Virus record (IMG/VR): IMGVR_UViG_3300009158_000058
Coordinates: 1-58,273 of that record
Source: a virus
Reading direction: 5' to 3' (one strand)
DNA length: 58,273 bases
Shown here: one piece after another, positions 1-58,273 of the stretch
Numbering within the stretch: the first letter of the stretch is position 1
Layout: each line of letters begins with the position of its first letter
Program-made: the position numbers and the translations under genes
The notes under the pieces: generated by a model
The model's database searches: none
The model's input: only the letters and a program-made list of their open reading frames with translations
Told to the model about the DNA's origin: nothing

Positions 1-89
1 TCCATCATACAAACAATCATATACATCCAACCCATGGCAGGACGCCATCTTTTTTGCATCCAATCTTCGTCTTTTTTAATATCGGCCAT
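1..89 (-). CDS. Holin-like membrane protein, N-terminal part (cut by window edge)
   Basis: Only the first 29 codons are present. The product starts MADIKKDEDW and continues with a tryptophan- and arginine-containing patch (KRWRPAMGWMY) leading into a hydrophobic segment. A short charged head followed by WRPxMGW and a membrane helix is typical of multi-span phage holins, as I remember those families. The start ATG follows the stop of the upstream membrane gene by two bases and has a GGAAG ribosome site. The place just after the endolysin and a membrane gene fits a lysis role. The rest of the gene is outside the window, so the number of membrane spans cannot be checked. Confidence 0.5.
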   Translation of the reverse strand, partial: MADIKKDEDWMQKRWRPAMGWMYMIVCMM

Positions 90-91
90 GA

Positions 92-469
92 TTATTTCTT
101 CCCAACATTGGCAGTTTGTTTTTCTTTGTGCTTTTCCAACTCTTGAACACGCCATACCAATGTGTCAAGCACTGCTTTGTTGGCACCGCTTCTTGCTAGT
201 GCTTCTGTATTCTGTTGCATAAAGTCTTGGCGTAGTTTTTCACGAGCCAGTTCAGCACCCATGTTTGGTGCTTGTTTGTTGTCTGATGTCACCACCAACT
301 GCATCTTGCTTTCGAGAATGGTCAACTGATGATTGACACTAGACAAAGCGTTCATCAAGTATACCACACAGGCAAACATGATGGGCAATACTGCAAATGT
401 TACCTTTTCAATCAGCGCACCTTTGGCTTCGCCAGCACTCATCTTTTCTTTGATTTGTTCCAATTCCAT
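92..469 (-). CDS. Single-span membrane protein with coiled-coil tail, lysis cassette
   Basis: A 125-residue protein with one hydrophobic segment at about residues 22-42, a charged N-terminal helix, and a long polar helical tail (about 45-120) rich in Lys, Glu and Gln. It lies between the endolysin and the holin-like gene, one base after the endolysin stop, so it is probably co-translated with them. A holin, antiholin or anchor role in lysis is an inference from position and topology. I do not recognise a named family. Confidence 0.6.
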   Translation of the reverse strand: MELEQIKEKMSAGEAKGALIEKVTFAVLPIMFACVVYLMNALSSVNHQLTILESKMQLVVTSDNKQAPNMGAELAREKLRQDFMQQNTEALARSGANKAVLDTLVWRVQELEKHKEKQTANVGKK

Positions 470-470
470 A

Positions 471-1094
471 TTATGTTCCTAAAATATGTTTAGCGTGCTC
501 ATAATGTGCAATTCTATCATCAAGTCCAATCGTACCACCATTGATACGTTTAGTTAATGTTAAGATATCTTCTTTATCCGCCCATTGGTTTAGGTTGTTT
601 GATTCCCAAAACCAGCAAGCTGATTGTGCAGCACCTTCAAATGTTTGTAAATATTCTGGCACATCTTCAACATTCATTTCCAGACTATCTGCAAACGATT
701 GGTAATTACTCTTACCAGTCAATTGGATTAAACCACGACCACAGTAACGGAAACCATCACCAGACGCTTCATCTCCATTACCCATACGATTAGCGTAGAC
801 CTTATTGGCAATCGCTTCCTGTTTGTTTGGAAGGCTGGCGTAATGATTGGCAATCTCATCAGTAGGGAAATACTTTGGAAATATCTTACGGAGTGTAACT
901 GCTCTGTAGTTTAGATTTTCCTTGAGTGTGGTGAACTCACCAGATTCGTGAGCGCATTGGGCAATAAAGGCCGCAATACGTTGTGGTGTATTGATTTCGT
1001 AATCTGGCAACAATTGTGAAAGAGCACCATACCAGTTGTCAATGTATGGATTCTTTGGTAATAATTGTTTTAGTTGTTCTTTTGTCAGTTCCAT
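471..1094 (-). CDS. Endolysin, glycoside hydrolase family 19 (chitinase-like) type
   Basis: Cleaves the glycan chains of peptidoglycan at the end of infection. At 207 residues it is a single catalytic domain without a wall-binding module. The family signatures are visible: AHESGEF with the likely catalytic Glu at residue 50 and a second acid near 59, the substrate-cleft block around 116-131 (FRYCGRGLIQLTG), and NGG at 186-188. There is no signal peptide, so export should depend on the neighbouring holin-like gene. A TATAAATA late promoter box lies about 100 bases upstream, inside the preceding gene. The family call is firm; the exact bond cleaved is known only from relatives. Confidence 0.93.
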   Translation of the reverse strand: MELTKEQLKQLLPKNPYIDNWYGALSQLLPDYEINTPQRIAAFIAQCAHESGEFTTLKENLNYRAVTLRKIFPKYFPTDEIANHYASLPNKQEAIANKVYANRMGNGDEASGDGFRYCGRGLIQLTGKSNYQSFADSLEMNVEDVPEYLQTFEGAAQSACWFWESNNLNQWADKEDILTLTKRINGGTIGLDDRIAHYEHAKHILGT

Positions 1095-1095
1095 T

Positions 1096-1302
1096 TTAAG
1101 CCATTAATGATGCGGCCGCTACGGCAGCGTTTAAAATAGTATTCAAGGTTTCTTTTAACTGGAGGCCTTCTGCATCCTCGTTAATTCCCTCCATGATATT
1201 TATACCTAAAAGTAGTTGGAGATACTCTTCCTTAGTGATACTTCCAGCGTCCACCATGGCTTTATACTGGTCACATAAGTTTTGTAGTTCTTGTGGGTTC
1301 AT
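1096..1302 (-). CDS. Small hypothetical protein in lysis cassette
   Basis: A 68-residue, mostly helical, mildly acidic protein with an alanine-rich C-terminus (AAVAAASLMA). There is no signal peptide, convincing membrane segment or recognisable motif. Its start overlaps the stop of the lipoprotein gene by four bases (ATGA), and it ends one base before the endolysin, so it is part of the same translated run. The late promoter box for the endolysin is embedded in it. Function unknown. Confidence 0.6.
   Translation of the reverse strand: MNPQELQNLCDQYKAMVDAGSITKEEYLQLLLGINIMEGINEDAEGLQLKETLNTILNAAVAAASLMA
1197..1204 (-). promoter_or_regulatory. Late promoter box TATAAATA of the endolysin
   Basis: Perfect late consensus inside the upstream small gene, about 103 bases before the endolysin start. 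It would give late expression of endolysin and the genes after it. Confidence 0.6.
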
Positions 1303-1706
1303 CTTGGTTTACTCCCTAGTGCTTGTTGAATGGTTTCAGCAGATTTTTCAATTTGTTGTAGTTTTACTTTACAAAAAATAGGTGATATTTTATCAGCTTT
1401 ATTGAAGTAATCTCTTGCATCTTTGGTTAAAGTAAATAATTTGGCAGATAATTTCGCAGCATCTTCATTTCGAGGAATATATACTGTGAAATTTTTGAAC
1501 TCTAAAGCACTATTATACAGGTCATTTACCTGTGTAATAACTAAAATATGATTAGCACAATTTTCTTCAGCCACTTGTGCTTTAGTTTTAATTTGATTTA
1601 CCAATGAATATTCTGTTGTATCATATTTGGCCATAAAGTAAGCATCAAACAATGCACATCCAGAAAGTTGTAAAGCACAAATACAAATTAAAAGTTGTTT
1701 TTTCAT
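1299..1706 (-). CDS. Small lipoprotein of the lysis region
   Basis: A 135-residue product beginning MKKQLLICICALQLSGCALF, a classic lipoprotein signal: basic start, hydrophobic core, and lipobox LSGC with Cys17. It should be lipid-anchored in the envelope with a soluble helical domain of about 115 residues containing one further pair of cysteines (Cys at about 50 and 112). I chose this ATG rather than an upstream one because only this start gives a signal peptide and it sits one base after the stop of the nuclease gene. Its place beside spanins and endolysin suggests a lysis or superinfection-exclusion role, which is inference. Confidence 0.65.
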   Translation of the reverse strand: MKKQLLICICALQLSGCALFDAYFMAKYDTTEYSLVNQIKTKAQVAEENCANHILVITQVNDLYNSALEFKNFTVYIPRNEDAAKLSAKLFTLTKDARDYFNKADKISPIFCKVKLQQIEKSAETIQQALGSKPR

Positions 1707-1707
1707 A

Positions 1708-2145
1708 TTAGTTACACCAGCTTGTTTTAGCTTCACCATAATATTCTCTTGCATAACCTTGTTGTATCAACATACTGCGTAATGATTTACCATCTAACAA
1801 TACATCACCCAATACTCGACCACCATATTTGTCCCAATCCATCAATACAACCTGTCGTGTAGTGGCACCATTAATCAAACTCTTGGTAAATGCCGTTGCT
1901 GCTTGCCCACGAGCATCTTCTGATGGACATTGTGCTCTGAATCCTTTTTCTGGTGTATCTACACCAAATACACGAATTGACAATTCTTTCTTCAATGGAT
2001 CTGGTAACCATAATGCTTGAAATGCAACAGTATCGCCATCAATAACTCTGGTGATGGTTGCATTATAGGTTACGCCTTCTTTTTGTTTCTGTGCAAATAC
2101 TGTTGTTGAAGTAATCAACATTAATGCAATTAATAGTTTTTTCAT
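1708..2145 (-). CDS. Secreted thermonuclease (SNase-like) family protein
   Basis: A 145-residue staphylococcal-nuclease-like enzyme. Residues 1-19 form a signal peptide, so the enzyme should act in the periplasm or outside the cell. The OB-fold active site is intact: VIDGDT (Asp36, Asp38), RVFGVDTPE (Arg58, Asp63, Glu66) and KYGGRVLGDV (Arg110). Relatives cut DNA and RNA with calcium. The start was chosen at MKKLLIAL because the longer reading adds residues before the signal peptide and runs further into the spanin gene; a four-base overlap with the spanin stop remains. A secreted nuclease inside a lysis cassette is unusual. Confidence 0.88.
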   Translation of the reverse strand: MKKLLIALMLITSTTVFAQKQKEGVTYNATITRVIDGDTVAFQALWLPDPLKKELSIRVFGVDTPEKGFRAQCPSEDARGQAATAFTKSLINGATTRQVVLMDWDKYGGRVLGDVLLDGKSLRSMLIQQGYAREYYGEAKTSWCN

Positions 2146-2435
2146 TTCACACTTTCGTAAATTTGTTTTTGTTGAATATACCACTCTTGCCAAGATTTAT
2201 ATCTTTCCAGAACGTCAAAATAAATGCCATAATTTTCATTGGCATTGTCTAACAAATCTGTTAGTGTTTTTTTATTATCGGGGAGTTGTTTTAGACTTGG
2301 TGGTGGTTCCATCAAGACTTGTGGTGCCTGTGGAAACTTTTGAGTCAATGGAACGGTTGTAGAGCATCCAAGCAGTATCAGACAGACGGCACTCAGCATC
2401 AATATTTTGCCGTTGCGCTTGAATATCTTTTGCAT
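2142..2435 (-). CDS. Outer-membrane spanin lipoprotein (Rz1-like)
   Basis: A 97-residue lipoprotein: basic N-terminus, hydrophobic core and lipobox LLGC with Cys24, followed by a proline-rich linker (VPLTQKFPQAPQVLMEPPP) and a C-terminal helix. The proline-rich stretch after the lipidated Cys is characteristic of Rz1-type o-spanins. About 160 bases of its 5' part overlap the 3' end of the inner-membrane spanin in another frame, the classic Rz/Rz1 arrangement. Together the two proteins should bridge the periplasm and fuse the membranes in the last step of lysis. Confidence 0.8.
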   Translation of the reverse strand: MQKIFKRNGKILMLSAVCLILLGCSTTVPLTQKFPQAPQVLMEPPPSLKQLPDNKKTLTDLLDNANENYGIYFDVLERYKSWQEWYIQQKQIYESVK

Positions 2436-2772
2436 TGTTTTTCACCCTATCTTTAATTTCACTTCTTTTTTTATCTAATTCATTTGTTAATTTTTGATTA
2501 ACTTTAGCAGACTTAATTTCTGCTTCTTTAATTTTTGCTTGCATTTCGGCTATTCTAGCACGATACGACATTTCAGTTGCATATCCTCCTTCAAAGAATA
2601 CACCAACTATCAACAACACTATACCTAACTGTCTACCAATCAAAGCATATGGTTGAATAACAGGTATAAATCTAACAAGTGATCCTATAAATGTTAATAC
2701 AAGTCCAAGAATGACTAGACCATGTATTGCCCATTGTAAAATCAAATCAGGTATGAATGATAAAAACCACAT
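2275..2772 (-). CDS. Inner-membrane spanin (Rz-like)
   Basis: A 165-residue protein with two hydrophobic segments (about residues 13-35 and 43-60), then a long charged coiled-coil (about 70-120; EMQAKIKEAEIKSAKV) and a polar tail. The coiled coil would lie in the periplasm and pair with the overlapping o-spanin lipoprotein. Rz proteins usually have a single N-terminal anchor, so two hydrophobic segments is a small oddity; the first may be a re-entrant or signal-like helix. The call rests mainly on the nested lipoprotein gene. Confidence 0.72.
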   Translation of the reverse strand: MWFLSFIPDLILQWAIHGLVILGLVLTFIGSLVRFIPVIQPYALIGRQLGIVLLIVGVFFEGGYATEMSYRARIAEMQAKIKEAEIKSAKVNQKLTNELDKKRSEIKDRVKNNAKDIQAQRQNIDAECRLSDTAWMLYNRSIDSKVSTGTTSLDGTTTKSKTTPR

Positions 2773-2773
2773 A

Positions 2774-3382
2774 TTAAGCCTTTGGAGATTTTCTCCTGAT
2801 AGACATCATAACAGGACTTTTCTTTCTACGGGGTAAATAAACACCTGGTTCTCCACCATTGGGTCGTCCTGTACCAGCAATTGCACCGCTACTAACCACA
2901 TTCGTTGGACCAGCAGAACCACCCATCGCACCATCTTCTTTGACACAATTAGGTACCATACGGTTGCCTTTTTTCTTCATACCTTTTGCTGTGTATCCAT
3001 CCCAACAGGCTTCATCAACTTCTTCGTTTTTTTCTCGACCTTGACAATGTGCCTTTTGAGAAAATCCTTTAGGATTATTACAGTTAATACTTTTTTTGTA
3101 TTTTTGTGACCACTTCTCAAGGAAAGTTTCTTCGGTCTTTACATTGATTGGTGCACCACGGCGTTCTGGATTTGGATCTTCTCTACGCTTTCTTTGAGCA
3201 GCACTAGCACGAGCTTCTTTACCAATTGCATGAGCTTTTGCTTGAGGTAAACACTTTGGTTTGCCTTCACCCGGTTCTCTTGCACAGTCACCTTTAATAT
3301 TACCTTTGGTGTCCATACGAACCCACTTCTGTTTAAACCATTGGCGTAAATCTTCACCAAGATATTGTTTAAATGATTTCAT
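2774..3382 (-). CDS. Putative internal virion protein with capsid-targeting-like N-terminus
   Basis: About 202 residues starting MKSFKQYLGED, which resembles the T4 internal-protein targeting peptide MKTYQEFIAEA. The body is highly basic with Cys-containing blocks: GDCAREPGEGKPKC near residue 30, a Lys/Arg/Ala stretch, and CWDGYTAKGMKKKGNRMVPNC near 125. Such blocks recur in T4-like marine phage proteins as I recall them. It could bind DNA or metal. The start was set at this Met because it gives the targeting-like peptide and a one-base overlap with the preceding stop (TGATG). The precise role is not known. Confidence 0.6.
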   Translation of the reverse strand: MKSFKQYLGEDLRQWFKQKWVRMDTKGNIKGDCAREPGEGKPKCLPQAKAHAIGKEARASAAQRKRREDPNPERRGAPINVKTEETFLEKWSQKYKKSINCNNPKGFSQKAHCQGREKNEEVDEACWDGYTAKGMKKKGNRMVPNCVKEDGAMGGSAGPTNVVSSGAIAGTGRPNGGEPGVYLPRRKKSPVMMSIRRKSPKA

Positions 3383-3702
3383 CAGCAATTCCACTTTCTT
3401 AAAGCTTTGTTGATGCGGCTATCCGGATCATTTGCTGTCTTAGCGGATGTTAATCGTTTCTTCATGCCACCCATTCTAGCACAAAATGATTTTCTACGAT
3501 TGGCTGATTTAGAACCTGGTTTTAGTTTAGATGGTTTTGTTGTAACAGCCATCGATAATTTAGAACCTGGATTTTCTCTACGATAAGAGGCAATACCTTT
3601 ACGATTTAAACCACCTTCTGGATCTTTACCGGCGGCTCGTTGCCATGCTGGAGATTTTTCGTCTAAGTATTCTTCGGTTACAAACTGTTTAAATGTTTTC
3701 AT
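3382..3702 (-). CDS. Small basic protein with capsid-targeting-like N-terminus
   Basis: A 106-residue, very basic protein. Residues 1-10 (MKTFKQFVTE) closely match the T4 internal-protein targeting peptide, with a candidate prohead-protease site VTE at residues 8-10. The remainder (SPAWQRAAGKDPEGGLN, then FCARMGGMKKRL) belongs to a recurring domain of unknown function in T4-like phages (the DUF6321 type, from memory). A DNA-binding, head-packaged role is likely but inferred. It is translationally linked to both neighbours by short overlaps. Confidence 0.62.
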   Translation of the reverse strand: MKTFKQFVTEEYLDEKSPAWQRAAGKDPEGGLNRKGIASYRRENPGSKLSMAVTTKPSKLKPGSKSANRRKSFCARMGGMKKRLTSAKTANDPDSRINKALRKWNC

Positions 3703-4085
3703 ATTTGCCTCAATATCTCTGCGACATTAACGTCTATTGGTATTTCTACAATCGAAATGTTTTTATCTCTAATTCCATAAACCATTTCTGGTACAATATT
3801 TAAATATGACAAGAAAGTTTTGAGTATATCATAATCTCTCTCGTCTATTTTATAAAATAATATTCTTGCCGTGTGTTCTGGACCAAAAACATTATTCAAT
3901 AAAATGATATGATTTAATATCAACCTCTCTTTGAGAGATTTGGTAATTTTATATCTACGAAATAAACGCTTCAAATATTTGGTTCGTTTAATATCACTTT
4001 CAAATTCAGACATGATACAATGTGGTGAATTATAACATTTCATTGCATATATCAAAAAATTATCATCATTTAAATTATCAATCAT
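3699..4085 (-). CDS. Conserved phage protein of unknown function
   Basis: A 128-residue mixed-charge protein with no signal peptide or membrane segment. It has a basic central helix (KRTKYLKRLFRRYKITKSLKE is the core) and a more acidic C-terminal half. Its start is four bases after the preceding gene and its stop overlaps the next start by four bases, so it is within the late virion operon. I recognise no catalytic motif. Proteins of this look occur in T4-like marine phages, but I cannot assign a role. Confidence 0.5.
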   Translation of the reverse strand: MIDNLNDDNFLIYAMKCYNSPHCIMSEFESDIKRTKYLKRLFRRYKITKSLKERLILNHIILLNNVFGPEHTARILFYKIDERDYDILKTFLSYLNIVPEMVYGIRDKNISIVEIPIDVNVAEILRQI

Positions 4086-4089
4086 TCTG

Positions 4090-4551
4090 TCATTCTTCTT
4101 CTATGTCTGGTTCCTCTGAAGAAAGATAATCATCTAATTCATTTTCATCAGAAATCATCGCTTCAACATCGTAATAACCATTATCATCTGTTTCATATGA
4201 AAAATAAAAATAATGTTTAACTTCATCTAAATTATTCAACTTCTCTACTGTACCATTCAATTCGGCACCCGAGCGAGCACCGAATTGGTCGATATGAATA
4301 ATTTCTTCACCAGCATCTAAATCATGAAATACTACTTTTGGGAGAGTAATGCCATATAAAACTAATACTTTACTTGCACGAACCCAAGCAGAATATGGAT
4401 TCATATGATTTCCACTTACAGCTAACGCTAGGTTGCGGTTCAATTCTTGGCGGGTTATCTTGTCCGCCAAGTTCGAACCACTTTTCATAATCTGTGCAGT
4501 AGGAATTATTAAATCATTTCCTTCTACAACAAATTGTTTAAATCCCAACAT
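4090..4551 (-). CDS. Acidic protein with capsid-targeting-like N-terminus
   Basis: A 153-residue protein whose first residues, MLGFKQFVVEG, fit the pattern hydrophobic/basic-x-FK-x-F-x-x-E shared by several proteins of this operon and by T4 internal proteins, with VVE as a candidate cleavage site. The C-terminal third is strongly acidic (ends EEPDIEEE). There is no catalytic motif I recognise. The start codon overlaps the stop of the upstream structural gene (TAATG), supporting this start. Confidence 0.55.
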   Translation of the reverse strand: MLGFKQFVVEGNDLIIPTAQIMKSGSNLADKITRQELNRNLALAVSGNHMNPYSAWVRASKVLVLYGITLPKVVFHDLDAGEEIIHIDQFGARSGAELNGTVEKLNNLDEVKHYFYFSYETDDNGYYDVEAMISDENELDDYLSSEEPDIEEE

Positions 4552-5171
4552 TAAACACCTTGGAACACAGAGTTTGTGCTTGTGTTACCAGAACTTACGT
4601 TCAATGCAGTTGGAGCTGCAATAACAACTAAAGTTTCTCTTAATTGACGCTTAGTACCATCGTTGTTTACTTTGTATGTAAAACGATTCCAACCAGTATG
4701 AACACCGTTGTTTGCACCAGCAATCAAAGTATTTGCTAAACGAGTGGATGTTACCAAGATTGTGTCGTTAGCAAAACGTGAAGCTGCATTTGTGCCGTGA
4801 TTAATTGCGGTAGCAAAGTAGATTGTTTCACCAGCGGCGATTGGAGCTACTGTGTTGTTTGCAAACTGAACACGAATGTTGGCCGCACCAGTTCTGATTA
4901 CTGCAACGCTATTGTTACCACGTTTAAAGGAAATATCTTGTTGGTCAATGATAGATGTATCAAAGAAACGAGATAATCCGTTATTTGCGGTTGCATAAAC
5001 ATACATTCCGTTTGCAATACCGGATGTGGTTGGATTGGTTGTAAATATAATTTCATTGGTGCCTAATGCTGTCGCATTGGCAGTTACTAATGTAGCTACA
5101 GGAATAACTTCTCTATTTTCTGGAAAGAGTGGTTCGCTGTTTGCTCTATCGTTATTTCCCCATAATGGCAT
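4551..5171 (-). CDS. Virion structural protein, beta-rich
   Basis: A 206-residue protein beginning MPLWGNNDRANSEP and then rich in Thr, Ala, Asn and Val in alternating patterns, as expected for a beta-sandwich. Related MPLWGN-type proteins recur in T4-like marine phages as presumed virion components (from memory). A GATAAATA box, one base off the late consensus, lies about 35 bases upstream of the start and a good ribosome site (AAGGAGAAA) precedes the ATG. A head-decoration or fibre-attachment role is possible but unproven. Confidence 0.6.
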   Translation of the reverse strand: MPLWGNNDRANSEPLFPENREVIPVATLVTANATALGTNEIIFTTNPTTSGIANGMYVYATANNGLSRFFDTSIIDQQDISFKRGNNSVAVIRTGAANIRVQFANNTVAPIAAGETIYFATAINHGTNAASRFANDTILVTSTRLANTLIAGANNGVHTGWNRFTYKVNNDGTKRQLRETLVVIAAPTALNVSSGNTSTNSVFQGV

Positions 5172-5202
5172 TTTTTTCTCCTTTTAACCTTGGGTTGTGT
5201 TA

Positions 5203-7170
5203 CTATTTATCTGTTTTCTGATTGCTGATTTTATTATCAGGTCTTACTGATTTTCTCATTATAGGATCGATTTCTAAAGTATCTCTTGGTTGACCTGTTA
5301 ATGTTGTTCCACCCTTTAAAACCATAGCGGCTTGATTATCATCATCACCATAAACCTCTTGTTTGTCCATCTTTGGTTTTTTACCATAACTTGCTACTGA
5401 TTTATCTTCTTTTTCGTGGTCATACAAATCTTCTTTGACCATCTTGTGTTTCTTGTATAATGACTTAATTATACGAGCTGATTTGGACATTTCTTTTTTC
5501 TTGGAATAAACTGGTTCTCTATCGTCAGCTTGAGTTCCCATATCAAAAGCAGTTTGTGTTGCAGCTTGTGTGTCTTGGAACACATCTTCTGATGTTGGTT
5601 TGTAACCAGACAAACGGTCTAGAGCTCTATTCCAACTCTTATTATGAGTTTTAATTTTTTGGTTATGGTCTTTTCTACTCATACCTGGTTTTTTCTCAGG
5701 TACAACTGGTTGTTTTTTCAACCAAGAAAATACTGTGGTCTTTTTGAGTTCATCAATTTCTTCCACTTCTTCATTTCTATATCGTGGTGCTTCTTTATCC
5801 GTAGTTCTGTAATTTCCACTATCTGTATTTGAGAAATATTTGGCTCCGTGAGTTGCAAGGCTTTTTGCTATACCCTTTGGAGTTTTTTTATACAATGAAG
5901 GATCCGATTTATACATTGGATGACCAGGACGATGTTCACCTTCTTCTATCTCAACATCTTCTTTAACAGTAATGTGTCGTTCCACTTTTGTTAGGCGGCA
6001 ACCTTCTTTACATTTTTCATTTGCTTGACGAATTGCATCCTCATCGTCTTTTGCAATCAACAAATTCATTCCTGTCCACTCACCTGTTTTTGGATCTTCG
6101 TAATGTGCAGCGTGTGTATGAGAATCATTTTTTTCAGTAACAACTTCCTCTTTCATTTTCAGTTCATCTTTTCTTTTACCAAAAGTCTTATGAACAAGAG
6201 TATCTAAGTTTTTATGAAATGAAGTTTCTTTAGCTTTACTAATACCAGATGCTTCATCAATACCACTTCCATGATATTTGTGAGCAATGTGCATGGCCAA
6301 CTTTTCATGCTTTTCTTTTGGCACATTGGTACCTCTCAAATATCTTAAAGCTGACTGGTGAACTTTATTATCATCTCCAGCATCACTATTATAAGGAGCG
6401 TGGTCGGAATTTGTCCAATTATCAAAGTGATGTTGAACTTCTGAATCAGAAACTTCATTGACAGTTTCTTCTTTGTTTAAATGTTTCTCTAAACGGTCAA
6501 TAGCAGATGTCATATCAGAACCATCTTTAGATTGGTTCTTCTCAATCTCATCGTGTTTCTTTGCTCGGACTGCTGCAGCTGCACGAAATCTTTCTAATGC
6601 GGTTGGTTTGGTATTATATGTACCGGCACTCAAACTTTTTTTAATTTTAGTTGCACTATTGTCCCATGCCTCTGATGTCAATTCATCAGATTGTTCCGTT
6701 TTTTCAGATACCGATTTCCATCCACCACCCATTGCTTTATATTTCTTAGATGCCCAACCATTTGCATATGCGGATGGATATACTGCAAATTTGGATTTAG
6801 CCGCAGCCTTGGCACGAGCCCATTTTTCTGGACTTGTTGGTACATTTTTTTCATCGATAGGCTCAACTTCTTCTGTTTGTGCCCGTTGTGTTTTCATTTT
6901 GTCGGCAACAGTAGTTGAAACATAGTTAATTGGATCATCAAACTGGTGGTCACGCCTCCATTTATGAAACTCAGAAGATTTTGCATGAGATATTTTTGTG
7001 TCTTTGCTGACGAAATCTGGATTAATACCACGAGATTTAAGATAATCGTGTAGTTCACCTTTTTGACTTTCGGTGATACCTGCACGAACAGACCATGGTT
7101 CATTAGGGTCTGTACCAAAGGTGGGTTTCTTTTCACCCTTAACAATCATTTTTAATTTTTTTGCATCCAT
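5203..7170 (-). CDS. Large charged modular protein, probable internal virion protein
   Basis: A 655-residue, very hydrophilic protein rich in Lys and Glu. Small modules are separated by acidic linkers that look alike: EEVEPIDEK near residue 105, ETVNEVSD near 240, GIDEASG near 305, EVVTEKN near 345, EEVEEIDEL near 470. Several contain a hydrophobic-x-Glu step like the sites cut by the T4 prohead protease. One module (about 112-155, PEKWARAKAAAKSKFAVYPS) is a recurring phage domain of unknown function. No enzyme motif. It may be a polyprotein of internal head peptides (inference). Confidence 0.55.
   Translation of the reverse strand: MDAKKLKMIVKGEKKPTFGTDPNEPWSVRAGITESQKGELHDYLKSRGINPDFVSKDTKISHAKSSEFHKWRRDHQFDDPINYVSTTVADKMKTQRAQTEEVEPIDEKNVPTSPEKWARAKAAAKSKFAVYPSAYANGWASKKYKAMGGGWKSVSEKTEQSDELTSEAWDNSATKIKKSLSAGTYNTKPTALERFRAAAAVRAKKHDEIEKNQSKDGSDMTSAIDRLEKHLNKEETVNEVSDSEVQHHFDNWTNSDHAPYNSDAGDDNKVHQSALRYLRGTNVPKEKHEKLAMHIAHKYHGSGIDEASGISKAKETSFHKNLDTLVHKTFGKRKDELKMKEEVVTEKNDSHTHAAHYEDPKTGEWTGMNLLIAKDDEDAIRQANEKCKEGCRLTKVERHITVKEDVEIEEGEHRPGHPMYKSDPSLYKKTPKGIAKSLATHGAKYFSNTDSGNYRTTDKEAPRYRNEEVEEIDELKKTTVFSWLKKQPVVPEKKPGMSRKDHNQKIKTHNKSWNRALDRLSGYKPTSEDVFQDTQAATQTAFDMGTQADDREPVYSKKKEMSKSARIIKSLYKKHKMVKEDLYDHEKEDKSVASYGKKPKMDKQEVYGDDDNQAAMVLKGGTTLTGQPRDTLEIDPIMRKSVRPDNKISNQKTDK
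5204..5211 (-). promoter_or_regulatory. Late-promoter-like box (GATAAATA)
   Basis: One base from the late consensus, 33 bases before the structural gene at 4551-5171. Confidence 0.45.
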
Positions 7171-7179
7171 GTTTTTACC

Positions 7180-8421
7180 TTAACCGTTATTTCCTGGAGC
7201 TTTACCTAACATCTCTGTTTTAATTCTTTTCATAGCTGAACGAGCCAAATCTTTAGCACGGGACATTGGTGTGTGTTTTGCACCAGATTTATCTGTTACT
7301 GAAGCACTAATTTTTTTGTATGGTTTATCAAAAGGAGGTTGTTCCGCATTTGTTACAAAAGGAACTGTATCAGATTCAGGTTGTTTACCTTCTTGAACGC
7401 CACGAGCTTTGGCTAAATTTTCTTTTGAAGAAATTGAATCTTTATTTCCAGCTTTTGCATCAGCAACTGTCAATGGTTTATCACCACGAGCCTTACGCAA
7501 GAAAGCTGGAATGTCAGACTTTTTTACTTCTTCTTTCATTGGACCTCCACGAAATTTTACTTTTGTGGATCTACCATTTGAATTAGGACCAACATCATCA
7601 GATTGTGCTGTTCGTTCTTGACCTTTTAGTGTATCTTTGGTGCGAACTTTAGGATCAATTTCTTCTTCAACAGCATCTTCTTTCATTGACTGTTTTGTTG
7701 CTGTGGCATACATTACAGATTTTGCATCTTTTCCATAACGCTGTCTAAATCCAGCAAAACCTTTTTTCATTGACTTAACAATTTTTTCACGCTTGGCCAT
7801 TTCAGCGTCAGTCATGTGTTTTTCTTCAATTGACTCAACTTCTTCTTTGTGCATTTTATCTACGTGTTTGGAAACTTCACCATCTTTACCATGTAATCTT
7901 TTTTCATGCTTTTTTACTTCTTGTTTGGCTTCATCTTCACATGAATCTTCTGCTACATTTTTTTGGCCACGAAGAATTTTAAAATCTTGAGAATCAATTT
8001 TATTATTTTTATTTTTGTCAATCTTATGTTGATTGCCTTTAAGAGCTTCAATTAGTTTGGCTTTAAATTCAGTCGATTCGTTCTTTTTCTTATCAGCAAC
8101 TGCCTTCTTCATTGGCTCTTTCTTGTCGCCATCTTTATCCATGTCCAAGAAGTCTGGTTTGGCAGCTTCATCATATCTACTTTTGGTTTTCTCGTAATCT
8201 TTTTTGTCTTTACCAGTCAACTCTTTAGTTGTAGGACCTTTAATTGTGTCGATATCTCTCTTAACTTGGTCACGGCGTGCTTTGGCCGAATCACCATAAG
8301 AAGAACCATAAACTTTCATGCCAGTTGAAGTGGTTACCTTTTCTGCTTCAGCAATAGTTTCATCTGTAATTTTACTTACAGCATCAGCAACTGAATTCAT
8401 TTTAAGTTTATTGACAAACAT
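7180..8421 (-). CDS. Charged protein with calcium-loop motifs, probable internal virion protein
   Basis: A 413-residue Lys/Glu-rich protein. Residues 21-27 (ETIAEAE) contain IAE followed by Ala, the same residues that are cut in T4 internal protein III. Two loops resemble EF-hand or dockerin calcium sites: DMDKDGDKKEPM near residue 97 and DKNKNNKIDSQD near 138. Acidic linkers like those of the adjacent 655-residue protein recur. The start ATG follows the previous stop by one base and has a GGAGAAA ribosome site. No enzymatic fold is visible; head packaging is inferred from the cleavage-site match and position. Confidence 0.58.
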   Translation of the reverse strand: MFVNKLKMNSVADAVSKITDETIAEAEKVTTSTGMKVYGSSYGDSAKARRDQVKRDIDTIKGPTTKELTGKDKKDYEKTKSRYDEAAKPDFLDMDKDGDKKEPMKKAVADKKKNESTEFKAKLIEALKGNQHKIDKNKNNKIDSQDFKILRGQKNVAEDSCEDEAKQEVKKHEKRLHGKDGEVSKHVDKMHKEEVESIEEKHMTDAEMAKREKIVKSMKKGFAGFRQRYGKDAKSVMYATATKQSMKEDAVEEEIDPKVRTKDTLKGQERTAQSDDVGPNSNGRSTKVKFRGGPMKEEVKKSDIPAFLRKARGDKPLTVADAKAGNKDSISSKENLAKARGVQEGKQPESDTVPFVTNAEQPPFDKPYKKISASVTDKSGAKHTPMSRAKDLARSAMKRIKTEMLGKAPGNNG

Positions 8422-8422
8422 T

Positions 8423-10216
8423 TTATTTCTCCTGTTTCTTTTTCTTTTTAATTTTTATTTGGGTGCCAATATTTCTATTTGCATCTTTATATGATTGCAT
8501 TGGTTCAAAATTAGTAGCGCCATTCAAAGTTCCACCTACACCCATGTCAGGTATAGAAATGTCATTTTGAAAACCATTATATTCTTTAATTGTTTTTCTA
8601 AAACTACTAAATTCTTTTTGTTCTCTGTATGTTACATCGCCTAGACCTGACATAGGATATACTGTTCCTTGTTGGCGTGTATCAAATTCTGGCCCCACAC
8701 CTGCGGTGTTCCGTAGTCTTTGACTTACGGTTGGAGCATCTACTATTCGTTTCTTCTTTACTTGCTCTTTGTCTTTGGAGAAGTTGGTTTCTTTCGGCTG
8801 CGGGTTGACGGTGAGCGTTGGTTCTTGGGCTTCGCTGTAGGTGCGGAAGATGAAGGTTTTTCGCTTACTGTTGGAGTTCCACTTGATGTCATCTCCGTTG
8901 GAGTCGTTTGGTCTGTTGTCGGCTGGGATGCTGTCGAGTCCAGGGGCTTTGAGTTCTGGATTGGTTTTAATTTTAGTAAATTTACTAGCGCTTTGAACAT
9001 TTTTTTCTTCCTTAATTAAATTATCACTTTTATTTAACTTACCGTGCTTTTCTAACCACGACAAAGACACATCTCCATAGGTCCTACCTTCAATGAAGTT
9101 ATGAATATTTAGGTAAGTTTGAGTTATATCTTCCTCAATGGATTCAAGTGAGCCCGTATTGTCTATCTGCACGAAATTGTCAAAAGATTCGGCAAAGAGA
9201 TTTTTATTTTTCTGAGCTTGTGTCCATTTGTCGTATCGAATGGATTCGACCATCATACGGGACAGTTTAGTATTTCTTTCTTGACTTACTTCATTTGTGG
9301 TATTCACAAATATCATCATACTGGAATAACCTAAATCTTCTAATTCCTCTTTGATATAGTTGATTTTGTCAATACTATCTGCTGGTCCGTTGATAATTAA
9401 AGGACCACGATTCCGAATGGCTTCTCTGCGGAAATCACTGGTTTTTTCAGATAGTTTTTGTTTATCAGCAAGGTAATCATAGGCTTGATTGGCGTTAAGT
9501 TCCACGGCACGAGCTTCTGGTATTGATTCACGGATAATGATATCTTTGCCAGAACCAGGTCCACCGGTTACAAAGATGGCTTTGAATAGACCACGATTAA
9601 AGTTTTCATGTAACCCCATACCCTTACGGGTATCATGCATAAGTTCTTTTGCGTGTTTATCTGAAACGTGTTCTGGCACACCTTTTTTGAATTCTTTTGC
9701 ATTACCAGAAGCGGCATGAGCTCGCATTTTGGTACCAGACATACCAGTTGAACCTTCGGCATCAGGATCTCTTTGACCTGCTGAATGGACAGTAATCTTT
9801 TTGAAATGGTACAACGCACCTTTGTGTGTACCATTGTATTGGTGTAATTTCTTTTTATACTCATCAACACGGTCAGAACCAGCAACCATATGAAGATGTG
9901 TTACACCTTTCTTATGTAATTCGGCTGCATGATGTAGGAATGTTGGATGTTCTTTGGAAGATGCCTCAAAGTGTGTACCTGGAGAATACCTTTTAAGGTG
10001 TTTAATTTTCTGTTCAGCTGATAATGGATTCTTCTTAGAATCTTGGGAGTGTGAAGTTACAACAGAATGTGAGGCATTGTGTTTAGCTGCTACTTCCTTA
10101 ACCTTGTCAATTAACTTCAAATGACCTGTGGTTGGAGGATTCATGCGACCAAAGGTCATCACATGGTGTTTTTCACCTTGTTTTGTTTCTTCGACTAGTT
10201 CTAAAAACGATTTCAT
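8423..10216 (-). CDS. Nucleotidyltransferase-kinase fusion, putative capsid-packaged
   Basis: A 597-residue protein in three parts. Residues 1-10 (MKSFLELVEE) resemble a capsid-targeting peptide. Residues 17-200 are an HxGH-type nucleotidyltransferase domain: GRMNPPTTGH at 23-32 and the second signature SGTKMR at 160-165. Residues 210-375 are a P-loop kinase: GGPGSGKD at 218-225 plus an Arg-containing lid region (ERNTKLSRMMVE) as in polynucleotide or zeta-type kinases. The last 200 residues are low-complexity and structural-looking. NadR has a similar order of adenylyltransferase then kinase, so NAD metabolism is one reading; nucleic-acid end processing is another. Coupled by ATGA to the ligase-like gene. 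Confidence 0.72.
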   Translation of the reverse strand: MKSFLELVEETKQGEKHHVMTFGRMNPPTTGHLKLIDKVKEVAAKHNASHSVVTSHSQDSKKNPLSAEQKIKHLKRYSPGTHFEASSKEHPTFLHHAAELHKKGVTHLHMVAGSDRVDEYKKKLHQYNGTHKGALYHFKKITVHSAGQRDPDAEGSTGMSGTKMRAHAASGNAKEFKKGVPEHVSDKHAKELMHDTRKGMGLHENFNRGLFKAIFVTGGPGSGKDIIIRESIPEARAVELNANQAYDYLADKQKLSEKTSDFRREAIRNRGPLIINGPADSIDKINYIKEELEDLGYSSMMIFVNTTNEVSQERNTKLSRMMVESIRYDKWTQAQKNKNLFAESFDNFVQIDNTGSLESIEEDITQTYLNIHNFIEGRTYGDVSLSWLEKHGKLNKSDNLIKEEKNVQSASKFTKIKTNPELKAPGLDSIPADNRPNDSNGDDIKWNSNSKRKTFIFRTYSEAQEPTLTVNPQPKETNFSKDKEQVKKKRIVDAPTVSQRLRNTAGVGPEFDTRQQGTVYPMSGLGDVTYREQKEFSSFRKTIKEYNGFQNDISIPDMGVGGTLNGATNFEPMQSYKDANRNIGTQIKIKKKKKQEK

Positions 10217-11403
10217 TTTCTAACTTTTAATAAATTTTGTTTAGCAAACTCAGCACGATTAACCAATTTGGTTGGTTGATTATCGTGGTGAACTACAAAA
10301 CCTTCAGGTTTAGACTTCTTACCTTCAATGTGATGTTGGTAATGTCCTTCATGTGTTTCTAGTGATTTAACCAAAGCATTTTTAGCTTGATGTAAATGGT
10401 GATGCATAGCAAACAAATTACCATAATGTGCTTTGTGTTTTTCAACATGAGCAATCTGTGAGGCACCTTCTTTGGTCTTTTCAGACTTGGATTTCTCAGT
10501 TTTTACTTTGGCAGCCTGTTTTGCATGAATGTCGTGTAAATGTTCTTTAAAGCCTTTAACACTTGGCACTTCGTCATGTCTTACTGTCTTGTTTATGTAG
10601 GTTGACAGGTGGCCAGTTTCTCCGCCATGTTTTGGATGAATCGCATCATACATCTTGTGACCATGAGTGTCGTGGATTTCTTTAGCTGCAGCCATGTGTT
10701 TTTGAAAGTGTTTCTCATTCTCAGCAGAATGTTTTACTTTACTTGTATCATGTTCTGCACCGTGAATATGAACATCTGGATGTTCTTTAAACTTTGACGT
10801 ATCTACATGAGGTGAAGCGTGTTTCATATCATTACTATACTGGTGGTGAACCACCACACCAACCTTAGAGCGTTTTATTTTTTCTGCTTCTTTACCTTTG
10901 GCAGTATAAGTGATTGTATTTGGAGTAAAAGAAACATCACCTTTCGCTTCTACAATATAACCTTCATGTAAATGCTTTGTATCAGCATGATGCATTAGGT
11001 CACCTTGGAATACACCTTCTTTTGGTGTTACTTTTGGTAAATGTTTTAATGCGTGTTTGAGTGTTTTTGCTAAACCAGGAGCATGACCATGATTCTTGTC
11101 AATATCTTTTTCTGTATGGTTAATCTTTGGATTCTTATTAAAAGCAGATTTGGTTGCAACAAAGAATTTACCATTTTTGGGGTGATGACCAAAAACGATT
11201 GATGGAGAACCATCATATTTCATCGTTAAATTGGTATTCTTATGACCACCAGTCATGTGTGCATGAGCTTTCATCAAAGCTGCATGGGCGTGTTCAAAAC
11301 CTGCGTGGCCGTGCATCAAAGGCCTATCTTCCGCATGATGAATATGTTTAAGTTCAGAACCTTGTTCAGATTCCTCCGTTAAGAATGACTTAAATGATAA
11401 CAT
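10213..11403 (-). CDS. Histidine-rich ligase-like nucleotidyltransferase, putative capsid-packaged
   Basis: A 396-residue protein strikingly rich in His and Lys. Residues 1-10 (MLSFKSFLTE) match the capsid-targeting pattern. Motifs of the covalent nucleotidyltransferase (DNA/RNA ligase, capping enzyme) superfamily are visible in order: KYDG at 62-65 (motif I, with Lys62 as candidate adenylated residue), FQGDL near 132 (motif III-like), EGFVV near 375 (motif IV-like) and TKLV about 10 residues later (motif V-like). It corresponds to a phage family of unknown function (DUF6267, from memory). Preceded by AGAAGGA and by a perfect late promoter; first gene of the late unit. Ligase activity is inference. 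Confidence 0.65.
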   Translation of the reverse strand: MLSFKSFLTEESEQGSELKHIHHAEDRPLMHGHAGFEHAHAALMKAHAHMTGGHKNTNLTMKYDGSPSIVFGHHPKNGKFFVATKSAFNKNPKINHTEKDIDKNHGHAPGLAKTLKHALKHLPKVTPKEGVFQGDLMHHADTKHLHEGYIVEAKGDVSFTPNTITYTAKGKEAEKIKRSKVGVVVHHQYSNDMKHASPHVDTSKFKEHPDVHIHGAEHDTSKVKHSAENEKHFQKHMAAAKEIHDTHGHKMYDAIHPKHGGETGHLSTYINKTVRHDEVPSVKGFKEHLHDIHAKQAAKVKTEKSKSEKTKEGASQIAHVEKHKAHYGNLFAMHHHLHQAKNALVKSLETHEGHYQHHIEGKKSKPEGFVVHHDNQPTKLVNRAEFAKQNLLKVRK

Positions 11404-11512
11404 TGAATTTCCTTCTGATTTGCAATACACTTTGATTGCCAGTTGCTTATTTATACAACTTCTTGGTTCTTGAGCTCAATTCTTAGAAAGATTGGCTTCG
11501 ATACATAGTGGC
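11404..11512 (-). promoter_or_regulatory. Late promoter region of the internal-protein operon
   Basis: 109-base gap without a gene. It holds a perfect TATAAATA box at 11448-11455, about 45 bases before the start of the ligase-like gene, and the ribosome site AGAAGGA. It separates the sugar cassette from the virion/lysis unit. Confidence 0.75.
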
Positions 11513-12229
11513 TTAATTATTCCATTTTGTACCTTCAAAATCCAACCAATAATTGGCCATACGACCTTTTCCTTGAAGTAAATAGAATGGTAGGGTATGA
11601 ACTAATGCTCGACTGGATCCATAGTATATCAGGTCTTTAGGTCCTTTGTCAAGCGCCCATGCAAAGTGGCTAGAACCAGTATCACCACCAACAAAGATTT
11701 CCGCTGTGGTAATGTGGTAATAATTCTGCACAAAATTGGTAGAATACCGCCAACCCTCAAATGGGCAACCTTCGGTTGATTCGCCTTTTTTACAGATTAC
11801 TTTTTCATAATCTTTATATTCTTCAGTAGAATACTTGGCAATAATCTGTTCATATACATTCTTTGGCCAGTTACGCCATTGATTATATGGTGCATCAAAT
11901 AATGGAAATACAGCAATCTTCTTTTCCATCGGTGCATTATTTGGTATTTTTATCAAATCACCACATATATCTCTGAAATCCCAAACATTTACTTTTCTCC
12001 AAGGCAATGATTGTTCACCCGGTTCTGTTGAAAAATAATTAGTCATCTTCAACATTATCTCATAAAATGTTTGACAATGTGTGTCTGAGCTAACATTTCC
12101 TGGTTTCAAATGAAACTGTATTGTAGGATTGTTATTTGTTTTTCTGATATGTTCCAAGACATTCGCAACAGCAATCATATCTCCATTTCGAACTGTGCCA
12201 AAAGTTCCAGGTTCAATATTGATAATCAT
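11513..12229 (-). CDS. Glycosyltransferase, heptosyltransferase-like (GT9-type)
   Basis: A 238-residue soluble protein. The C-terminal half has the feature expected of the ADP-heptose transferase fold: a stretch reading TAEIFVGGDTGSSHFAWALDKGPKDLIYYG near residue 180, which in GT9 enzymes contacts the donor sugar nucleotide. The N-terminal half is a Rossmann-like alternation. It is the last gene of the sugar cassette, overlapping the preceding gene by four bases. It probably transfers a sugar to host surface glycan or a virion protein; donor and acceptor cannot be read from sequence. Confidence 0.6.
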   Translation of the reverse strand: MIINIEPGTFGTVRNGDMIAVANVLEHIRKTNNNPTIQFHLKPGNVSSDTHCQTFYEIMLKMTNYFSTEPGEQSLPWRKVNVWDFRDICGDLIKIPNNAPMEKKIAVFPLFDAPYNQWRNWPKNVYEQIIAKYSTEEYKDYEKVICKKGESTEGCPFEGWRYSTNFVQNYYHITTAEIFVGGDTGSSHFAWALDKGPKDLIYYGSSRALVHTLPFYLLQGKGRMANYWLDFEGTKWNN

Positions 12230-12957
12230 AGTGTAATATCTTTCACATAAACTAATTTTGATTTACGATTACCATAATAGTGTCGTTTAAAATCAAACTC
12301 AACAGGATGGCCATCCCAAGTCCTCATATCTTCGTCCCAACCAACGATTGTTTCTTTATTCATTAGGTCAGCAATAATACCAATGCCTGTGAATGTAGTA
12401 ATAAATGGATTAGGATTCTGTTTGATAAGATTGCAATTATACATTAATGGCTTTGAGTAGTCCATATATACAACTTTGTCTTTATCAAGATTTGCACCAT
12501 TCTCAATTACATTGGTGTATCGTCTTGCATCAACACTAGGATCTTGTTTTGCAGACCATCTATCACCAATAATAGTTTTATCATTGAAATCATCAACAAA
12601 CATTGGGAAAACTTGAATCTCAAAATCATCATCAACTTCAAATAACATTCTGTAATTATCATTTACCCAATTCTCATAACGACAGGTCTCAATAGGACGA
12701 TTTGAATCTTCTTGGTCCATGCGTGTCCATGAACTGATAGTCATAATGTCACCAAAAGTCAATAAATCATCGGAGAAATCGACATCTTCAATCATTGGTT
12801 GATATTTTAAAAACTCTTTAATACCATTAAACTTACGCATCTCTGGTCTGATAATGAGATGAATCTTTTCATTTTTATATTTTGAGATACCTGAGATTAC
12901 AGGTAGTGCATTACAAAAATCACCTAGATTGGCGGTACAATCAATTTTAATTTTCAT
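12226..12957 (-). CDS. Heptosyltransferase-like protein of the sugar cassette
   Basis: A 243-residue product starting MKIKIDCTANLGDFCNALPV, which matches the N-terminal donor-domain start of GT9 heptosyltransferases (hydrophobic strand, then GDxxxALPxI). This start was preferred over an upstream in-frame codon because it begins directly with the first strand and overlaps the previous gene by only 11 bases. With the adjacent 238-residue protein it might form a two-subunit enzyme, since each looks like part of a full-length transferase (usually 330-350 residues). That pairing is inference. Confidence 0.5.
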   Translation of the reverse strand: MKIKIDCTANLGDFCNALPVISGISKYKNEKIHLIIRPEMRKFNGIKEFLKYQPMIEDVDFSDDLLTFGDIMTISSWTRMDQEDSNRPIETCRYENWVNDNYRMLFEVDDDFEIQVFPMFVDDFNDKTIIGDRWSAKQDPSVDARRYTNVIENGANLDKDKVVYMDYSKPLMYNCNLIKQNPNPFITTFTGIGIIADLMNKETIVGWDEDMRTWDGHPVEFDFKRHYYGNRKSKLVYVKDITL

Positions 12958-13744
12958 TATAATCCTTAAAAGCAACAAACCAATCATCAGCTGATACTTT
13001 ATGCAATTCAAACAATTCTGGTTTTTGTAAATACGACATCAATAAGATGGTTTGGTCATCATCTATTAAATTATTTTTAAGTAATTGGTCTACACTATGG
13101 TGAACTAAATGCTCTAGTGTTTGCCACATATCTTTACCCGCAACAATACATGGACCTGTAATGTGAACATCATTATTGAAAATAACATTCTCAATGAATG
13201 TGCCTTCTTGCCAATCTTTTAAATTGAAAAAGTGTATTTTATCTTTGGCAAAAGGATATTGCCAATGTTTAACATCATTAAGTGTAGATAGGTCTCTACA
13301 GTATCCGAAATCCATCCAAGCAACCAAATCAGTATTAATAAGATTAGATTGTAAAGCTCTTGTAACAAAAGATGACTTTAAAAAATTGACGAGAACATAG
13401 TCAGCATTCCAATACTCTGGATTTTTTGCTTGTGCGGGATTTATTTTAGCTTGATATTCTGAGTCTTTTTGAACTCTGGTAATCTCATCTCTTAGTTTTT
13501 GAAAACTATTAGGAAAATCAATTGTGAGTATGTCAGTAGGTCTATCCTGTCTGAGAAATTTTACCTCATCAACCAAATCTTTTGATGTATAAACAACCAT
13601 AGGATTTTCCAATTTAGCCATATGACTAAATCGGTCAAGATATGTTTTGGTCGTTCTATGTAAATAGTGTGGTAATCCTTTGTCTGGTGTCCAATCACCA
13701 CGACCAATATCAAAGAAAGCGGTGACTATTGTTATGTCGTTCAT
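12947..13744 (-). CDS. HtrL/YibB family protein
   Basis: A 265-residue protein beginning MNDITIVTAFFDIGRG, the hallmark start of the HtrL/YibB family, followed by aspartate motifs typical of GT-A-like folds (WMDFGYCRDL near residue 145). YibB in enterobacteria lies in the lipopolysaccharide-core gene region; its reaction is not firmly known. In this cassette it most likely acts as a sugar transferase. It is linked by a four-base overlap to the preceding gene. Confidence 0.7.
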   Translation of the reverse strand: MNDITIVTAFFDIGRGDWTPDKGLPHYLHRTTKTYLDRFSHMAKLENPMVVYTSKDLVDEVKFLRQDRPTDILTIDFPNSFQKLRDEITRVQKDSEYQAKINPAQAKNPEYWNADYVLVNFLKSSFVTRALQSNLINTDLVAWMDFGYCRDLSTLNDVKHWQYPFAKDKIHFFNLKDWQEGTFIENVIFNNDVHITGPCIVAGKDMWQTLEHLVHHSVDQLLKNNLIDDDQTILLMSYLQKPELFELHKVSADDWFVAFKDYNEN

Positions 13745-14520
13745 ATTGATTCTGTATTAAATGTTATAACTTCATTTTCATTAGGCCAGTAATACTTTTT
13801 ATAGTTATTAACTATTTCAATGTGTTCTGGCTGTTCTTCTACAAATTTATCAAAATCAAATCCTTTTTGGTGATGGTGTGTATCTGTCATATGAGGATTC
13901 TCTGTATAATTTTTACCACAAAAGAAATAGTATGCGACCATTAAACAGTCCATCCAACCAATCGTAGGATAATGATTGTCTTGTATGTAATCCCACTTAT
14001 CATCAATCAATGCGGTCATTCTTGTGTAGTTCTTTAAAAATGTTTTGACATTGTAAATTGAACCACCGCCGCCACCATAGAAATCGGTTTTAGGTTTTAC
14101 ACCAGAAAATTGTTCCATGATATCTAATACAGCAGGAGGAAAACGATTACCATGACTAATCTTATGGCAAGACATCTCCCATTCATCTTTTACTGTAATA
14201 GGTTTTTTAATCCAAACATCATCTTCTACCATCATTATATGTGATGTGTTACAATTTTCACAGGCATAATGAAATCGTTCCAACCACAATAATACCTTTT
14301 CTTTTCTGTAACCAAAAGGTTGTGTTGGATATCCCAACTTATCATCGAAATAATGATAATCTAAATTGTATTGTTTGGCAATATCCGATAAATCATCAGC
14401 AGCATCAGATCCCAAAAAATAATAAGCATCTGGATGATATTGTCTAATGTTACTAACAACTTTTTCTGTTGATATTGATTTACCAGCCGAAGCCAAATGA
14501 AGAAATGATATAGATGCCAT
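13741..14520 (-). CDS. Putative glycosyltransferase, GT-A-like
   Basis: A 259-residue soluble protein with Rossmann-like N-terminus (SISFLHLASAGKS) and a probable metal/sugar-nucleotide DxD site in MMVEDDVWI near residue 100, followed by a glycine-rich loop (YGGGGGSIYN near 155) and a TDTHHHQ histidine cluster near 215. The DDV placed after a hydrophobic strand is typical of GT-A transferases. Starts exactly at the stop of the epimerase gene. The specific sugar is unknown. Confidence 0.55.
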   Translation of the reverse strand: MASISFLHLASAGKSISTEKVVSNIRQYHPDAYYFLGSDAADDLSDIAKQYNLDYHYFDDKLGYPTQPFGYRKEKVLLWLERFHYACENCNTSHIMMVEDDVWIKKPITVKDEWEMSCHKISHGNRFPPAVLDIMEQFSGVKPKTDFYGGGGGSIYNVKTFLKNYTRMTALIDDKWDYIQDNHYPTIGWMDCLMVAYYFFCGKNYTENPHMTDTHHHQKGFDFDKFVEEQPEHIEIVNNYKKYYWPNENEVITFNTESI

Positions 14521-15521
14521 TACATTAACCTATCTTTCCAAGTTTTAGGAGTTTTATCAGAAATGATTTCTAAAGGATAAGAATAATCAAATTGTCTAGG
14601 TCCTTTTTTCTTAATATATGCCACAGTTTCTTGGATAGATTTCTCTAATGTGGTTTTAGTTTCATATTGCAATAACCATCTTGCCTTGTCAGCAGAACAA
14701 TCAGCGTGTTTAACTTCTCTTGGTCGGTCTGGCATATGAATTGCTTTACCTTCAAATCCGGTTTCTTTGGCTACCAATACTGCCAAGTCTTTGATTGAGA
14801 TTGTGCCGTCATCAGGACCAATGTTGATAATCTCACCAACAACTTTGGGATCCAATGCCATCTTCTCTAAACAGTTGATACAGTCAGCAACATATGAGAA
14901 ACAACGAGTTTGATTGCCGTCACCATAGATGATTGCAGGTAAACCACGGAGATTACGATTAGCCATGATACTCATAACATTACGGAAAGGGTCATCAAAC
15001 TTTTGACGAGGACCAACGATGTTATGTGGCACCGCAATGTTCCATTCCATGCCATGCGTTTCAGCAAGAATCTTTAATACATCTTCACCAGCAACTTTTG
15101 CAACACCATAAGGGTCTACTGGTTTCGGTGCCATATCTTCGGTGAAAGGATGAGGTTGATTACCATATCTTGCCATCGATGTGCAATATACAAATCGTTT
15201 TACTTTGTTTTGTACCGCAGCTGAGATTGTTGCAACAGAAGCTTCAAATATATTTTTGGTAATAAAACTAGGACTGAATACAGAAAGTCCTTCGTGTGCA
15301 GTAGCGGCTGAGTGTATAACAATATCACAACCTTCCATGATGTAAGTCATTTTTTCTATATCGCAACAATCCACAACATACAACTTTGCTTTCTTTGGAA
15401 CATTATCACGATAACCACCAATAAGTGTATCGTTACCAATAACTTCGTGTCCCAATTCCAACATTCTATCTGCAAGGTGACTACCTAGGAAACCTGCAAT
15501 TCCCGTGATAAAGATTTTCAT
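14520..15521 (-). CDS. NAD-dependent sugar epimerase/dehydratase (extended SDR)
   Basis: A 333-residue extended short-chain dehydrogenase/reductase. The cofactor motif GIAGFLGSH is at residues 7-15 (GxxGxxG) and the catalytic YxxxK is in DPYGVAKVAGED near 138-150, with a CTSMARYG serine region about 25 residues before. This family interconverts or dehydrates nucleotide sugars such as UDP- or GDP-hexoses. It probably supplies an activated sugar for the surrounding transferases. Overlaps its neighbours by one base on each side (TAATG-type junctions). Confidence 0.85.
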   Translation of the reverse strand: MKIFITGIAGFLGSHLADRMLELGHEVIGNDTLIGGYRDNVPKKAKLYVVDCCDIEKMTYIMEGCDIVIHSAATAHEGLSVFSPSFITKNIFEASVATISAAVQNKVKRFVYCTSMARYGNQPHPFTEDMAPKPVDPYGVAKVAGEDVLKILAETHGMEWNIAVPHNIVGPRQKFDDPFRNVMSIMANRNLRGLPAIIYGDGNQTRCFSYVADCINCLEKMALDPKVVGEIINIGPDDGTISIKDLAVLVAKETGFEGKAIHMPDRPREVKHADCSADKARWLLQYETKTTLEKSIQETVAYIKKKGPRQFDYSYPLEIISDKTPKTWKDRLM

Positions 15522-16048
15522 TATACTCTCTTTAAAATAGTTAATCCATTATTATTGTGCCGTCTTTCAACTAATTGCCATTCAGGATGAGAATCAATGA
15601 ATTCTTGAACCGCTGGCCAAATACCCTTGCCACCAAATTCACCACGGTCAGCAAATAATGTGGTGTCGTGAAATAAAAGATATTTACGAACTTTACCTGC
15701 GTGTAATTCTAATTCTTTTTGTACCTGCTCATAGATATGTAGACTGTCCACCAACATCAAATCGGTTTCTGCAATTTCTACTTTACGAGTGTCATCAACA
15801 TGAAGCGTTACATTACGACCAGCATTTTTGGCTTCTTCAAAGAATTCACGAATACCCGGTTGAGGCATAAATTCATAACTATGCAATTCTATATCATGTC
15901 GTAGAAATGCACGGGTGCTTTGAGCCCAACCAACACCAAGTTCGGTTACATGATTACACTCTGAAGTTAAAACGGATATTGTTGGTAAATGTTCGTGTAT
16001 GTCTGTATCTCTTACACAGGCATCTTGATATTCTTTTTCAAAGTCCAT
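15521..16048 (-). CDS. Class I SAM-dependent methyltransferase-like protein
   Basis: A 175-residue protein with a Rossmann methyltransferase layout: VTELGVGWAQSTRAF near residue 34 corresponds to the SAM-binding strand and glycine loop, an acidic end of strand two follows (HSYEF), then LMLVDSLHIYEQV near 105 as a strand-four metal or substrate site, and HDTTLF near 128. This is like the Methyltransf_24 group, often found in surface-sugar clusters. The likely job is methylating a sugar or glycan end. Confidence 0.65.
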   Translation of the reverse strand: MDFEKEYQDACVRDTDIHEHLPTISVLTSECNHVTELGVGWAQSTRAFLRHDIELHSYEFMPQPGIREFFEEAKNAGRNVTLHVDDTRKVEIAETDLMLVDSLHIYEQVQKELELHAGKVRKYLLFHDTTLFADRGEFGGKGIWPAVQEFIDSHPEWQLVERRHNNNGLTILKRV

Positions 16049-16896
16049 TATTCGGTCCTAAAAGTTAATATTTCTTCTTGTTGATATTTTTGTTTGATAT
16101 GTTCTTTCCATGCAGGTACTCGGTCATATTGGTGAACAATTGCAAATGTTCTGCCTAATGATGTCTTAACAATGCCATCTTCAAACTTTGGTTCTGGTTC
16201 TAATAGATGTGGTCTAAATGATTCAATCTTGGATGGGTCAACTGTTGTGCCAGCCTGACAAGCCCAACCATCTAATTGTTTAGCAAAGTAAGTTACACCT
16301 TTGAATGGTTGTGTCTGAATGAGAACATTATAGACCGCTTGGTCACAAATAGGAATGGGTCGGTTGATTGCATTGAATAGAATATTGAACATCATATCTT
16401 TTACATACTCAGATACACCACCGATTGTTCCTACATTGTATATCTCATTATTTTTGAACTGCTCATGAACATATGGTCCATAAGATTGCATAAGATTCTC
16501 ATTACCCCATGGTTCGTCTGCATATCTCATACCTTCAGAACCGGCAACAAGTTTTTTACCTTTAAGATTTAATTCTAACCATACAATTGGATTTGTTTGG
16601 AAGTAAACATCTTTGACATCTGTGGTTACCACATGACTATAATTCTGCCAAGTGTTTTTAAGAAAGTCGTAGATTGAAAGAAAGCGAGCCACATGAATTG
16701 GTGCTTTAATATCATGCATCTTAATGATGATGAAATCTCGTTTGATTAACTCACCGATTGTTTCTTCTGAAGCATTACCAACAACCATGGCTTTATCGCC
16801 AGTAAAACCACATTCATCAATCGATTCAACCCATGGTTTTAATTGATTGTAGTTGTAATTAGTAAATGCACCGATTATTAAACTTTTTGACGCCAT
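16048..16896 (-). CDS. Putative glycosyltransferase
   Basis: A 282-residue protein with an N-terminal Rossmann-like half (LIIGAFTNYNYNQLKPWVES) and the segment VVTTDVKDVYFQTNP near residue 90, where DVKD would be a DxD-like metal site. Further motifs (IYNVGTIGG near 155, DQAVYNVL near 185) resemble those of nucleotide-sugar transferases working on proteins or glycans. Overlaps the following gene start by 19 bases, showing tight packing of the cassette. Family assignment is by general pattern only. Confidence 0.5.
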   Translation of the reverse strand: MASKSLIIGAFTNYNYNQLKPWVESIDECGFTGDKAMVVGNASEETIGELIKRDFIIIKMHDIKAPIHVARFLSIYDFLKNTWQNYSHVVTTDVKDVYFQTNPIVWLELNLKGKKLVAGSEGMRYADEPWGNENLMQSYGPYVHEQFKNNEIYNVGTIGGVSEYVKDMMFNILFNAINRPIPICDQAVYNVLIQTQPFKGVTYFAKQLDGWACQAGTTVDPSKIESFRPHLLEPEPKFEDGIVKTSLGRTFAIVHQYDRVPAWKEHIKQKYQQEEILTFRTE

Positions 16897-17600
16897 GGGT
16901 AAACTCCATTATATTTTTCAAACATTACTTTATTGCCATTTTCAAAAAAATCTGCCGTAACAGAACCTTGACCACCATCAACACGATAATGGACTGTATA
17001 GTTGCCTGTGCAATCCCATTTAGGGAAGTGTTGAGCAATTGTTGCCAAAAATACTCTATCTTGACCCCAACCACCATGCCAAGCGGTTGCTAATTTTATT
17101 GCAATTTCTGTCTTAACGCAATAACTATTTGTATCTATGTGATGTATGCCATGATAGGTTTGCCATTTGCCTAACGATTCACAATCATCAAAGCAAACAA
17201 AATCACCGGTCTTATTATGTATTTGTCGTAGGGAATAACACCAGTCTAGATTAGTTGCTTCGATAGTGTCAATACAACTTTTAACATGGTTTTCATATAA
17301 CCAATTATCTTGGTCTAACCACATTACATATTTTGTATCAATCAAGTGTGTAAAAGCTGCATAAACTCGGTGGCCATAGAAACCTCTGGCACCCACATTC
17401 AAAGGCAAATTACAAACCATAATATTTTTGTATTTCGGATGGCTCTCAAAAATCTTTACATGATTTTTAACAGCATGAACATATTCAGGACCATCACAAA
17501 CAACATAACATTTGGTATCATATGTTTGATTCAATACAGATTTAATAGCGGTGTGAACCTCAGCCGAACCGGTGGTCGGTATAATCACAGTAGCAGTCAT
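16878..17600 (-). CDS. Family 2 glycosyltransferase
   Basis: A 240-residue GT2-type protein: ATVIIPTTGSAEV at the start (nucleotide-binding strand), AIKSVLNQTYD near 20 (the common LNQTY signature), and MWLDQDNWLY near 95 carrying the DxD-type metal site. Inverting family 2 enzymes transfer sugars from nucleotide donors. It is the first transferase of the cassette in reading direction. Acceptor unknown: host surface polysaccharide, teichoic-like structures or virion proteins are all possible. Confidence 0.8.
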   Translation of the reverse strand: MTATVIIPTTGSAEVHTAIKSVLNQTYDTKCYVVCDGPEYVHAVKNHVKIFESHPKYKNIMVCNLPLNVGARGFYGHRVYAAFTHLIDTKYVMWLDQDNWLYENHVKSCIDTIEATNLDWCYSLRQIHNKTGDFVCFDDCESLGKWQTYHGIHHIDTNSYCVKTEIAIKLATAWHGGWGQDRVFLATIAQHFPKWDCTGNYTVHYRVDGGQGSVTADFFENGNKVMFEKYNGVYPWRQKV

Positions 17601-17603
17601 AAT

Positions 17604-17885
17604 TTAATCTCTAGTCAGTTTTAAAATTTTCTCTATTTGTTTTTCAATCATTGGTTTACGATTTGGCCAATATATATATTCTTTATCTCCAGTAGAATGT
17701 AATTTCTGAAGAAAAGGAATAATCATCTTTTCTACTTCTTTTAAACGAACTTTGTAGTCATCGGCTGTTTCAGCAGTCTTATTGATAACTGCATTATACT
17801 CAGCCTCACTTACCGCAGAAAATCCAAAATCATCCTGTATATTGGCATATTCTTTTGCCAATTTATCAAAATCAACTAGTGCCAT
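17604..17885 (-). CDS. Small conserved hypothetical protein
   Basis: A 93-residue acidic, helical protein with no membrane segment or known catalytic motif. It lies three bases before the GT2 gene and is probably translated with the sugar cassette. It might be a small cofactor or simply an unrelated passenger. Confidence 0.5.
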   Translation of the reverse strand: MALVDFDKLAKEYANIQDDFGFSAVSEAEYNAVINKTAETADDYKVRLKEVEKMIIPFLQKLHSTGDKEYIYWPNRKPMIEKQIEKILKLTRD

Positions 17886-17894
17886 AATTTAATC

Positions 17895-18998
17895 CTATAA
17901 GTAAGAAAAGTCACACATTAAACGAGTGGGGTAACCATCTTTGCCTTGTGTATCTCTAATGTTCAATTTTAAAAGATATTTGTTGGTAATAATTTCCATA
18001 TCAACTCTTTTGCCTGTACCAGTTTTTCCACCATAATATATTTTTAATGAATTTGGTTTTGCAGCATCTTGCATATATTTTTTAGTAACATTAAAAACTT
18101 TAACATTTCCTTTTCGTATTTGATGCACAACAGTATACCCGTAACCAATACCAGATTCTAAAAATGTTTGTATATTTGAGGTTTGTGATGCGGTCAAATT
18201 AATATCTTCAGAATAACCTTTAAAACTTTTTTGATTATAAACATCACAAAAAACTGAAGGATCTATACTAAACATTTTTAATAATTTTAATCCATTTTTA
18301 TTTGAAATGTTTCCTGATTTAATTTCTGATGTTGGTAATACTTCTTTAATACCAACATTAAAAAAAGTTACGGTTGATGTTGTTTTTAAACTCAAATATA
18401 TATTTTGTTTTTTATTGCCAACAGTACCAATTAGTGTAATATCAGTAAGCATATCGCCAATATTATTGTCTGCTGATGTCGAATATAAATGAATGTTTGG
18501 TGTGTATTGTATTGGTCTTTTTGTATTTTTTGCTCCAGCTTCAGCATCAACATCTAAAGTGGAAAAATTTTTTAGATTTGTTATATCGTAAACTTCGTCT
18601 ATTGAATAATTTAAATCAGCATCTGTTACTTTTTTGCCTGACCACCAAGATTTAAATGCTGGACCCAAATCTTTCTCAAACTTATTTCCTTTATTATTAA
18701 CACCTCGCCCACCAGCAGAACCGTCACCAAATTTGATTTTAAGTGTTTTTAGTCCTACTGCTGTTGCTATTTGTTTTTCGGTAAGTATTCCTTTTATTTT
18801 TCTGGAAATATTTACCATACTAATGTTAGTTGGATCAATATTAATAGGTGTAGCAATAACTTTTTTTGTTTTTGCATTATTTTGTAAATAACTTAAAAGA
18901 GCATTTATCTCTTGTATTTTAGTTTTTTCGCTAACATTTTTCGGTTTGAGTGTTTTAGAAACCTCGATTGCCGATGTTGGAAAGAAAGTATAAGCCAT
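17895..18998 (-). CDS. Hypothetical protein with PD-(D/E)xK nuclease-like features
   Basis: A 367-residue protein of unknown family. In the central part NKFEKDL (about residue 104), a strand ending MLTDITLIG (about 185) and IYLSLKTTS (about 200) follow in the order and spacing of a restriction-type PD-(D/E)xK core, where D and xLK would be the metal-binding residues. The usual Glu before the Lys is replaced by Ser, so activity is uncertain. It is not in the T4 set. An AATAAATA box, one base from the late consensus, lies about 20 bases before the start. Confidence 0.45.
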   Translation of the reverse strand: MAYTFFPTSAIEVSKTLKPKNVSEKTKIQEINALLSYLQNNAKTKKVIATPINIDPTNISMVNISRKIKGILTEKQIATAVGLKTLKIKFGDGSAGGRGVNNKGNKFEKDLGPAFKSWWSGKKVTDADLNYSIDEVYDITNLKNFSTLDVDAEAGAKNTKRPIQYTPNIHLYSTSADNNIGDMLTDITLIGTVGNKKQNIYLSLKTTSTVTFFNVGIKEVLPTSEIKSGNISNKNGLKLLKMFSIDPSVFCDVYNQKSFKGYSEDINLTASQTSNIQTFLESGIGYGYTVVHQIRKGNVKVFNVTKKYMQDAAKPNSLKIYYGGKTGTGKRVDMEIITNKYLLKLNIRDTQGKDGYPTRLMCDFSYL

Positions 18999-19019
18999 AT
19001 TATCTCCGTTAAGTAAGAG

Positions 19020-19027
19020 TATTTATT
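19020..19027 (-). promoter_or_regulatory. Late-promoter-like box (AATAAATA)
   Basis: One base from the late consensus, about 22 bases before the nuclease-like gene start. Confidence 0.4.
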
Positions 19028-19035
19028 ATACACAT

Positions 19036-20142
19036 TTAACGAATAATGTCAATATTTGTATCATTGGTCCAAACCTCAAGTGTTGTTCTTAAACGACTTT
19101 CTGACTTCAATGTATCATAACGATTGGTGGCTTTATTCTTCCACCATTCTATCACATTCTTCAAATGAAATTTTTCATAGTTTTCACCAGGTAAAAGAGT
19201 ATCTGTTTTACAGGTTACATAGTCTACCATATTCTTAAAACCATAATCGGAAATATAATATCGTTTCTGTTCTGTCAACTTCTTAGCATTCCCAATCGTT
19301 GTATCAAAAGCAACCAGTTCTGGTGTGCCTTTCAATGCAGCTCTAGTTAATGAAATAATTTTCATGGAGATTTTTAGTTTACGACTAGAGATTCCATCAT
19401 CTACAATCTTACCAATCTTCGATTCAACAAATGCAACCAAATCTGAATAAGGTTTACCATGCATCATAGGCAAAAAATCTGATTCTGTCAAGCCTTTATA
19501 ACGAATATATGGTTTCATACCATCATATTGTGAAGATGATTTAGAAGAACCATACAAACTGGTAGTTTCAAACAAACACATATTCATATTATATTTCTTG
19601 TTTATCATTTCACGGACTTCATGACTGGTACAGATGGCAGCCAGAAGTTTACCACCTAGATAATTAAAACCAAATGGTTGAGAGGGCACAATTACAAAAC
19701 CCATCATAGCAGAATCATTGAAGCGTTTACCCCATTCAGGTTGTTGCGTAAACACTTGTCCAAGCATTTCATTTCTAGGTTTGCAGTTGATGACTGGTGA
19801 ACCTAACCGAATGAAACCTACGAACTTTCCTGACTTCTTCTCTTTAACTGCCAAGTGAATGCTACGACCAACAGGTCGGATATTAACATGAGAACTGGTA
19901 ATTGAAAGTAAGGTTTCCCATGTATCATTATGAATTTCTACCACTTCAATATCCATATCTTTTGGATGCATCGTGAAATCAGAAAACAAATCATCTTCTG
20001 GTGCAAATAGAGGATTCAAAGACATTTCAGATAATGATGCCAACTTTTGGTCACGCATATATTCATCGATGCGGTCAAAGTTACCAAAGTAATCTTGAAA
20101 TACCTTGGCACAATGTACCGCATCGTCTTTAGATAACATCAT
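19036..20142 (-). CDS. DruA-like (DUF4338-type) protein, paralogue 1
   Basis: A 368-residue protein. The block from about residue 95 to 215 (GFIRLGSP, then VIVPSQPFGFNYLGGKLLA, then TTSLYGSS and SQYDGM) follows the plan of the DUF4338 domain found in DruA of the Druantia defence system, where a WIGW-like segment is followed by a conserved core and a final YG/tyrosine region. A second, diverged copy occurs at 36452-37717. It overlaps the helicase gp41 stop (ATGA). Molecular function is unknown; a nucleic-acid-related role would fit its replication-gene neighbours. Confidence 0.5.
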   Translation of the reverse strand: MMLSKDDAVHCAKVFQDYFGNFDRIDEYMRDQKLASLSEMSLNPLFAPEDDLFSDFTMHPKDMDIEVVEIHNDTWETLLSITSSHVNIRPVGRSIHLAVKEKKSGKFVGFIRLGSPVINCKPRNEMLGQVFTQQPEWGKRFNDSAMMGFVIVPSQPFGFNYLGGKLLAAICTSHEVREMINKKYNMNMCLFETTSLYGSSKSSSQYDGMKPYIRYKGLTESDFLPMMHGKPYSDLVAFVESKIGKIVDDGISSRKLKISMKIISLTRAALKGTPELVAFDTTIGNAKKLTEQKRYYISDYGFKNMVDYVTCKTDTLLPGENYEKFHLKNVIEWWKNKATNRYDTLKSESRLRTTLEVWTNDTNIDIIR

Positions 20143-21524
20143 ACTTTGAATCCATCAAATTGTTTTTTCTCATGCTTAATTTTGTTGTGAGCACCAATAC
20201 CTTGATGGCCAGCATCAGCAATTCCTTGTTGTGCAGATTGTTCTACATCATACAGTTTCATCTTTGCTCTATCGACACCAAGTGTAAATCGTTTATGGAA
20301 TGTTGGATCGTTATAACGATTCTTCAACTGTTTTACCATAATCTGACCCATTGCTTCTAAATCTTCAGATGAGATTAAGGCAAACATTAAATCGGCGGTC
20401 GCAGGCAGCCCGAAGCTCTCACTCGTATCCTCCAAGCCTGGATCACTCGATGTGAATCCGCTTCTGGTAGTTTGAGTAGCAGATACAATAGGAACATTAT
20501 ATTCAACCGCAAGTCCCCTAAGTTCTTCTGCAATGGACTTGACATAGGTGTAAGAGTTAATATTCGCACCAGCTTTGATACGAGAAGAACAACAGATATT
20601 AAGATAATCCACAAAGATAATATCAGGCACGAAAGACCTTTTGAGGTTGAGTTCATTTAATAAAGTTCTAAAATGTGTTGTTGAAGCAGAAGCGGTTGGA
20701 TATTCTTTGATAATAAGTTTACCAGTTACTTTTTCTTTTACACGATTTACTTTCTTATCATATAAATCTTTAGGTAAACTCATCAAGTCATCAAGTGTAA
20801 CATTCAATAAGTTTGCATCTATTCTCTCTGCAATCTTTTCTTCAGCCATTTCAAGGGTGATATAGAGGACATTCTTGCCTTGCACCATAGCACTGGCAGC
20901 AACATGGCACATAAACAAAGATTTACCAACGCCAGTACCAGCAAGAGCAATATTAAGGGTTTTGGCAGGTAGTCCTCCCTTTGTAATTTTGTTAAAATAT
21001 TCCAAATCAAAGGGGATTCGTTCTTCTTTGCGGTGATAAAATTCGTATCGGTCATCTGAGTTTTCAAGATAATCGTGTCCTACGGAGTTGTCGAATGAGA
21101 TTGCCAAGGCGTCCGATAATATCTTGGGAATCGCACCTTTGTCATTTGTTTTGTCTTTACCATCGAGAATCGAAATAGACCCCAATACAGCATTATATAT
21201 GGCCTTCTCTTGGCAAAACTTTTCCGTCTTGTCAACAAGCCATTGAATCTCGGTTTCTGTTTGACGATTTGCCTCAATTTCTTTAAGATAATCTTCACAT
21301 CTCTTAACTTCGTCATCCGTAAGGTTACGCCTTTCTTTGACGGCAAGTCCAACTGCCTCAATCGATGGCGAATTATTGTAAGTTTCCGTGAACGATGTGA
21401 TTTCATTAAATAATACTTTCTCTACATTATCACCAAAATATTCCGTCTTTAAAAATGGTAAAACTTTCCGTAGAAAGTCATCATTATAAATCAGGGTTTT
21501 TAATATCGTCTGTTCCAGTTTCAT
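20139..21524 (-). CDS. 41: Replicative DNA helicase (T4 gp41-like, DnaB family)
   Basis: A 461-residue hexameric 5'-3' helicase that unwinds the fork ahead of polymerase. Walker A is GTGVGKS near residue 197, followed by YITLEMAEEKIAERIDANLL (RecA-fold helix) and the Walker B strand IIFVDYLNICCSS near 305. Alignment by eye to T4 gp41 is good along the whole length, including KTEYFGDN at the N-terminus. I placed the start at the ATG preceded by AGGAAA rather than at the TTG just upstream. The 5' end overlaps the preceding small gene by about 40 bases. Confidence 0.93.
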   Translation of the reverse strand: MKLEQTILKTLIYNDDFLRKVLPFLKTEYFGDNVEKVLFNEITSFTETYNNSPSIEAVGLAVKERRNLTDDEVKRCEDYLKEIEANRQTETEIQWLVDKTEKFCQEKAIYNAVLGSISILDGKDKTNDKGAIPKILSDALAISFDNSVGHDYLENSDDRYEFYHRKEERIPFDLEYFNKITKGGLPAKTLNIALAGTGVGKSLFMCHVAASAMVQGKNVLYITLEMAEEKIAERIDANLLNVTLDDLMSLPKDLYDKKVNRVKEKVTGKLIIKEYPTASASTTHFRTLLNELNLKRSFVPDIIFVDYLNICCSSRIKAGANINSYTYVKSIAEELRGLAVEYNVPIVSATQTTRSGFTSSDPGLEDTSESFGLPATADLMFALISSEDLEAMGQIMVKQLKNRYNDPTFHKRFTLGVDRAKMKLYDVEQSAQQGIADAGHQGIGAHNKIKHEKKQFDGFKV

Positions 21525-21804
21525 CAACTATTTCCTGCTCAATATTGTTTGACATCAACTCAACAAGTAAATCACCAAGGTAATTTTTAAACTTGTCATC
21601 TTTTTCCAAATTCTTGGGTTTATCTACTGTAGATTCTAACACATCATAAGCAAAAAGTAAATACATTTGTTCATTTTCTTCTTTGAACTTTACCTTACCA
21701 TATTTAAATATTGTATCTTTATATGGTCCAGCCAATAGACGAATGTTTACCGCAGTATCATCATCTTTGGGATAAATGAAACAGTAATCAAGGCCTTCAG
21801 TCAT
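21484..21804 (-). CDS. Small conserved protein between UvsX and gp41
   Basis: A 106-residue acidic protein beginning MTEGLDYCFIYPKDDDTA. It has a beta-rich first half and an acidic helical tail. It overlaps the UvsX stop by eight bases and the gp41 start by about 40, so it is translated as part of the recombination-replication operon. A possible alternative start is 12 bases upstream. A helicase or UvsX accessory role is only suggested by position. Confidence 0.55.
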   Translation of the reverse strand: MTEGLDYCFIYPKDDDTAVNIRLLAGPYKDTIFKYGKVKFKEENEQMYLLFAYDVLESTVDKPKNLEKDDKFKNYLGDLLVELMSNNIEQEIVDETGTDDIKNPDL

Positions 21805-22879
21805 TTTCAGCACCATTCATGGTTACAACCTCATCAAATAATTCTTCTTCACCGCCTTGCATGATGGCACCAGTAGCAATTTGGTATTTGTCTTTAACAT
21901 AATTTTGGAACTTTTCACTTGTAATTAGTGGCATCCAGAAATCTTTGGTATCTGTATCTTTAATTCTCCATTTTTTATCTTCTACTTCACCGGTGGTTAC
22001 ATCTACCCTTGAATACCAACCATTAGATGGTTTGATAACGAGGCCGGAATCAAGTGCGATATCAAGTAAGCCTGACCAACGGCTAATACCACCATCAAAA
22101 GATACAGAAACAGGAATTTTAGATTTTTCTTTAACATATCGAGATTTTTCCACATTAATAATAAAGTTATAACCTACAACCTCTGTGCCTTCTTTTTCTT
22201 GTTGGCGACCAAGAATGAAAATATTATCGGCTGAATAATAAGAGCCTGTGCCACCACCCACGATATCTTTAGGGAACATTCCAATTTCTTTGTAAGTATG
22301 GTTGACTACAACCATTGGAATATCTTTCATCGTCAAATGAGGTGTTACCATTCTGAATAATGATTTAACTTGTTTTGCTCTGGACATATCTGCAACAGAT
22401 TTGCCTTCAAGTGCATCGTCAACTTCTTTCTTAGATGCCAAGTTACCAATAGAATCAATGATGATAATTAATTTGTCGTCCCTATCAAGGTTCGTAAGTT
22501 GTTGCATGATATCGAACTTGAGTTGTTCTATGTCAGTAAGTGGTGTATGAAGAACACGCTCAGTATCAATACCAAAGGAATCAAAGTAAGATTGCGGAGT
22601 ACCAAACTCCGAATCATAGAATAAAAGTGCTGCATTGGGATATTTGTCCAAGTAAGATTTGGCCATCAATAACGAAAACGCAGTCTTAAAATGTTTGGAT
22701 GGACCTGCCCACATTGTAAGACCTGGTGTTAAACCACCATCTAATTTACCTGAAAGTGCCACATTGATAATAGGCACCGAGGTTGGAATCATATCCTTCT
22801 GTGTGAAGAATTTTGATTTGGAAAGAATAGCTGATTCTTTAATACTACTATTCTTTTTAATTTTGTCAAGTATACTCAT
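21797..22879 (-). CDS. uvsX: UvsX recombinase (RecA/Rad51 family)
   Basis: A 360-residue strand-exchange ATPase. Walker A GPSKHFKT is at residues 59-66, nearly the T4 form GPSKSFKS; Walker B is KLIIIIDSIGNL near 135; the L2 region and the acidic C-terminus follow. It coats single-stranded DNA with UvsY help and starts recombination-dependent replication. Good neighbours: gp43 upstream, gp41 downstream. T4 UvsX is about 390 residues, so this is slightly short at the C-terminus. Confidence 0.95.
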   Translation of the reverse strand: MSILDKIKKNSSIKESAILSKSKFFTQKDMIPTSVPIINVALSGKLDGGLTPGLTMWAGPSKHFKTAFSLLMAKSYLDKYPNAALLFYDSEFGTPQSYFDSFGIDTERVLHTPLTDIEQLKFDIMQQLTNLDRDDKLIIIIDSIGNLASKKEVDDALEGKSVADMSRAKQVKSLFRMVTPHLTMKDIPMVVVNHTYKEIGMFPKDIVGGGTGSYYSADNIFILGRQQEKEGTEVVGYNFIINVEKSRYVKEKSKIPVSVSFDGGISRWSGLLDIALDSGLVIKPSNGWYSRVDVTTGEVEDKKWRIKDTDTKDFWMPLITSEKFQNYVKDKYQIATGAIMQGGEEELFDEVVTMNGAEND

Positions 22880-22890
22880 AATTTTTCCTT

Positions 22891-23892
22891 TTAAAAGTCA
22901 CCACCATCTAATCTTTTTTCTTTGAAAGCCAATTCTGCTTTCTCATCATATTTACTTATATCTTCTGTTTTAGTCTTTCTAACAGGAAATCCTCGTTTGC
23001 TTTTTGTTATTGGTGGTATAGTTTCACCTGAAGCTTCACTAATAACAATATTTTCTTCAACTTGTATTTCGGTGATATTTTCTTTATTCACTTCTACTGT
23101 TTGTTCTTCTTTTTTAACCGGATCTTGTGGCTCTTCAGGCTTGACAGGCTCAGTTTTTTTCTTTGTGAATATAGGAATATCGCTTGCTGATAGTCCAACA
23201 ATCGTACCATTTTCAATGATGGGTCTACCATTTCCTTTCACCATCGACATATTCGCTGCTATCAATAATAACACAGCTAACGGGTCAAATACAACCATTA
23301 TCAACATGATTACCAATCTTACAGCCTTATCTAAGCCATCTTCATCGTCAGTACCATATACCATATCACCAATATACTTGATAGGACCAACTTCTGCGGT
23401 AAGTTTATTTGATTCTTTAAGTAATGGTAACTTTCTTTTATTAATTTCGGTAAGTTCTTTTTGGGTATCTTGAATTTGTTTGTCGAGTCGGTTACTTGCC
23501 GTTGATGGATCTTTAGCACGAGCCAACAAATAATCTAATCTTTCTTTAGTAATCTTTTCTTGTTGCACCAAAGTTTTGACTTCAAGTGTATTGGCACCGG
23601 CATCCATTGTCGAATCAATATGTGCCTTTGATAGGAAACCAAAAATACCCATCGAGGTAATAATCATCAAAATGACCACAGAGAAGGTCAAATATGATTT
23701 TAATAAAAGTGGGCAGGTTTTCCAATTACGATATAACCATGATGTAGTAACTAATTTGCTTAGTTCTAAAACCGAGCCCATAAAAACGATTGGCCAAAAT
23801 GCACCAGTAAAGATTGCAGCCAAACCAATAACGGAATAATAGGCTGCAATGCCTGATAGTAATAATGCGGATAGTAGTGTTAAAAATATCAT
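22891..23892 (-). CDS. Membrane protein with three hydrophobic segments and long coiled coil
   Basis: About 333 residues starting MIFLTLLSALLLSG. Hydrophobic segments at roughly 1-20, 24-50 and 70-90 are followed by a coiled coil (about 120-180), another hydrophobic pair near 205-225 and a long acidic/proline-rich tail with KPEEPQDP. The start was set by the ATGA junction with the polymerase stop; a longer reading would overlap the polymerase gene by 55 bases. It lies between polymerase and UvsX genes in the same operon. A membrane tether for replication or host takeover is a guess. Confidence 0.68.
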   Translation of the reverse strand: MIFLTLLSALLLSGIAAYYSVIGLAAIFTGAFWPIVFMGSVLELSKLVTTSWLYRNWKTCPLLLKSYLTFSVVILMIITSMGIFGFLSKAHIDSTMDAGANTLEVKTLVQQEKITKERLDYLLARAKDPSTASNRLDKQIQDTQKELTEINKRKLPLLKESNKLTAEVGPIKYIGDMVYGTDDEDGLDKAVRLVIMLIMVVFDPLAVLLLIAANMSMVKGNGRPIIENGTIVGLSASDIPIFTKKKTEPVKPEEPQDPVKKEEQTVEVNKENITEIQVEENIVISEASGETIPPITKSKRGFPVRKTKTEDISKYDEKAELAFKEKRLDGGDF

Positions 23893-26426
23893 GAGAAGAA
23901 ATCCTCTATTGAACTTGTTTTTTCTGTTGACCACTTCATACAATCAAGAATAACTTTGATTGGTTCCAAGAATGCCTTATCGAACTGCATATCATAGTCG
24001 ATATATTGTTGCAGTTCAAACTCTTTTGGTAAACGAGATGGATACGAGATAACTGTATCTTTAAATGGATTTGGCATTTTAAGGTAAGTAAACTTAACCT
24101 TTTCACCTTCTTGAATGAGTGGATATTTTTTGGTGAGATCCAATCGTTTTAGATTGTTGTTATAGATAATTGCACCTTTAACATGAATTGGCGTACCTTT
24201 TTTATAAAGGTTAACCGCATCAGAATAGGTATTTAGGCCATTGAGACCACGGGGAAAAGAAATTTCTTCCACAGGCAACTTCTTAAACTCTTTTCTAAAA
24301 TCTGCAATAAAGGTATGAATATCATCTTGAGTTCCATTCACCATTAACTGAATTGCCTCTTTCATTTTTTCACGAATGGCGGATGGTGTGGAAGATTTAA
24401 TCATTTCCAAACCCATCACCTTCATTTGTGGTTCATTGTATTGAACACCCTCATTGTTATACACATTGAGAATATATCGTTTCTTGGCAGTCCAAATACC
24501 TTTATCAGAAAGGCCTTCACGCTTCATCTGCATCTTTTGTTCATACGCATGAACATATTCAGCCAATTCATCATAAGACTTATCGATATATGGTTGTATC
24601 TTTTCTTCACAGATTTTATCCATGAGAGAAATTACTTTTTGTTTATCTGAGGTATCTTTAATGAACTTATTAACCAATTCTCCCATACGGAGATAGATTG
24701 AATCGGTATCAGATGCAATCACATAGTCTTTATCATCTGTACCAAGAATCTTATTCATCCAAGCATTAATTTTGTTTTCAATCCATCTTATGGATAACTG
24801 GCCTGCTGTTGTAACACCCAAGGCCATGCGTAGGTCATAAAAACGAAAATACTGAGAACCCAAAGCACCATAGGCAGAGTTAAGAGATACTTTCTTGGCC
24901 AATTGTATGTTGTTATACTTAGCAATTCGCTTTTCAATTTCATAAAGTTTGTTAGAATCTTTTTCATTTTCATATTCTTGTTTTGCTTTTAACATCAACT
25001 GTTTGAACTTACTTCTATCTGTATACATTTCTTCCATCATCTTAGGCAAGAAACCTTGAATGTCGGTACGGAAGAATTGACCATTTGGAGTAAGAGTTAC
25101 ATCTTGAAGATTGGTGGTATTGATTGATTTACTTAACATCTTATCAACAGAAACACCTTGAGAAAGAACCTCACGCATTTCATCTGTGTAGTTCTCAGGT
25201 TCAATCAAAGTTTCAGGACTGATATTATATTGCATCATCAAATGTGGATACAAAGAGTTCAAGTCAAATGAGGCAACCCAATCATGTAGTCCAGTTTGTG
25301 GCACTTTAACATATGCACCTTCAAATGCAGAATCTTTATCTTTGGTAACTCTTGGCGGAACAATAATATCTTTCTCAAACAAATAAGCATATGTCAAAGA
25401 ATCCCACATACGAGTTTGTGCAAAGACATCTTCAAAGTTTGTTTTGGTATCATATGCCAAGGTTACTGCCAATTCAAGTAACTTTAACTTTTCTTCCAGT
25501 TTGATAATGAGTTCAACGTCTTTAATGTTATACTCAATAAACAGTTGATAATTCAAACGATAGAGTGAGTGTAGATTATCATAATCATCATATGCAATCT
25601 TACCTTCACCAAGTTCTACTTGAGCAATATTATCTAAACGATACGATTCTTGTGACTTACCACCTGGCGCATACCATTTGTATAGTTCAATATAGTCCAA
25701 CGATTCAACACCAACAAGACTATAAGAAGTCATTTCACGACCATTGATGATGGCCTTGCGTTCTGTAATATAATTCCAAGGTGAAAGTTTTTTAGTTTCT
25801 GGTTCACCAAGAATTTTATTAAAACGATTTACAAGATATGGTATATCAAAGAACTTAGTATTCCATCCTGTGATAATATCAGGATAGTGGTCTTTCCAAA
25901 AGTTCACAAATGATTTACAGAGATTATATTCATCTTTACAACGGAAATAAATTTCTTTGCCTTTTACTTCATACTCACCACAACCAAACACATACGATTC
26001 ACTATTGGTGAAGCGAATACAAATTGCTGTGATAGGTTCATTTGCTTGATATGGGTCAGGAAATCCATTCTCAGAACCTACCTCAATATCGATTACAGCG
26101 ACAGATACTTTATCATAATCATAATCAACCATACCTCTATGTTCATCTGCAATATAGGCATACTCAAATCGTGTTTGACCATAAATTTTGGAGGCACCAG
26201 AAACGCCATCAAATTGTTTGATGAAATCTTTTGCCTTTTGAATTGTGCCAAAGATTTTTTGGTCGAGATAATCACCATCGAGTGAAGTGACGTTTGTAAT
26301 CTTTTTGGATGGCAAATAAAGAGAAGGCGAATACTCAATTTTCTCTTTTATTCGTTGACCATTTTTGATGCCACGATACAGAATATTGCCGCCAATACTC
26401 TGAACATTTGTATAGAAATTTGCCAA
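23889..26426 (-). CDS. 43: DNA polymerase, family B (T4 gp43-like)
   Basis: An 845-residue replicative polymerase with proofreading exonuclease (T4: 898). Exo I motif DIEV is at 113-116, Exo II region NTKFFDIPYL near 195; polymerase motifs DLNSLYPHLM (A), KKVSLNSAYGALG (B) and ASDTDSIYL (C) are all present and intact. The first codon of the frame is TTG, preceded by AGG at about seven bases; no in-frame ATG lies nearby upstream, and the N-terminus aligns with gp43 from here. TTG initiation may keep expression low. The gene follows the Sm-like gene by one base and shares its promoter. Confidence 0.96.
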   Translation of the reverse strand: MANFYTNVQSIGGNILYRGIKNGQRIKEKIEYSPSLYLPSKKITNVTSLDGDYLDQKIFGTIQKAKDFIKQFDGVSGASKIYGQTRFEYAYIADEHRGMVDYDYDKVSVAVIDIEVGSENGFPDPYQANEPITAICIRFTNSESYVFGCGEYEVKGKEIYFRCKDEYNLCKSFVNFWKDHYPDIITGWNTKFFDIPYLVNRFNKILGEPETKKLSPWNYITERKAIINGREMTSYSLVGVESLDYIELYKWYAPGGKSQESYRLDNIAQVELGEGKIAYDDYDNLHSLYRLNYQLFIEYNIKDVELIIKLEEKLKLLELAVTLAYDTKTNFEDVFAQTRMWDSLTYAYLFEKDIIVPPRVTKDKDSAFEGAYVKVPQTGLHDWVASFDLNSLYPHLMMQYNISPETLIEPENYTDEMREVLSQGVSVDKMLSKSINTTNLQDVTLTPNGQFFRTDIQGFLPKMMEEMYTDRSKFKQLMLKAKQEYENEKDSNKLYEIEKRIAKYNNIQLAKKVSLNSAYGALGSQYFRFYDLRMALGVTTAGQLSIRWIENKINAWMNKILGTDDKDYVIASDTDSIYLRMGELVNKFIKDTSDKQKVISLMDKICEEKIQPYIDKSYDELAEYVHAYEQKMQMKREGLSDKGIWTAKKRYILNVYNNEGVQYNEPQMKVMGLEMIKSSTPSAIREKMKEAIQLMVNGTQDDIHTFIADFRKEFKKLPVEEISFPRGLNGLNTYSDAVNLYKKGTPIHVKGAIIYNNNLKRLDLTKKYPLIQEGEKVKFTYLKMPNPFKDTVISYPSRLPKEFELQQYIDYDMQFDKAFLEPIKVILDCMKWSTEKTSSIEDFFS

Positions 26427-26427
26427 G

Positions 26428-26739
26428 TTAACCTGTAATTAGTTGTTTTGTTGGTGGAAGAACAATACCTGAACCAAAGATTGAATTATAGTTAGTAATA
26501 AAATCTTCTGCTGGTGTATATGAGTATACTATATTCTTCTTAGCCAAGGCAACCGTGGCATCAGTTTTTTGTTGGGCATGAATCGGAAATGGTGCAAAAC
26601 CAACAGAAGGTTTACCATCAGGACCTCGAACTACTGCAATACCAACCGGATTAGTTAGTACCAGTTCTGTTTCAGATTCAGATTCTACTTCACCAAGAAC
26701 ATCTTCACCAGTTACCAATTTAAGTGCTAAAATTTTCAT
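26428..26739 (-). CDS. Sm-like small protein, paralogue 1
   Basis: A 103-residue protein starting MKILALKLVTGEDVLGEVESES, a strand-turn-strand pattern with GEDVxGEV that resembles the Sm1 motif of LSm/Hfq proteins. A paralogue with the same start (RLKNGEDIIGDL) is encoded at 41887-42255. Sm-like proteins bind RNA; here regulation of phage mRNA such as the downstream polymerase message is possible but unproven. It is the first gene after the strong minus-strand promoter at 26783-26811. Confidence 0.55.
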   Translation of the reverse strand: MKILALKLVTGEDVLGEVESESETELVLTNPVGIAVVRGPDGKPSVGFAPFPIHAQQKTDATVALAKKNIVYSYTPAEDFITNYNSIFGSGIVLPPTKQLITG

Positions 26740-26754
26740 ACTATTCCTTTTTAA

Positions 26755-26762
26755 TATAAATA
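26755..26762 (+). promoter_or_regulatory. Late promoter box TATAAATA on the plus strand
   Basis: Perfect late consensus on the plus strand, 70 bases before the coiled-coil gene; the only well-placed plus-strand late box found. Confidence 0.6.
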
Positions 26763-26782
26763 CCTATAATGATTTGAGTTAC

Positions 26783-26811
26783 AGTATACTATTTTTTGTC
26801 TTTTTTGTCAA
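26783..26811 (-). promoter_or_regulatory. Sigma70-type promoter of the polymerase operon
   Basis: TTGACA, 17 bases, TATACT on the minus strand, with about 37 bases of leader to the Sm-like gene. It should drive the Sm-like gene, polymerase, membrane protein, UvsX and gp41. Confidence 0.82.
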
Positions 26812-26831
26812 CACTTTAATGGTATACTTAG

Positions 26832-27275
26832 ATGCCTGATCCAATATCTGCTGGCGGACAGACCGCTGTTTCCTCTTTAAAAAGTGCTCAAAATGTTGGT
26901 AAACAATTGGGTGCCGTGGTCGGTGACCAACAAGCCGACATGGAAAGAGCCGTTCAACAACAACATAAGGCACGGGTTCAAGCCAAGCTCGCAGAAGAAA
27001 GACGGGCTACTATGTTGGAAGTTCGTGCTGTGGAAAAATACGAACAGCAAAAGGCACATGAACGAGAGTTAGAAAAACTCAAACAAGATACTATCCGAAA
27101 ACATGGAAAAAATGCTTGGACTGAAGTGGAGGCATTAAAGTCTAAACTACAAAAGGAAAGAGAAGAAGAAAACAAATTAGTAGACAAAGACCGTCAAAAA
27201 CAAATTCAAGTTTTTTGGTGGTGCATGACTGCTTCAGCATTAATAACTTATTTTTTTAAGTTGTATAAAATATGA
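26832..27275 (+). CDS. Coiled-coil protein with C-terminal membrane anchor, plus-strand
   Basis: A 147-residue protein: a Gly/Ala-rich start (MPDPISAGGQTA), then about 90 residues of highly charged coiled coil (EERRATMLEVRAVEKYEQQK) and a final hydrophobic helix (FWWCMTASALITYFF). It would be tail-anchored in the membrane. It is one of only three plus-strand genes in the window. A TATAAATA late box on the plus strand lies about 70 bases upstream. No obvious ribosome site precedes the ATG, so translation may be weak. Function unknown; lysis or envelope association is plausible. Confidence 0.62.
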   Translation: MPDPISAGGQTAVSSLKSAQNVGKQLGAVVGDQQADMERAVQQQHKARVQAKLAEERRATMLEVRAVEKYEQQKAHERELEKLKQDTIRKHGKNAWTEVEALKSKLQKEREEENKLVDKDRQKQIQVFWWCMTASALITYFFKLYKI

Positions 27276-27361
27276 AAGATGTGCAACCATTCATATTCGT
27301 AGCCGTTTTGATTCTCTGTTTAACACTAATGGTAGTAGAATCGGGAGCAGTATTTAAATAA
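27272..27361 (+). CDS. 29-residue membrane microprotein
   Basis: A tiny product, MKDVQPFIFVAVLILCLTLM and nine more residues, that is almost entirely one transmembrane helix. Its ATG overlaps the stop of the coiled-coil gene (ATGA), which suggests translational coupling and supports it being real. A lysis-inhibition, holin-partner or membrane-stress role is speculative. Confidence 0.5.
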   Translation: MKDVQPFIFVAVLILCLTLMVVESGAVFK

Positions 27362-27379
27362 ACTGAAAGTGAGATAACT

Positions 27380-27466
27380 ATGAATAAATTGCCTCAAATA
27401 ATTTTTACCATATGTTTAATTGGCAGTCTTATAATCATGACGCTAGAAGTTTTAGCAAAACACTAA
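27380..27466 (+). CDS. 28-residue membrane microprotein
   Basis: MNKLPQIIFTICLIGSLIIM followed by eight residues: a second single-helix microprotein, 18 bases after the first and similar in plan (short polar head, one helix, charged end). Weak purine-rich ribosome site (AAGTGAG). Its stop overlaps the stop of a convergent minus-strand gene by two bases. The pair may act together. Confidence 0.45.
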   Translation: MNKLPQIIFTICLIGSLIIMTLEVLAKH

Positions 27467-27576
27467 CTCGATTGGTTTTGTTTTTCTTTTAGTTTCTGTT
27501 CGGCTTCAATTCGTTTGAATTCGTCATCCAAATTTTTGTCGTCCTGTTCTTGAACAGGATCATGTTCTTGTGTCAT
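27463..27576 (-). CDS. Small charged protein (37 residues)
   Basis: A 37-residue, helical, highly charged peptide (starts MTQEHDPVQEQDDKN) linked to the gene before it by an ATGA overlap. The coupling and the clean ribosome site of the first gene of the pair support translation. No function can be assigned. The gene contains the inverted repeat at 27542-27559. Confidence 0.42.
   Translation of the reverse strand: MTQEHDPVQEQDDKNLDDEFKRIEAEQKLKEKQNQSS
27542..27559. repeat. Inverted repeat at the convergent gene ends
   Basis: TCCTGTTC and GAACAGGA around TT, within the 37-residue minus-strand gene and past the plus-strand island. It could form a CTTG-capped hairpin for plus-strand transcripts, but no T-run follows. 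Confidence 0.4.
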
Positions 27577-27695
27577 CTTCCCCTACCTGCTTTGCGTTGC
27601 ACAGTCATCTTAGGAACAAATGTTTGTTTTGGTTTTGGTTGTTGTGGTGCTTTTTGAATTGGTTTGATTACTGCTGGTTTCTTTTGTTCAGTCAT
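27573..27695 (-). CDS. Small Pro/Lys/Gln-rich protein (40 residues)
   Basis: MTEQKKPAVIKPIQKAPQQP and 20 more basic residues, ending RKAGRGR: an unstructured, positively charged peptide with alternating Pro and Lys. A strong ribosome site (AAGGAGA, 6-7 bases before the ATG) sits between it and the tRNA gene upstream. It may bind nucleic acid or membranes. Unknown family. Confidence 0.45.
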   Translation of the reverse strand: MTEQKKPAVIKPIQKAPQQPKPKQTFVPKMTVQRKAGRGR

Positions 27696-27708
27696 AACAT
27701 CTCCTTAG

Positions 27709-27782
27709 TGGTTGCGGATCCTGGACTCGAACCAAGAACTGAGGATTATGAGTCCTCTGTGATTCCTTTTCACCAACCCGCT
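27709..27782 (-). tRNA. tRNA with CAT anticodon (Met or lysidine-type Ile)
   Basis: Cloverleaf folds with D stem GTGA/TCAC, anticodon stem GAGGA/TCCTC around CTCATAA, T arm TTCGAGT, and encoded CCA. The anticodon CAT can be elongator Met or Ile(AUA) after lysidine modification; sequence alone does not decide. Odd feature: position 1 is A opposite A72, so the first acceptor pair is broken, as in initiator tRNAs (which have C1 x A72). Confidence 0.85.
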
Positions 27783-27787
27783 ATAGA

Positions 27788-28045
27788 TTAAAAAATTAAT
27801 ATTACGTGTTCGATAGCAACAACATACAATTCTTTTTCAATTTCTTTACCAGAAACTTTAACTGCGCCATTCCAATTAATTAGAACTTCATCACCTACAG
27901 AAACTTCATCAACTTTAGGACCAATAGATTCAACTAATGCTCTATCAGGACCTTCTGATGATTTGAGAATAATACCAAATTCAGTTTGTTTTTCTCCAGC
28001 AATTCGTGAAACAATAATCTTATCTTTCATAGGTTGCAAAACCAT
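27788..28045 (-). CDS. GroES-like co-chaperonin (T4 gp31 analogue)
   Basis: An 85-residue single-domain protein with the GroES plan: MKDKIIVSRI at the start, a probable mobile loop (about 16-30, GEKQTEFGIILKSS), ALVESIGP strand, and SVGDEVLINWNGAVKV. Compare GroES 97 and T4 gp31 111 residues. It should cap the host GroEL and help fold large phage proteins, above all the major capsid protein. The gene is between tRNAs and lies just upstream of the CAT tRNA. The roof hairpin seems short, so it is a compact version. Confidence 0.72.
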   Translation of the reverse strand: MVLQPMKDKIIVSRIAGEKQTEFGIILKSSEGPDRALVESIGPKVDEVSVGDEVLINWNGAVKVSGKEIEKELYVVAIEHVILIF

Positions 28046-28303
28046 AATTTACCTTTCAATCAAATTAGTATATAGTCCATTATTGAGAATACTGTTTCGT
28101 GTTTAAGAACTAATGGGTGGAATTATCATAAAGTATAGGCGCCTATCTTTATGCGTTACCACTCGTCAGTCGTTCTCTCAGCTTTGCGTTTTCAATCTAA
28201 CTTTTGCGTTGTTAGATAATCTCCTTATAGCGGACACGGTTTCTGAGATAGTGATTTCCCTAACAGTTGGGATTGCTTATTCTTTCTTTCACATTCTCAA
28301 TGA
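28046..28303 (-). other. Non-coding gap between GroES-like gene and tRNA-Gly, structured
   Basis: No convincing reading frame on the minus strand (ATG starts are followed quickly by stops). On the plus strand a long frame crosses the tRNA genes and is judged spurious. The gap holds the near-perfect palindrome at 28127-28153 and a smaller hairpin with arms TCTAAC/GTTAGA near 28194-28216. It could be an untranslated leader, a processing spacer or a small RNA. Confidence 0.4.
28127..28153. repeat. 27-base palindrome with one bulged base
   Basis: The arms CATAAAG(T)ATAGGC and GCCTATCTTTATG are complementary apart from one unpaired T, with no loop, so it is best seen as a double-strand protein site or a cruciform rather than a terminator. 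It lies about 80 bases upstream of the GroES-like gene, in the leader of that transcript. No T-run follows. Confidence 0.7.
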
Positions 28304-28377
28304 TGGAGCGGGATATTGGAATCGAACCAATGACTGGAGTTTGGAAAACTCTAATTTTACCATTAAACTAATCCCGC
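28304..28377 (-). tRNA. tRNA-Gly (TCC)
   Basis: Acceptor GCGGGAT pairs with ATCCCGC, D loop TTTAATGGTAAAA is the usual glycine type, the anticodon loop TTTCCAA gives TCC, T arm TTGG/CCAA with TTCGATT, and CCA is encoded. Anticodon stem has one mismatch at its outer pair. Helps reading GGA codons, which are common in an AT-rich phage. Confidence 0.92.
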
Positions 28378-28382
28378 AAATT

Positions 28383-28449
28383 TGGAGCGGTGGTCTGCTT
28401 TGCTCAGATAACAAAAGAGGGTATCTTCTGTCGTGCTATCACACACCGC
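28383..28449 (-). ncRNA. tRNA-like or degenerate tRNA element with encoded CCA
   Basis: Lies five bases upstream of tRNA-Gly. The ends GCGGTG and CACCGC pair for six bases followed by T and CCA, as in a tRNA acceptor stem. Inside there is a 5-base stem AGATA/TATCT around an 11-base loop and a short GTG/CAC hairpin, but no normal T loop (TTCRA) or D arm. It may be a decayed tRNA or a small structured RNA that uses tRNA 3' processing. Confidence 0.35.
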
Positions 28450-28510
28450 ATTTAAACCATAATACACTACTTATGTTACTTTGTCAACAACTTTGTGTGG
28501 TATATTTTGA

Positions 28511-28585
28511 AGTGAAAGGTGAGATTCGAACTCACGGATTTACGGCTTTGCAGGCCGTTGCATTGGACCACTCTGCCACTCTCAC
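28511..28585 (-). tRNA. tRNA-Cys (GCA)
   Basis: Acceptor GTGAGAG/CTTTCAC (one G-T pair), anticodon stem ACGGC/GCCGT around CTGCAAA gives GCA, T arm GTGAG/CTCAC around TTCGAAT. The sequence after the discriminator is TCA, so CCA is not encoded and must be added by the host. The D stem is weak. Confidence 0.88.
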
Positions 28586-28596
28586 ATTGTATCCTA

Positions 28597-28758
28597 TTAT
28601 AGACAATAGCCTAAGTTAATGCACATAATAGGATACAATTTTTTAGACTTCTCGGAACGCCTTACTGCTTTGTTACTCTTACGATGAACTCCTGCTTTAC
28701 GAAACAATGCCAATTTGACAAGATAGTTTCGTGGTTGAGGAGTAGTTTTCTTTTTCAT
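28597..28758 (-). CDS. Small basic protein within the tRNA cluster
   Basis: A 53-residue product starting MKKKTTPQPRNYLVKLALFR, very basic in the first 40 residues (HRKSNKAVRRSEKSKK) with a neutral tail (ends NLGYCL). A good ribosome site (GGGAGAG, 6-7 bases before ATG) supports it. It could bind RNA or DNA. It sits between tRNA-Tyr and tRNA-Cys and shares their promoter. Similar small basic proteins occur in T4-like marine phages, but I have no assigned function. Confidence 0.6.
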   Translation of the reverse strand: MKKKTTPQPRNYLVKLALFRKAGVHRKSNKAVRRSEKSKKLYPIMCINLGYCL

Positions 28759-28807
28759 AATACTCTCCCGATTGTAAAGTTTTTTAAAATTATTGTAAAG
28801 TTAAATT

Positions 28808-28891
28808 TGGTGGAGCATCTTGGGATCGAACCAAGCGTGCCAGAGGCGGCGGATTTACAGTCCGCTGAATCACCATTGATTCTTCTGCTCC
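28808..28891 (-). tRNA. tRNA-Tyr (GTA)
   Basis: 84 bases with the long variable arm of tyrosine tRNAs (CGCCTCTGGCACG region), anticodon stem GCGGA/TCCGC around CTGTAAA (GTA), acceptor GGAGCA../..TGCTCC, T loop TTCGATC, encoded CCA. Confidence 0.93.
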
Positions 28892-28892
28892 G

Positions 28893-28967
28893 TGGTACAC
28901 CTAAGGAGAATCGAACTCCTCTTCCCGCCGTGAAAGGGCGGTGTCCTAACCGATAGACGATAGGTGC
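28893..28967 (-). tRNA. tRNA-Glu (TTC)
   Basis: Acceptor GCACCTA/TAGGTGT (G-T at the end), D arm GTC..GAC with GGTTAGG, anticodon stem CCGCC/GGCGG around CTTTCAC (TTC), T arm GGAG/CTCC around TTCGATT, encoded CCA. It is one base from tRNA-Tyr and about six bases after the likely start of transcription. Confidence 0.93.
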
Positions 28968-28979
28968 ATTAAGTGAACC

Positions 28980-29007
28980 ATTATACACGAACCATACAAT
29001 ATGTCAA
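28980..29007 (-). promoter_or_regulatory. Sigma70-type promoter of the tRNA cluster
   Basis: Minus strand reads TTGACA, 16 bases, TATAAT: a consensus pair. Transcription would begin about six bases before tRNA-Glu, so the cluster is probably transcribed early by host RNA polymerase. It follows the terminator at 29038-29059. Confidence 0.8.
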
Positions 29008-29037
29008 GTGGCTGTTGTACCAAAACAACAAATAAAA

Positions 29038-29059
29038 AACCCTAGTAAAAACTAGGGTT
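29038..29059 (-). terminator. Rho-independent terminator after the metallopeptidase gene
   Basis: Nine-base arms AACCCTAGT/ACTAGGGTT with a four-base loop, followed on the minus strand by TTTTATT. About 23 bases past the metallopeptidase stop and just before the tRNA promoter, so it insulates the two units. Confidence 0.85.
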
Positions 29060-29081
29060 GAATGTTTGCCACTTATATAGT

Positions 29082-29585
29082 CTATTTCCACCCTAGTGGT
29101 TCTGGAATAATATCTGAATCTGGATTTTGAACACCTTGAAATACATTCCAAAGTTTTTCTTTAATAGCAAACTTGGTAAATAATCCAGCTTCATATCCGT
29201 GTGCTTCTATTTCCCAAGGTTGAACCCAATAATCAATCGTATCAGAATCAACCCTTTCACCTTTCCAACGAGTTAATTTTTCGTTGGTTTCTCCATAAAC
29301 ATATTGTTTAATATGAACCATTTCATGAGCTAGTGTTTTTAATATATCATAACCACTAATACCAGAATGAATTTCAATTTCAAATTCTCTTGGTTTACCA
29401 CTTTCGTTATAATCTTCAACAGAGGCATAACCGTAGGCTGGAATATCCTTATTGAATTTTATCCTAACAAATATGTTTTCCAACATTTTCTCGGATATTA
29501 ATTCTTTTGCGTAAAACTGAGCAGCCCTTTTAACGAACGGTCTAAATCGCTTTTTATCGGGACAACCAACTATACTTAGCTGCAT
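29082..29585 (-). CDS. Zinc metallopeptidase-like protein (HExxH)
   Basis: A 167-residue protein with TLAHEMVHIKQY: the HEMVH motif at 87-91 gives two zinc His and the catalytic Glu. A probable third ligand lies in PWEIEAHGYEAGLF near 124-134, giving a gluzincin or SprT-like layout. No signal peptide, so cytoplasmic. Target protein unknown; SprT-like enzymes can act on DNA-bound proteins. A CATAAATA box about 40 bases upstream suggests late expression, and a terminator follows. Confidence 0.72.
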   Translation of the reverse strand: MQLSIVGCPDKKRFRPFVKRAAQFYAKELISEKMLENIFVRIKFNKDIPAYGYASVEDYNESGKPREFEIEIHSGISGYDILKTLAHEMVHIKQYVYGETNEKLTRWKGERVDSDTIDYWVQPWEIEAHGYEAGLFTKFAIKEKLWNVFQGVQNPDSDIIPEPLGWK

Positions 29586-29623
29586 TTGGGTTTCTCCTTA
29601 GTAAATTGACCCAATACAAAGCA

Positions 29624-29631
29624 TATTTATG
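29624..29631 (-). promoter_or_regulatory. Late-promoter-like box (CATAAATA)
   Basis: One base from the T4 late consensus TATAAATA, about 40 bases before the metallopeptidase start. Confidence 0.45.
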
Positions 29632-29640
29632 ACCTGCATC

Positions 29641-29659
29641 AATTTCACCTGGTGAAATT
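29641..29659. repeat. 19-base palindrome at the dCMP deaminase stop
   Basis: Arms AATTTCACC and GGTGAAATT around a single T, overlapping the stop codon of the deaminase gene by two bases. Too tight for a normal hairpin loop and no T-run, so a dimeric protein-binding site is more likely than a terminator. Confidence 0.6.
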
Positions 29660-30146
29660 ACTTCTCCACCTTAGATACCATTATATCACACTTCTCCAAG
29701 AATGTCAAGCCGTCATTATCTCGATAGGAATGGCGGTAATATACCGATTTGACACCCATGGCATACATCTGTTTGGCACAGTCTACACAAGGTGCATGGG
29801 TTAGGAACATGGTAGAACCATCTCCAGAATCATTACTTTTGGCCAACTTAACGATTGCATTGGCTTCTGCATGAATCACTTCCGTTTTGGTTTTAATGCG
29901 TCCAACACCACCATCTTCGTCTTTGAATATCCATGGGTCGGTACTATATTTTTCTGGTATATTACCAATAAAATACTCTTTTTCTTCACATTCATTTGTC
30001 CAGCCTGCAGGCATACCATTGTATCCAATAGATATGATTCTATCTTCTTTTACCACAATGGCGCCCACCTGCAATCGTTTGGCAGAAGATAACTTAGCAA
30101 ATCTTTCTGCCACATCCATATAAGCATCAATAAATTTTTGTTTCAT
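29658..30146 (-). CDS. cd: dCMP deaminase
   Basis: A 162-residue zinc deaminase turning dCMP into dUMP, the precursor for dTTP. HAEAN (92-96) holds the zinc His and catalytic Glu; PCVDC (119-123) holds the two zinc Cys. GYNGMPAGW near 41 is typical of phage and eukaryotic dCMP deaminases. It starts at the rubredoxin stop with a one-base overlap. T4 cd has 193 residues; this form lacks part of the insert. Confidence 0.92.
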   Translation of the reverse strand: MKQKFIDAYMDVAERFAKLSSAKRLQVGAIVVKEDRIISIGYNGMPAGWTNECEEKEYFIGNIPEKYSTDPWIFKDEDGGVGRIKTKTEVIHAEANAIVKLAKSNDSGDGSTMFLTHAPCVDCAKQMYAMGVKSVYYRHSYRDNDGLTFLEKCDIMVSKVEK

Positions 30147-30277
30147 TATAAAATGTAATAATCTTCTTTACCTACACCACATTCAGGACATTCAAAAGTT
30201 TCAGGTAAATCTTTCCATTTACCTTCTGTCTGTTCATCGTGGACATGGCCACAAACTACACAAATATGTTGTTCCAT
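30146..30277 (-). CDS. Rubredoxin
   Basis: A 43-residue protein with both rubredoxin knuckles, CVVCG at 6-10 and CPECG at 30-34, plus the typical W..LPETFECP and VGKEDY. The four cysteines bind one iron and carry single electrons. The gene overlaps the rubrerythrin stop by one base and the deaminase start by one base (TAATG at both ends), which couples its translation to the rubrerythrin. It is probably the electron donor domain that in common rubrerythrins is fused to the C-terminus. Confidence 0.85.
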   Translation of the reverse strand: MEQHICVVCGHVHDEQTEGKWKDLPETFECPECGVGKEDYYIL

Positions 30278-30726
30278 TATAGTTTCTCCAATACTTGTTG
30301 ATATGATTCGGCATGACGCTTTTCTACTTTTGCAAGAGCAGCAAATCGTTTTTCTGCTTTTTCAAGAATTGACTGAAATTGTTCTGCGTGCTCTTTAGAT
30401 TCAGCAATTTGTTCATTAATTTCTTTTACAAAATTATCAACGCCTTCTAAATGAGCTTCTTTTAAGAATGACGGATACATTGTAGTAAACTCATATGTTT
30501 CACCTTCAATTGCTTTTTCTAAACATTCTTTTGTAGATGGTTTACCAACCAATAATTCAAGATGACCCCAAGCGTGTAGAATCTCTTGGTCTGCCGTGTG
30601 TTCAAAGTGTTTTGCAACATCTTCAAATCCTTCTTCACGAGCAATCTTAGCAAAATAACGATACTTGATATGAGCCATTGATTCGCCAGCCAATGCACTT
30701 TCAAGGTTTTTAATTGTAATAGACAT
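30277..30726 (-). CDS. Rubrerythrin-type ferritin-like diiron protein
   Basis: A 149-residue four-helix protein. Likely iron ligands: Glu15 in GESMAH, Glu48 and His51 in DQEILH, Glu76/79 in EGETYEF, and Glu109/112 with His113 in AESKEHAEQF. The fourth helix lacks a strict ExxH, so its ligand set may vary. Rubrerythrins reduce peroxide; here the usual rubredoxin domain is absent and is encoded as the next gene. This points to a phage-borne oxidative stress system or protection of another oxygen-sensitive phage enzyme. Confidence 0.82.
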   Translation of the reverse strand: MSITIKNLESALAGESMAHIKYRYFAKIAREEGFEDVAKHFEHTADQEILHAWGHLELLVGKPSTKECLEKAIEGETYEFTTMYPSFLKEAHLEGVDNFVKEINEQIAESKEHAEQFQSILEKAEKRFAALAKVEKRHAESYQQVLEKL

Positions 30727-30774
30727 ATTTACTCCATAGTTAAAATATTATGTATCTCTCAAATCAATAAATTA

Positions 30775-30814
30775 AGCGTTATCTGATATATGATATATTT
30801 TAATGAGCGTTATC
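30775..30814. repeat. Direct repeat AGCGTTATC, 31 bases apart
   Basis: AGCGTTATC occurs at 30775-30783 and 30806-30814, start-to-start distance 31 bases (about three helical turns), upstream of the rubrerythrin gene. Between them lies an AT-rich segment containing ATATATGATA. This looks like a two-site operator on one face of the DNA. Confidence 0.5.
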
Positions 30815-30825
30815 AAAAAAATTTA

Positions 30826-30999
30826 TTACCACTCACCATTATCAAACCATACACGAATAGTGATAGGCAATAACTCAATGACCAAGGCATCTTGTTCCCA
30901 TGCTTCATTGGTTTTATTATATGCACAAGAAATTCTCCAATGAAATGGATTTAATTTCAAAGTAATGTTACATCCGGAATACATTATCCAATTAATCAT
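30826..30999 (-). CDS. Small conserved hypothetical protein (57 residues)
   Basis: Begins MINWIMYSGCNITLKLNPFH and ends ITIRVWFDNGEW, a compact beta-rich protein with four Trp. LKLNPFHWRI is a pattern I recall from small proteins of T4-like marine phages. Start overlaps the preceding stop by one base. Function unknown. Confidence 0.55.
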   Translation of the reverse strand: MINWIMYSGCNITLKLNPFHWRISCAYNKTNEAWEQDALVIELLPITIRVWFDNGEW

Positions 31000-31202
31000 T
31001 ATATACCCAATTGTGATTTAATATATTTGTCTTTCAACATATCTGGTATTGTTAGATATGGTTCTTCTAATATAAATGGACAAGGAGCTCCCCACTTGTT
31101 TTCATTTAAAAAACATCTTAATAAGTTTATGTGGTACTTATTTTTTGGATCAAACAAATATTTTGGATTACCCAATATTTGTAATTGAAGTAATTTACTC
31201 AT
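30999..31202 (-). CDS. Small conserved hypothetical protein (67 residues)
   Basis: Starts MSKLLQLQILGNPKYLFDPK, contains a Cys pair (LLRCFL, APCPF) and a basic C-terminus. No membrane segment. It overlaps both neighbours by 1-4 bases and so is part of the same translated run. I recognise no family. Confidence 0.5.
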   Translation of the reverse strand: MSKLLQLQILGNPKYLFDPKNKYHINLLRCFLNENKWGAPCPFILEEPYLTIPDMLKDKYIKSQLGI

Positions 31203-31441
31203 TTCACATACTCCAAATTATCTTTACGCATATAATGAATTACTTGATTTTCAGTTTGACTTGAACTCTTAACAACAGGAATGAAAGTTATGCCATCAAT
31301 TTCATTGGTTGCCCAATTTGAATATGTGTAATAAATGTCTTGGTTTGTTTTTGAACGAACTTTTTTGAGAATGGCTTTACCACCAGTTGTGGTGGCAATA
31401 TAACCAGGTCGAGAAGGTTTAGTTTTGTTCCAGTTTTTCAT
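31199..31441 (-). CDS. Small conserved hypothetical protein (80 residues)
   Basis: Starts MKNWNKTKPSRPGYIATTTG and is basic and probably beta-rich. The promoter at 31448-31476 would start transcription at or next to this ATG, so the mRNA may be leaderless; a longer upstream start would lie before the transcript begins and is therefore rejected. Function unknown. Confidence 0.55.
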   Translation of the reverse strand: MKNWNKTKPSRPGYIATTTGGKAILKKVRSKTNQDIYYTYSNWATNEIDGITFIPVVKSSSQTENQVIHYMRKDNLEYVK

Positions 31442-31447
31442 AATATA

Positions 31448-31476
31448 ATTGTAACACAAAAGAAGGGGGCTGTCAA
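31448..31476 (-). promoter_or_regulatory. Sigma70-type promoter overlapping a terminator hairpin
   Basis: TTGACA, 17 bases, TACAAT on the minus strand. The -35 hexamer is the loop (CTTGAC) plus the first base of the following arm of the hairpin at 31465-31484. Confidence 0.65.
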
Positions 31477-31484
31477 GAGCCCCC
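31465..31484 (-). terminator. Hairpin terminator after hsp20 unit
   Basis: Seven-base GC-rich arms GGGGGCT/AGCCCCC with a six-base loop, followed on the minus strand by TTCTTTTGTG. It lies just after the short gene that follows hsp20. The T-tract is imperfect, so termination may be partial. Confidence 0.7.
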
Positions 31485-31488
31485 TATA

Positions 31489-31554
31489 TTACCTACCGTT
31501 TGGGTAGTTCAATTGTTCCCATTCCTCATCGGATACAGGCCACCAATTACTCAT
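31489..31554 (-). CDS. 21-residue peptide after hsp20
   Basis: MSNWWPVSDEEWEQLNYPNG and a final Arg: a Trp-rich acidic microprotein. Its ATG overlaps the last codons of hsp20 by eight bases and the terminator follows five bases after its stop, so the frame fills the transcript exactly. Coding is plausible but not proven. Confidence 0.35.
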   Translation of the reverse strand: MSNWWPVSDEEWEQLNYPNGR

Positions 31555-32008
31555 CTTTTGATTTTACAGTAATTTTCTTTACCGCATCTTGAACCTTTAC
31601 CATGTTCTCCAACCAAACTTTAAGCATACCATTTGTAATTTCGGCATCTTTAATTTCTACCTTGTCGGCAAGAGTAAAAGCACGATTGAAATTACGGTTA
31701 GCAATACCTTTGTAGAGATAGTTATCATCATCAGAACTATCAACTACAGCACCTTTGATTACCAGTTTGTTACCTTCTAAAGTAACTTCAATGTCGGTCT
31801 TAGCAAAGCCAGCAACTGCCATTTCAATGACATACTTGTTTTCTTTTACTTGTTTGATATTGTATGGAGGATAACCGGGTGATGCTTTGGCTACTGTTTC
31901 TGAGATATCACGGATTTGGTCCAATACATCCTCGAAACCAACCGAGAAAGGATCCAAAGATTTGGATAGTGAAGCCCATTGTGGGAATAATAGATTTGTG
32001 CTTGTCAT
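31547..32008 (-). CDS. Small heat-shock protein (Hsp20/alpha-crystallin)
   Basis: A 153-residue chaperone: N-terminal arm with DPFSVGFEDVLDQI, alpha-crystallin domain from about 48 to 140 (YNIKQVKENKYVIEMAVAGF is its start, then IEVTLEGNKLVIKGA and a region around RNFNRAFTLAD). The C-terminal IxI-like element is KKITVK. It keeps unfolded proteins soluble without ATP and is common in T4-like marine phages. The ribosome site is covered by a possible hairpin (32015-32031) and the gene has overlapping early and late promoters. Confidence 0.9.
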   Translation of the reverse strand: MTSTNLLFPQWASLSKSLDPFSVGFEDVLDQIRDISETVAKASPGYPPYNIKQVKENKYVIEMAVAGFAKTDIEVTLEGNKLVIKGAVVDSSDDDNYLYKGIANRNFNRAFTLADKVEIKDAEITNGMLKVWLENMVKVQDAVKKITVKSKDE

Positions 32009-32014
32009 AGATTT

Positions 32015-32031
32015 CTCCTTAATTAAGCGAG
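32015..32031 (-). promoter_or_regulatory. Hairpin occluding the hsp20 ribosome site (possible RNA thermometer)
   Basis: On the mRNA: CTC-G-CTT, loop AATT, AAG-GAG. The six paired bases contain the whole Shine-Dalgarno AAGGAG, with one bulged G, and the start codon is six bases further. A short AU-containing stem with a bulge over an hsp20 ribosome site is the usual plan of simple RNA thermometers. Confidence 0.5.
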
Positions 32032-32073
32032 TTAGTCAATAAAACTGTGGCCTCAAATGAGCACCACACCATA

Positions 32074-32102
32074 AGTATACTATTATTTATACGACTTGTC
32101 AA
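32074..32102 (-). promoter_or_regulatory. Early sigma70-type promoter of hsp20
   Basis: TTGACA, 17 bases, TATACT on the minus strand. The -35 overlaps the regA stop region. The same spacer contains a perfect late box (32084-32091). Confidence 0.8.
32084..32091 (-). promoter_or_regulatory. Late promoter box TATAAATA of hsp20
   Basis: Perfect T4 late consensus lying within the spacer of the early promoter, about 76 bases before the hsp20 start. Confidence 0.65.
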
Positions 32103-32506
32103 TAGTCCTGTGTTTTTTTACCAATATTATATTTTGGTACTAATTGCCAGTCATCCTTTTCTTTATGGGAAAGAATCTTAATCTGACTGAGGAATATAGG
32201 TGGTGGGTTTTCAATCTGTTGTTTTCGGACAACAGTTACCAGACCCCAATCCTCTAACAACTTTACTATGGCATTCCTACGAGATAAGTCGTTTTCGGTA
32301 ATGTCGGTTGGTTTACCATCTAAGGCAAACAACTCTTTAAAGTGGACAATGTAGTATTGACCTCTTTTATGTAGTATATGACACGATTGGAATAAGGTTT
32401 GGTCTTTCTTTGAAGCCACTCCAATGCGTGTAAGGGTTTCACGGACTTTGAGGAAATCATCATTCTCATTCAAAGTCACTTCAACTAAATCAGTAATGTT
32501 AATCAT
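32099..32506 (-). CDS. regA: RegA translational repressor
   Basis: A 135-residue RNA-binding protein that in T4 blocks translation of many early mRNAs by binding near their starts. Strong match by eye: DDFLKVRETLTRIGVASKKD, FQSCHILHKRGQYYIVHFKE, LLEDWGLV and WQLVPKYNIG all correspond to T4 RegA (122 residues). Position after gp62 is as in T4. Four-base overlap with gp62. Confidence 0.95.
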   Translation of the reverse strand: MINITDLVEVTLNENDDFLKVRETLTRIGVASKKDQTLFQSCHILHKRGQYYIVHFKELFALDGKPTDITENDLSRRNAIVKLLEDWGLVTVVRKQQIENPPPIFLSQIKILSHKEKDDWQLVPKYNIGKKTQDY

Positions 32507-32886
32507 ACTCCGCCTTTATCTGTTCTTCTTTTTATTTCAGCGATTTGGTCATCATTAAGAATTCGTAAAGCTTCTTTAGCCTTCTGGTTAGAGTAACCGA
32601 AGTAGGTCTTTACGCAATCTATGTTCTTATCGGTCTCTGATTTCTGCCACGGTTGAAATTTCCGTTTCATTGACCTGATGGTATTTAGAAGATATTGATA
32701 TTGAAGGTCTTTTTCCAACTCTGGATGAAGGTTCATCTCGTTGGCATATAGGACACAATCCATATGATATGACAAAGCACGATTGACCACAAAGGGAGTA
32801 TAGTCTTTTAGGTCGATATCGTCATGTATTACAGATTTTTTAGTTTGAAGTATTGAGGGTATAATCTCCTTGAATAGATCCGGCAT
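32503..32886 (-). CDS. 62: Clamp loader small subunit (T4 gp62-like)
   Basis: A 127-residue helical protein between gp44 and RegA, exactly the T4 gene order. Residues FVVNRALSYHMDCVLYANEM near 32-51 and the Trp-containing RKFQPWQKSE near 75 are typical of gp62 of marine T4-like phages; T4 gp62 itself is longer (187). It joins four gp44 subunits to load the gp45 clamp. Starts at the last base of the gp44 stop (TAATG). Confidence 0.85.
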   Translation of the reverse strand: MPDLFKEIIPSILQTKKSVIHDDIDLKDYTPFVVNRALSYHMDCVLYANEMNLHPELEKDLQYQYLLNTIRSMKRKFQPWQKSETDKNIDCVKTYFGYSNQKAKEALRILNDDQIAEIKRRTDKGGV

Positions 32887-33818
32887 TATTTAAACTCACA
32901 ATCCACCATAATCTCTGTCAAACAAGCAATAAGATTAATCTCCGCATCGGCAACAAAAGCTGCCTGATATTGATACTTAGCAAGAATCAAAACCAATTGT
33001 GGAACAGATTGTGATTTCAACGATTCATATAAGTTGTCGTATAGTTTCCGAAAGATTCTGGCTGGGTCGTTATCGAGATTGTTTGTGACCCATTTTCTGG
33101 CAGAGGCAAAGTCTTTTTCTGCGAGGGCTCGAAGTAAATCAGCAAGTTGTATATCACTAACACTAGCAAGAATGCCTTTATCAATTGTACCAGAAATTGA
33201 GTATCTCTGAAGTTCATTAAGAATCCTACGATTATCTGGAAAGTGTTTTGTGATGACGGCTGCGACAACTTCTTTATCGTATGTAATGCCTTCTTGCGAA
33301 AGGATGTTTTCCACTCTTTTGAAAAGTTGTGCTGCCAGTTTTGGTTTAGAACCATTGATTTTAAAATCGATAACAGAACAACGAGAATGGATTGGATCGA
33401 TGATCCTATTTTTGAAATTGCAAGTGAAGATGAATGAGCAATTTGATGCAAATTCTTCAATTGCTCCCCGTAATGCAGGCTGAGTTGAATTAGGATTAAG
33501 ATAATCGGCCTCATCAATGATGACAACCTTTCTGCCACCCATAAGAGAAACTGATGAAGCATAGTTTTTAATTTTATTGCGAAGGACATCAATGCCAGAC
33601 TCATCAGAGCCATTGATGATAATGTAATCGCAACCAACCTCATTACACAATGCTTTAGCAACTGTTGTTTTTCCAACACCTGCCGTACCAGATAAAAGAA
33701 GATTTGGTATTTCTTTTCTCTTAACGAACTCCTGAAAAGTTTCTTTGAGCGCATCTGGAAGAATACAATCTTCTATTCTAGCTGGTCGATACTTTTCGAC
33801 CCATAATAAATGTTCCAT
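32886..33818 (-). CDS. 44: Clamp loader ATPase large subunit (T4 gp44-like)
   Basis: A 310-residue AAA+ ATPase (T4: 319). WVEKYRPARIEDCILP start, Walker A GTAGVGKTT at 44-52, Walker B KVVIIDEADYLN near 105, and the SRC arginine finger in IHSRCSVIDF near 145. Opens and loads the sliding clamp gp45 with gp62. All key residues present. Preceded by a ribosome site (GGAG). Confidence 0.96.
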   Translation of the reverse strand: MEHLLWVEKYRPARIEDCILPDALKETFQEFVKRKEIPNLLLSGTAGVGKTTVAKALCNEVGCDYIIINGSDESGIDVLRNKIKNYASSVSLMGGRKVVIIDEADYLNPNSTQPALRGAIEEFASNCSFIFTCNFKNRIIDPIHSRCSVIDFKINGSKPKLAAQLFKRVENILSQEGITYDKEVVAAVITKHFPDNRRILNELQRYSISGTIDKGILASVSDIQLADLLRALAEKDFASARKWVTNNLDNDPARIFRKLYDNLYESLKSQSVPQLVLILAKYQYQAAFVADAEINLIACLTEIMVDCEFK

Positions 33819-33854
33819 TTCACATACTCCATAATATAATATATAACAAAAATA

Positions 33855-34046
33855 CTACTCAATTTGTCCTTGCAGAACACCAACAACATCAATTTGTGAT
33901 TCTTCCACAACAATGTTACCATTTGTTAATCCAACAACTGTTTTGCCTTTCATTTCACCGTCAGGTAAAACAAATACAACTACAACATATTTTGGATTAA
34001 TGGCAACTTTTTGTTGATTGGTTGCATCAGTAAAATATACTAACAT
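33855..34046 (-). CDS. Small beta-rich conserved protein
   Basis: A 63-residue protein (MLVYFTDATNQQKVAINPKY start) that alternates hydrophobic and polar residues, like the short FlbD-type or phage strand proteins. It sits between the clamp and clamp loader genes, two bases after the clamp stop. Unknown function. Confidence 0.5.
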   Translation of the reverse strand: MLVYFTDATNQQKVAINPKYVVVVFVLPDGEMKGKTVVGLTNGNIVVEESQIDVVGVLQGQIE

Positions 34047-34048
34047 AA

Positions 34049-34723
34049 TTATCCTTCAAATTTAGATTCTTTAGATTCGGTTGCAACCCAATATTGAATA
34101 TCAACAGCTTTGTTTTTAAATGTTGCCAATCCTTTAGCAGAAATTTCAACATCATAACCACCGGGAATCATTTTAAGGTTGTCTGTCAAAAACACCATCT
34201 TAAATTTTTTGCCGTTGCCTTCGCCAACTTCAATAGAATTCGTATGTGATGAATCATCTTTGGCATTGAAAGTAGTCAAAGAAATTTTATCACCTTGTGA
34301 TTCAACAGCAATATGAGGTGATTGAAGAATAGAGGCAATCTTCAACAAATCAGAGAAATCTTCTTTGGTGAGAGTGAAAGCAACATCAACCGATGGCAAA
34401 GATAATTCTTTGTCTGGTGCGGTCACAATCATTTCTTTTGCTGTCTTACGATACTTAGTGGATTTTTTAGTACCACTTTTGAAGATGACATTCTTATCAT
34501 CAAATTCAATTTCAGTATTATCGAACATTGAATGTACCGACAAAAATTGATTCAAATCATATACACAAAAGTCTTGTGGAAATTCATCTTTCAGAGTGGC
34601 TTTGGCAAGAACAGTTTTGCCTGATGACATGGTGCGAATTGTATTGCCTTTTTTAAACTCAATGCCTTGGTTGATACTGGCAAAGTTTTTTAATACGGAT
34701 AGTGTTTCACTGGTTAACTTCAT
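34049..34723 (-). CDS. 45: Sliding clamp (T4 gp45-like)
   Basis: A 224-residue PCNA-like processivity clamp (T4: 228), also the activator of late transcription through gp55. Start MKLTSETLSVLKNFASIN matches T4 MKLSKDTTALLKNFATIN. I chose the second in-frame ATG because GGAG lies correctly before it and homology begins there; an ATG 12 bases upstream lacks a ribosome site. Own early promoter at 34753-34781, giving a leader of about 23 bases. Confidence 0.95.
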   Translation of the reverse strand: MKLTSETLSVLKNFASINQGIEFKKGNTIRTMSSGKTVLAKATLKDEFPQDFCVYDLNQFLSVHSMFDNTEIEFDDKNVIFKSGTKKSTKYRKTAKEMIVTAPDKELSLPSVDVAFTLTKEDFSDLLKIASILQSPHIAVESQGDKISLTTFNAKDDSSHTNSIEVGEGNGKKFKMVFLTDNLKMIPGGYDVEISAKGLATFKNKAVDIQYWVATESKESKFEG

Positions 34724-34752
34724 TTGATTCTCCATTATGTAAAAGTCCTTTT

Positions 34753-34781
34753 ATCATACTACATCCAAAATACATTGTCAA
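34753..34781 (-). promoter_or_regulatory. Sigma70-type promoter of the clamp operon
   Basis: TTGACA, 17 bases, TATGAT on the minus strand, about 30 bases before the clamp start. It probably drives gp45, gp44, gp62 and regA. Confidence 0.8.
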
Positions 34782-34782
34782 G

Positions 34783-35133
34783 TTATTCTTTGGAATACTT
34801 AACATCGTGTTCATATAAAAACATCAAACAACACATGGCGTGTGCCAAGTGATGTAATCCAGATTCGGTATCAAACTTCTCGCCTTCTTTCCAAGCCCAT
34901 ACATGGCGTTGTAAGGCATCAAAATATCTACGCTTTGAATCTGGTACTTTTTGCCAATTATCTCTTTCATACTTTTGAGCACCAAAAGTTAAAACTTCCG
35001 CAAGAGATTTTAATGCAAGTGGTGGAACCAGACCATATTCTAGTTTACCACCATCAAACTTACGACCCTTGGTTTCAAAGGAAGCATCTTCATAACCTGG
35101 ATGATAAGGTGCTTCATCAACAAGCTTGTTCAT
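34783..35133 (-). CDS. dATP/dGTP diphosphohydrolase-like (MazG-superfamily) protein
   Basis: A 116-residue all-helical protein. KFDGGKLEYGLVPPLALKSLAEV (about 25-47), GAQKYERDNW (51-60) and GLHHLAHAMCCLMFL (92-106) match the dATP/dGTP diphosphohydrolase N-terminal family (from memory), in which acidic and His residues bind magnesium and a dNTP is cut to dNMP and pyrophosphate. The start overlaps the preceding stop (TAATG). Related MazZ enzymes work with PurZ in base-Z phages, but no purZ gene is in the window; a dNTP-pool role is more likely. Confidence 0.7.
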   Translation of the reverse strand: MNKLVDEAPYHPGYEDASFETKGRKFDGGKLEYGLVPPLALKSLAEVLTFGAQKYERDNWQKVPDSKRRYFDALQRHVWAWKEGEKFDTESGLHHLAHAMCCLMFLYEHDVKYSKE

Positions 35134-35951
35134 TACATTTCTCCAACATAATTGGCAACAGCTGGCATATCTCCTTGGAAATGATAGGTACCAATGTGTG
35201 CTGTTCTCATCCACGGACATAACCAAATTGAACCACCCATTTTACGCCACATCTGACAGAACATATAATCTTCTGATAGGTAACGATCCGAGCCGCCACC
35301 AACAATACTATCTTTTGTATCAATGACTGTATCAAAGAAAGCATGAATATATCTTGTGCCATCAAAATTGGCTTGGCCAACATGGTCTGGCTTATAACGA
35401 ATCATCGGGTATGCTTGTTCCATCTTAGCAAACACTTCACGCTTAATCATCATGAATCCAGTACCAATCTCCAGAACCTCTAACGGAGTTGTAACTGAGA
35501 ATTGTGCCGTGCCTTTGACAGGATTAAACACATAATCACCAGTAACTTTTTCTAGTGTTTGTGCTTCAATATCAGGTTTTCTTTCTAGTGCTTTCTTGAC
35601 TGATTTCCACTTAATTGCTTTCTTTGTATAAGGACCACCTGAAACTTCTTTGTCTAGTGCCAATAAAGCAATCACATCTTGTGGATTAAATGAAATATCC
35701 GAATCTAAAAATAGCATATGTGAACATTCTGAACGGTGAATGAATTCATCGACCAAATAGTTTCTTGCACGAGTAATTAATGATTCATTGAAAAGAAATG
35801 AAAATTTAATCTGAATGCCATATTGTATACACAGTCCTTGTAAATCTAAACAGGCTTTCATGTATAGGCCATGATTCATACCGCCATACATTGGTGTGGC
35901 GACAAATAGGCTTTTTGTTTGTAGTTCTTCTTTCTTAATTGAAATTTCCAT
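35133..35951 (-). CDS. Putative glycosyltransferase
   Basis: A 272-residue protein starting MEISIKKEELQTKSLFVATP. A GT-A-like site is visible in HMLFLDSDISFNPQD near residue 82 (DSD as DxD) after a Rossmann-like half. Later GTGFMMIKREVF and SEDYMFCQ (acceptor-side acidic) are also typical of GT-A transferases. GGAGAA precedes the start; a terminator hairpin lies upstream, so longer starts are unlikely. Target unknown; T4 modifies its DNA by glucosylation but that enzyme type is different. Confidence 0.62.
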   Translation of the reverse strand: MEISIKKEELQTKSLFVATPMYGGMNHGLYMKACLDLQGLCIQYGIQIKFSFLFNESLITRARNYLVDEFIHRSECSHMLFLDSDISFNPQDVIALLALDKEVSGGPYTKKAIKWKSVKKALERKPDIEAQTLEKVTGDYVFNPVKGTAQFSVTTPLEVLEIGTGFMMIKREVFAKMEQAYPMIRYKPDHVGQANFDGTRYIHAFFDTVIDTKDSIVGGGSDRYLSEDYMFCQMWRKMGGSIWLCPWMRTAHIGTYHFQGDMPAVANYVGEM

Positions 35952-35974
35952 TTGTTCTCCGAGAAATAAAAAAA

Positions 35975-36002
35975 AGGGGTAACCACTTTCGTGGAAACCC
36001 CT
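35975..36002 (-). terminator. Terminator after the winged-helix gene
   Basis: Minus strand: AGGGGT, TT, CCAC, GAAA loop, GTGG, TT, ACCCCT, then TTTTTTTATT. A GAAA-capped hairpin with a strong U-run 15 bases after the stop of the HTH gene. Confidence 0.9.
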
Positions 36003-36016
36003 CACATCAAATCAGA

Positions 36017-36286
36017 TTAAACTGATTGAACACGAACACCGTTAGCACGGCATTGTGCCTTGAAAGACTTGCTTGGTGTACCTAAACGATACACAGTCTG
36101 CACTTCGCCACCGATGTTTTTCTTGTTACCATAAACAGCATAACCTTCTTGGCGCAACTCAGAGATGCGAGCAGAAACATTGGTGATACCAAAACGGCGT
36201 TGAGCTTGTTTGGTTGTGAATGTGTTGTAGCCTTCTGTTTGTGTCAAGGCGTTCAACATTTTTTGTTTAGCTGATAATTTAGCCAT
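36017..36286 (-). CDS. Winged helix-turn-helix DNA-binding protein
   Basis: An 89-residue protein with a winged-helix plan: helix (KQKMLNALTQTEG), HTH (FTTKQAQRRFGI, TNVSARISELRQEGY) and a beta wing (VYGNKKNIGGEVQTVYRLG). The recognition helix is NVSARISELRQE. It is a single-gene unit with its own early promoter and terminator, typical of a regulator expressed early. Its upstream region carries a long inverted repeat (36404-36450), a possible operator. Confidence 0.78.
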   Translation of the reverse strand: MAKLSAKQKMLNALTQTEGYNTFTTKQAQRRFGITNVSARISELRQEGYAVYGNKKNIGGEVQTVYRLGTPSKSFKAQCRANGVRVQSV

Positions 36287-36348
36287 TTTTAATACTCCAT
36301 AGTAAAGTTAATAATAAAATCTCGTCAACATCTTCAACGAGTCCACAT

Positions 36349-36378
36349 AGTATATCATTATGTATGTGTGTAAGTCAA
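36349..36378 (-). promoter_or_regulatory. Sigma70-type promoter of the winged-helix gene
   Basis: TTGACT, 18 bases, TATACT on the minus strand, with a leader of about 55 bases. Confidence 0.65.
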
Positions 36379-36403
36379 GCATATTTGCGGTATACTTGTT
36401 AAT

Positions 36404-36450
36404 GTATCATATATGTGCCATTAAAGCGGTTTATGTAACATATATGATAC
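36404..36450. repeat. Inverted repeat, 12-base perfect arms
   Basis: GTATCATATATG (36404-36415) and CATATATGATAC (36439-36450) with a 23-base spacer. Placed upstream of the winged-helix promoter and just after the stop of the DruA-like gene. Could be an operator for the adjacent HTH protein or a weak stem-loop at the transcript end. Confidence 0.7.
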
Positions 36451-36451
36451 T

Positions 36452-37717
36452 TTATCTGCCAACTTGTGGCAAATACTTTGCCTTGGTATCTTCCCAAGAC
36501 AAGTATATTAGGTCATCATAGAATAAAGATTCGTAAGAAACGGTATTCTTTTTCTGTAATTGCCTAATACGACCCTTAGCATATTTTTGTTTCCAAATAT
36601 TAGCAAGGGTTTCTTCACTGGTATCAAAAGACTTTACCAGTTCAGAATCGGTAATCTCCTTGCGGAGAAATTCAAAGGTATTATTATAGAGTGGACTAAA
36701 ATAGATACCACGCTGATGTTCGGTACGAATCAATTCTTTTGGTATTTGCAATTTAGAATATGCAAAATTTAAAGACCGATTCTTATGGTCACGCTTAAGT
36801 GGAAGTCCTTGTGTATTCTTGGCTTCCCACCATTCAAAATATTTACGAGTATGATTTTCTTTAATCCAATCAAAGACTAATTTCTTGGTTGACCTAGATG
36901 GTTCGAAAGCCACAGAACCAGAAGAAAAACCCATAGGATTCCAATGTTCAAGGCCATCATACTGCGAGAGGCCTCCGGCTTTTGTTTTTCCATAGAGTGA
37001 CGTTGTAGTAACGCCAACAAGAGTGTCTCCATATTGACGCTTCCAATCTTTTTGAACTGTATCAGATAAACACATTAAGGCAAGCAGTTTGCCTCCCATG
37101 TAATTAAAACCTAATGGTTGCAACGGAACGATGGTGGATCCAATTGCGGTGTGATTAATCATGTGTTGCTGTGTCTTAACATCTCTTGACCATCCGATTG
37201 CATTATCTCTCGGAGTCAAGTCCAGAAAGTCTGAGGAGATACAGATAACACCAAGATATTTTTTGGTAACTTCATCGGTAAGAATGTAAAATAGATTGCG
37301 ACCAATGTTACTATTGTTCTTCATTGTTGAAGAAAATGTCCTAACGGCATTCCAAGTTTCGGCATCAGGACCATTTGAGAGAACCATTTTAGGTTTTAAA
37401 TTTTCATAATCATCAGGTGATTGTGGTACCCAAAAGTTTGCTTTGACTTTATCAACTAGTTTCTTTTGCTCAGGATCCACCATTTGAACTTCAGTACCAA
37501 ACAATGTGGATACTTCATGAACGGGATATCTTTCTTTTACTTCGCACCATTTTTGATATAAAGTATATTCACGAACATCCATTTGAGAAGCATATGTTAA
37601 ATCCTTAATCAGGACTTCTTTCATATTATCTTCATCAATATGTTCAAACTTATCGGCAGAATTTTTTTCTTGCCAAGCTTGCCATTGTTTCTCAACGAAT
37701 TCTATAGGTGTTGCCAT
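36452..37717 (-). CDS. DruA-like (DUF4338-type) protein, paralogue 2
   Basis: A 421-residue protein. From about residue 160: YLGVICISSDFLDLTPRDNAIGWS, then IVPLQPLGFNYMGGKLLALMCLS, then VGVTTTSLYGKT and LSQYDGLEHWNPMG. The PRDxxIGWS segment, the hydrophobic core and the final YG region follow DUF4338/DruA of the Druantia defence system. It aligns with paralogue 1 (19036-20142) in GFNYxGGKLLA, TTSLYG and SQYDG. The C-terminal 150 residues are basic and may bind nucleic acid. Starts at the deformylase stop (TAATG). Function is unproven. Confidence 0.55.
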   Translation of the reverse strand: MATPIEFVEKQWQAWQEKNSADKFEHIDEDNMKEVLIKDLTYASQMDVREYTLYQKWCEVKERYPVHEVSTLFGTEVQMVDPEQKKLVDKVKANFWVPQSPDDYENLKPKMVLSNGPDAETWNAVRTFSSTMKNNSNIGRNLFYILTDEVTKKYLGVICISSDFLDLTPRDNAIGWSRDVKTQQHMINHTAIGSTIVPLQPLGFNYMGGKLLALMCLSDTVQKDWKRQYGDTLVGVTTTSLYGKTKAGGLSQYDGLEHWNPMGFSSGSVAFEPSRSTKKLVFDWIKENHTRKYFEWWEAKNTQGLPLKRDHKNRSLNFAYSKLQIPKELIRTEHQRGIYFSPLYNNTFEFLRKEITDSELVKSFDTSEETLANIWKQKYAKGRIRQLQKKNTVSYESLFYDDLIYLSWEDTKAKYLPQVGR

Positions 37718-38316
37718 TATTTTTTAATCTTACTCAAATTTTTCTGCATCTTCTTAACCATTTTAAAGAGTTTATCTCTTTTCTTCATGGCTACCTGAAA
37801 TGCCAAAGGTTTAACACGACTAGTATACACTATTCCATTCATATGGTCAAGCTCATGGAGAAAACAACGAGCAGATATACCAACTAGTTTGGTATTTCTA
37901 ATCTCTCCATTGAAGTCTTGGTATTCAACCATAATTTCTTTTGGTCTACTAATCTTCAATGAGAGTAAAGGATAAGAAAGGCATCCTTCATCCATCAATG
38001 CCATTTCATCCGATAAGGAAATAACTTTCGGATTAAAGAATGCCACATACTCATCACCAGCACCCATTACAAATACTCTATGTTTAAATCCACATTGGTT
38101 GGCAGATAAACCAATACCTTTATTTAATTTACAAGTTTCTACCAGTGTGGAAGCAAATTCATTTGTATTTACAGGCGGATTACTAAAATCAAATTCTGGT
38201 AAAACCTCATGTAGTGCTGGATGATTCTCTGGCACCAAGGTAAATGTTTTTACCTGTTGCATTAAAGGTTTGTTTTGTACCGCTGCTTCTGTATCAAATA
38301 TAATTGTATCACTCAT
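37717..38316 (-). CDS. def: Peptide deformylase
   Basis: A 199-residue metalloenzyme removing formyl groups from new proteins. All three signatures are intact: GIGLSANQ at 67-74, EGCLS at 110-114 (metal Cys) and HELDH at 154-158 (metal His and catalytic Glu). A Lys-rich tail follows. It overlaps gp46 by four bases. Known marine phage deformylases are thought to favour particular host or phage proteins; here it travels in the gp47-gp46 operon. Confidence 0.95.
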   Translation of the reverse strand: MSDTIIFDTEAAVQNKPLMQQVKTFTLVPENHPALHEVLPEFDFSNPPVNTNEFASTLVETCKLNKGIGLSANQCGFKHRVFVMGAGDEYVAFFNPKVISLSDEMALMDEGCLSYPLLSLKISRPKEIMVEYQDFNGEIRNTKLVGISARCFLHELDHMNGIVYTSRVKPLAFQVAMKKRDKLFKMVKKMQKNLSKIKK

Positions 38317-40028
38317 TTTTCAACCTGACTAAAATTATTTACTTTCTTAAATTTAATGACCGAACGGAACTTATCAAATAGTTGGTCGCCTTTGTGTGAG
38401 ATAACAAACACATTAGTATCTGTTCCCATTTCATGAATCAACTTCAAGAATTCTTCTGTGCCTACTGTATCTAAACTAGAATCAAACACTTCATCTAAAA
38501 TTAATAGATTGGTATTAGTGGAGTTTTTTAGTTTAGCAATCTGACGCCATGTAAACAACAAGGCCAGGTCAATACGCATCTTCTCACCTTCGGAGAAATT
38601 GGCATAACCAAATTCATCACGGTGTCTGCTCTTAATGGTTTCTTCAAAGTTTTCATTGATGTTGAAGTTAACAAAGAAGTCCATTGCACTTAAATACTTG
38701 TTAATCAACTTATTCATAATAGGTAAGTATTGACGAATAATCTTTGTTTTAATACCAGTATCTTTTAATAAAGCTCCGGCAAACTCATAGTATTGTTTTT
38801 CTGTGGACAGTTCTTCTTGTTTCTTAATCAATACACCAAGTTCTTCTCTGAGTTCTTTCAACTTGGCATTTTCATCTTCAAGACTATCTTTGTGACTGGT
38901 AAGTTCTTCTACTTCTCTTTGAAGTTTTGTAACAAACTTATTAATTGCCGATATTGTTGAATTGTGTTTGACCACTTCGTTGTTGTGTTCCGTGATGTGT
39001 TTAAGACCACTTTGAATTTGTTCGATTCGTTTGCTTGTTGTAGCAATTTGAGTATTGATATCTAATAAGGCTGTAGTGACCTCTGACTTTGTATTTGTGA
39101 GAGTAGAAACTTGTTCAGTTCGGAATTCTTCTTCGATTCCTTGTTTACAGGTTGGACAATCAGAATGTTCTTCATAGAACGATACCTCTTTATCAATCTT
39201 TTTGATTCTAGATTCTAGTTTAGACTCCAACTGTAATAGTTTGGAACTTTTCTTTTGAACCGACATTTGGTCGGCAATTTTACTCTGCAATACATTAATA
39301 TGTTTTTGTATTAAATCAATATCTCTTTCTAAGGTAAAGATTTGGTCAACAGAATCGGCAATCTCTTTGCGTTTCTTGGTAATCTCCTCATCAGAACGGC
39401 TCTTATGTTCTTCAATACTCTGCTTCTGGAAGTTAATCTTCTCAGAGGTTAAATCCATTTCATATTTGTTTTTGGAAGAAATGTCTTTTATAATAGACAT
39501 CTTCTCTTTGACAACACCATTCATGGAAGAGAAGATTTGAATGTCTAATAAGTCCTCAATGATTGCTCTGCGGTCTGCCGGTGATAATTGCATAAATGGA
39601 ACAAACGAGGCCGAGCCAAGAATAACCACTTGAGTAAAGGATTTATAATTTAGTTTGAGAATGAACTTCTCTAAATGTTCTTGGTAATCTACCGCTTTTG
39701 CATCTTGATTAACGAGAACATCATTACAATAAATTTCAAATGTGTTTGGTTTAATACCACGAATTACCTTGTATTGTTTTTTACCAATGGCAAATTCAAT
39801 CTCTACAACAGCCGCTTGAAGATTGATGGAGTTTATAAGTTGTGGTTTGTTGATTTTACGAAATGGTTTACCAAAAAGACCAAAACACAAGGCATCCAAT
39901 ATAGTAGACTTACCCGCACCATTATGACCAATGATAAGAGTGTTTGGTGATTTTTGAAAGTTGATTTCGGTAAATGCGTTGCCGGTGGATAAGAAGTTCT
40001 TCCAACGGACTTTCTGAAATATAATCAT
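38313..40028 (-). CDS. 46: Recombination exonuclease SbcC/Rad50-type subunit (T4 gp46-like)
   Basis: A 571-residue SMC-like ATPase (T4: 560). Walker A IGHNGAGKSTILDAL near residue 33, long coiled coils with a zinc hook HSDCPTCKQG near the middle, ABC signature FSEGEKMRIDLALLF near 470 and Walker B NLLILDEVFDSSLD near 500. With gp47 it resects DNA ends for recombination-driven replication. Overlap of four bases with gp47. Confidence 0.96.
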   Translation of the reverse strand: MIIFQKVRWKNFLSTGNAFTEINFQKSPNTLIIGHNGAGKSTILDALCFGLFGKPFRKINKPQLINSINLQAAVVEIEFAIGKKQYKVIRGIKPNTFEIYCNDVLVNQDAKAVDYQEHLEKFILKLNYKSFTQVVILGSASFVPFMQLSPADRRAIIEDLLDIQIFSSMNGVVKEKMSIIKDISSKNKYEMDLTSEKINFQKQSIEEHKSRSDEEITKKRKEIADSVDQIFTLERDIDLIQKHINVLQSKIADQMSVQKKSSKLLQLESKLESRIKKIDKEVSFYEEHSDCPTCKQGIEEEFRTEQVSTLTNTKSEVTTALLDINTQIATTSKRIEQIQSGLKHITEHNNEVVKHNSTISAINKFVTKLQREVEELTSHKDSLEDENAKLKELREELGVLIKKQEELSTEKQYYEFAGALLKDTGIKTKIIRQYLPIMNKLINKYLSAMDFFVNFNINENFEETIKSRHRDEFGYANFSEGEKMRIDLALLFTWRQIAKLKNSTNTNLLILDEVFDSSLDTVGTEEFLKLIHEMGTDTNVFVISHKGDQLFDKFRSVIKFKKVNNFSQVEK

Positions 40029-41134
40029 GCCTGTTCTAGGTTCAATGCCTCAACATACAGTTCTTTTAATACCGTTTTGAGTTTGTCATTATCAATATGT
40101 TCTTCTTTAATACCATCCACAAACTTGTTAATAATTGTGATAGTATCTTCAGCTTCATTAATCATATCATCATCTACGCCTTCTGTCAAGTCAGCAAAGT
40201 CTTCCGCAATGGTAATATCGACCGGATTAGCCTTGTATAATTTGTCCATGAACCGGTCAAATAGATGTGGATTAGTTTTGTTGACTACCACAACCTTTAC
40301 ATATGTTCCGGTATACTTGTCTAAATCTTTGGATAACATCTCTGAAATGGCAGTTTCTTTGTCATCATATGTAATACGATGAAACATTATGTTGGGGTTG
40401 ACAATAAATTCCAAATCAAGAGTATCAATATCAAACAAATGAAAACCCCTCGGATCATTATAATCCTGCCAGGTGAGTTCGTAAGGATTGCCAAGATAAC
40501 GGATATTATCTTGATTTGAACGATGGTGATAGTGACCTGAAAAAACAATATCAAACTTTTTAAATATTCCACGGTTTAATCCTTCTTGTGATGGCATACC
40601 ACGGTGCATGGCAAAGCCGGCAATTTCAAAATGACCCATACAAATATTCGCATCAGTATCAGATAATACAAACATTGAATCATCATGATTGTCTGGACAA
40701 ATCCAAGGCATCATGCAAATAGGATACTTCTCATCACACAACCATATTGTGGTTGGTTTATCAATTACATTTATATTTGTATACTCTTTGAGTAATAGGT
40801 CTACCGAATTAACTTCATTGGTATTTTTGAAATAGGTATCATGATTACCTGCCAACATATGAACCTGAATGTTCCGTTTGGCCAACTCATCAAAGAACAT
40901 TTCCTTGGTTCTTTTCAAGGAGTAAAAGTTTACATACTTACGGCGGTCAAAAGTGTCCCCAAGTATGAGAACAGTATCAATACCATTACTGTCAAGAGTA
41001 GGAAAGAATGTGTGCTTATAGAACTTCTCATAGTAGTCCAAAAAATGGGGTGAATCGTTTCTAGCTCCAAAGTGCTGGTCAGTAATAATTGCTACTTTAG
41101 TTACGGCCTGGTTTTCTGTGGTCAATTGGGTCAT
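40025..41134 (-). CDS. 47: Recombination nuclease Mre11/SbcD-type subunit (T4 gp47-like)
   Basis: A 369-residue metallophosphoesterase. Metal motifs in order: DQHFG near 19, GDTFDRR near 62, GNHDTYF near 96, and FSGHYHHRS near 208. Compare T4 gp47, 339 residues. I set the start at the ATG (MTQLTTENQ) because the upstream frame codon is TTG. The 5' part overlaps a small upstream gene by about 38 bases. Partner of gp46. Confidence 0.94.
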   Translation of the reverse strand: MTQLTTENQAVTKVAIITDQHFGARNDSPHFLDYYEKFYKHTFFPTLDSNGIDTVLILGDTFDRRKYVNFYSLKRTKEMFFDELAKRNIQVHMLAGNHDTYFKNTNEVNSVDLLLKEYTNINVIDKPTTIWLCDEKYPICMMPWICPDNHDDSMFVLSDTDANICMGHFEIAGFAMHRGMPSQEGLNRGIFKKFDIVFSGHYHHRSNQDNIRYLGNPYELTWQDYNDPRGFHLFDIDTLDLEFIVNPNIMFHRITYDDKETAISEMLSKDLDKYTGTYVKVVVVNKTNPHLFDRFMDKLYKANPVDITIAEDFADLTEGVDDDMINEAEDTITIINKFVDGIKEEHIDNDKLKTVLKELYVEALNLEQA

Positions 41135-41258
41135 AATATTTAATTTCAATTACCGATTCGAGTGGTTGTTGATTGGCAAATACAGTTGCTTCATGTAAGG
41201 TATCAAATGATTTAAATCTTACCGCTAAACTTGCCAAATAATACGAAACTTTATACAT
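41097..41258 (-). CDS. Small protein between gp55 and gp47 (53 residues)
   Basis: MYKVSYYLASLAVRFKSFDT and 33 more residues; basic N-terminal half, with YYDPIDHRKPGRN at the end. Good ribosome site (GGAGAATG region, with GGAG at about eight bases). Its 3' end overlaps the gp47 start in another frame, which suggests coupling. Not recognised; similar short genes occur at this position in other T4-like phages, as I recall. Confidence 0.5.
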   Translation of the reverse strand: MYKVSYYLASLAVRFKSFDTLHEATVFANQQPLESVIEIKYYDPIDHRKPGRN

Positions 41259-41262
41259 TATA

Positions 41263-41805
41263 TCATTCTCCTAAAAACTTTTCAAGCCCTTTTGTTTTCT
41301 TTGCCGTTGCAATATCCTTCTTTACCTTTTTTGCATCTTCATAAGTTTCAATAAATTCGGCAATGTTATCATACAATTCAAACTGTTTGGATGTGCCATC
41401 TTCAAACTCCATTAACTCAAATTCATCCAATATACCCATTTGTTCTGTGGCTTTATACTTAACATAGGTTTGTTTCTTCTCTTTGGAGATTCTTCGTAGA
41501 AAGGCAAAGTAGATGATTTGTGTAAAATAGGCAAATGGATTCTTAGACTTGGCCGGATCAAAGTTATCAAAGTATTGTAAACAGTTCTCAATACCATCAG
41601 ACATCATTTCATCACGATAGGTATAGTTAATGAAATTTGGTTTGTGAGATAGACCTTCGGCAATTTTCATAAAGCACTCGCCAATATAGTTTGGAATGGC
41701 TGGAGGAGGTTTCTTTTCTTTCTTTGCCAGTTTACAAGCCTCTTTATAATCTATTAAAGAGTTTAAGAAAGCTTCATTATTGATGTAGTGTTTTTGCTTA
41801 GCCAT
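41263..41805 (-). CDS. 55: Late-transcription sigma factor (T4 gp55-like)
   Basis: About 180 residues (T4: 185). The conserved core YRDEMMSDGIENCLQYFDNF at about 65-84 and NPFAYFTQIIYFAFLRRI near 92-109 correspond to sigma region 2, which melts the late promoter TATAAATA. The C-terminal part (KKTKGLEKFLGE) resembles the tail that contacts the gp45 clamp. Its presence fits the many TATAAATA boxes in this window. Start chosen at MAKQKHY after an out-of-place upstream codon. Confidence 0.93.
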   Translation of the reverse strand: MAKQKHYINNEAFLNSLIDYKEACKLAKKEKKPPPAIPNYIGECFMKIAEGLSHKPNFINYTYRDEMMSDGIENCLQYFDNFDPAKSKNPFAYFTQIIYFAFLRRISKEKKQTYVKYKATEQMGILDEFELMEFEDGTSKQFELYDNIAEFIETYEDAKKVKKDIATAKKTKGLEKFLGE

Positions 41806-41826
41806 AAAATATACCATTAAAAGTTG

Positions 41827-41855
41827 TTGACAAAGGGCTTGACAACGTGTATAGT
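41827..41855 (+). promoter_or_regulatory. Sigma70-like promoter on the plus strand (antisense)
   Basis: TTGACA, 17 bases, TATAGT on the plus strand, in the 81-base gap between gp55 and the Sm-like gene, pointing into the 3' end of that gene and then gene uvsW. It could make an antisense RNA, or be chance in an AT-rich genome. Confidence 0.4.
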
Positions 41856-41886
41856 TCTCGGTGTCCCCCTTTGATGTTAATATTAA

Positions 41887-42255
41887 TCAATGTATTACCT
41901 GTCCTTCTGAATCATCCAATGCATCCATAATATCATCAATTTCTTCATCGGTCATTTCATCTGTTAATTCTTTTGCCTTCATAAGAGATTTAATCTTTTC
42001 CACAGTATTTACATAATACTCTGCAAACTCATCATTAGGTTCAAATATTGTAAGCACATCACAAGATTTAATTGTGATTTCATTTTTTTTAATCAATTGA
42101 ACTGGCAACCAATGTGACATGACTAAACCATTCTCATGTCCTCGACTTGTAATAGCCACAGACATTGGTTCTGTAATTTGGATATCATCAATTGGTAGTT
42201 TCATTAAATCTCCAATAATATCTTCACCATTCTTTAATCGAACTATCTTTATCAT
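41887..42255 (-). CDS. Sm-like small protein, paralogue 2
   Basis: A 122-residue protein starting MIKIVRLKNGEDIIGDLMKL, which mirrors the GEDVxGEV strand-turn of the paralogue at 26428-26739, suggesting an Sm-like beta barrel, followed by an acidic helical tail (TDEMTDEEIDDIMDALDD). Overlaps the UvsW stop by four bases. It may bind RNA; role unknown. Confidence 0.52.
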   Translation of the reverse strand: MIKIVRLKNGEDIIGDLMKLPIDDIQITEPMSVAITSRGHENGLVMSHWLPVQLIKKNEITIKSCDVLTIFEPNDEFAEYYVNTVEKIKSLMKAKELTDEMTDEEIDDIMDALDDSEGQVIH

Positions 42256-43739
42256 TTTTTAAGTCCTATTTTATATATTTTGAATGGAAACTGTTCTTCT
42301 GTATAAATCTTAACTCGTTCAACAAAATGCTTTAATGTGAAATTCATATGTTTTTTATATCTTAAATCATCTGCTATGTCGTAGAGGACAGCTTTTGTTT
42401 TGCCTTCACTCTGTCGTAAGCCTCGTCCAATGCTTTGCAGATTGCGAACCCTCGATTTAGATGGGCTTGCAAATATAATGTTATGCAAGTTCCTAATATT
42501 AATTCCAGTAGAAAAAGTCCCAAAACTAGCCACAACAATAGCATCTTGTTCTATCTCCATAATTCGTCTAACTTCTTCTCTATCATTGGCATCTACACCA
42601 CCGTGGATAAAGAATACTTTTCTATCACCAATATTTTTGGTGTTTCTAATCATATCATACAGGATTTGACCATGTTTGTCAACCATTTGATATAATATTA
42701 ATGTATTATTGCCTAAGCTAACTGCAAGATTTTTAATGAATTTATTTCTATTTTCGTTTGCAATTAGATACTGTATTTCTTCTTGATAAGTTTTATCTTT
42801 TATCTGTAAACAATCTTCATCGTCATGTTTTAAAACTAAACATTTAATTTCAAAATCTGAAACTTGTTGTTTATCAATTAGTTCTCTTGTGGTAATTACC
42901 TTTTTGACTGCACCAAATAAACCTTCCAATACCAATTTATGTGTTTTAGTGCCATCTAATGTACCTGTAAGACCTATTCTATATTTAGCATTTATACAGG
43001 AAGTAAGTATTGTGGTCAAAGACTGAGCTTTGAATAGGTGTGCCTCATCACCAATGATATAATCAAATTGATGAAAGTATTCTTTTGGAAGTTTATACAG
43101 AGATTGCCATGTAGAAATGGTAAGTGGTTTATCAGTATCTTTTTCTTTGCCTTGATAGATGCGGTGAATATTGGTCATTTCACCATCATTATAGTCACCA
43201 AAGTCTGAATACAGTTGTTCAACTAATGATGTGGTGGGAACAATTACAAGGCCTTTTAAATTTTGAAACTCCAATAACTGCCGAAAGATTAGATAGATGA
43301 TAAGAGATTTGCCAGATGCCGTTGGTGAAACCAATAACGCTCGGCGTTTTTGCATGGCATGAATATAGGCATCCAATTGATGTTCTCGTATTTCAATTCG
43401 TTCACCACGAGAATGAATGTTTAATGAATCAATAAACTTTTTGGCATGATAGACTGAACACTCATCTTCGATATCTGGCCTTGGATCACCATAATCAAAT
43501 TTGTAGTTTCTTTCTTTACAAAATTCTTCAATGTATGGTAATAAACCAAGATACACTTGGCTTGTTTGTAAATTATATAATCGAATTTTTCCATCCCAAA
43601 CTCGATTGCGGTATGCAGGAACAAATTGATAACCAGGAACAAAAAAGGTAAAGAATTCAGATAACTCTTTTGAGACGTGTTTTTCACAAGTTATCTTGGC
43701 AAATACTTCATCCTTTTTTATTATGGTTATATCACTCAT
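42252..43739 (-). CDS. uvsW: UvsW helicase
   Basis: A 495-residue SF2 helicase. N-terminal DNA-binding domain, then Walker A SPTASGKS at 139-146, DEAH box in IIGDEAHLF, motif III (RIGLTGTL), and motif VI in LQSIGRGLRQSEGKTKA. It drives branch migration, unwinds R-loops and shifts replication from origin to recombination mode in T4. Length near T4 UvsW. Overlaps its neighbours by four bases. Confidence 0.94.
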   Translation of the reverse strand: MSDITIIKKDEVFAKITCEKHVSKELSEFFTFFVPGYQFVPAYRNRVWDGKIRLYNLQTSQVYLGLLPYIEEFCKERNYKFDYGDPRPDIEDECSVYHAKKFIDSLNIHSRGERIEIREHQLDAYIHAMQKRRALLVSPTASGKSLIIYLIFRQLLEFQNLKGLVIVPTTSLVEQLYSDFGDYNDGEMTNIHRIYQGKEKDTDKPLTISTWQSLYKLPKEYFHQFDYIIGDEAHLFKAQSLTTILTSCINAKYRIGLTGTLDGTKTHKLVLEGLFGAVKKVITTRELIDKQQVSDFEIKCLVLKHDDEDCLQIKDKTYQEEIQYLIANENRNKFIKNLAVSLGNNTLILYQMVDKHGQILYDMIRNTKNIGDRKVFFIHGGVDANDREEVRRIMEIEQDAIVVASFGTFSTGINIRNLHNIIFASPSKSRVRNLQSIGRGLRQSEGKTKAVLYDIADDLRYKKHMNFTLKHFVERVKIYTEEQFPFKIYKIGLKK

Positions 43740-44374
43740 TCTTTTTCATCAAATTTATAGAACCACGAATCTGGGGTACCAACACTCCACTTGGATATAT
43801 TTTCTACTGAATATACCTCTGTTGGTATTTTAAAGTCGGGAGTTTTAACTACAGGCGGCACCAATGATACATCATACCACAAGCAACGATTGTTTGGTTG
43901 ACAGGCGAATTGTCCATTGTCTAACTGAATAAAATTATATGACTTATGTTCTTGCACACCTTCGGAAAAACTGGTGTCAATACGATTAAAATCTGGTGCC
44001 GCAAAATCAATTGTAAAAAGGTATTTACCAAAATGAAACACTCGGTCTTTACCAAAGTATTTTACTTTAAGGCCTCGTAGATTTGATTTTTCAATTACCG
44101 CCATGTCATACGATAGACAATCCCATATTTGTAAGTTATCTAACGGCAGATATTCTTCTACAGGTTTCCAAACATATGCAGAGATTGGTAATTTATCAAA
44201 CAATGCACCATAATCGGTTAACATACATTCAATACGAAACGCCTGACCTTTGATGGCCTTGGCAGTAATCCATACGCAAGGTTCCAATTCACCATGACCT
44301 TTTTCGTGGTTGTAGAGGAACTCTTTACGAACAAAACATTTAATGGGTGGTATATTGGCAACTAGAAAAGACAT
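43736..44374 (-). CDS. Conserved phage protein between UvsY and UvsW
   Basis: A 212-residue protein beginning MSFLVANIPPIKCFVRKEFL. It has several Trp and Tyr and a beta-rich look (VWITAKAIKGQAFRIECMLTD). The start at the TAATG junction with the UvsY stop was preferred over an upstream codon inside uvsY. No catalytic motif recognised. Equivalent genes next to uvsY occur in marine T4-like phages, as I remember them. Confidence 0.6.
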   Translation of the reverse strand: MSFLVANIPPIKCFVRKEFLYNHEKGHGELEPCVWITAKAIKGQAFRIECMLTDYGALFDKLPISAYVWKPVEEYLPLDNLQIWDCLSYDMAVIEKSNLRGLKVKYFGKDRVFHFGKYLFTIDFAAPDFNRIDTSFSEGVQEHKSYNFIQLDNGQFACQPNNRCLWYDVSLVPPVVKTPDFKIPTEVYSVENISKWSVGTPDSWFYKFDEKE

Positions 44375-44808
44375 TATTGACCTCCTATAAATTTTTCCCA
44401 TGAAATAAAATCTCTTAGTTGCCAAGTTCTTTGTTTCAATTCATTCATCACCGATTCTAAAACCGAAACACATTCTTCATGGTATACTTTCTTTTCCAAC
44501 ATCTTAATTAAATCATCATCGCCTTCTAAGTAGGCATTAATGTCGGACTTTAATACAAACTGAAATGGTTTCCAACCACGAGATTCTAATTCTTCTTGGT
44601 CTAATCTGCCATTGTAGTAATCAATCTTAATCTTACGCAGGCGTAGATAATCAAAGTGTGCCTTCTTGGCAGCAATTTTGTGTTTTGTTAAAATGGAGAG
44701 ATACTTATTGTGTAGAGTAGGTATACGCAGAAGTTCTTTACCAGGTTCTGTCTGGTCCATTTCTGCATCTTTTTCCCAATACTTTAATACTTGTTCTAGA
44801 TTTTCCAT
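44374..44808 (-). CDS. uvsY: UvsY recombination mediator
   Basis: A 144-residue helical protein (T4: 137). Features shared with UvsY: LRIPTLHNKYLSILTKHKIAAKK and the LRLRKIKIDYYNGRLDQEEL core (T4: LDYYSGRGDGDE), then a C-terminal assembly helix. It loads UvsX on gp32-coated DNA. Promoter and inverted repeat lie directly upstream. Confidence 0.88.
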   Translation of the reverse strand: MENLEQVLKYWEKDAEMDQTEPGKELLRIPTLHNKYLSILTKHKIAAKKAHFDYLRLRKIKIDYYNGRLDQEELESRGWKPFQFVLKSDINAYLEGDDDLIKMLEKKVYHEECVSVLESVMNELKQRTWQLRDFISWEKFIGGQ

Positions 44809-44822
44809 AATATTTTCAATAG

Positions 44823-44862
44823 TTTAACACCAATTTCCTATATTAACACACTCGGTGTTAAA
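44823..44862. repeat. Inverted repeat bracketing the uvsY promoter
   Basis: Arms TTTAACACC (44823-44831) and GGTGTTAAA (44854-44862), 22-base spacer. The -10 box lies between the arms and the right arm fills the promoter spacer, so a bound dimer would block transcription. Confidence 0.6.
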
Positions 44863-44868
44863 TGGCAA
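44840..44868 (-). promoter_or_regulatory. Sigma70-like promoter of uvsY-uvsW operon
   Basis: TTGCCA, 17 bases, TAATAT on the minus strand; weaker than the other promoters and overlapped by an inverted repeat. Confidence 0.5.
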
Positions 44869-44881
44869 GACTTTGTGCTAA

Positions 44882-45412
44882 TTAAACTGGTATAAATTTA
44901 AACTCATCATATACAAATGTGGCATCGGCAGTAATAATATCATCCGCTGACATTCTTGTATCAAAGTTGATATCCGACAAAGAGACCGGAAATACATTGG
45001 TGAACTGAACACGAATTACAGGATTGTTTAGATTGTTCAGTACCGTTAGAGTGGCATCAGAGTATTGTTTTTTGTCTTGTCTACTATACTCATTTTGTAG
45101 TGCCGTTTTGAGATTGCGTTCATCGGTACCATCCGGTGATGCAAAAGAACGGAACCAATCATGTAGATTTTGCCATGATATTACCGCTTCATCCACCAGA
45201 AAATTGACATTTAAATTGTTGTAGGTTATTTGGTTACCAGGCGAGTATACAGTCAGACTTGGAAAGTTGATTGGGGCCTGTCCTACACTTACCCCTGGTA
45301 TGTTTACAGACTGGCAGAAGTAAGTGGCAGCACCTATCCTATCAAAGGTTAAAAGGTACTTTGTAGGTTGAAGTAGATTGGTGTTTTGAGGAGTTCTAGT
45401 TAATACGGACAT
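44882..45412 (-). CDS. Tail tube-fold protein, second copy
   Basis: A 176-residue protein with the gp19 tube-fold signature: PTKYLLTFDRIGAATYFCQSV near 16, NIPGVSVGQAP, a beta block ending in LNVNFLVDEAVISWQNLHDW and final NVFPVSLSDINFDTR. It parallels gp19 (51897-52439) in LPG..VG..P, DED, W and the final Y/LDW-like end. Candidates are a tube initiator (gp54-like) or another baseplate-tube adaptor. It follows the capsid gene and terminator. Confidence 0.65.
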   Translation of the reverse strand: MSVLTRTPQNTNLLQPTKYLLTFDRIGAATYFCQSVNIPGVSVGQAPINFPSLTVYSPGNQITYNNLNVNFLVDEAVISWQNLHDWFRSFASPDGTDERNLKTALQNEYSRQDKKQYSDATLTVLNNLNNPVIRVQFTNVFPVSLSDINFDTRMSADDIITADATFVYDEFKFIPV

Positions 45413-45455
45413 AGTATTTCTCTAATAAGATATACAGGTATTTAGGTCCAAAAAA

Positions 45456-45479
45456 AAGAGACCTCCGAAGAGGTCTCTT
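45456..45479 (-). terminator. Terminator after the major capsid gene
   Basis: Ten-base arms AAGAGACCTC/GAGGTCTCTT with a TTCG loop on the minus strand, followed by TTTTTTTGG. UUCG-capped hairpin, very stable. Confidence 0.92.
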
Positions 45480-45509
45480 GAAATGTCATTCTTGCGATGA
45501 CTTTTTTTA

Positions 45510-46841
45510 TTACATCAAGTTCTTGACACCGAAAATACGATAGTATTTGTTGGTACGAGCATTCAAACCACCCAAACCAGCGCCTAGACCTTCTGCGAAT
45601 GGGTTTGATACCATTCCGTAACGAGTCTTGAAACCAATCTTTGGTTGGAATGTATACTGGTCTACAGCACGAACCATTTGCAATGGAACGTATGGGCAAT
45701 AGAACAAACCAGCATCGTATGGTGAAGAACCTTTGTAACCGATAGTTACGAGTTCTTGGTTAGATGTGTATCCACCGAAGTATGGGTCAATGTAAACCTT
45801 GATACGACCGTGTAACAAACCAGCAAATGTGTTGCCTGTGTCATCTACTTGCAAGTCAGCTTGGAGAGCAGGAGTATATTGCAATACACCAGCCATTGCC
45901 ATAGCAGAAGCAACGTCAGAAGAAACAATTAACACGTTACCTTTTCCACGGCGAGTCTGCTTAGCAATTACGTTAGCATCACGCTCGATTTGGAAAATTA
46001 GACCTTTGAAACGCTCAACTGACCAACGGCCGTTTGAGTCTGTATCTAAGTCAAAGAAACCTGCTGTTGTTGTACCATACTGAGCACCTGGAACGGCAAC
46101 AGTATAGATGGTACGGATAACTTCACGGTTGATTTCAGCGAGAACTTCTGTAGACAGAATGTTTGACAATTCTGTTTCAGCGTCAAGACCATGAATTGCT
46201 TTCAAGTCTTGTGCAAGTTCTAGTGAATACTCGGCCTTTAATGCACGGCTTTGAGCAGTTACAGTAACTTTCTCAATAGAGAAGGCCATCTGTGCAAATG
46301 CTGTGTTACCGTCAGAACCAAGGTATTCAGCAGTAGCTGTTGGCATTCCAATACCAGTTGTGTAGGTGTTAGCGGCCAAAGTTGCAGAAACAATAGGATT
46401 TGTACCTGTGTCAGTTGCAGTTGTACCACGGAAACCGTATGGGTTGTTAGCAGAACCAACACCAGAGAACATTGTGTTCGCTTCGTTGAAGAATGCCTCG
46501 TCACCAGTTTGGTTAACATACTTAGCACGCATTGCAAAAATCAAACCGGTAGGACCAGTCATTGGCTGAACGCCAGCAACGTCATAAGCGATAAGATTTG
46601 GTAATGCACGGCGAACCAAAGAAATCAAGATTGGGTCAAAGTTTTGAACACCACCAGTTACGTTTGTAGGACCTGGTTCGGCGATTTCGTTCAAAGCAAG
46701 ACGGTCTTGACGCATTGCTTGTTGTTGGTTTTCCAAAACAAGAGCTGTTACAGCTTTCTTGTATGGGTCTTTGATGGCTTCGAGTTCTGGATGCTCAAGA
46801 ACAGGCTGCCATTTCTTTTGTAGTTCTTCTGTCAAATACAT
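45510..46841 (-). CDS. 23: Major capsid protein (T4 gp23-like)
   Basis: A 443-residue HK97-fold capsid protein (T4: 521). QNFDPILISLVRRALPNLIAYDVAGVQPMTGPTGLIFAM matches T4 VMGMVRRAIPNLIAFDICGVQPMNSPTGQVFAL in conserved residues; also YSLELAQDLKAIHGLDAE. The N-terminal 55 residues should be removed by the prohead protease at IAE (53-55) before Pro56, the counterpart of LTE in T4. A weak TATAAAAA box lies just before the ribosome site. Confidence 0.97.
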   Translation of the reverse strand: MYLTEELQKKWQPVLEHPELEAIKDPYKKAVTALVLENQQQAMRQDRLALNEIAEPGPTNVTGGVQNFDPILISLVRRALPNLIAYDVAGVQPMTGPTGLIFAMRAKYVNQTGDEAFFNEANTMFSGVGSANNPYGFRGTTATDTGTNPIVSATLAANTYTTGIGMPTATAEYLGSDGNTAFAQMAFSIEKVTVTAQSRALKAEYSLELAQDLKAIHGLDAETELSNILSTEVLAEINREVIRTIYTVAVPGAQYGTTTAGFFDLDTDSNGRWSVERFKGLIFQIERDANVIAKQTRRGKGNVLIVSSDVASAMAMAGVLQYTPALQADLQVDDTGNTFAGLLHGRIKVYIDPYFGGYTSNQELVTIGYKGSSPYDAGLFYCPYVPLQMVRAVDQYTFQPKIGFKTRYGMVSNPFAEGLGAGLGGLNARTNKYYRIFGVKNLM

Positions 46842-46875
46842 TTTTTATTCCTTTTTATATGTATTGTTAGGTTAA

Positions 46876-48066
46876 TTACTTAACCATGGTTTGTGAAATG
46901 GTTTTTGCATAGATATTGATAGATGGATCATCAGAGATAATTTTCTCTTTCTTTTCTTCTTCTACCAATACTTCGTCTAAAGCAGATGAATCAGCAACTT
47001 TAACATCAGACTTGAAATATGATTCTTTCAATGTTGATAGTTTAGTACCAAATTCTTCATCAGTAGTGAACTCTACACCTTCTGCAAGTGATTTCAGCTT
47101 TTCTACTTGAGTCTGCGTAAGGCCTTCACAAGCTGCGTAAATAGCCTCAAACTTTTTGTGCTCATTGAGTTCTTTCTTCATCTCAATGGCAGATTTGATT
47201 TGTTCGTTGTAAGCTTCTTCAAGTTCTTCAACTTTAGAAGTGAGTTCTTCAACAACATCTACCTTGTCGGTAGGAATGTCAATGTAATGCTCTTCAAACA
47301 AACCTTTTAATCCTGTAATAAAATCTTCAACGATTTCGGCACGGAGGCCTTTTTCGATTGCGATTTCGTTGTCTTTGACCCATTCTTCAACCATGTAGTT
47401 GAGATAGTCATCAACCTTAGCAGCCAAATCTTCTTTAACTTCTTCAATGGCAGCTTCAAACTGTTCTACTAATTCAGCTTCAGCTTCAGCAATAACTTCT
47501 TCTGCACGAGCAAGAACGGCAGCTTCAAAAATAGTAGTTGCTTTAGAAACAAATTCTTCAGAAAGATTTTCGCCTGTGAACATGGCATCCATATCTTCTT
47601 TCATTTTTTCTTTCATTTTCATTTTTTTCATCATTGCCTTATCTTGTGCCTCATCTTCGTGACCTTCTTCTTTTTCTTCGGCCACTACTTCTTCGTCAGA
47701 TTCGGTTTCTTCGTATTGTTGAACGCCAACAGAACCTTTATTTAAAGGCATTTCGTTTTTACCAGTTTTGCCTTCAGGTTGCTCAATTGCAGCACCATCA
47801 GATTCTTGTGGTTGACCTTTAAGTTTCTTTGCTGGCTCAGAACCAACGGGTGGTTTAGCACCAGGAGGTGTGGCTGATGGCGTACCTTTTGTGTAGTCAG
47901 GAAGTGCATCGGTTGTTTTGAGTGATACGGAACCGATATCTACTTCACCGGTGCCATAGGCTACATCACCAGATAGTTTTGCTGGTTTATCTTGGCCACT
48001 TTGTTTACCAGAAACATTACCCGAAAGAATGTCTTTAGCGGCTTCGGACAGATTAAATTTTCCCAT
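46876..48066 (-). CDS. 22: Prohead core scaffolding protein (T4 gp22-like)
   Basis: A 396-residue acidic, helical protein; T4 gp22 has 269 residues. After a low-complexity Gly/Pro/Lys half, residues about 130-280 are acidic coiled coil (EEKEEGHEDEAQDKAMMKKM, VIAEAEAELVEQFEAAIEEV). It forms the core around which the capsid assembles and is degraded by gp21; LSE at 6-8 and IAEA near 185 fit cleavage sites. A perfect late promoter precedes it. Confidence 0.88.
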   Translation of the reverse strand: MGKFNLSEAAKDILSGNVSGKQSGQDKPAKLSGDVAYGTGEVDIGSVSLKTTDALPDYTKGTPSATPPGAKPPVGSEPAKKLKGQPQESDGAAIEQPEGKTGKNEMPLNKGSVGVQQYEETESDEEVVAEEKEEGHEDEAQDKAMMKKMKMKEKMKEDMDAMFTGENLSEEFVSKATTIFEAAVLARAEEVIAEAEAELVEQFEAAIEEVKEDLAAKVDDYLNYMVEEWVKDNEIAIEKGLRAEIVEDFITGLKGLFEEHYIDIPTDKVDVVEELTSKVEELEEAYNEQIKSAIEMKKELNEHKKFEAIYAACEGLTQTQVEKLKSLAEGVEFTTDEEFGTKLSTLKESYFKSDVKVADSSALDEVLVEEEKKEKIISDDPSINIYAKTISQTMVK

Positions 48067-48094
48067 TTTGAAAATCTCCTTGATTTATATTGGA

Positions 48095-48102
48095 TATTTA
48101 TA
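48095..48102 (-). promoter_or_regulatory. Late promoter box TATAAATA of gene 22
   Basis: Perfect T4 late consensus about 29 bases before the scaffold start codon. Confidence 0.75.
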
Positions 48103-48103
48103 T

Positions 48104-48748
48104 TTAAAGTTTTTTGACGAGTGATTCCCAAATGCGTAGACTTACTTTCTCTATATCCGCCTTAGAAGCTTCTTGAATCATCTTCTTGGCCTGAGTATAT
48201 TGTTGTTCAGTCCATACACCGTTTACCATCACCCATTCTTTGCCTTCCATGATACCTTGAACGAAAGCATTTGGAGCAGAAGGGTCTGCTACAATATCCG
48301 CCGCTGTGGCTAGATGAAAATCATCTTGAACTATGTTAACACCATTAACGGATTTAAGAGAACCCATACCACGGGAGGACACACCAATTTGTGCACCACC
48401 TTCGATAAGACTCTTAACTATGTTACCCATAGGTGTGTCAAGAATTTTTGCTTTGCCTATCCAATCATTACCTTCTTGACGGAGACCCACGACCATGTGA
48501 GATACTCTATCTAGATTGATAGATGGGGTGTCTGGATGACCCAGCTCACCAAAGGCACGATTTTTATTAATATATTGTTCTGTGTATCTTTCTACTTCTT
48601 TGGCCATGGTCTCTTTGAGATATTTGCGGCCATTACGGTTTACCACTTCTGCTTGGAGAAATGGACCTTCGATAAACAAAGTTTTCTTGCCGTCTTTTTC
48701 TTCAGCAAGATATTGTAATGATTCGGTGACTTCTGTTATTAACTTCAT
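48104..48748 (-). CDS. 21: Prohead protease (T4 gp21-like)
   Basis: A 214-residue serine protease of the herpes-protease-like fold (T4: 212). GELGHPDTPSI near 68-78 carries the His, VSSRGMGS near 123-130 the Ser. Self-cleavage sites may be LITE and YLAE in the first 20 residues. It removes N-terminal peptides of capsid and internal proteins after GxE/LxE-like sites. Overlaps the next core gene by four bases. Confidence 0.93.
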   Translation of the reverse strand: MKLITEVTESLQYLAEEKDGKKTLFIEGPFLQAEVVNRNGRKYLKETMAKEVERYTEQYINKNRAFGELGHPDTPSINLDRVSHMVVGLRQEGNDWIGKAKILDTPMGNIVKSLIEGGAQIGVSSRGMGSLKSVNGVNIVQDDFHLATAADIVADPSAPNAFVQGIMEGKEWVMVNGVWTEQQYTQAKKMIQEASKADIEKVSLRIWESLVKKL

Positions 48749-49173
48749 TGTAGCCCCATTGCTTTTCGTTTTCTTAATGTCATCGTTCTTTTTCGTAACG
48801 CTTGTCTTAACTTAGAACGCCTTTTAAACTTAGAACGTCGTGCCGCCATTTTACGGTGCCTGCGTTCTTGTGGTGACATTCTTATAAGTTTGCCACCACG
48901 AATTGTAAAACCTGGTACTGCTGACTTCTTAACTCTCCGTTGAACTTTTCCAGCACGGAATCTTACACGAATAAGTTTAGTTCTTCCCATCCTTTGCACA
49001 TTGGCTTCAGACAGTTCTTCTTCTTCAACTTCAAAATCATCATACATTTCAGCCGCCAAACGCAGTTTAACTTGGTTAACTTTTTCATTAACCAAATCTT
49101 GTATGCGTTGATTCAAAATTTCTTTTGCTTCAACTATTTTATTCTGCAATAGTTTAGAAATAAAACCTTGCAT
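48745..49173 (-). CDS. Prohead core protein (T4 gp68-like position)
   Basis: A 142-residue protein (T4 gp68 has about 141). The first 55 residues are a helical, moderately acidic segment (MQGFISKLLQNKIVEAKEIL start) followed by LSE-Ala at 54-57, a good prohead-protease site, and then a strongly basic part (KFKRRSKLRQALRKRTMTLR). The gene lies between portal and protease as in T4. A released basic peptide could bind DNA. Confidence 0.62.
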   Translation of the reverse strand: MQGFISKLLQNKIVEAKEILNQRIQDLVNEKVNQVKLRLAAEMYDDFEVEEEELSEANVQRMGRTKLIRVRFRAGKVQRRVKKSAVPGFTIRGGKLIRMSPQERRHRKMAARRSKFKRRSKLRQALRKRTMTLRKRKAMGLQ

Positions 49174-49709
49174 TATTCTCTCGATGTTGGAGTTACACCA
49201 TATGGAGGATAGTTAAATGCAGCTGGATCAGTAAACTGGCCAGAACTATAGAAACGATTGTCTTTATGTAATTCAATAATTAATGTGTAAGCAGCATTAC
49301 TTGTGGTACCAACGGTTGTAATTGTTACATTGCCTGTAGGTCCAACGGCATTATTTGTAATTGCAGGCAATTGATATTGTGGATTTGTATCACCTGAACC
49401 AACACCTAAAGCAAAAATTGTGGCATCAGATGTTGTGCCTTGCCATTTTAATTGCAGATGTCCAACTTCAGCATCAACATTATAGATAACACGAGAAATC
49501 GTAAACGCTGAATTGGCAAAACCAGGTGCAGTTGTATTACCTGTTTGATAAGGTAAGTTATTAGCATTTAAAGCACCAGACAAAGCTCGTGGATCAATAA
49601 CAACTGTTAACGCTTCGTTTCCGCCAGCGGCATCAAAAATACCAACCCGTTTAATTACGGTGCGTTTTGTTGTATCGACTAAAATTTGTGTGCTATTTGA
49701 TGTTGCCAT
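49173..49709 (-). CDS. Virion structural protein, beta-rich
   Basis: A 178-residue protein rich in Thr, Ala, Asn, Val: DTTKRTVIKRVGIFDAAGG, ALTVVIDPRAL, then repeated beta strands and KDNRFYSSGQF at the end. Genes of this kind occur next to the head genes of marine T4-like phages, where they are annotated as structural proteins (from memory). No motif pins down its place. Preceded by a ribosome site. Confidence 0.58.
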   Translation of the reverse strand: MATSNSTQILVDTTKRTVIKRVGIFDAAGGNEALTVVIDPRALSGALNANNLPYQTGNTTAPGFANSAFTISRVIYNVDAEVGHLQLKWQGTTSDATIFALGVGSGDTNPQYQLPAITNNAVGPTGNVTITTVGTTSNAAYTLIIELHKDNRFYSSGQFTDPAAFNYPPYGVTPTSRE

Positions 49710-49722
49710 TTTTTTATCCTAA

Positions 49723-49950
49723 TTAATTTTCGGTTTCTTCGTCCATGCTACCTGTTGAGGACCATTGCATAGATGTATATGGAACTGTTACATATTTATT
49801 AATCTTATCCACATAGTAAAGAGCCACTCTTTGATTGTTTGGAAACTGTCTAATAGACTTTCGTTTCATAATTAAAACGGCAGGAGGATCCATAGGCAAA
49901 CCATGGTCTTCCTTTTCGTTCAAAGAGCGTAGTTCTTTAAGTGTTTTCAC
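49723..49950 (-). CDS. Small protein of the head cluster, GTG start
   Basis: A 75-residue protein starting at GTG with MKTLKELRSLNEKEDHG; an AGAGGA-like ribosome site lies before it. LNE at 10-12 fits a prohead-protease site, so it may be a core or internal peptide. The rest is beta-rich (RVALYYVDKINKYVTVPYT). Overlaps the preceding small gene by 14 bases. No known family. Confidence 0.5.
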   Translation of the reverse strand: MKTLKELRSLNEKEDHGLPMDPPAVLIMKRKSIRQFPNNQRVALYYVDKINKYVTVPYTSMQWSSTGSMDEETEN

Positions 49951-50131
49951 CTAAATTATCCTCTGGTTGCGTTTCTTCTTCTTCTTGAGCAAAAATATTT
50001 TGCGCTACTGCTTGTTTAGCTGCACCTAAATGATTCATCACACGGTCATGAATATCAGCATATAATGCATCACGCATTTCTTTAGCGTTATCTTCTGCCG
50101 CATAATCTATAATTTGTCTTGTATCTGCCAT
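49937..50131 (-). CDS. 67: Small acidic prohead core protein (T4 gp67-like)
   Basis: A 64-residue acidic protein (T4 gp67: 80). The helix AEDNAKEMRDALYADIHDRVMNH is followed by an acidic tail (EEEETQPEDNLGEN). It directly follows the portal gene as gp67 does in T4, and it has the same acidic end. gp67 is a core component later cut into peptides. A perfect late promoter lies just before it. Confidence 0.65.
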   Translation of the reverse strand: MADTRQIIDYAAEDNAKEMRDALYADIHDRVMNHLGAAKQAVAQNIFAQEEEETQPEDNLGENT

Positions 50132-50148
50132 TTTATCTCCAATTTAAA

Positions 50149-50156
50149 TATTTATA
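50149..50156 (-). promoter_or_regulatory. Late promoter box TATAAATA of the gp67-like gene
   Basis: Perfect late consensus 18 bases before the start codon, overlapping the portal gene stop. Such short spacing implies a nearly leaderless late transcript. Confidence 0.65.
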
Positions 50157-51831
50157 ATATTTGTTTCAATTTAACAAAAGTACCAGGCGACTTTTCTTCT
50201 TGTGTCTGATTCTGTTGTGCTTCTCTTTTTTGCAGTTCCATTTGGTGTTCTGCATCAGCTGGATTCATTGGTTGGTTTGGTACTTGTGACATCAACTGTT
50301 GTTGTGCCACATCATTCATAACACCAACTGGTAAACCCATACCAATTTCTTTTTCTTCATCAATTTCAGTTTGCATTTCTTTAATTTGGTCATCTGTTAA
50401 ACGCAATACATTACGCTGAATCCATGCTTGTGAGAAGTAACGACCTGTATAAGGATCCACAGCTGACAAGAGAGATAATCTTTCTCTCATCAATTCGGCA
50501 TCTTTTAGTTCACTAAAGTTATTGTCTTTAATGAAATCATAATAGATATGTTCTTTAAATTGGTCCCATTCATCAGCGGTACAGATACCTTTTAATACAC
50601 ATTGAACTCGTAATGCCTGATTAAAGATATCAGAAAACTTATTACGCAAACGGTCAACAAACTTTGCAAACTTCAATTCGTCACGAGTTACTTCTGCAAC
50701 ACGACCAATCGAGAATCCTTGATTTGGTTCTAAACGAGAAATAGGTACACTTAATGAGTTATATAATTTCTTTTGAAAGTATTTAACATCTTCCAACTCA
50801 CCTAAGTTTTGGCCACCAGGTAGTGTAGTAATCTCTGTGCCTTTTCCACCTTCACGGCGAGGCAACCAAAAATCTTCCATCATAGATAAAAATTTACGGT
50901 CATCACGGACTTCACCAGTCTGTGCATCATAGACCAACTTGTTCTTATACTTGACCATAATATCACGCAGATATTGTTCGGCCTTTAATTTAGGTAAATT
51001 ACCTACATCAATATAAAATATACGGCGTTCTGGTGCACGTGAGATACGATAGATAACTGTTGCATCCTCAATCATGCGTAATTGATTAAGTGGTTTGATT
51101 GCCTTGTGTAGGTATGATAATACCACAGCACGGCGAGAGTCCATCAAACCGGATACAACAGAAACAATAGAATCTAGTGTAATACGAACACCAACTGGAC
51201 CATAACTAGAAGAAGAACCGGATACCACTTTGTCATTAAAAATGTAGTATTCATTGAATACATCTACAATCTCGGCACCGGTTCTTTCATCTTTTTTCTT
51301 TTTGAGCTCACGAACTTTACGAAGCTTGCGTGGATCAATATACCGTAATTCTTTAATACCAGCAATTGGATTTTCTTTATCGATAAGCACATTGTAATAT
51401 AACCTGCCGTCAATATAATAACGGCGGAAGATATCTTGTGCCATATTCTTGTAATTAAGCAATCGCAATATGGTATGAAATTCTTCTTTGATTGCCTTTT
51501 TAATTTTTTCTGGTTGGTCTAAATCGTCCAACACAATCTCGATAATTTTACCATCATCGTCTTGCACAATGGCTTCATTCATAATATCATCGATAGCTGA
51601 TTCAATCTCTGGTTGCATTGCCATTTCACGATAACGAGAAATTAACTCTACTTCATTCTTTGCGGTGCCATCTAGGTCAACATATGTACCATAATAAGCC
51701 GCAGATGAAATAGTTAATGCACCATCCTCATTAGAAGGTGGTGTAAAAGAAGGTTGTTGAGCTTGCTCATCTTCTGACTTCTTACGAGCAATCTCAAAAC
51801 CAAAGAGAGAGAATTTATTAGTAGCTGCCAT
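50152..51831 (-). CDS. 20: Portal vertex protein (T4 gp20-like)
   Basis: A 559-residue portal protein (T4: 524) forming the ring through which DNA enters. Recognisable blocks: YYGTYVDLDGTAKNEVELIS, EIESAIDDIMNEAIV near 85, RRYYIDGRLYYNVLID, and GFSIGRVAEVTRDELKFAKFVDRL near 365. The C-terminus is Gln-rich (NQPMNPADAEHQMELQ). Order gp20, core proteins, gp21, gp22, gp23 follows T4. Confidence 0.96.
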   Translation of the reverse strand: MAATNKFSLFGFEIARKKSEDEQAQQPSFTPPSNEDGALTISSAAYYGTYVDLDGTAKNEVELISRYREMAMQPEIESAIDDIMNEAIVQDDDGKIIEIVLDDLDQPEKIKKAIKEEFHTILRLLNYKNMAQDIFRRYYIDGRLYYNVLIDKENPIAGIKELRYIDPRKLRKVRELKKKKDERTGAEIVDVFNEYYIFNDKVVSGSSSSYGPVGVRITLDSIVSVVSGLMDSRRAVVLSYLHKAIKPLNQLRMIEDATVIYRISRAPERRIFYIDVGNLPKLKAEQYLRDIMVKYKNKLVYDAQTGEVRDDRKFLSMMEDFWLPRREGGKGTEITTLPGGQNLGELEDVKYFQKKLYNSLSVPISRLEPNQGFSIGRVAEVTRDELKFAKFVDRLRNKFSDIFNQALRVQCVLKGICTADEWDQFKEHIYYDFIKDNNFSELKDAELMRERLSLLSAVDPYTGRYFSQAWIQRNVLRLTDDQIKEMQTEIDEEKEIGMGLPVGVMNDVAQQQLMSQVPNQPMNPADAEHQMELQKREAQQNQTQEEKSPGTFVKLKQIL

Positions 51832-51864
51832 ATTTTATATTATTCCAATTCAATTAAACATAAA

Positions 51865-51884
51865 TGAGGGACCGAAGTCCCTCA
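51865..51884 (-). terminator. Terminator after the tail tube gene
   Basis: Arms TGAGGGAC/GTCCCTCA with a TTCG loop on the minus strand followed by TTTATGTT. Lies between tube and portal genes, separating tail and head units. Confidence 0.8.
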
Positions 51885-51896
51885 AACAAAAACATA

Positions 51897-52439
51897 TTAA
51901 GTGGTAGTATTTGATTCCCAATATTGGAAAGCGAACGTTGTTGAATATTCTTCAATCACATCGTTAGAACCCCAATCCAAATCAATTGGTGCAACATCAA
52001 GTGGGAATAAACCTACAAACTTATAAGATTTCAATTCGTTACCAGATTTACCATATTGCGTAACTGTTGCATCAACTGTATAACCTGCTGGGTTAACTGC
52101 TGATCCATTACGCACATTGCTTGTATGACTGTTAATAGCGTTCATCCATGATTCGAGAGCGTTACGAACTACAAAGTCCTCGTCATTGATAATCTGTAAT
52201 GTCCAGTCTGTAAAGGTACGATTACCAGCAAACTTTAACTCACGACCAAAATAAAACACAGGCACAGTACCTACGGTAGAACCTGGTAACTGTGCTGTTT
52301 TTGCCATGAATGTTGTTTTCTGAGCAGCGGCTGAGCCGTTGGTTGCAACTGTCGGGAATGTTAAAGAGACCTGAAATAGATTGGGACGGGCACCGTCACC
52401 AATCATATTTGCTCTAAATTCTGCTACATTGAATGCCAT
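51897..52439 (-). CDS. 19: Tail tube protein (T4 gp19-like)
   Basis: A 180-residue tube subunit (T4: 163) stacking into the inner tail tube. Start AFNVAEFRANMIGDGARPNLFQV and the beta region FMAKTAQLPGSTVGTVPVFYFG are typical; the end includes SYKFVGLFPLDVAPIDLDW. It follows the sheath gene and precedes a terminator. A paralogue is present at 44882-45412. Confidence 0.92.
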   Translation of the reverse strand: MAFNVAEFRANMIGDGARPNLFQVSLTFPTVATNGSAAAQKTTFMAKTAQLPGSTVGTVPVFYFGRELKFAGNRTFTDWTLQIINDEDFVVRNALESWMNAINSHTSNVRNGSAVNPAGYTVDATVTQYGKSGNELKSYKFVGLFPLDVAPIDLDWGSNDVIEEYSTTFAFQYWESNTTT

Positions 52440-52461
52440 TTGTTTTCTCCTATATCGTGGT

Positions 52462-52469
52462 TATTTATT
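52462..52469 (-). promoter_or_regulatory. Late-promoter-like box (AATAAATA) of the tube gene
   Basis: One base from the late consensus, 23 bases before the tube start codon. Overlaps the sheath stop. Confidence 0.45.
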
Positions 52470-54168
52470 AAGCTGCACCAACGATTGTTGTGAAGTCAAC
52501 ACCAGTTCCAACTGCAACAAAATTCAATTGGATGAAGTTGATAGAACGAGCAGGCTTGATGTAGATGTCACCAACAAACTGGTTAGTATCAATGATTTGT
52601 GGTGTATTATTTGTTGTATCACAAACAACACGGAAGTCATAGATACCACGGCGACCTTGAACATCTCGCAAGAACGGAGTTACTAATGCCACAAACTGAG
52701 CACGGGTAAATTCATCGTTAAACTCAAATAATGAAAATTGAGCAGCCTGAGCAATTGATTTTTCAAGAACAATAAACAATCTACGGACATTGATACGGTC
52801 AAATGCAGATGGTTTACTTTGTAGTGTTTTATCACCAAACAAAACAATACCTTGACCGGGGAAAGATACAACAGGATTTACACCTGCGGCATACAATGTA
52901 TCACGATATGTTTTACTTGGACTCCAAAGTAATTTAATAGCATTTTTAATTTGGCCACGATTGAAACCAGCAGGTGAATACCATGGGTCACGAACTGTAT
53001 CTGTATTGACACACAGACCAGCAATGTCACCATTCAATGGAATCCAACGATAGGTATTGTTATACTTGTCATACATATATTTCCAACCAGAGTCGGCAAC
53101 CACATATGAACTTGAACGAGCCAAACTTGTTAACCAGTTTTGAACACCAGTAATTTGATTAGCTGCAACAGAATTATCCAATGCATTGTATGGAGGTGAA
53201 ATAAATGCCACACAATCTTTACGAGAGTTGACAATGTTATCAATTACATATTGTTGAACAACTGTATTAGCATCACCAGTTAGAACTAATGAAATATCAA
53301 TCAATTCTTTATTGGCAAACAAATCGTAAGATGTTTGTAAATTTCCGTTTGTTACAGTCGATTCATTACCATAACTTAAAGGTAAAGTCTGATTAGTTGT
53401 CAAACTAACATAGGTTGTATTTGCTGCTGATGTAAACCAGTTATTTTTTGTGGTAGAATAACTTGGAGGATCTACAGCATAAACATATTGTGAATTATTA
53501 AACAAAACTTGTTTGTAATAATTTGTTTGACCATTTAAAGATGCATCATATGCTTTGGATACAAATGGATAAACTTCTAAAACTGTTCCTTGAGTGCCTG
53601 TAAATTTGCCGCCTGCATCAATAACAACAATGTGAACTTCATCGTTTGAACCACCTACATCTGTTGCGTATTCTGAAGTGCCGGGAGCAGATGTGAAATA
53701 TGATTTATATGACCAAGAGGTAAACAAAGTAGTGTTGGCGCATATAGAAACTGATAAAGAATTACCTAAAGAACCAGGATAACGAGCCATAAAAGCACCG
53801 TAAAGGTTATTTTTATCGACGTTTAAAATAGTATTTTCGTATTGTTCTTCGTTTGCAATTTGTGTGGAATTTACAGTTGATGTGTTGGCAACGGCATTAT
53901 TTGAACTACCATTGATAGCACGAACAACACTTAAATTATTACCATAAGCTAAAAAACTGGCAGCAGTAAAATAAGACACAAACGAATTTGCATTTGGACT
54001 ACCAAATATTTGTTTGAAAGTTAGCTCATTGTCTACTAGAATTACTTGATTTGCAGGACCCCACGCAAAGGTTCCAGCAAAAGCACCGGCCGTAGTTAGT
54101 ACCGATGGGACGACTGTTGTTAAGTCGACCTCGGAAACATTTACGCCTGGAGAGATTTGAAACGCCAT
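52468..54168 (-). CDS. 18: Tail sheath protein (T4 gp18-like)
   Basis: A 566-residue contractile sheath subunit (T4: 659). Start ISPGVNVSEVDLTTVVPSVLTTAGAF is the hallmark, with AFAGTFAWGPANQ following; the C-terminal part FSLFEFNDEFTRAQFVALVTPFLRDVQGRRGIYDFRVVCD is the conserved sheath domain. The middle domain is variable and short compared with T4. A CATAAATA box lies upstream. Confidence 0.95.
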   Translation of the reverse strand: MAFQISPGVNVSEVDLTTVVPSVLTTAGAFAGTFAWGPANQVILVDNELTFKQIFGSPNANSFVSYFTAASFLAYGNNLSVVRAINGSSNNAVANTSTVNSTQIANEEQYENTILNVDKNNLYGAFMARYPGSLGNSLSVSICANTTLFTSWSYKSYFTSAPGTSEYATDVGGSNDEVHIVVIDAGGKFTGTQGTVLEVYPFVSKAYDASLNGQTNYYKQVLFNNSQYVYAVDPPSYSTTKNNWFTSAANTTYVSLTTNQTLPLSYGNESTVTNGNLQTSYDLFANKELIDISLVLTGDANTVVQQYVIDNIVNSRKDCVAFISPPYNALDNSVAANQITGVQNWLTSLARSSSYVVADSGWKYMYDKYNNTYRWIPLNGDIAGLCVNTDTVRDPWYSPAGFNRGQIKNAIKLLWSPSKTYRDTLYAAGVNPVVSFPGQGIVLFGDKTLQSKPSAFDRINVRRLFIVLEKSIAQAAQFSLFEFNDEFTRAQFVALVTPFLRDVQGRRGIYDFRVVCDTTNNTPQIIDTNQFVGDIYIKPARSINFIQLNFVAVGTGVDFTTIVGAA

Positions 54169-54220
54169 TTTATTCTCCTTGAATTATTATGTGTTCTTGG
54201 CAGTTAAAATACCATATTGA

Positions 54221-54228
54221 TATTTATG
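54221..54228 (-). promoter_or_regulatory. Late-promoter-like box (CATAAATA) of the sheath gene
   Basis: One base from the late consensus, about 53 bases before the sheath start codon, between terminase and sheath genes. Confidence 0.45.
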
Positions 54229-54239
54229 ATTCATAGGAT

Positions 54240-55919
54240 TTACAAGTCCTTAAAGAAACTATGGTGATATGATGCATATGTATCACCTCCACCAGCAACT
54301 TCCCATACATCACCGCCTTCTACCATAAAATCATGTTGTAAACCATCTTCTATGATAGGTTCGGGTAAAACATCTTCATCTATTTGATTCATGTTTTCCA
54401 ACTGAATCTGTTTTCTCAAATCATGGTTGACAATTTCTCTGAAGTAGGCCTGTGTTGTTGCCCATGCAAAGATGACCAAAGTCATCGCCATATCATCATT
54501 TGCACCTTCCGCAGCGGCAAATGAGGTTTTATGTTGTTCAAAAGTGGTTAACTCTGAGTAAGTGTCAAAGTCATTAATTAATAACTTATCACCTTCAATC
54601 AAAGTTTTAAGGTTAGAACAACCCACCGCTTTGACCTGAGGAGACATTTTCAGTCCCATTTGAACACCTCTGGCAAAACCAGCAGACAACTGTTGTGGTT
54701 TTTTATTGCCAGTAAAGACTTTCAATAGATTCTCATATTCTAAATCTGAATGAATAAAGTCTGCCACTTGTGGATTGTTATTGATTTCAATCAAAATATA
54801 GGCATCATTATATACTCTAGCCGCATTGACAATTACCGTTGGGAATAATATAGGTGATATTGATGAACTAGAATATGTAGCCACTTGCCTGTATGGTGTG
54901 GTAGATATATCAAATATTGAGAATGTAGAACTGTCTAAATTTTTACCTTCAGATACATCAACCGTCATTGCATATAAGTGGTCAGACTTTTCATCATTCT
55001 GTCCTTCTTTGATAGGATGTTCATATATCTTCATCTTATCATGTTCTGCAATTGGGTTCATGTACCTCAATTGTTGTAACTTGTAACCAGAAATCAAGGT
55101 GTTGGAAGAACCTAAGAACTCCGTTTCAAACTCTTGTGCAAATTGTCGTTCTGATGTATTACGGATAGTTTCTTCTTTCCATACATCATCACGACCCGGT
55201 ACCATAGACCAATGAATTTCAAAGTTTTTATAGTTATTTCGTTTCTCTATTGAATCCATCCATAGTTTATAGAATAGATTCATACCATTTGGTGTAGAAA
55301 CAATAATAATCTTTGAGGACTTACCAGAGGAGATTACAGGATAGACTGAGTTAAAGAACTCATTGGCAATATTGTTTGGCACGAAAGCAAATTCGTCTAA
55401 GAATACAATGTTAAAAGAACCACCTCGGATTGCAGAGGAGGAAGTCGAGGCAGCGATTACCTTAGACCCGTTCTCTAGTTCTACATTACCCTTGTTCCAT
55501 GTCACCACACCTTGTTGGAGCCATTGTGGTAAATTCTCATATGCCAGTTGATACTTGGATAGAATATCTCTTGCAAGTGAACCTTTGTTTGCCAGAACGG
55601 CTACGTTTTGAGAATCGGTAAAAATAGTTGCCCAAAGAAGATAGCTAACTGTTGTAGTAGTTTTACCCACCTGACGAGGACATTTGGTAATAACGAAACG
55701 ATTATCTTTGAATAGATTAAGCATTTCTTTCTGAAAGTCCCACATATTAAAGTTAATGAGGCCTTCATCCACGTTTACAATCTTAATGTAGTTCATACAA
55801 AAGTAAACAGGATCCTTAGAACACTTTACATATTCTTCAATCTGTTCTTTGGTATACTGATGGTCAACACCTACCTTTTTAAGTAGGGGGTTATCACGGT
55901 AAGAGTCTTTTTGGTTCAT
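54240..55919 (-). CDS. 17: Terminase large subunit (T4 gp17-like)
   Basis: A 559-residue packaging motor (T4: 610). Walker A CPRQVGKTT at 80-88, Walker B IVFLDEFAF at 170-178, coupling motif VSTPNGM near 205, and the RNase H-like nuclease with MTVDVSEGKNLD (first Asp) near 310 and LIEINN later. It cuts concatemers and pumps DNA into the prohead with ATP. Starts at the stop of the preceding gene (TAATG). Confidence 0.97.
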   Translation of the reverse strand: MNQKDSYRDNPLLKKVGVDHQYTKEQIEEYVKCSKDPVYFCMNYIKIVNVDEGLINFNMWDFQKEMLNLFKDNRFVITKCPRQVGKTTTTVSYLLWATIFTDSQNVAVLANKGSLARDILSKYQLAYENLPQWLQQGVVTWNKGNVELENGSKVIAASTSSSAIRGGSFNIVFLDEFAFVPNNIANEFFNSVYPVISSGKSSKIIIVSTPNGMNLFYKLWMDSIEKRNNYKNFEIHWSMVPGRDDVWKEETIRNTSERQFAQEFETEFLGSSNTLISGYKLQQLRYMNPIAEHDKMKIYEHPIKEGQNDEKSDHLYAMTVDVSEGKNLDSSTFSIFDISTTPYRQVATYSSSSISPILFPTVIVNAARVYNDAYILIEINNNPQVADFIHSDLEYENLLKVFTGNKKPQQLSAGFARGVQMGLKMSPQVKAVGCSNLKTLIEGDKLLINDFDTYSELTTFEQHKTSFAAAEGANDDMAMTLVIFAWATTQAYFREIVNHDLRKQIQLENMNQIDEDVLPEPIIEDGLQHDFMVEGGDVWEVAGGGDTYASYHHSFFKDL

Positions 55920-56641
55920 TAAAACAAATCCTGAATTTTTATCTTGGCGTGAGGTGAATTTTTATCACCATGGTAATCAGTACCAAAATGTGTAACCCAT
56001 GTGTCGGAGAAATTATTTAGTGGTAACATATATCTATGTCCATAACCTGGAGGTATGTTCACAAACATATTGCCTAGATTGGCTGACTCACGAATACCCC
56101 ATGATCCTTTTTGGCCAAACTTATAGTAATCCGATTCAATATGTTCTTTGACCAATTCTTTATCCATAATAAACATACCTTGATATGGTTCAGATAAAGA
56201 AATAAACTTCTGTTCTTCTACTGTAATTGTTGGTCGATGCCTTTGTAGATGTGTGCAATCTAAAGAATACACTTGACCTTCTGTATCTCTTTGAACACGG
56301 TGAACGGCAGGTATAAAGTTTAAATTATTCTTTAAAAATAAACTCCTAGTTTGGTTCCAGTAAAGAAATGTTTTCTTTTCAACTTGAATATTACCTTCCA
56401 AGTATGCAAAGTGTGTGTAGTCCGATTCTAAAAATTTTGGCATATACTTCTTATGTTCCCATGTGTGCCAGAATGGGTCGCCTAGTTCTGATACATGAAT
56501 AGGCAAAGTAGAATCAAAATTAACATTACTGTTAATAATGAGTTTGATGTTTGGTATTTCAGATAATGTTTTTATTACTTTTCTAAACTGCTCTAATCGT
56601 TCTTCTACATAATAAAAACAAACATTCACCCAAAGTTTCAT
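55919..56641 (-). CDS. Putative glycosyltransferase-like gene between terminase subunits
   Basis: A 240-residue soluble protein starting MKLWVNVCFYYVEERLEQF. A candidate nucleotide-sugar site is the segment YTHFAYLEGNIQVEKKTF near 85 with YLEGN in place of DxD; GSWGIRESANLGNMFVN near 180 resembles the acceptor part of transferases in this phage group. It overlaps gp16 by four bases and gp17 by one, interrupting the usual gp16-gp17 pair. Function unproven. Confidence 0.45.
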   Translation of the reverse strand: MKLWVNVCFYYVEERLEQFRKVIKTLSEIPNIKLIINSNVNFDSTLPIHVSELGDPFWHTWEHKKYMPKFLESDYTHFAYLEGNIQVEKKTFLYWNQTRSLFLKNNLNFIPAVHRVQRDTEGQVYSLDCTHLQRHRPTITVEEQKFISLSEPYQGMFIMDKELVKEHIESDYYKFGQKGSWGIRESANLGNMFVNIPPGYGHRYMLPLNNFSDTWVTHFGTDYHGDKNSPHAKIKIQDLF

Positions 56642-57054
56642 TCTTTTCCTTTGAGAAGTTTATTGAGTTCTGCTGTGCTACCTACAAAAATGGCCTTATC
56701 AATATTTGTGCCAGCATTCTTTTTCTTTTCTTCATCCATCTCACGCATTTGTTTTTGAATAGATAAAAGTTCTTTATTGGCATCTACCATATTTTTTAGT
56801 AGACCACCATAGACTTCAAATGCTCGTGGATGTTGGCCTGCTTTGGCAATGTTGAGTATTTCTTCCATGGCTTCTTGTCCTTGGTCAATAATACCTTGTA
56901 GATTTTCTTTTGATTGTTGATAGGCGTCTGTGAGGTCTTGTTTTAAATCAGGCTCATTATACTTGACCGACACCGTAGGAAGTTTTTCTTTCTTTTCTTC
57001 TGGTATTGGTGCAATATCAAAAACATCAGATAAAGTTTTATTCAAATCATTCAT
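56638..57054 (-). CDS. 16: Terminase small subunit (T4 gp16-like)
   Basis: A 138-residue helical protein (T4: 164). The central coiled-coil region (QQSKENLQGIIDQGQEAMEE, AGQHPRAFEVYGGLLKNMVD) and basic C-terminal end match gp16 proteins. It binds the packaging start and regulates gp17. Gene order to gp17 and gp18 is as in T4 apart from the inserted gene. Confidence 0.88.
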   Translation of the reverse strand: MNDLNKTLSDVFDIAPIPEEKKEKLPTVSVKYNEPDLKQDLTDAYQQSKENLQGIIDQGQEAMEEILNIAKAGQHPRAFEVYGGLLKNMVDANKELLSIQKQMREMDEEKKKNAGTNIDKAIFVGSTAELNKLLKGKE

Positions 57055-57057
57055 AGT

Positions 57058-57765
57058 TTAATATCCAAATCTTGCCTTATATGTTGCGTGTAAAGATTGT
57101 ATATCTGCCAAAGACAATACACCATTATATACTTTTACAAACGCTATATTTCCTGATTGAACTTCTGTACCAGCTGAACGACTAAACAATCTTAGTTGAT
57201 TAAAACCACCGCCACCAGCATTAGTTGCTGTGAATGATACTGCTGATGGTGCAGTGCTTGTTGATGCGTATAAATTACCAACGTTGGTAGAAGTATTCCA
57301 AGTAGCAAAGTCTAAATGCCAAACAGTATCAGCTCCAGATGATGGTAAGTTTACAGAAAAGTTTGGATAAAAAGTATTTGGATTACCATTATAAGCACCC
57401 ATCAACCAATCTTTAACACCTTCATTTTGAGTGTTTAACAATCTACCTGCTGATGTTGCAGATAATTTATATGCCATGAATACAGTATAACTTTGTGCAG
57501 TAACATAACTTGGACCGCCATAGATGTAATCTGTTCCTGTAGAGTTTGACTTGGCAAATGTTCCACCGTTGGCACTATTCCAAGTAAGAGAAGTACCAGC
57601 ATTTGATGTTAAGGTGTAAGTTCCGGTTGCATCTTTTGATACACCACTAGTTGGCACAGCAGAAAAATTTGCTGCATCCAAATCATAAACCAATGTTGCT
57701 GAAGCAGCTGCAACAGTAGTTTGTCGTTGAACATTACTGGCCATTATAGCCATCATACCACTCAT
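57058..57765 (-). CDS. LamG/concanavalin-like virion protein
   Basis: A 235-residue beta-sandwich protein: LVYDLDAANFSAVP start, then YTVFMAYKLSATSAGRLLNT, WHLDFATWNTSTNVGNLYAS and IAFVKVYNGVLSLADIQSLH, the usual strand pattern of LamG/concanavalin lectin domains. It probably binds sugar on the host or in the fibre complex. Starts at the stop of the fibre gene upstream (TAATG). Confidence 0.7.
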   Translation of the reverse strand: MSGMMAIMASNVQRQTTVAAASATLVYDLDAANFSAVPTSGVSKDATGTYTLTSNAGTSLTWNSANGGTFAKSNSTGTDYIYGGPSYVTAQSYTVFMAYKLSATSAGRLLNTQNEGVKDWLMGAYNGNPNTFYPNFSVNLPSSGADTVWHLDFATWNTSTNVGNLYASTSTAPSAVSFTATNAGGGGFNQLRLFSRSAGTEVQSGNIAFVKVYNGVLSLADIQSLHATYKARFGY

Positions 57766-58273
57766 TACGAAACTCCAGTACCGTTAATAAACCATGTGTT
57801 TGATGCAACTTGAATTAATGAAGCCATACCATATGTAGTAACATTTCTAGAAGCACTTGTTGTATTACCAGCAAAATACATTGTTACACCAGTATTTGGC
57901 GATACAGTTATGTTTGCACTTGATGATGTTCTTGAAACAATCATAATGGTTGAACCATTTGAAAATGCCACATTTGATGTTGTAGGAATGTATAGTATTG
58001 TATTAGATGCTTGTGTATAGTAAATGTGTTTACCAGCATCAGTTAACTGTAAAACATAATTTGTTGACTGTGCATTTTGTGGAACAGTTTGAGCAGCTGC
58101 ATTAATAGAAGTATTTTGGCTGTTATTAATTGTTTCAATACTATTAAGTCTAGTATTTTGTGTTGTATCTACACCTTGTATAATTGTAATACTATTATTT
58201 TGATTAATATCAATTGTTTCAATACTATTAAGTCTGGTGTTTTGTGTTGTATCTACACCTTGTATAATTGTAA
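57765..58273 (-). CDS. Repeat-containing fibre protein, C-terminal part (cut by window edge)
   Basis: The frame is open from the window edge to the stop. The visible 168 residues begin with two copies of a 28-residue repeat (TIIQGVDTTQNTRLNSIETI plus spacer), typical of triple coiled-coil shafts of phage fibres, then AAAQTVPQNAQS and a beta-rich tip (YYTQASNTILYIPTTSN, STIMIVSRTSSSANITVSP). It may be a tail fibre or neck whisker. No start is in the window; the GTG at 57969 would give only the tip and is rejected. Confidence 0.7.
   Translation of the reverse strand, partial: TIIQGVDTTQNTRLNSIETIDINQNNSITIIQGVDTTQNTRLNSIETINNSQNTSINAAAQTVPQNAQSTNYVLQLTDAGKHIYYTQASNTILYIPTTSNVAFSNGSTIMIVSRTSSSANITVSPNTGVTMYFAGNTTSASRNVTTYGMASLIQVASNTWFINGTGVS
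58021..58273 (-). repeat. 84-base tandem repeat in the fibre gene
   Basis: Two near-identical copies of an 84-base unit (TATAATTGTA...CTTGTATAATTG region) encode the 28-residue fibre repeat and run off the window edge; the DNA identity is high, so the copies are recent or kept by recombination. Confidence 0.6.

Follow-up and report, generated by a model that had tools for sequence, protein, structure and literature searches.

In a 58,273-base IMG/VR virus record from a T4-like phage (the whole stretch of DNA that was analysed, hereafter the window), five proteins encoded within 2774–11403 begin in nearly the same way, which raises the question of whether their common start is a capsid-targeting sequence (CTS) that would bring them into the phage head and, together with the DNA, into the host. 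The obvious model is T4 internal protein III (IPIII), whose start MKTYQEFIAEA was given correctly in an earlier note on this DNA and is shared by IPII. In the accessible text of a review devoted to the work of Black (PMC9026906), the first ten residues of IPIII are described as sufficient to have a protein packaged. Mutations mapped targeting mainly to residues 4 and 7 and processing to residues 8 and 10, and the T4 protease gp21 cuts after L/I-x-E; the same review suggests that T4-like phages may pack various proteins via a CTS. We consider it very probable that the start of all five proteins is a functional CTS of the T4 type, by which they would be packaged into the head, cleaved after E10 and delivered with the DNA.

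Five leaders and T4-type head genes in one window

All five leaders start with ATG (11403, 10216, 4551, 3702 and 3382, minus strand), as the earlier note had it, and share the pattern M-x-x-F-x-x-[FYL]-[LV]-x-E, with F at residue 4, F, Y or L at residue 7 and Glu at residue 10 in 5/5, and with L in two and V in three of them at residue 8 (Table 1). The ORFs at 11403 and 3382 also have a longer upstream GTG start, and the ATG was adopted in both. When the 4,117 start-codon contexts of the window were searched with the motif M..[FYW]..[FYLWI][ILVF].E, six matches were found, namely the five leaders and an ATG at 16491 inside another gene. Counted over the window ORFs taken as genes, the motif opened 5/70; shuffling of residues 2–30 of these 70 ORFs gave 0, 1 and 2 matches in 19,357, 637 and 6 of 20,000 rounds, respectively, a comparison that leans towards the motif because the ORF list was hand-made and contains two genes with the ATG inside a longer GTG-started ORF. 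N-termini were also compared across relatives, as the earlier note had proposed, and the resulting family counts (Table 1) lean the same way, since near-matches were accepted and the start was placed at a motif-matching Met if one was nearby; the non-matching starts among the 27 of the DUF6321 family may be Mets inside larger proteins.

The leaders resemble those of T4 IPII and IPIII, which both begin as quoted above, in their length of ten residues, the aromatic or large residues at positions 4 and 7, the hydrophobic residue at position 8 and the Glu at position 10, and gp21-, gp22- and gp23-type head genes lie in the window too. A difference is the V at position 8 of three leaders, and the predicted cargo of the window differs from the T4 internal proteins in including large enzymes and in being encoded in a single island that contains a swappable slot. 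Cleavage of the leader is likely in the five proteins of the window, but it is uncertain that all five would be cut, because the three with V at position 8 depart from the L/I-x-E rule of T4 gp21. Within T4 itself, IPI fails the strict motif, and Alt, an injected ADP-ribosyltransferase, is likewise packaged and has a short leader that gp21 cuts (PMC9026906, accessible text), but this leader is of another form, MELITELFDE, and lies outside the motif. Available descriptions tell of cleavage of head proteins after Glu by the prohead protease in SPN3US and phiKZ, and of proteins ejected into the cell by SPN3US. The proteins of these two phages and DarA/Hdf of P1 use longer propeptides in place of this decapeptide, a distinction made here by description.

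Terminase, sheath, tube, portal and the gp21-, gp22- and gp23-type genes were located within 45510–55919 (minus strand), including the prohead protease that the earlier note had placed in the window; the gp21-type protease and gp22-type core that a T4-type CTS requires are present in the same phage as the CTS starts. Megablast of window positions 1–14000 against phages gave zero matches. The late promoter proposed for the operon stands only in so far as a TATAAATA box does lie upstream of its first ATG; since the window contains 6 such boxes against 5.95 expected by chance, the box alone is weak proof of a late promoter.

Nine genes occupy 2774–11403, five with a CTS start and four without (those of the 413-aa, 655-aa, 206-aa and DUF7207 proteins). 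The earlier note had proposed six head-core proteins, the sixth being the 413-aa protein with TIAEA. Five do carry a T4-type CTS, but the 413-aa protein does not: TIAEA is indeed found at its residues 22–26, yet among the listed relatives IAEA is kept only in identical copies and in contig L009 (as SIAEA), and the protein was rejected as a CTS carrier both on its family starts and on this site, which is not conserved. Two stretches of it, of 32 and 64 residues, resemble the virion proteins S-SCSM1 gp280 and S-CREM2 gp111 in short or weak matches. Also rejected, their family starts being without the motif, were the 655-aa, DUF7207 and MPLWGN proteins; the motif was found in 0/29 family starts of DUF7207 and in 0/16 of the 206-aa protein. 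With regard to the smaller carriers, the DUF6321 domain recurs in the S-CREM2 virion protein gp137 (E 2e-19), and the 202-aa protein is weakly related (E 1e-4) to the virion proteins S-CREM2 gp160 and S-SZBM1_139. Searching the PDB by sequence and by profile yielded no informative match.

Table 1. Features of the window discussed in the text; fractions are family starts that match the motif.
Feature	Position	Strand	Match or remark
TATAAATA late-promoter-like box	11448-11455	-	44 nt upstream of the operon's first ATG
396-aa DUF6267 protein, RNA-ligase-like nucleotidyltransferase, predicted head cargo	10213..11403	-	PF19782, E 8.6e-95
CTS decapeptide MLSFKSFLTE (DUF6267 protein)	11374..11403	-	47/47 distinct
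597-aa adenylyl/cytidylyltransferase (NMNAT-like) with P-loop domain, predicted head cargo	8423..10216	-	PF01467, TIGR00125, phrog_3041, weak Zeta_toxin
CTS decapeptide MKSFLELVEE (597-aa protein)	10187..10216	-	33/42 distinct
413-aa charged protein, possible head protein, without CTS start	7180..8421	-	0/17 distinct
655-aa charged protein, without CTS	5203..7170	-	0/11
153-aa protein, predicted head cargo	4090..4551	-	zero convincing family matches
CTS decapeptide MLGFKQFVVE (153-aa protein)	4522..4551	-	7/9 distinct
106-aa basic DUF6321 protein, predicted head cargo	3382..3702	-	PF19846, E 3.6e-19
CTS decapeptide MKTFKQFVTE (DUF6321 protein)	3673..3702	-	16/27
202-aa basic protein, phrog_727-like, predicted head cargo	2774..3382	-	
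CTS decapeptide MKSFKQYLGE (202-aa protein)	3353..3382	-	10/15
gp21-type prohead protease (Peptidase_S77)	48104-48748	-	PF03420, E 2.7e-37
gp22-type head scaffold	46876..48066	-	
gp23-type major capsid protein	45510..46841	-	IAE at residues 53-55, possible protease site

Predicted activities of the two large carriers

In 24 aligned DUF6267 rows, the farthest being 32% identical to the window protein, the leader is invariant at M1, F4, F7 and E10 and variable at its remaining positions. Most of these rows were picked by their motif start (most rows of both alignments, A1 and A2, came from a listing restricted to ORFs with such a start), but no DUF6267 start was lost by that choice, because all 47 distinct starts had the motif. 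KxDG (62–65), QGD (133–135) and EGxV (367–370) are likewise invariant in the 24 rows, and KxDG and EGxV are also kept in a 7-row comparison with the window protein included; we take KxDG to be motif I and EGxV to be motif IV-like of covalent nucleotidyltransferases and RNA ligases. In the AlphaFold model, pLDDT falls below 50 only at residues 1–19 and in two short stretches, and the low values at residues 1–19 are as expected of a detachable leader. When the model was re-aligned by VIA with Foldseek's 1000 best chains, the best 50 rows were RNA, tRNA or DNA ligases or a ligation complex, with a best match of Z 9.0 and an rmsd of 3.7 over 185 residues; Foldseek alone gave no hit at E 0.001, and a profile search of PDB sequences returned zero ligases. 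Judged by the modelled fold, the DUF6267 protein looks like an RNA-ligase-like enzyme, an activity that is predicted.

The DUF6267 starts of contig L165 (MKSFLSFISESKNTHLEHLED) and S-SZBM1 (MAKNTHLEHLED) run into the same next stretch, the one with and the other without the leader. The DUF6267 and nucleotidylyltransferase relatives in HTVC008M and Melnitz-2 are without the strict motif, and a neighbouring gene in Melnitz-2 begins MQGFKTFLSEA, which matches it.

The 597-aa protein contains TTGH, of which T29, G31 and H32 are invariant in 28 rows, and (T/H)xGH is the signature rule of the nucleotidylyltransferase domain. Of four sequences scanned, only the S-SZBM1 relative was matched by NMNAT models, below cut-off. 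The structural model of the 597-aa protein was poor (mean pLDDT 56), and in HTVC008M a P-loop protein is, as judged by eye, encoded separately. With RNA-ligase-like and NMNAT-like enzymes in the cargo, the likely use would be repair early in infection, or protection when the host attacks RNA or NAD; that the DUF6267 and 597-aa proteins are both tagged suggests that they may act together, directly after entry, as a repair kit for RNA or NAD.

Tagged proteins in the virions of related cyanophages

The 597-aa protein is homologous to an enzyme detected in the virions of S-CREM2, S-SZBM1 and S-SCSM1 (E 2e-22 to 2e-31), and these NMNAT/cytidylyltransferase relatives have CTS or CTS-like starts, which supports the expectation of the earlier note that enzymes would be among the cargo. 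In S-CREM2, 52 of 219 proteins are virion proteins according to the accessible data (PMC10665884). The strict motif, fixed beforehand, matches 4/219 CDS, and in these data all four are virion proteins, compared with 48/215 of those without it (Fisher P=0.003); they are the S-AdoMet hydrolase gp6, the APH-like kinase gp14, gp136 and the nucleotidylyltransferase gp154. A further virion protein in the same list, gp13, has L at position 4, and FASFMAE stands at residues 19–25 of the Cas9-like gp12; the near-match gp30 is absent from the accessible virion list. When a loose start motif, or a wider motif at any place within residues 1–30, was admitted for S-CREM2, the enrichment was lost, with 5 proteins on this list and 5 off it (P=0.06).

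In S-SCSM1, for which virion labels were taken from the sequence record, the NMNAT is a virion protein that begins MKSFLQFLKEA, and the near-match gp030 is without a virion label in that record. The virion nucleotidylyltransferase of S-SZBM1 begins MRFRQFIIEA, one residue shorter, and the strict carriers gp084 and gp085 (105 and 165 aa) are absent among the 30 detected proteins given in the accessible part of the source (PMC9146016). Pooled over the three phages on such partly accessible lists, 5/7 strict carriers were detected versus 1.38 expected (P=0.004), and 6/10 versus 1.92 expected (P=0.005) when near-matches were included. These comprise starts that lack one residue or have M at position 8, a definition adopted after part of the data had been seen; both P values assume that genes are independent of one another and have the same chance of detection. 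Six matches, at 28058, 46333, 77799 and 194172 of S-SCSM1 and at 4347 and 141149 of S-SZBM1, were excluded beforehand, since none of them is the start of an annotated CDS.

The DUF6267 relatives of S-SZBM1 and S-CREM2 differ from the window protein in having no CTS, and they occur in neither of the accessible virion lists; the nucleotidylyltransferases of the same two phages carry a strict or near-match leader and do occur in virions. Head packaging of CTS carriers is well supported, and the carriers of the window would be packaged likewise. NMNAT-like, kinase, S-AdoMet hydrolase and Cas9-like virion proteins are described in the accessible text of the S-CREM2 and S-SCSM1 papers, where it is left undecided whether they are genuine cargo (PMC10665884, PMC9602691). 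The term 'capsid targeting' is absent from the S-CREM2, S-SZBM1 and S-SCSM1 papers, and together with 'cyanophage' it was found only in PMC9026906 in the literature searched; since subscription papers lay mostly outside that search, earlier reports of a cyanophage CTS may exist.

Spread of the tag and weighing of the readings

A blind scan of IMG/VR with a DNA form of the tag returned at least 120 stretches, with 124 matches among those listed. An ORF of at least 60 aa was opened by 110/124 of the matches listed versus 15/80 scrambled-tag matches, for which 80 of 85 stretches were read. The 114 proteins of at least 55 aa from the matches listed fell into 46 BLAST clusters, and Pfam, run on 62 representatives of the tagged proteins listed, named 22 families, including DUF6267, nucleotidylyltransferase, DUF5661, DUF6321, adenylate kinase, HicA and SET, and further GNAT, HD_4, methyltransferase, HNH, DUF5824 and HIPIP. 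The tagged HD protein matches a RelA/SpoT family model over the first 137 positions, below the cut-off of the model.

Between the DUF6267 and nucleotidylyltransferase genes lies a slot that is empty in 47/76 distinct sequences and filled with other genes in 29/76, and in 16/29 of the filled slots the first gene has a CTS start. Pfam gave zero matches for three slot proteins (L115, L029 and L061), of which L029 corresponds to a PHROGs family of unknown function. For co-occurrence with T4 genes, the tag-bearing contigs of at least 25 kb among 80 listed, minus L154 and L179, which were excluded on account of the very short ORFs that their matches open, were compared with 22 of the longer scrambled-tag contigs; most contigs are shorter than a T4-like genome. 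Sheath was found on 9/22 tag-bearing versus 4/22 control contigs, RegA on 6/22 versus 0/22 (in a scan that gave no positive-control match) and S77 protease on 7/22 versus 3/22, no clear difference. The association of the tag with T4 genes at contig level was weak.

In the proposed mechanism, residues 4 and 7 of the leader would bind the proteins to the gp22-type prohead core, and the gp21-type protease of this phage would cut after E10 and so free them inside the head. At infection the cargo, namely the RNA-ligase-like DUF6267 protein, the NMNAT-like/P-loop enzyme and the small basic proteins, would leave with the DNA, enter the host and act there at once. The tag would be portable, being carried by many unrelated proteins in related phages, some of them in the exchangeable slot between two conserved cargo genes.

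The same leader could instead bring proteins into the prohead core for head assembly, after which they would be cut up or left behind and not act as delivered effectors. T4 IPIII plays a part in head assembly (PMC9026906, accessible text), and some carriers are small and basic or charged, like the T4 internal proteins; but tagged adenylate kinase, SET, RelA/SpoT-type HD, GNAT, HicA, methyltransferase and HNH proteins have no evident assembly role, an S-AdoMet lyase is tagged in S-CREM2, and the slot genes are swapped among relatives, which makes assembly as the sole purpose unlikely. We give still less credit to co-purification of abundant late proteins, with some other role for the shared start such as binding to a host membrane or chaperone. 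The authors of the S-CREM2 and S-SCSM1 papers themselves raised the idea that such virion enzymes might be left-over cell proteins (PMC10665884, PMC9602691, accessible text), and four motif or near-motif proteins (S-SZBM1 gp084 and gp085, S-SCSM1 gp030 and S-CREM2 gp30) went undetected in the accessible lists. Set against this are the complete detection of the four strict S-CREM2 carriers in the accessible list, as opposed to 48/215 of the other proteins, and the agreement of the motif with the T4 tag at those positions that mutations had identified (PMC9026906, accessible text).

Chance, or a recent duplication without function, seems hardly credible as the source of the similar starts. Two of them do share MK[ST]FKQ and belong to adjacent genes, but shuffling never produced more than two matches in 20,000 rounds, positions 4, 7 and 10 of DUF6267 are kept while others change, and the tag is spread over 46 clusters among the matches listed. 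A working T4-type CTS is the reading that we prefer for the five proteins of the window. With less assurance, though still on balance in its favour, we read the CTS as a general portable export tag of aquatic T4-like phages, the counterpart of a secretion signal, which would deliver effectors at time zero and be partly exchanged as cassettes. It looks like a general delivery tag because the label marks many enzymes elsewhere, some of them found in phage particles. Under this wider reading the effectors would include RNA-ligase-like, NMNAT-like, S-AdoMet lyase, kinase, adenylate kinase, SET, GNAT, RelA/SpoT-type HD, HicA-type and HNH proteins.

What is new here is CTS-tagged enzyme cargo in aquatic T4-like phages together with a swappable cargo slot, the CTS being already known in T-even phages. 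The S-AdoMet hydrolase, kinase and nucleotidylyltransferase in S-CREM2 virions begin with the tag, and a stretch resembling it lies close to the N-terminus of the Cas9-like protein. If true, the finding would provide a sequence rule for which phage proteins enter the host with the DNA, and unannotated viral genomes could be searched with it for enzymes of early counter-defence.

An exchangeable slot between two predicted cargo genes

The space between the genes of the DUF6267 protein and the nucleotidylyltransferase, two conserved predicted head-cargo proteins, was occupied in 29 of 76 distinct slots, and in 16 of the 29 the first gene encoded a protein with the T4-type capsid-targeting sequence (CTS). 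This space is an exchangeable cargo slot. In other filled slots the first protein begins MSLQLHIYRERAGLLEE or MIGLSFIFEKI, starts that are perhaps another kind of leader.

Tagged proteins elsewhere and other window genes

Proteins of about 105 aa that resemble MKSFKQFISESVNISGDFNGNLYIN (S-SCSM1 gp030, S-SZBM1 gp085, L157, L158 and L203) form a recurrent family with the tag or a near-match (one residue shorter, or M at position 8); gp030 and gp085 were not seen in the virion proteomes of their phages. A RelA/SpoT-type HD protein and a SET-domain protein carry the tag as well. The protein on contig L175 looks, by eye, ADP-ribosyltransferase-like; a family search returned no match for it.

Coordinates of example slots, contig proteins and window genes
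Feature	Source	Position	Remark
Slot	L115	8706-9995	
Slot	L029	3833-4804	
Slot	L061	1221-2345	
RelA/SpoT-type HD protein	L253	1226-1783	tagged
SET-domain protein	L193	3078-3539	tagged
Protein of L175	L175	10529-11047	ADP-ribosyltransferase-like by eye
413-aa protein	window	7180-8421 (-)	
Gene run	window	11513-17600	upstream of CTS operon; one gene with weak, below-cut-off Glyco_transf_9 match
phrog_3704 match	window	43736-44425	label ferredoxin; close to head genes

Start of the 413-aa family

The family of the charged 413-aa protein has a conserved start of its own, approximately MFxKxKVSQSMIDAVxxIIxE, with a possible L/I-x-E site (the T4 gp21 cleavage rule) at its end. This start may be a second, longer leader type.
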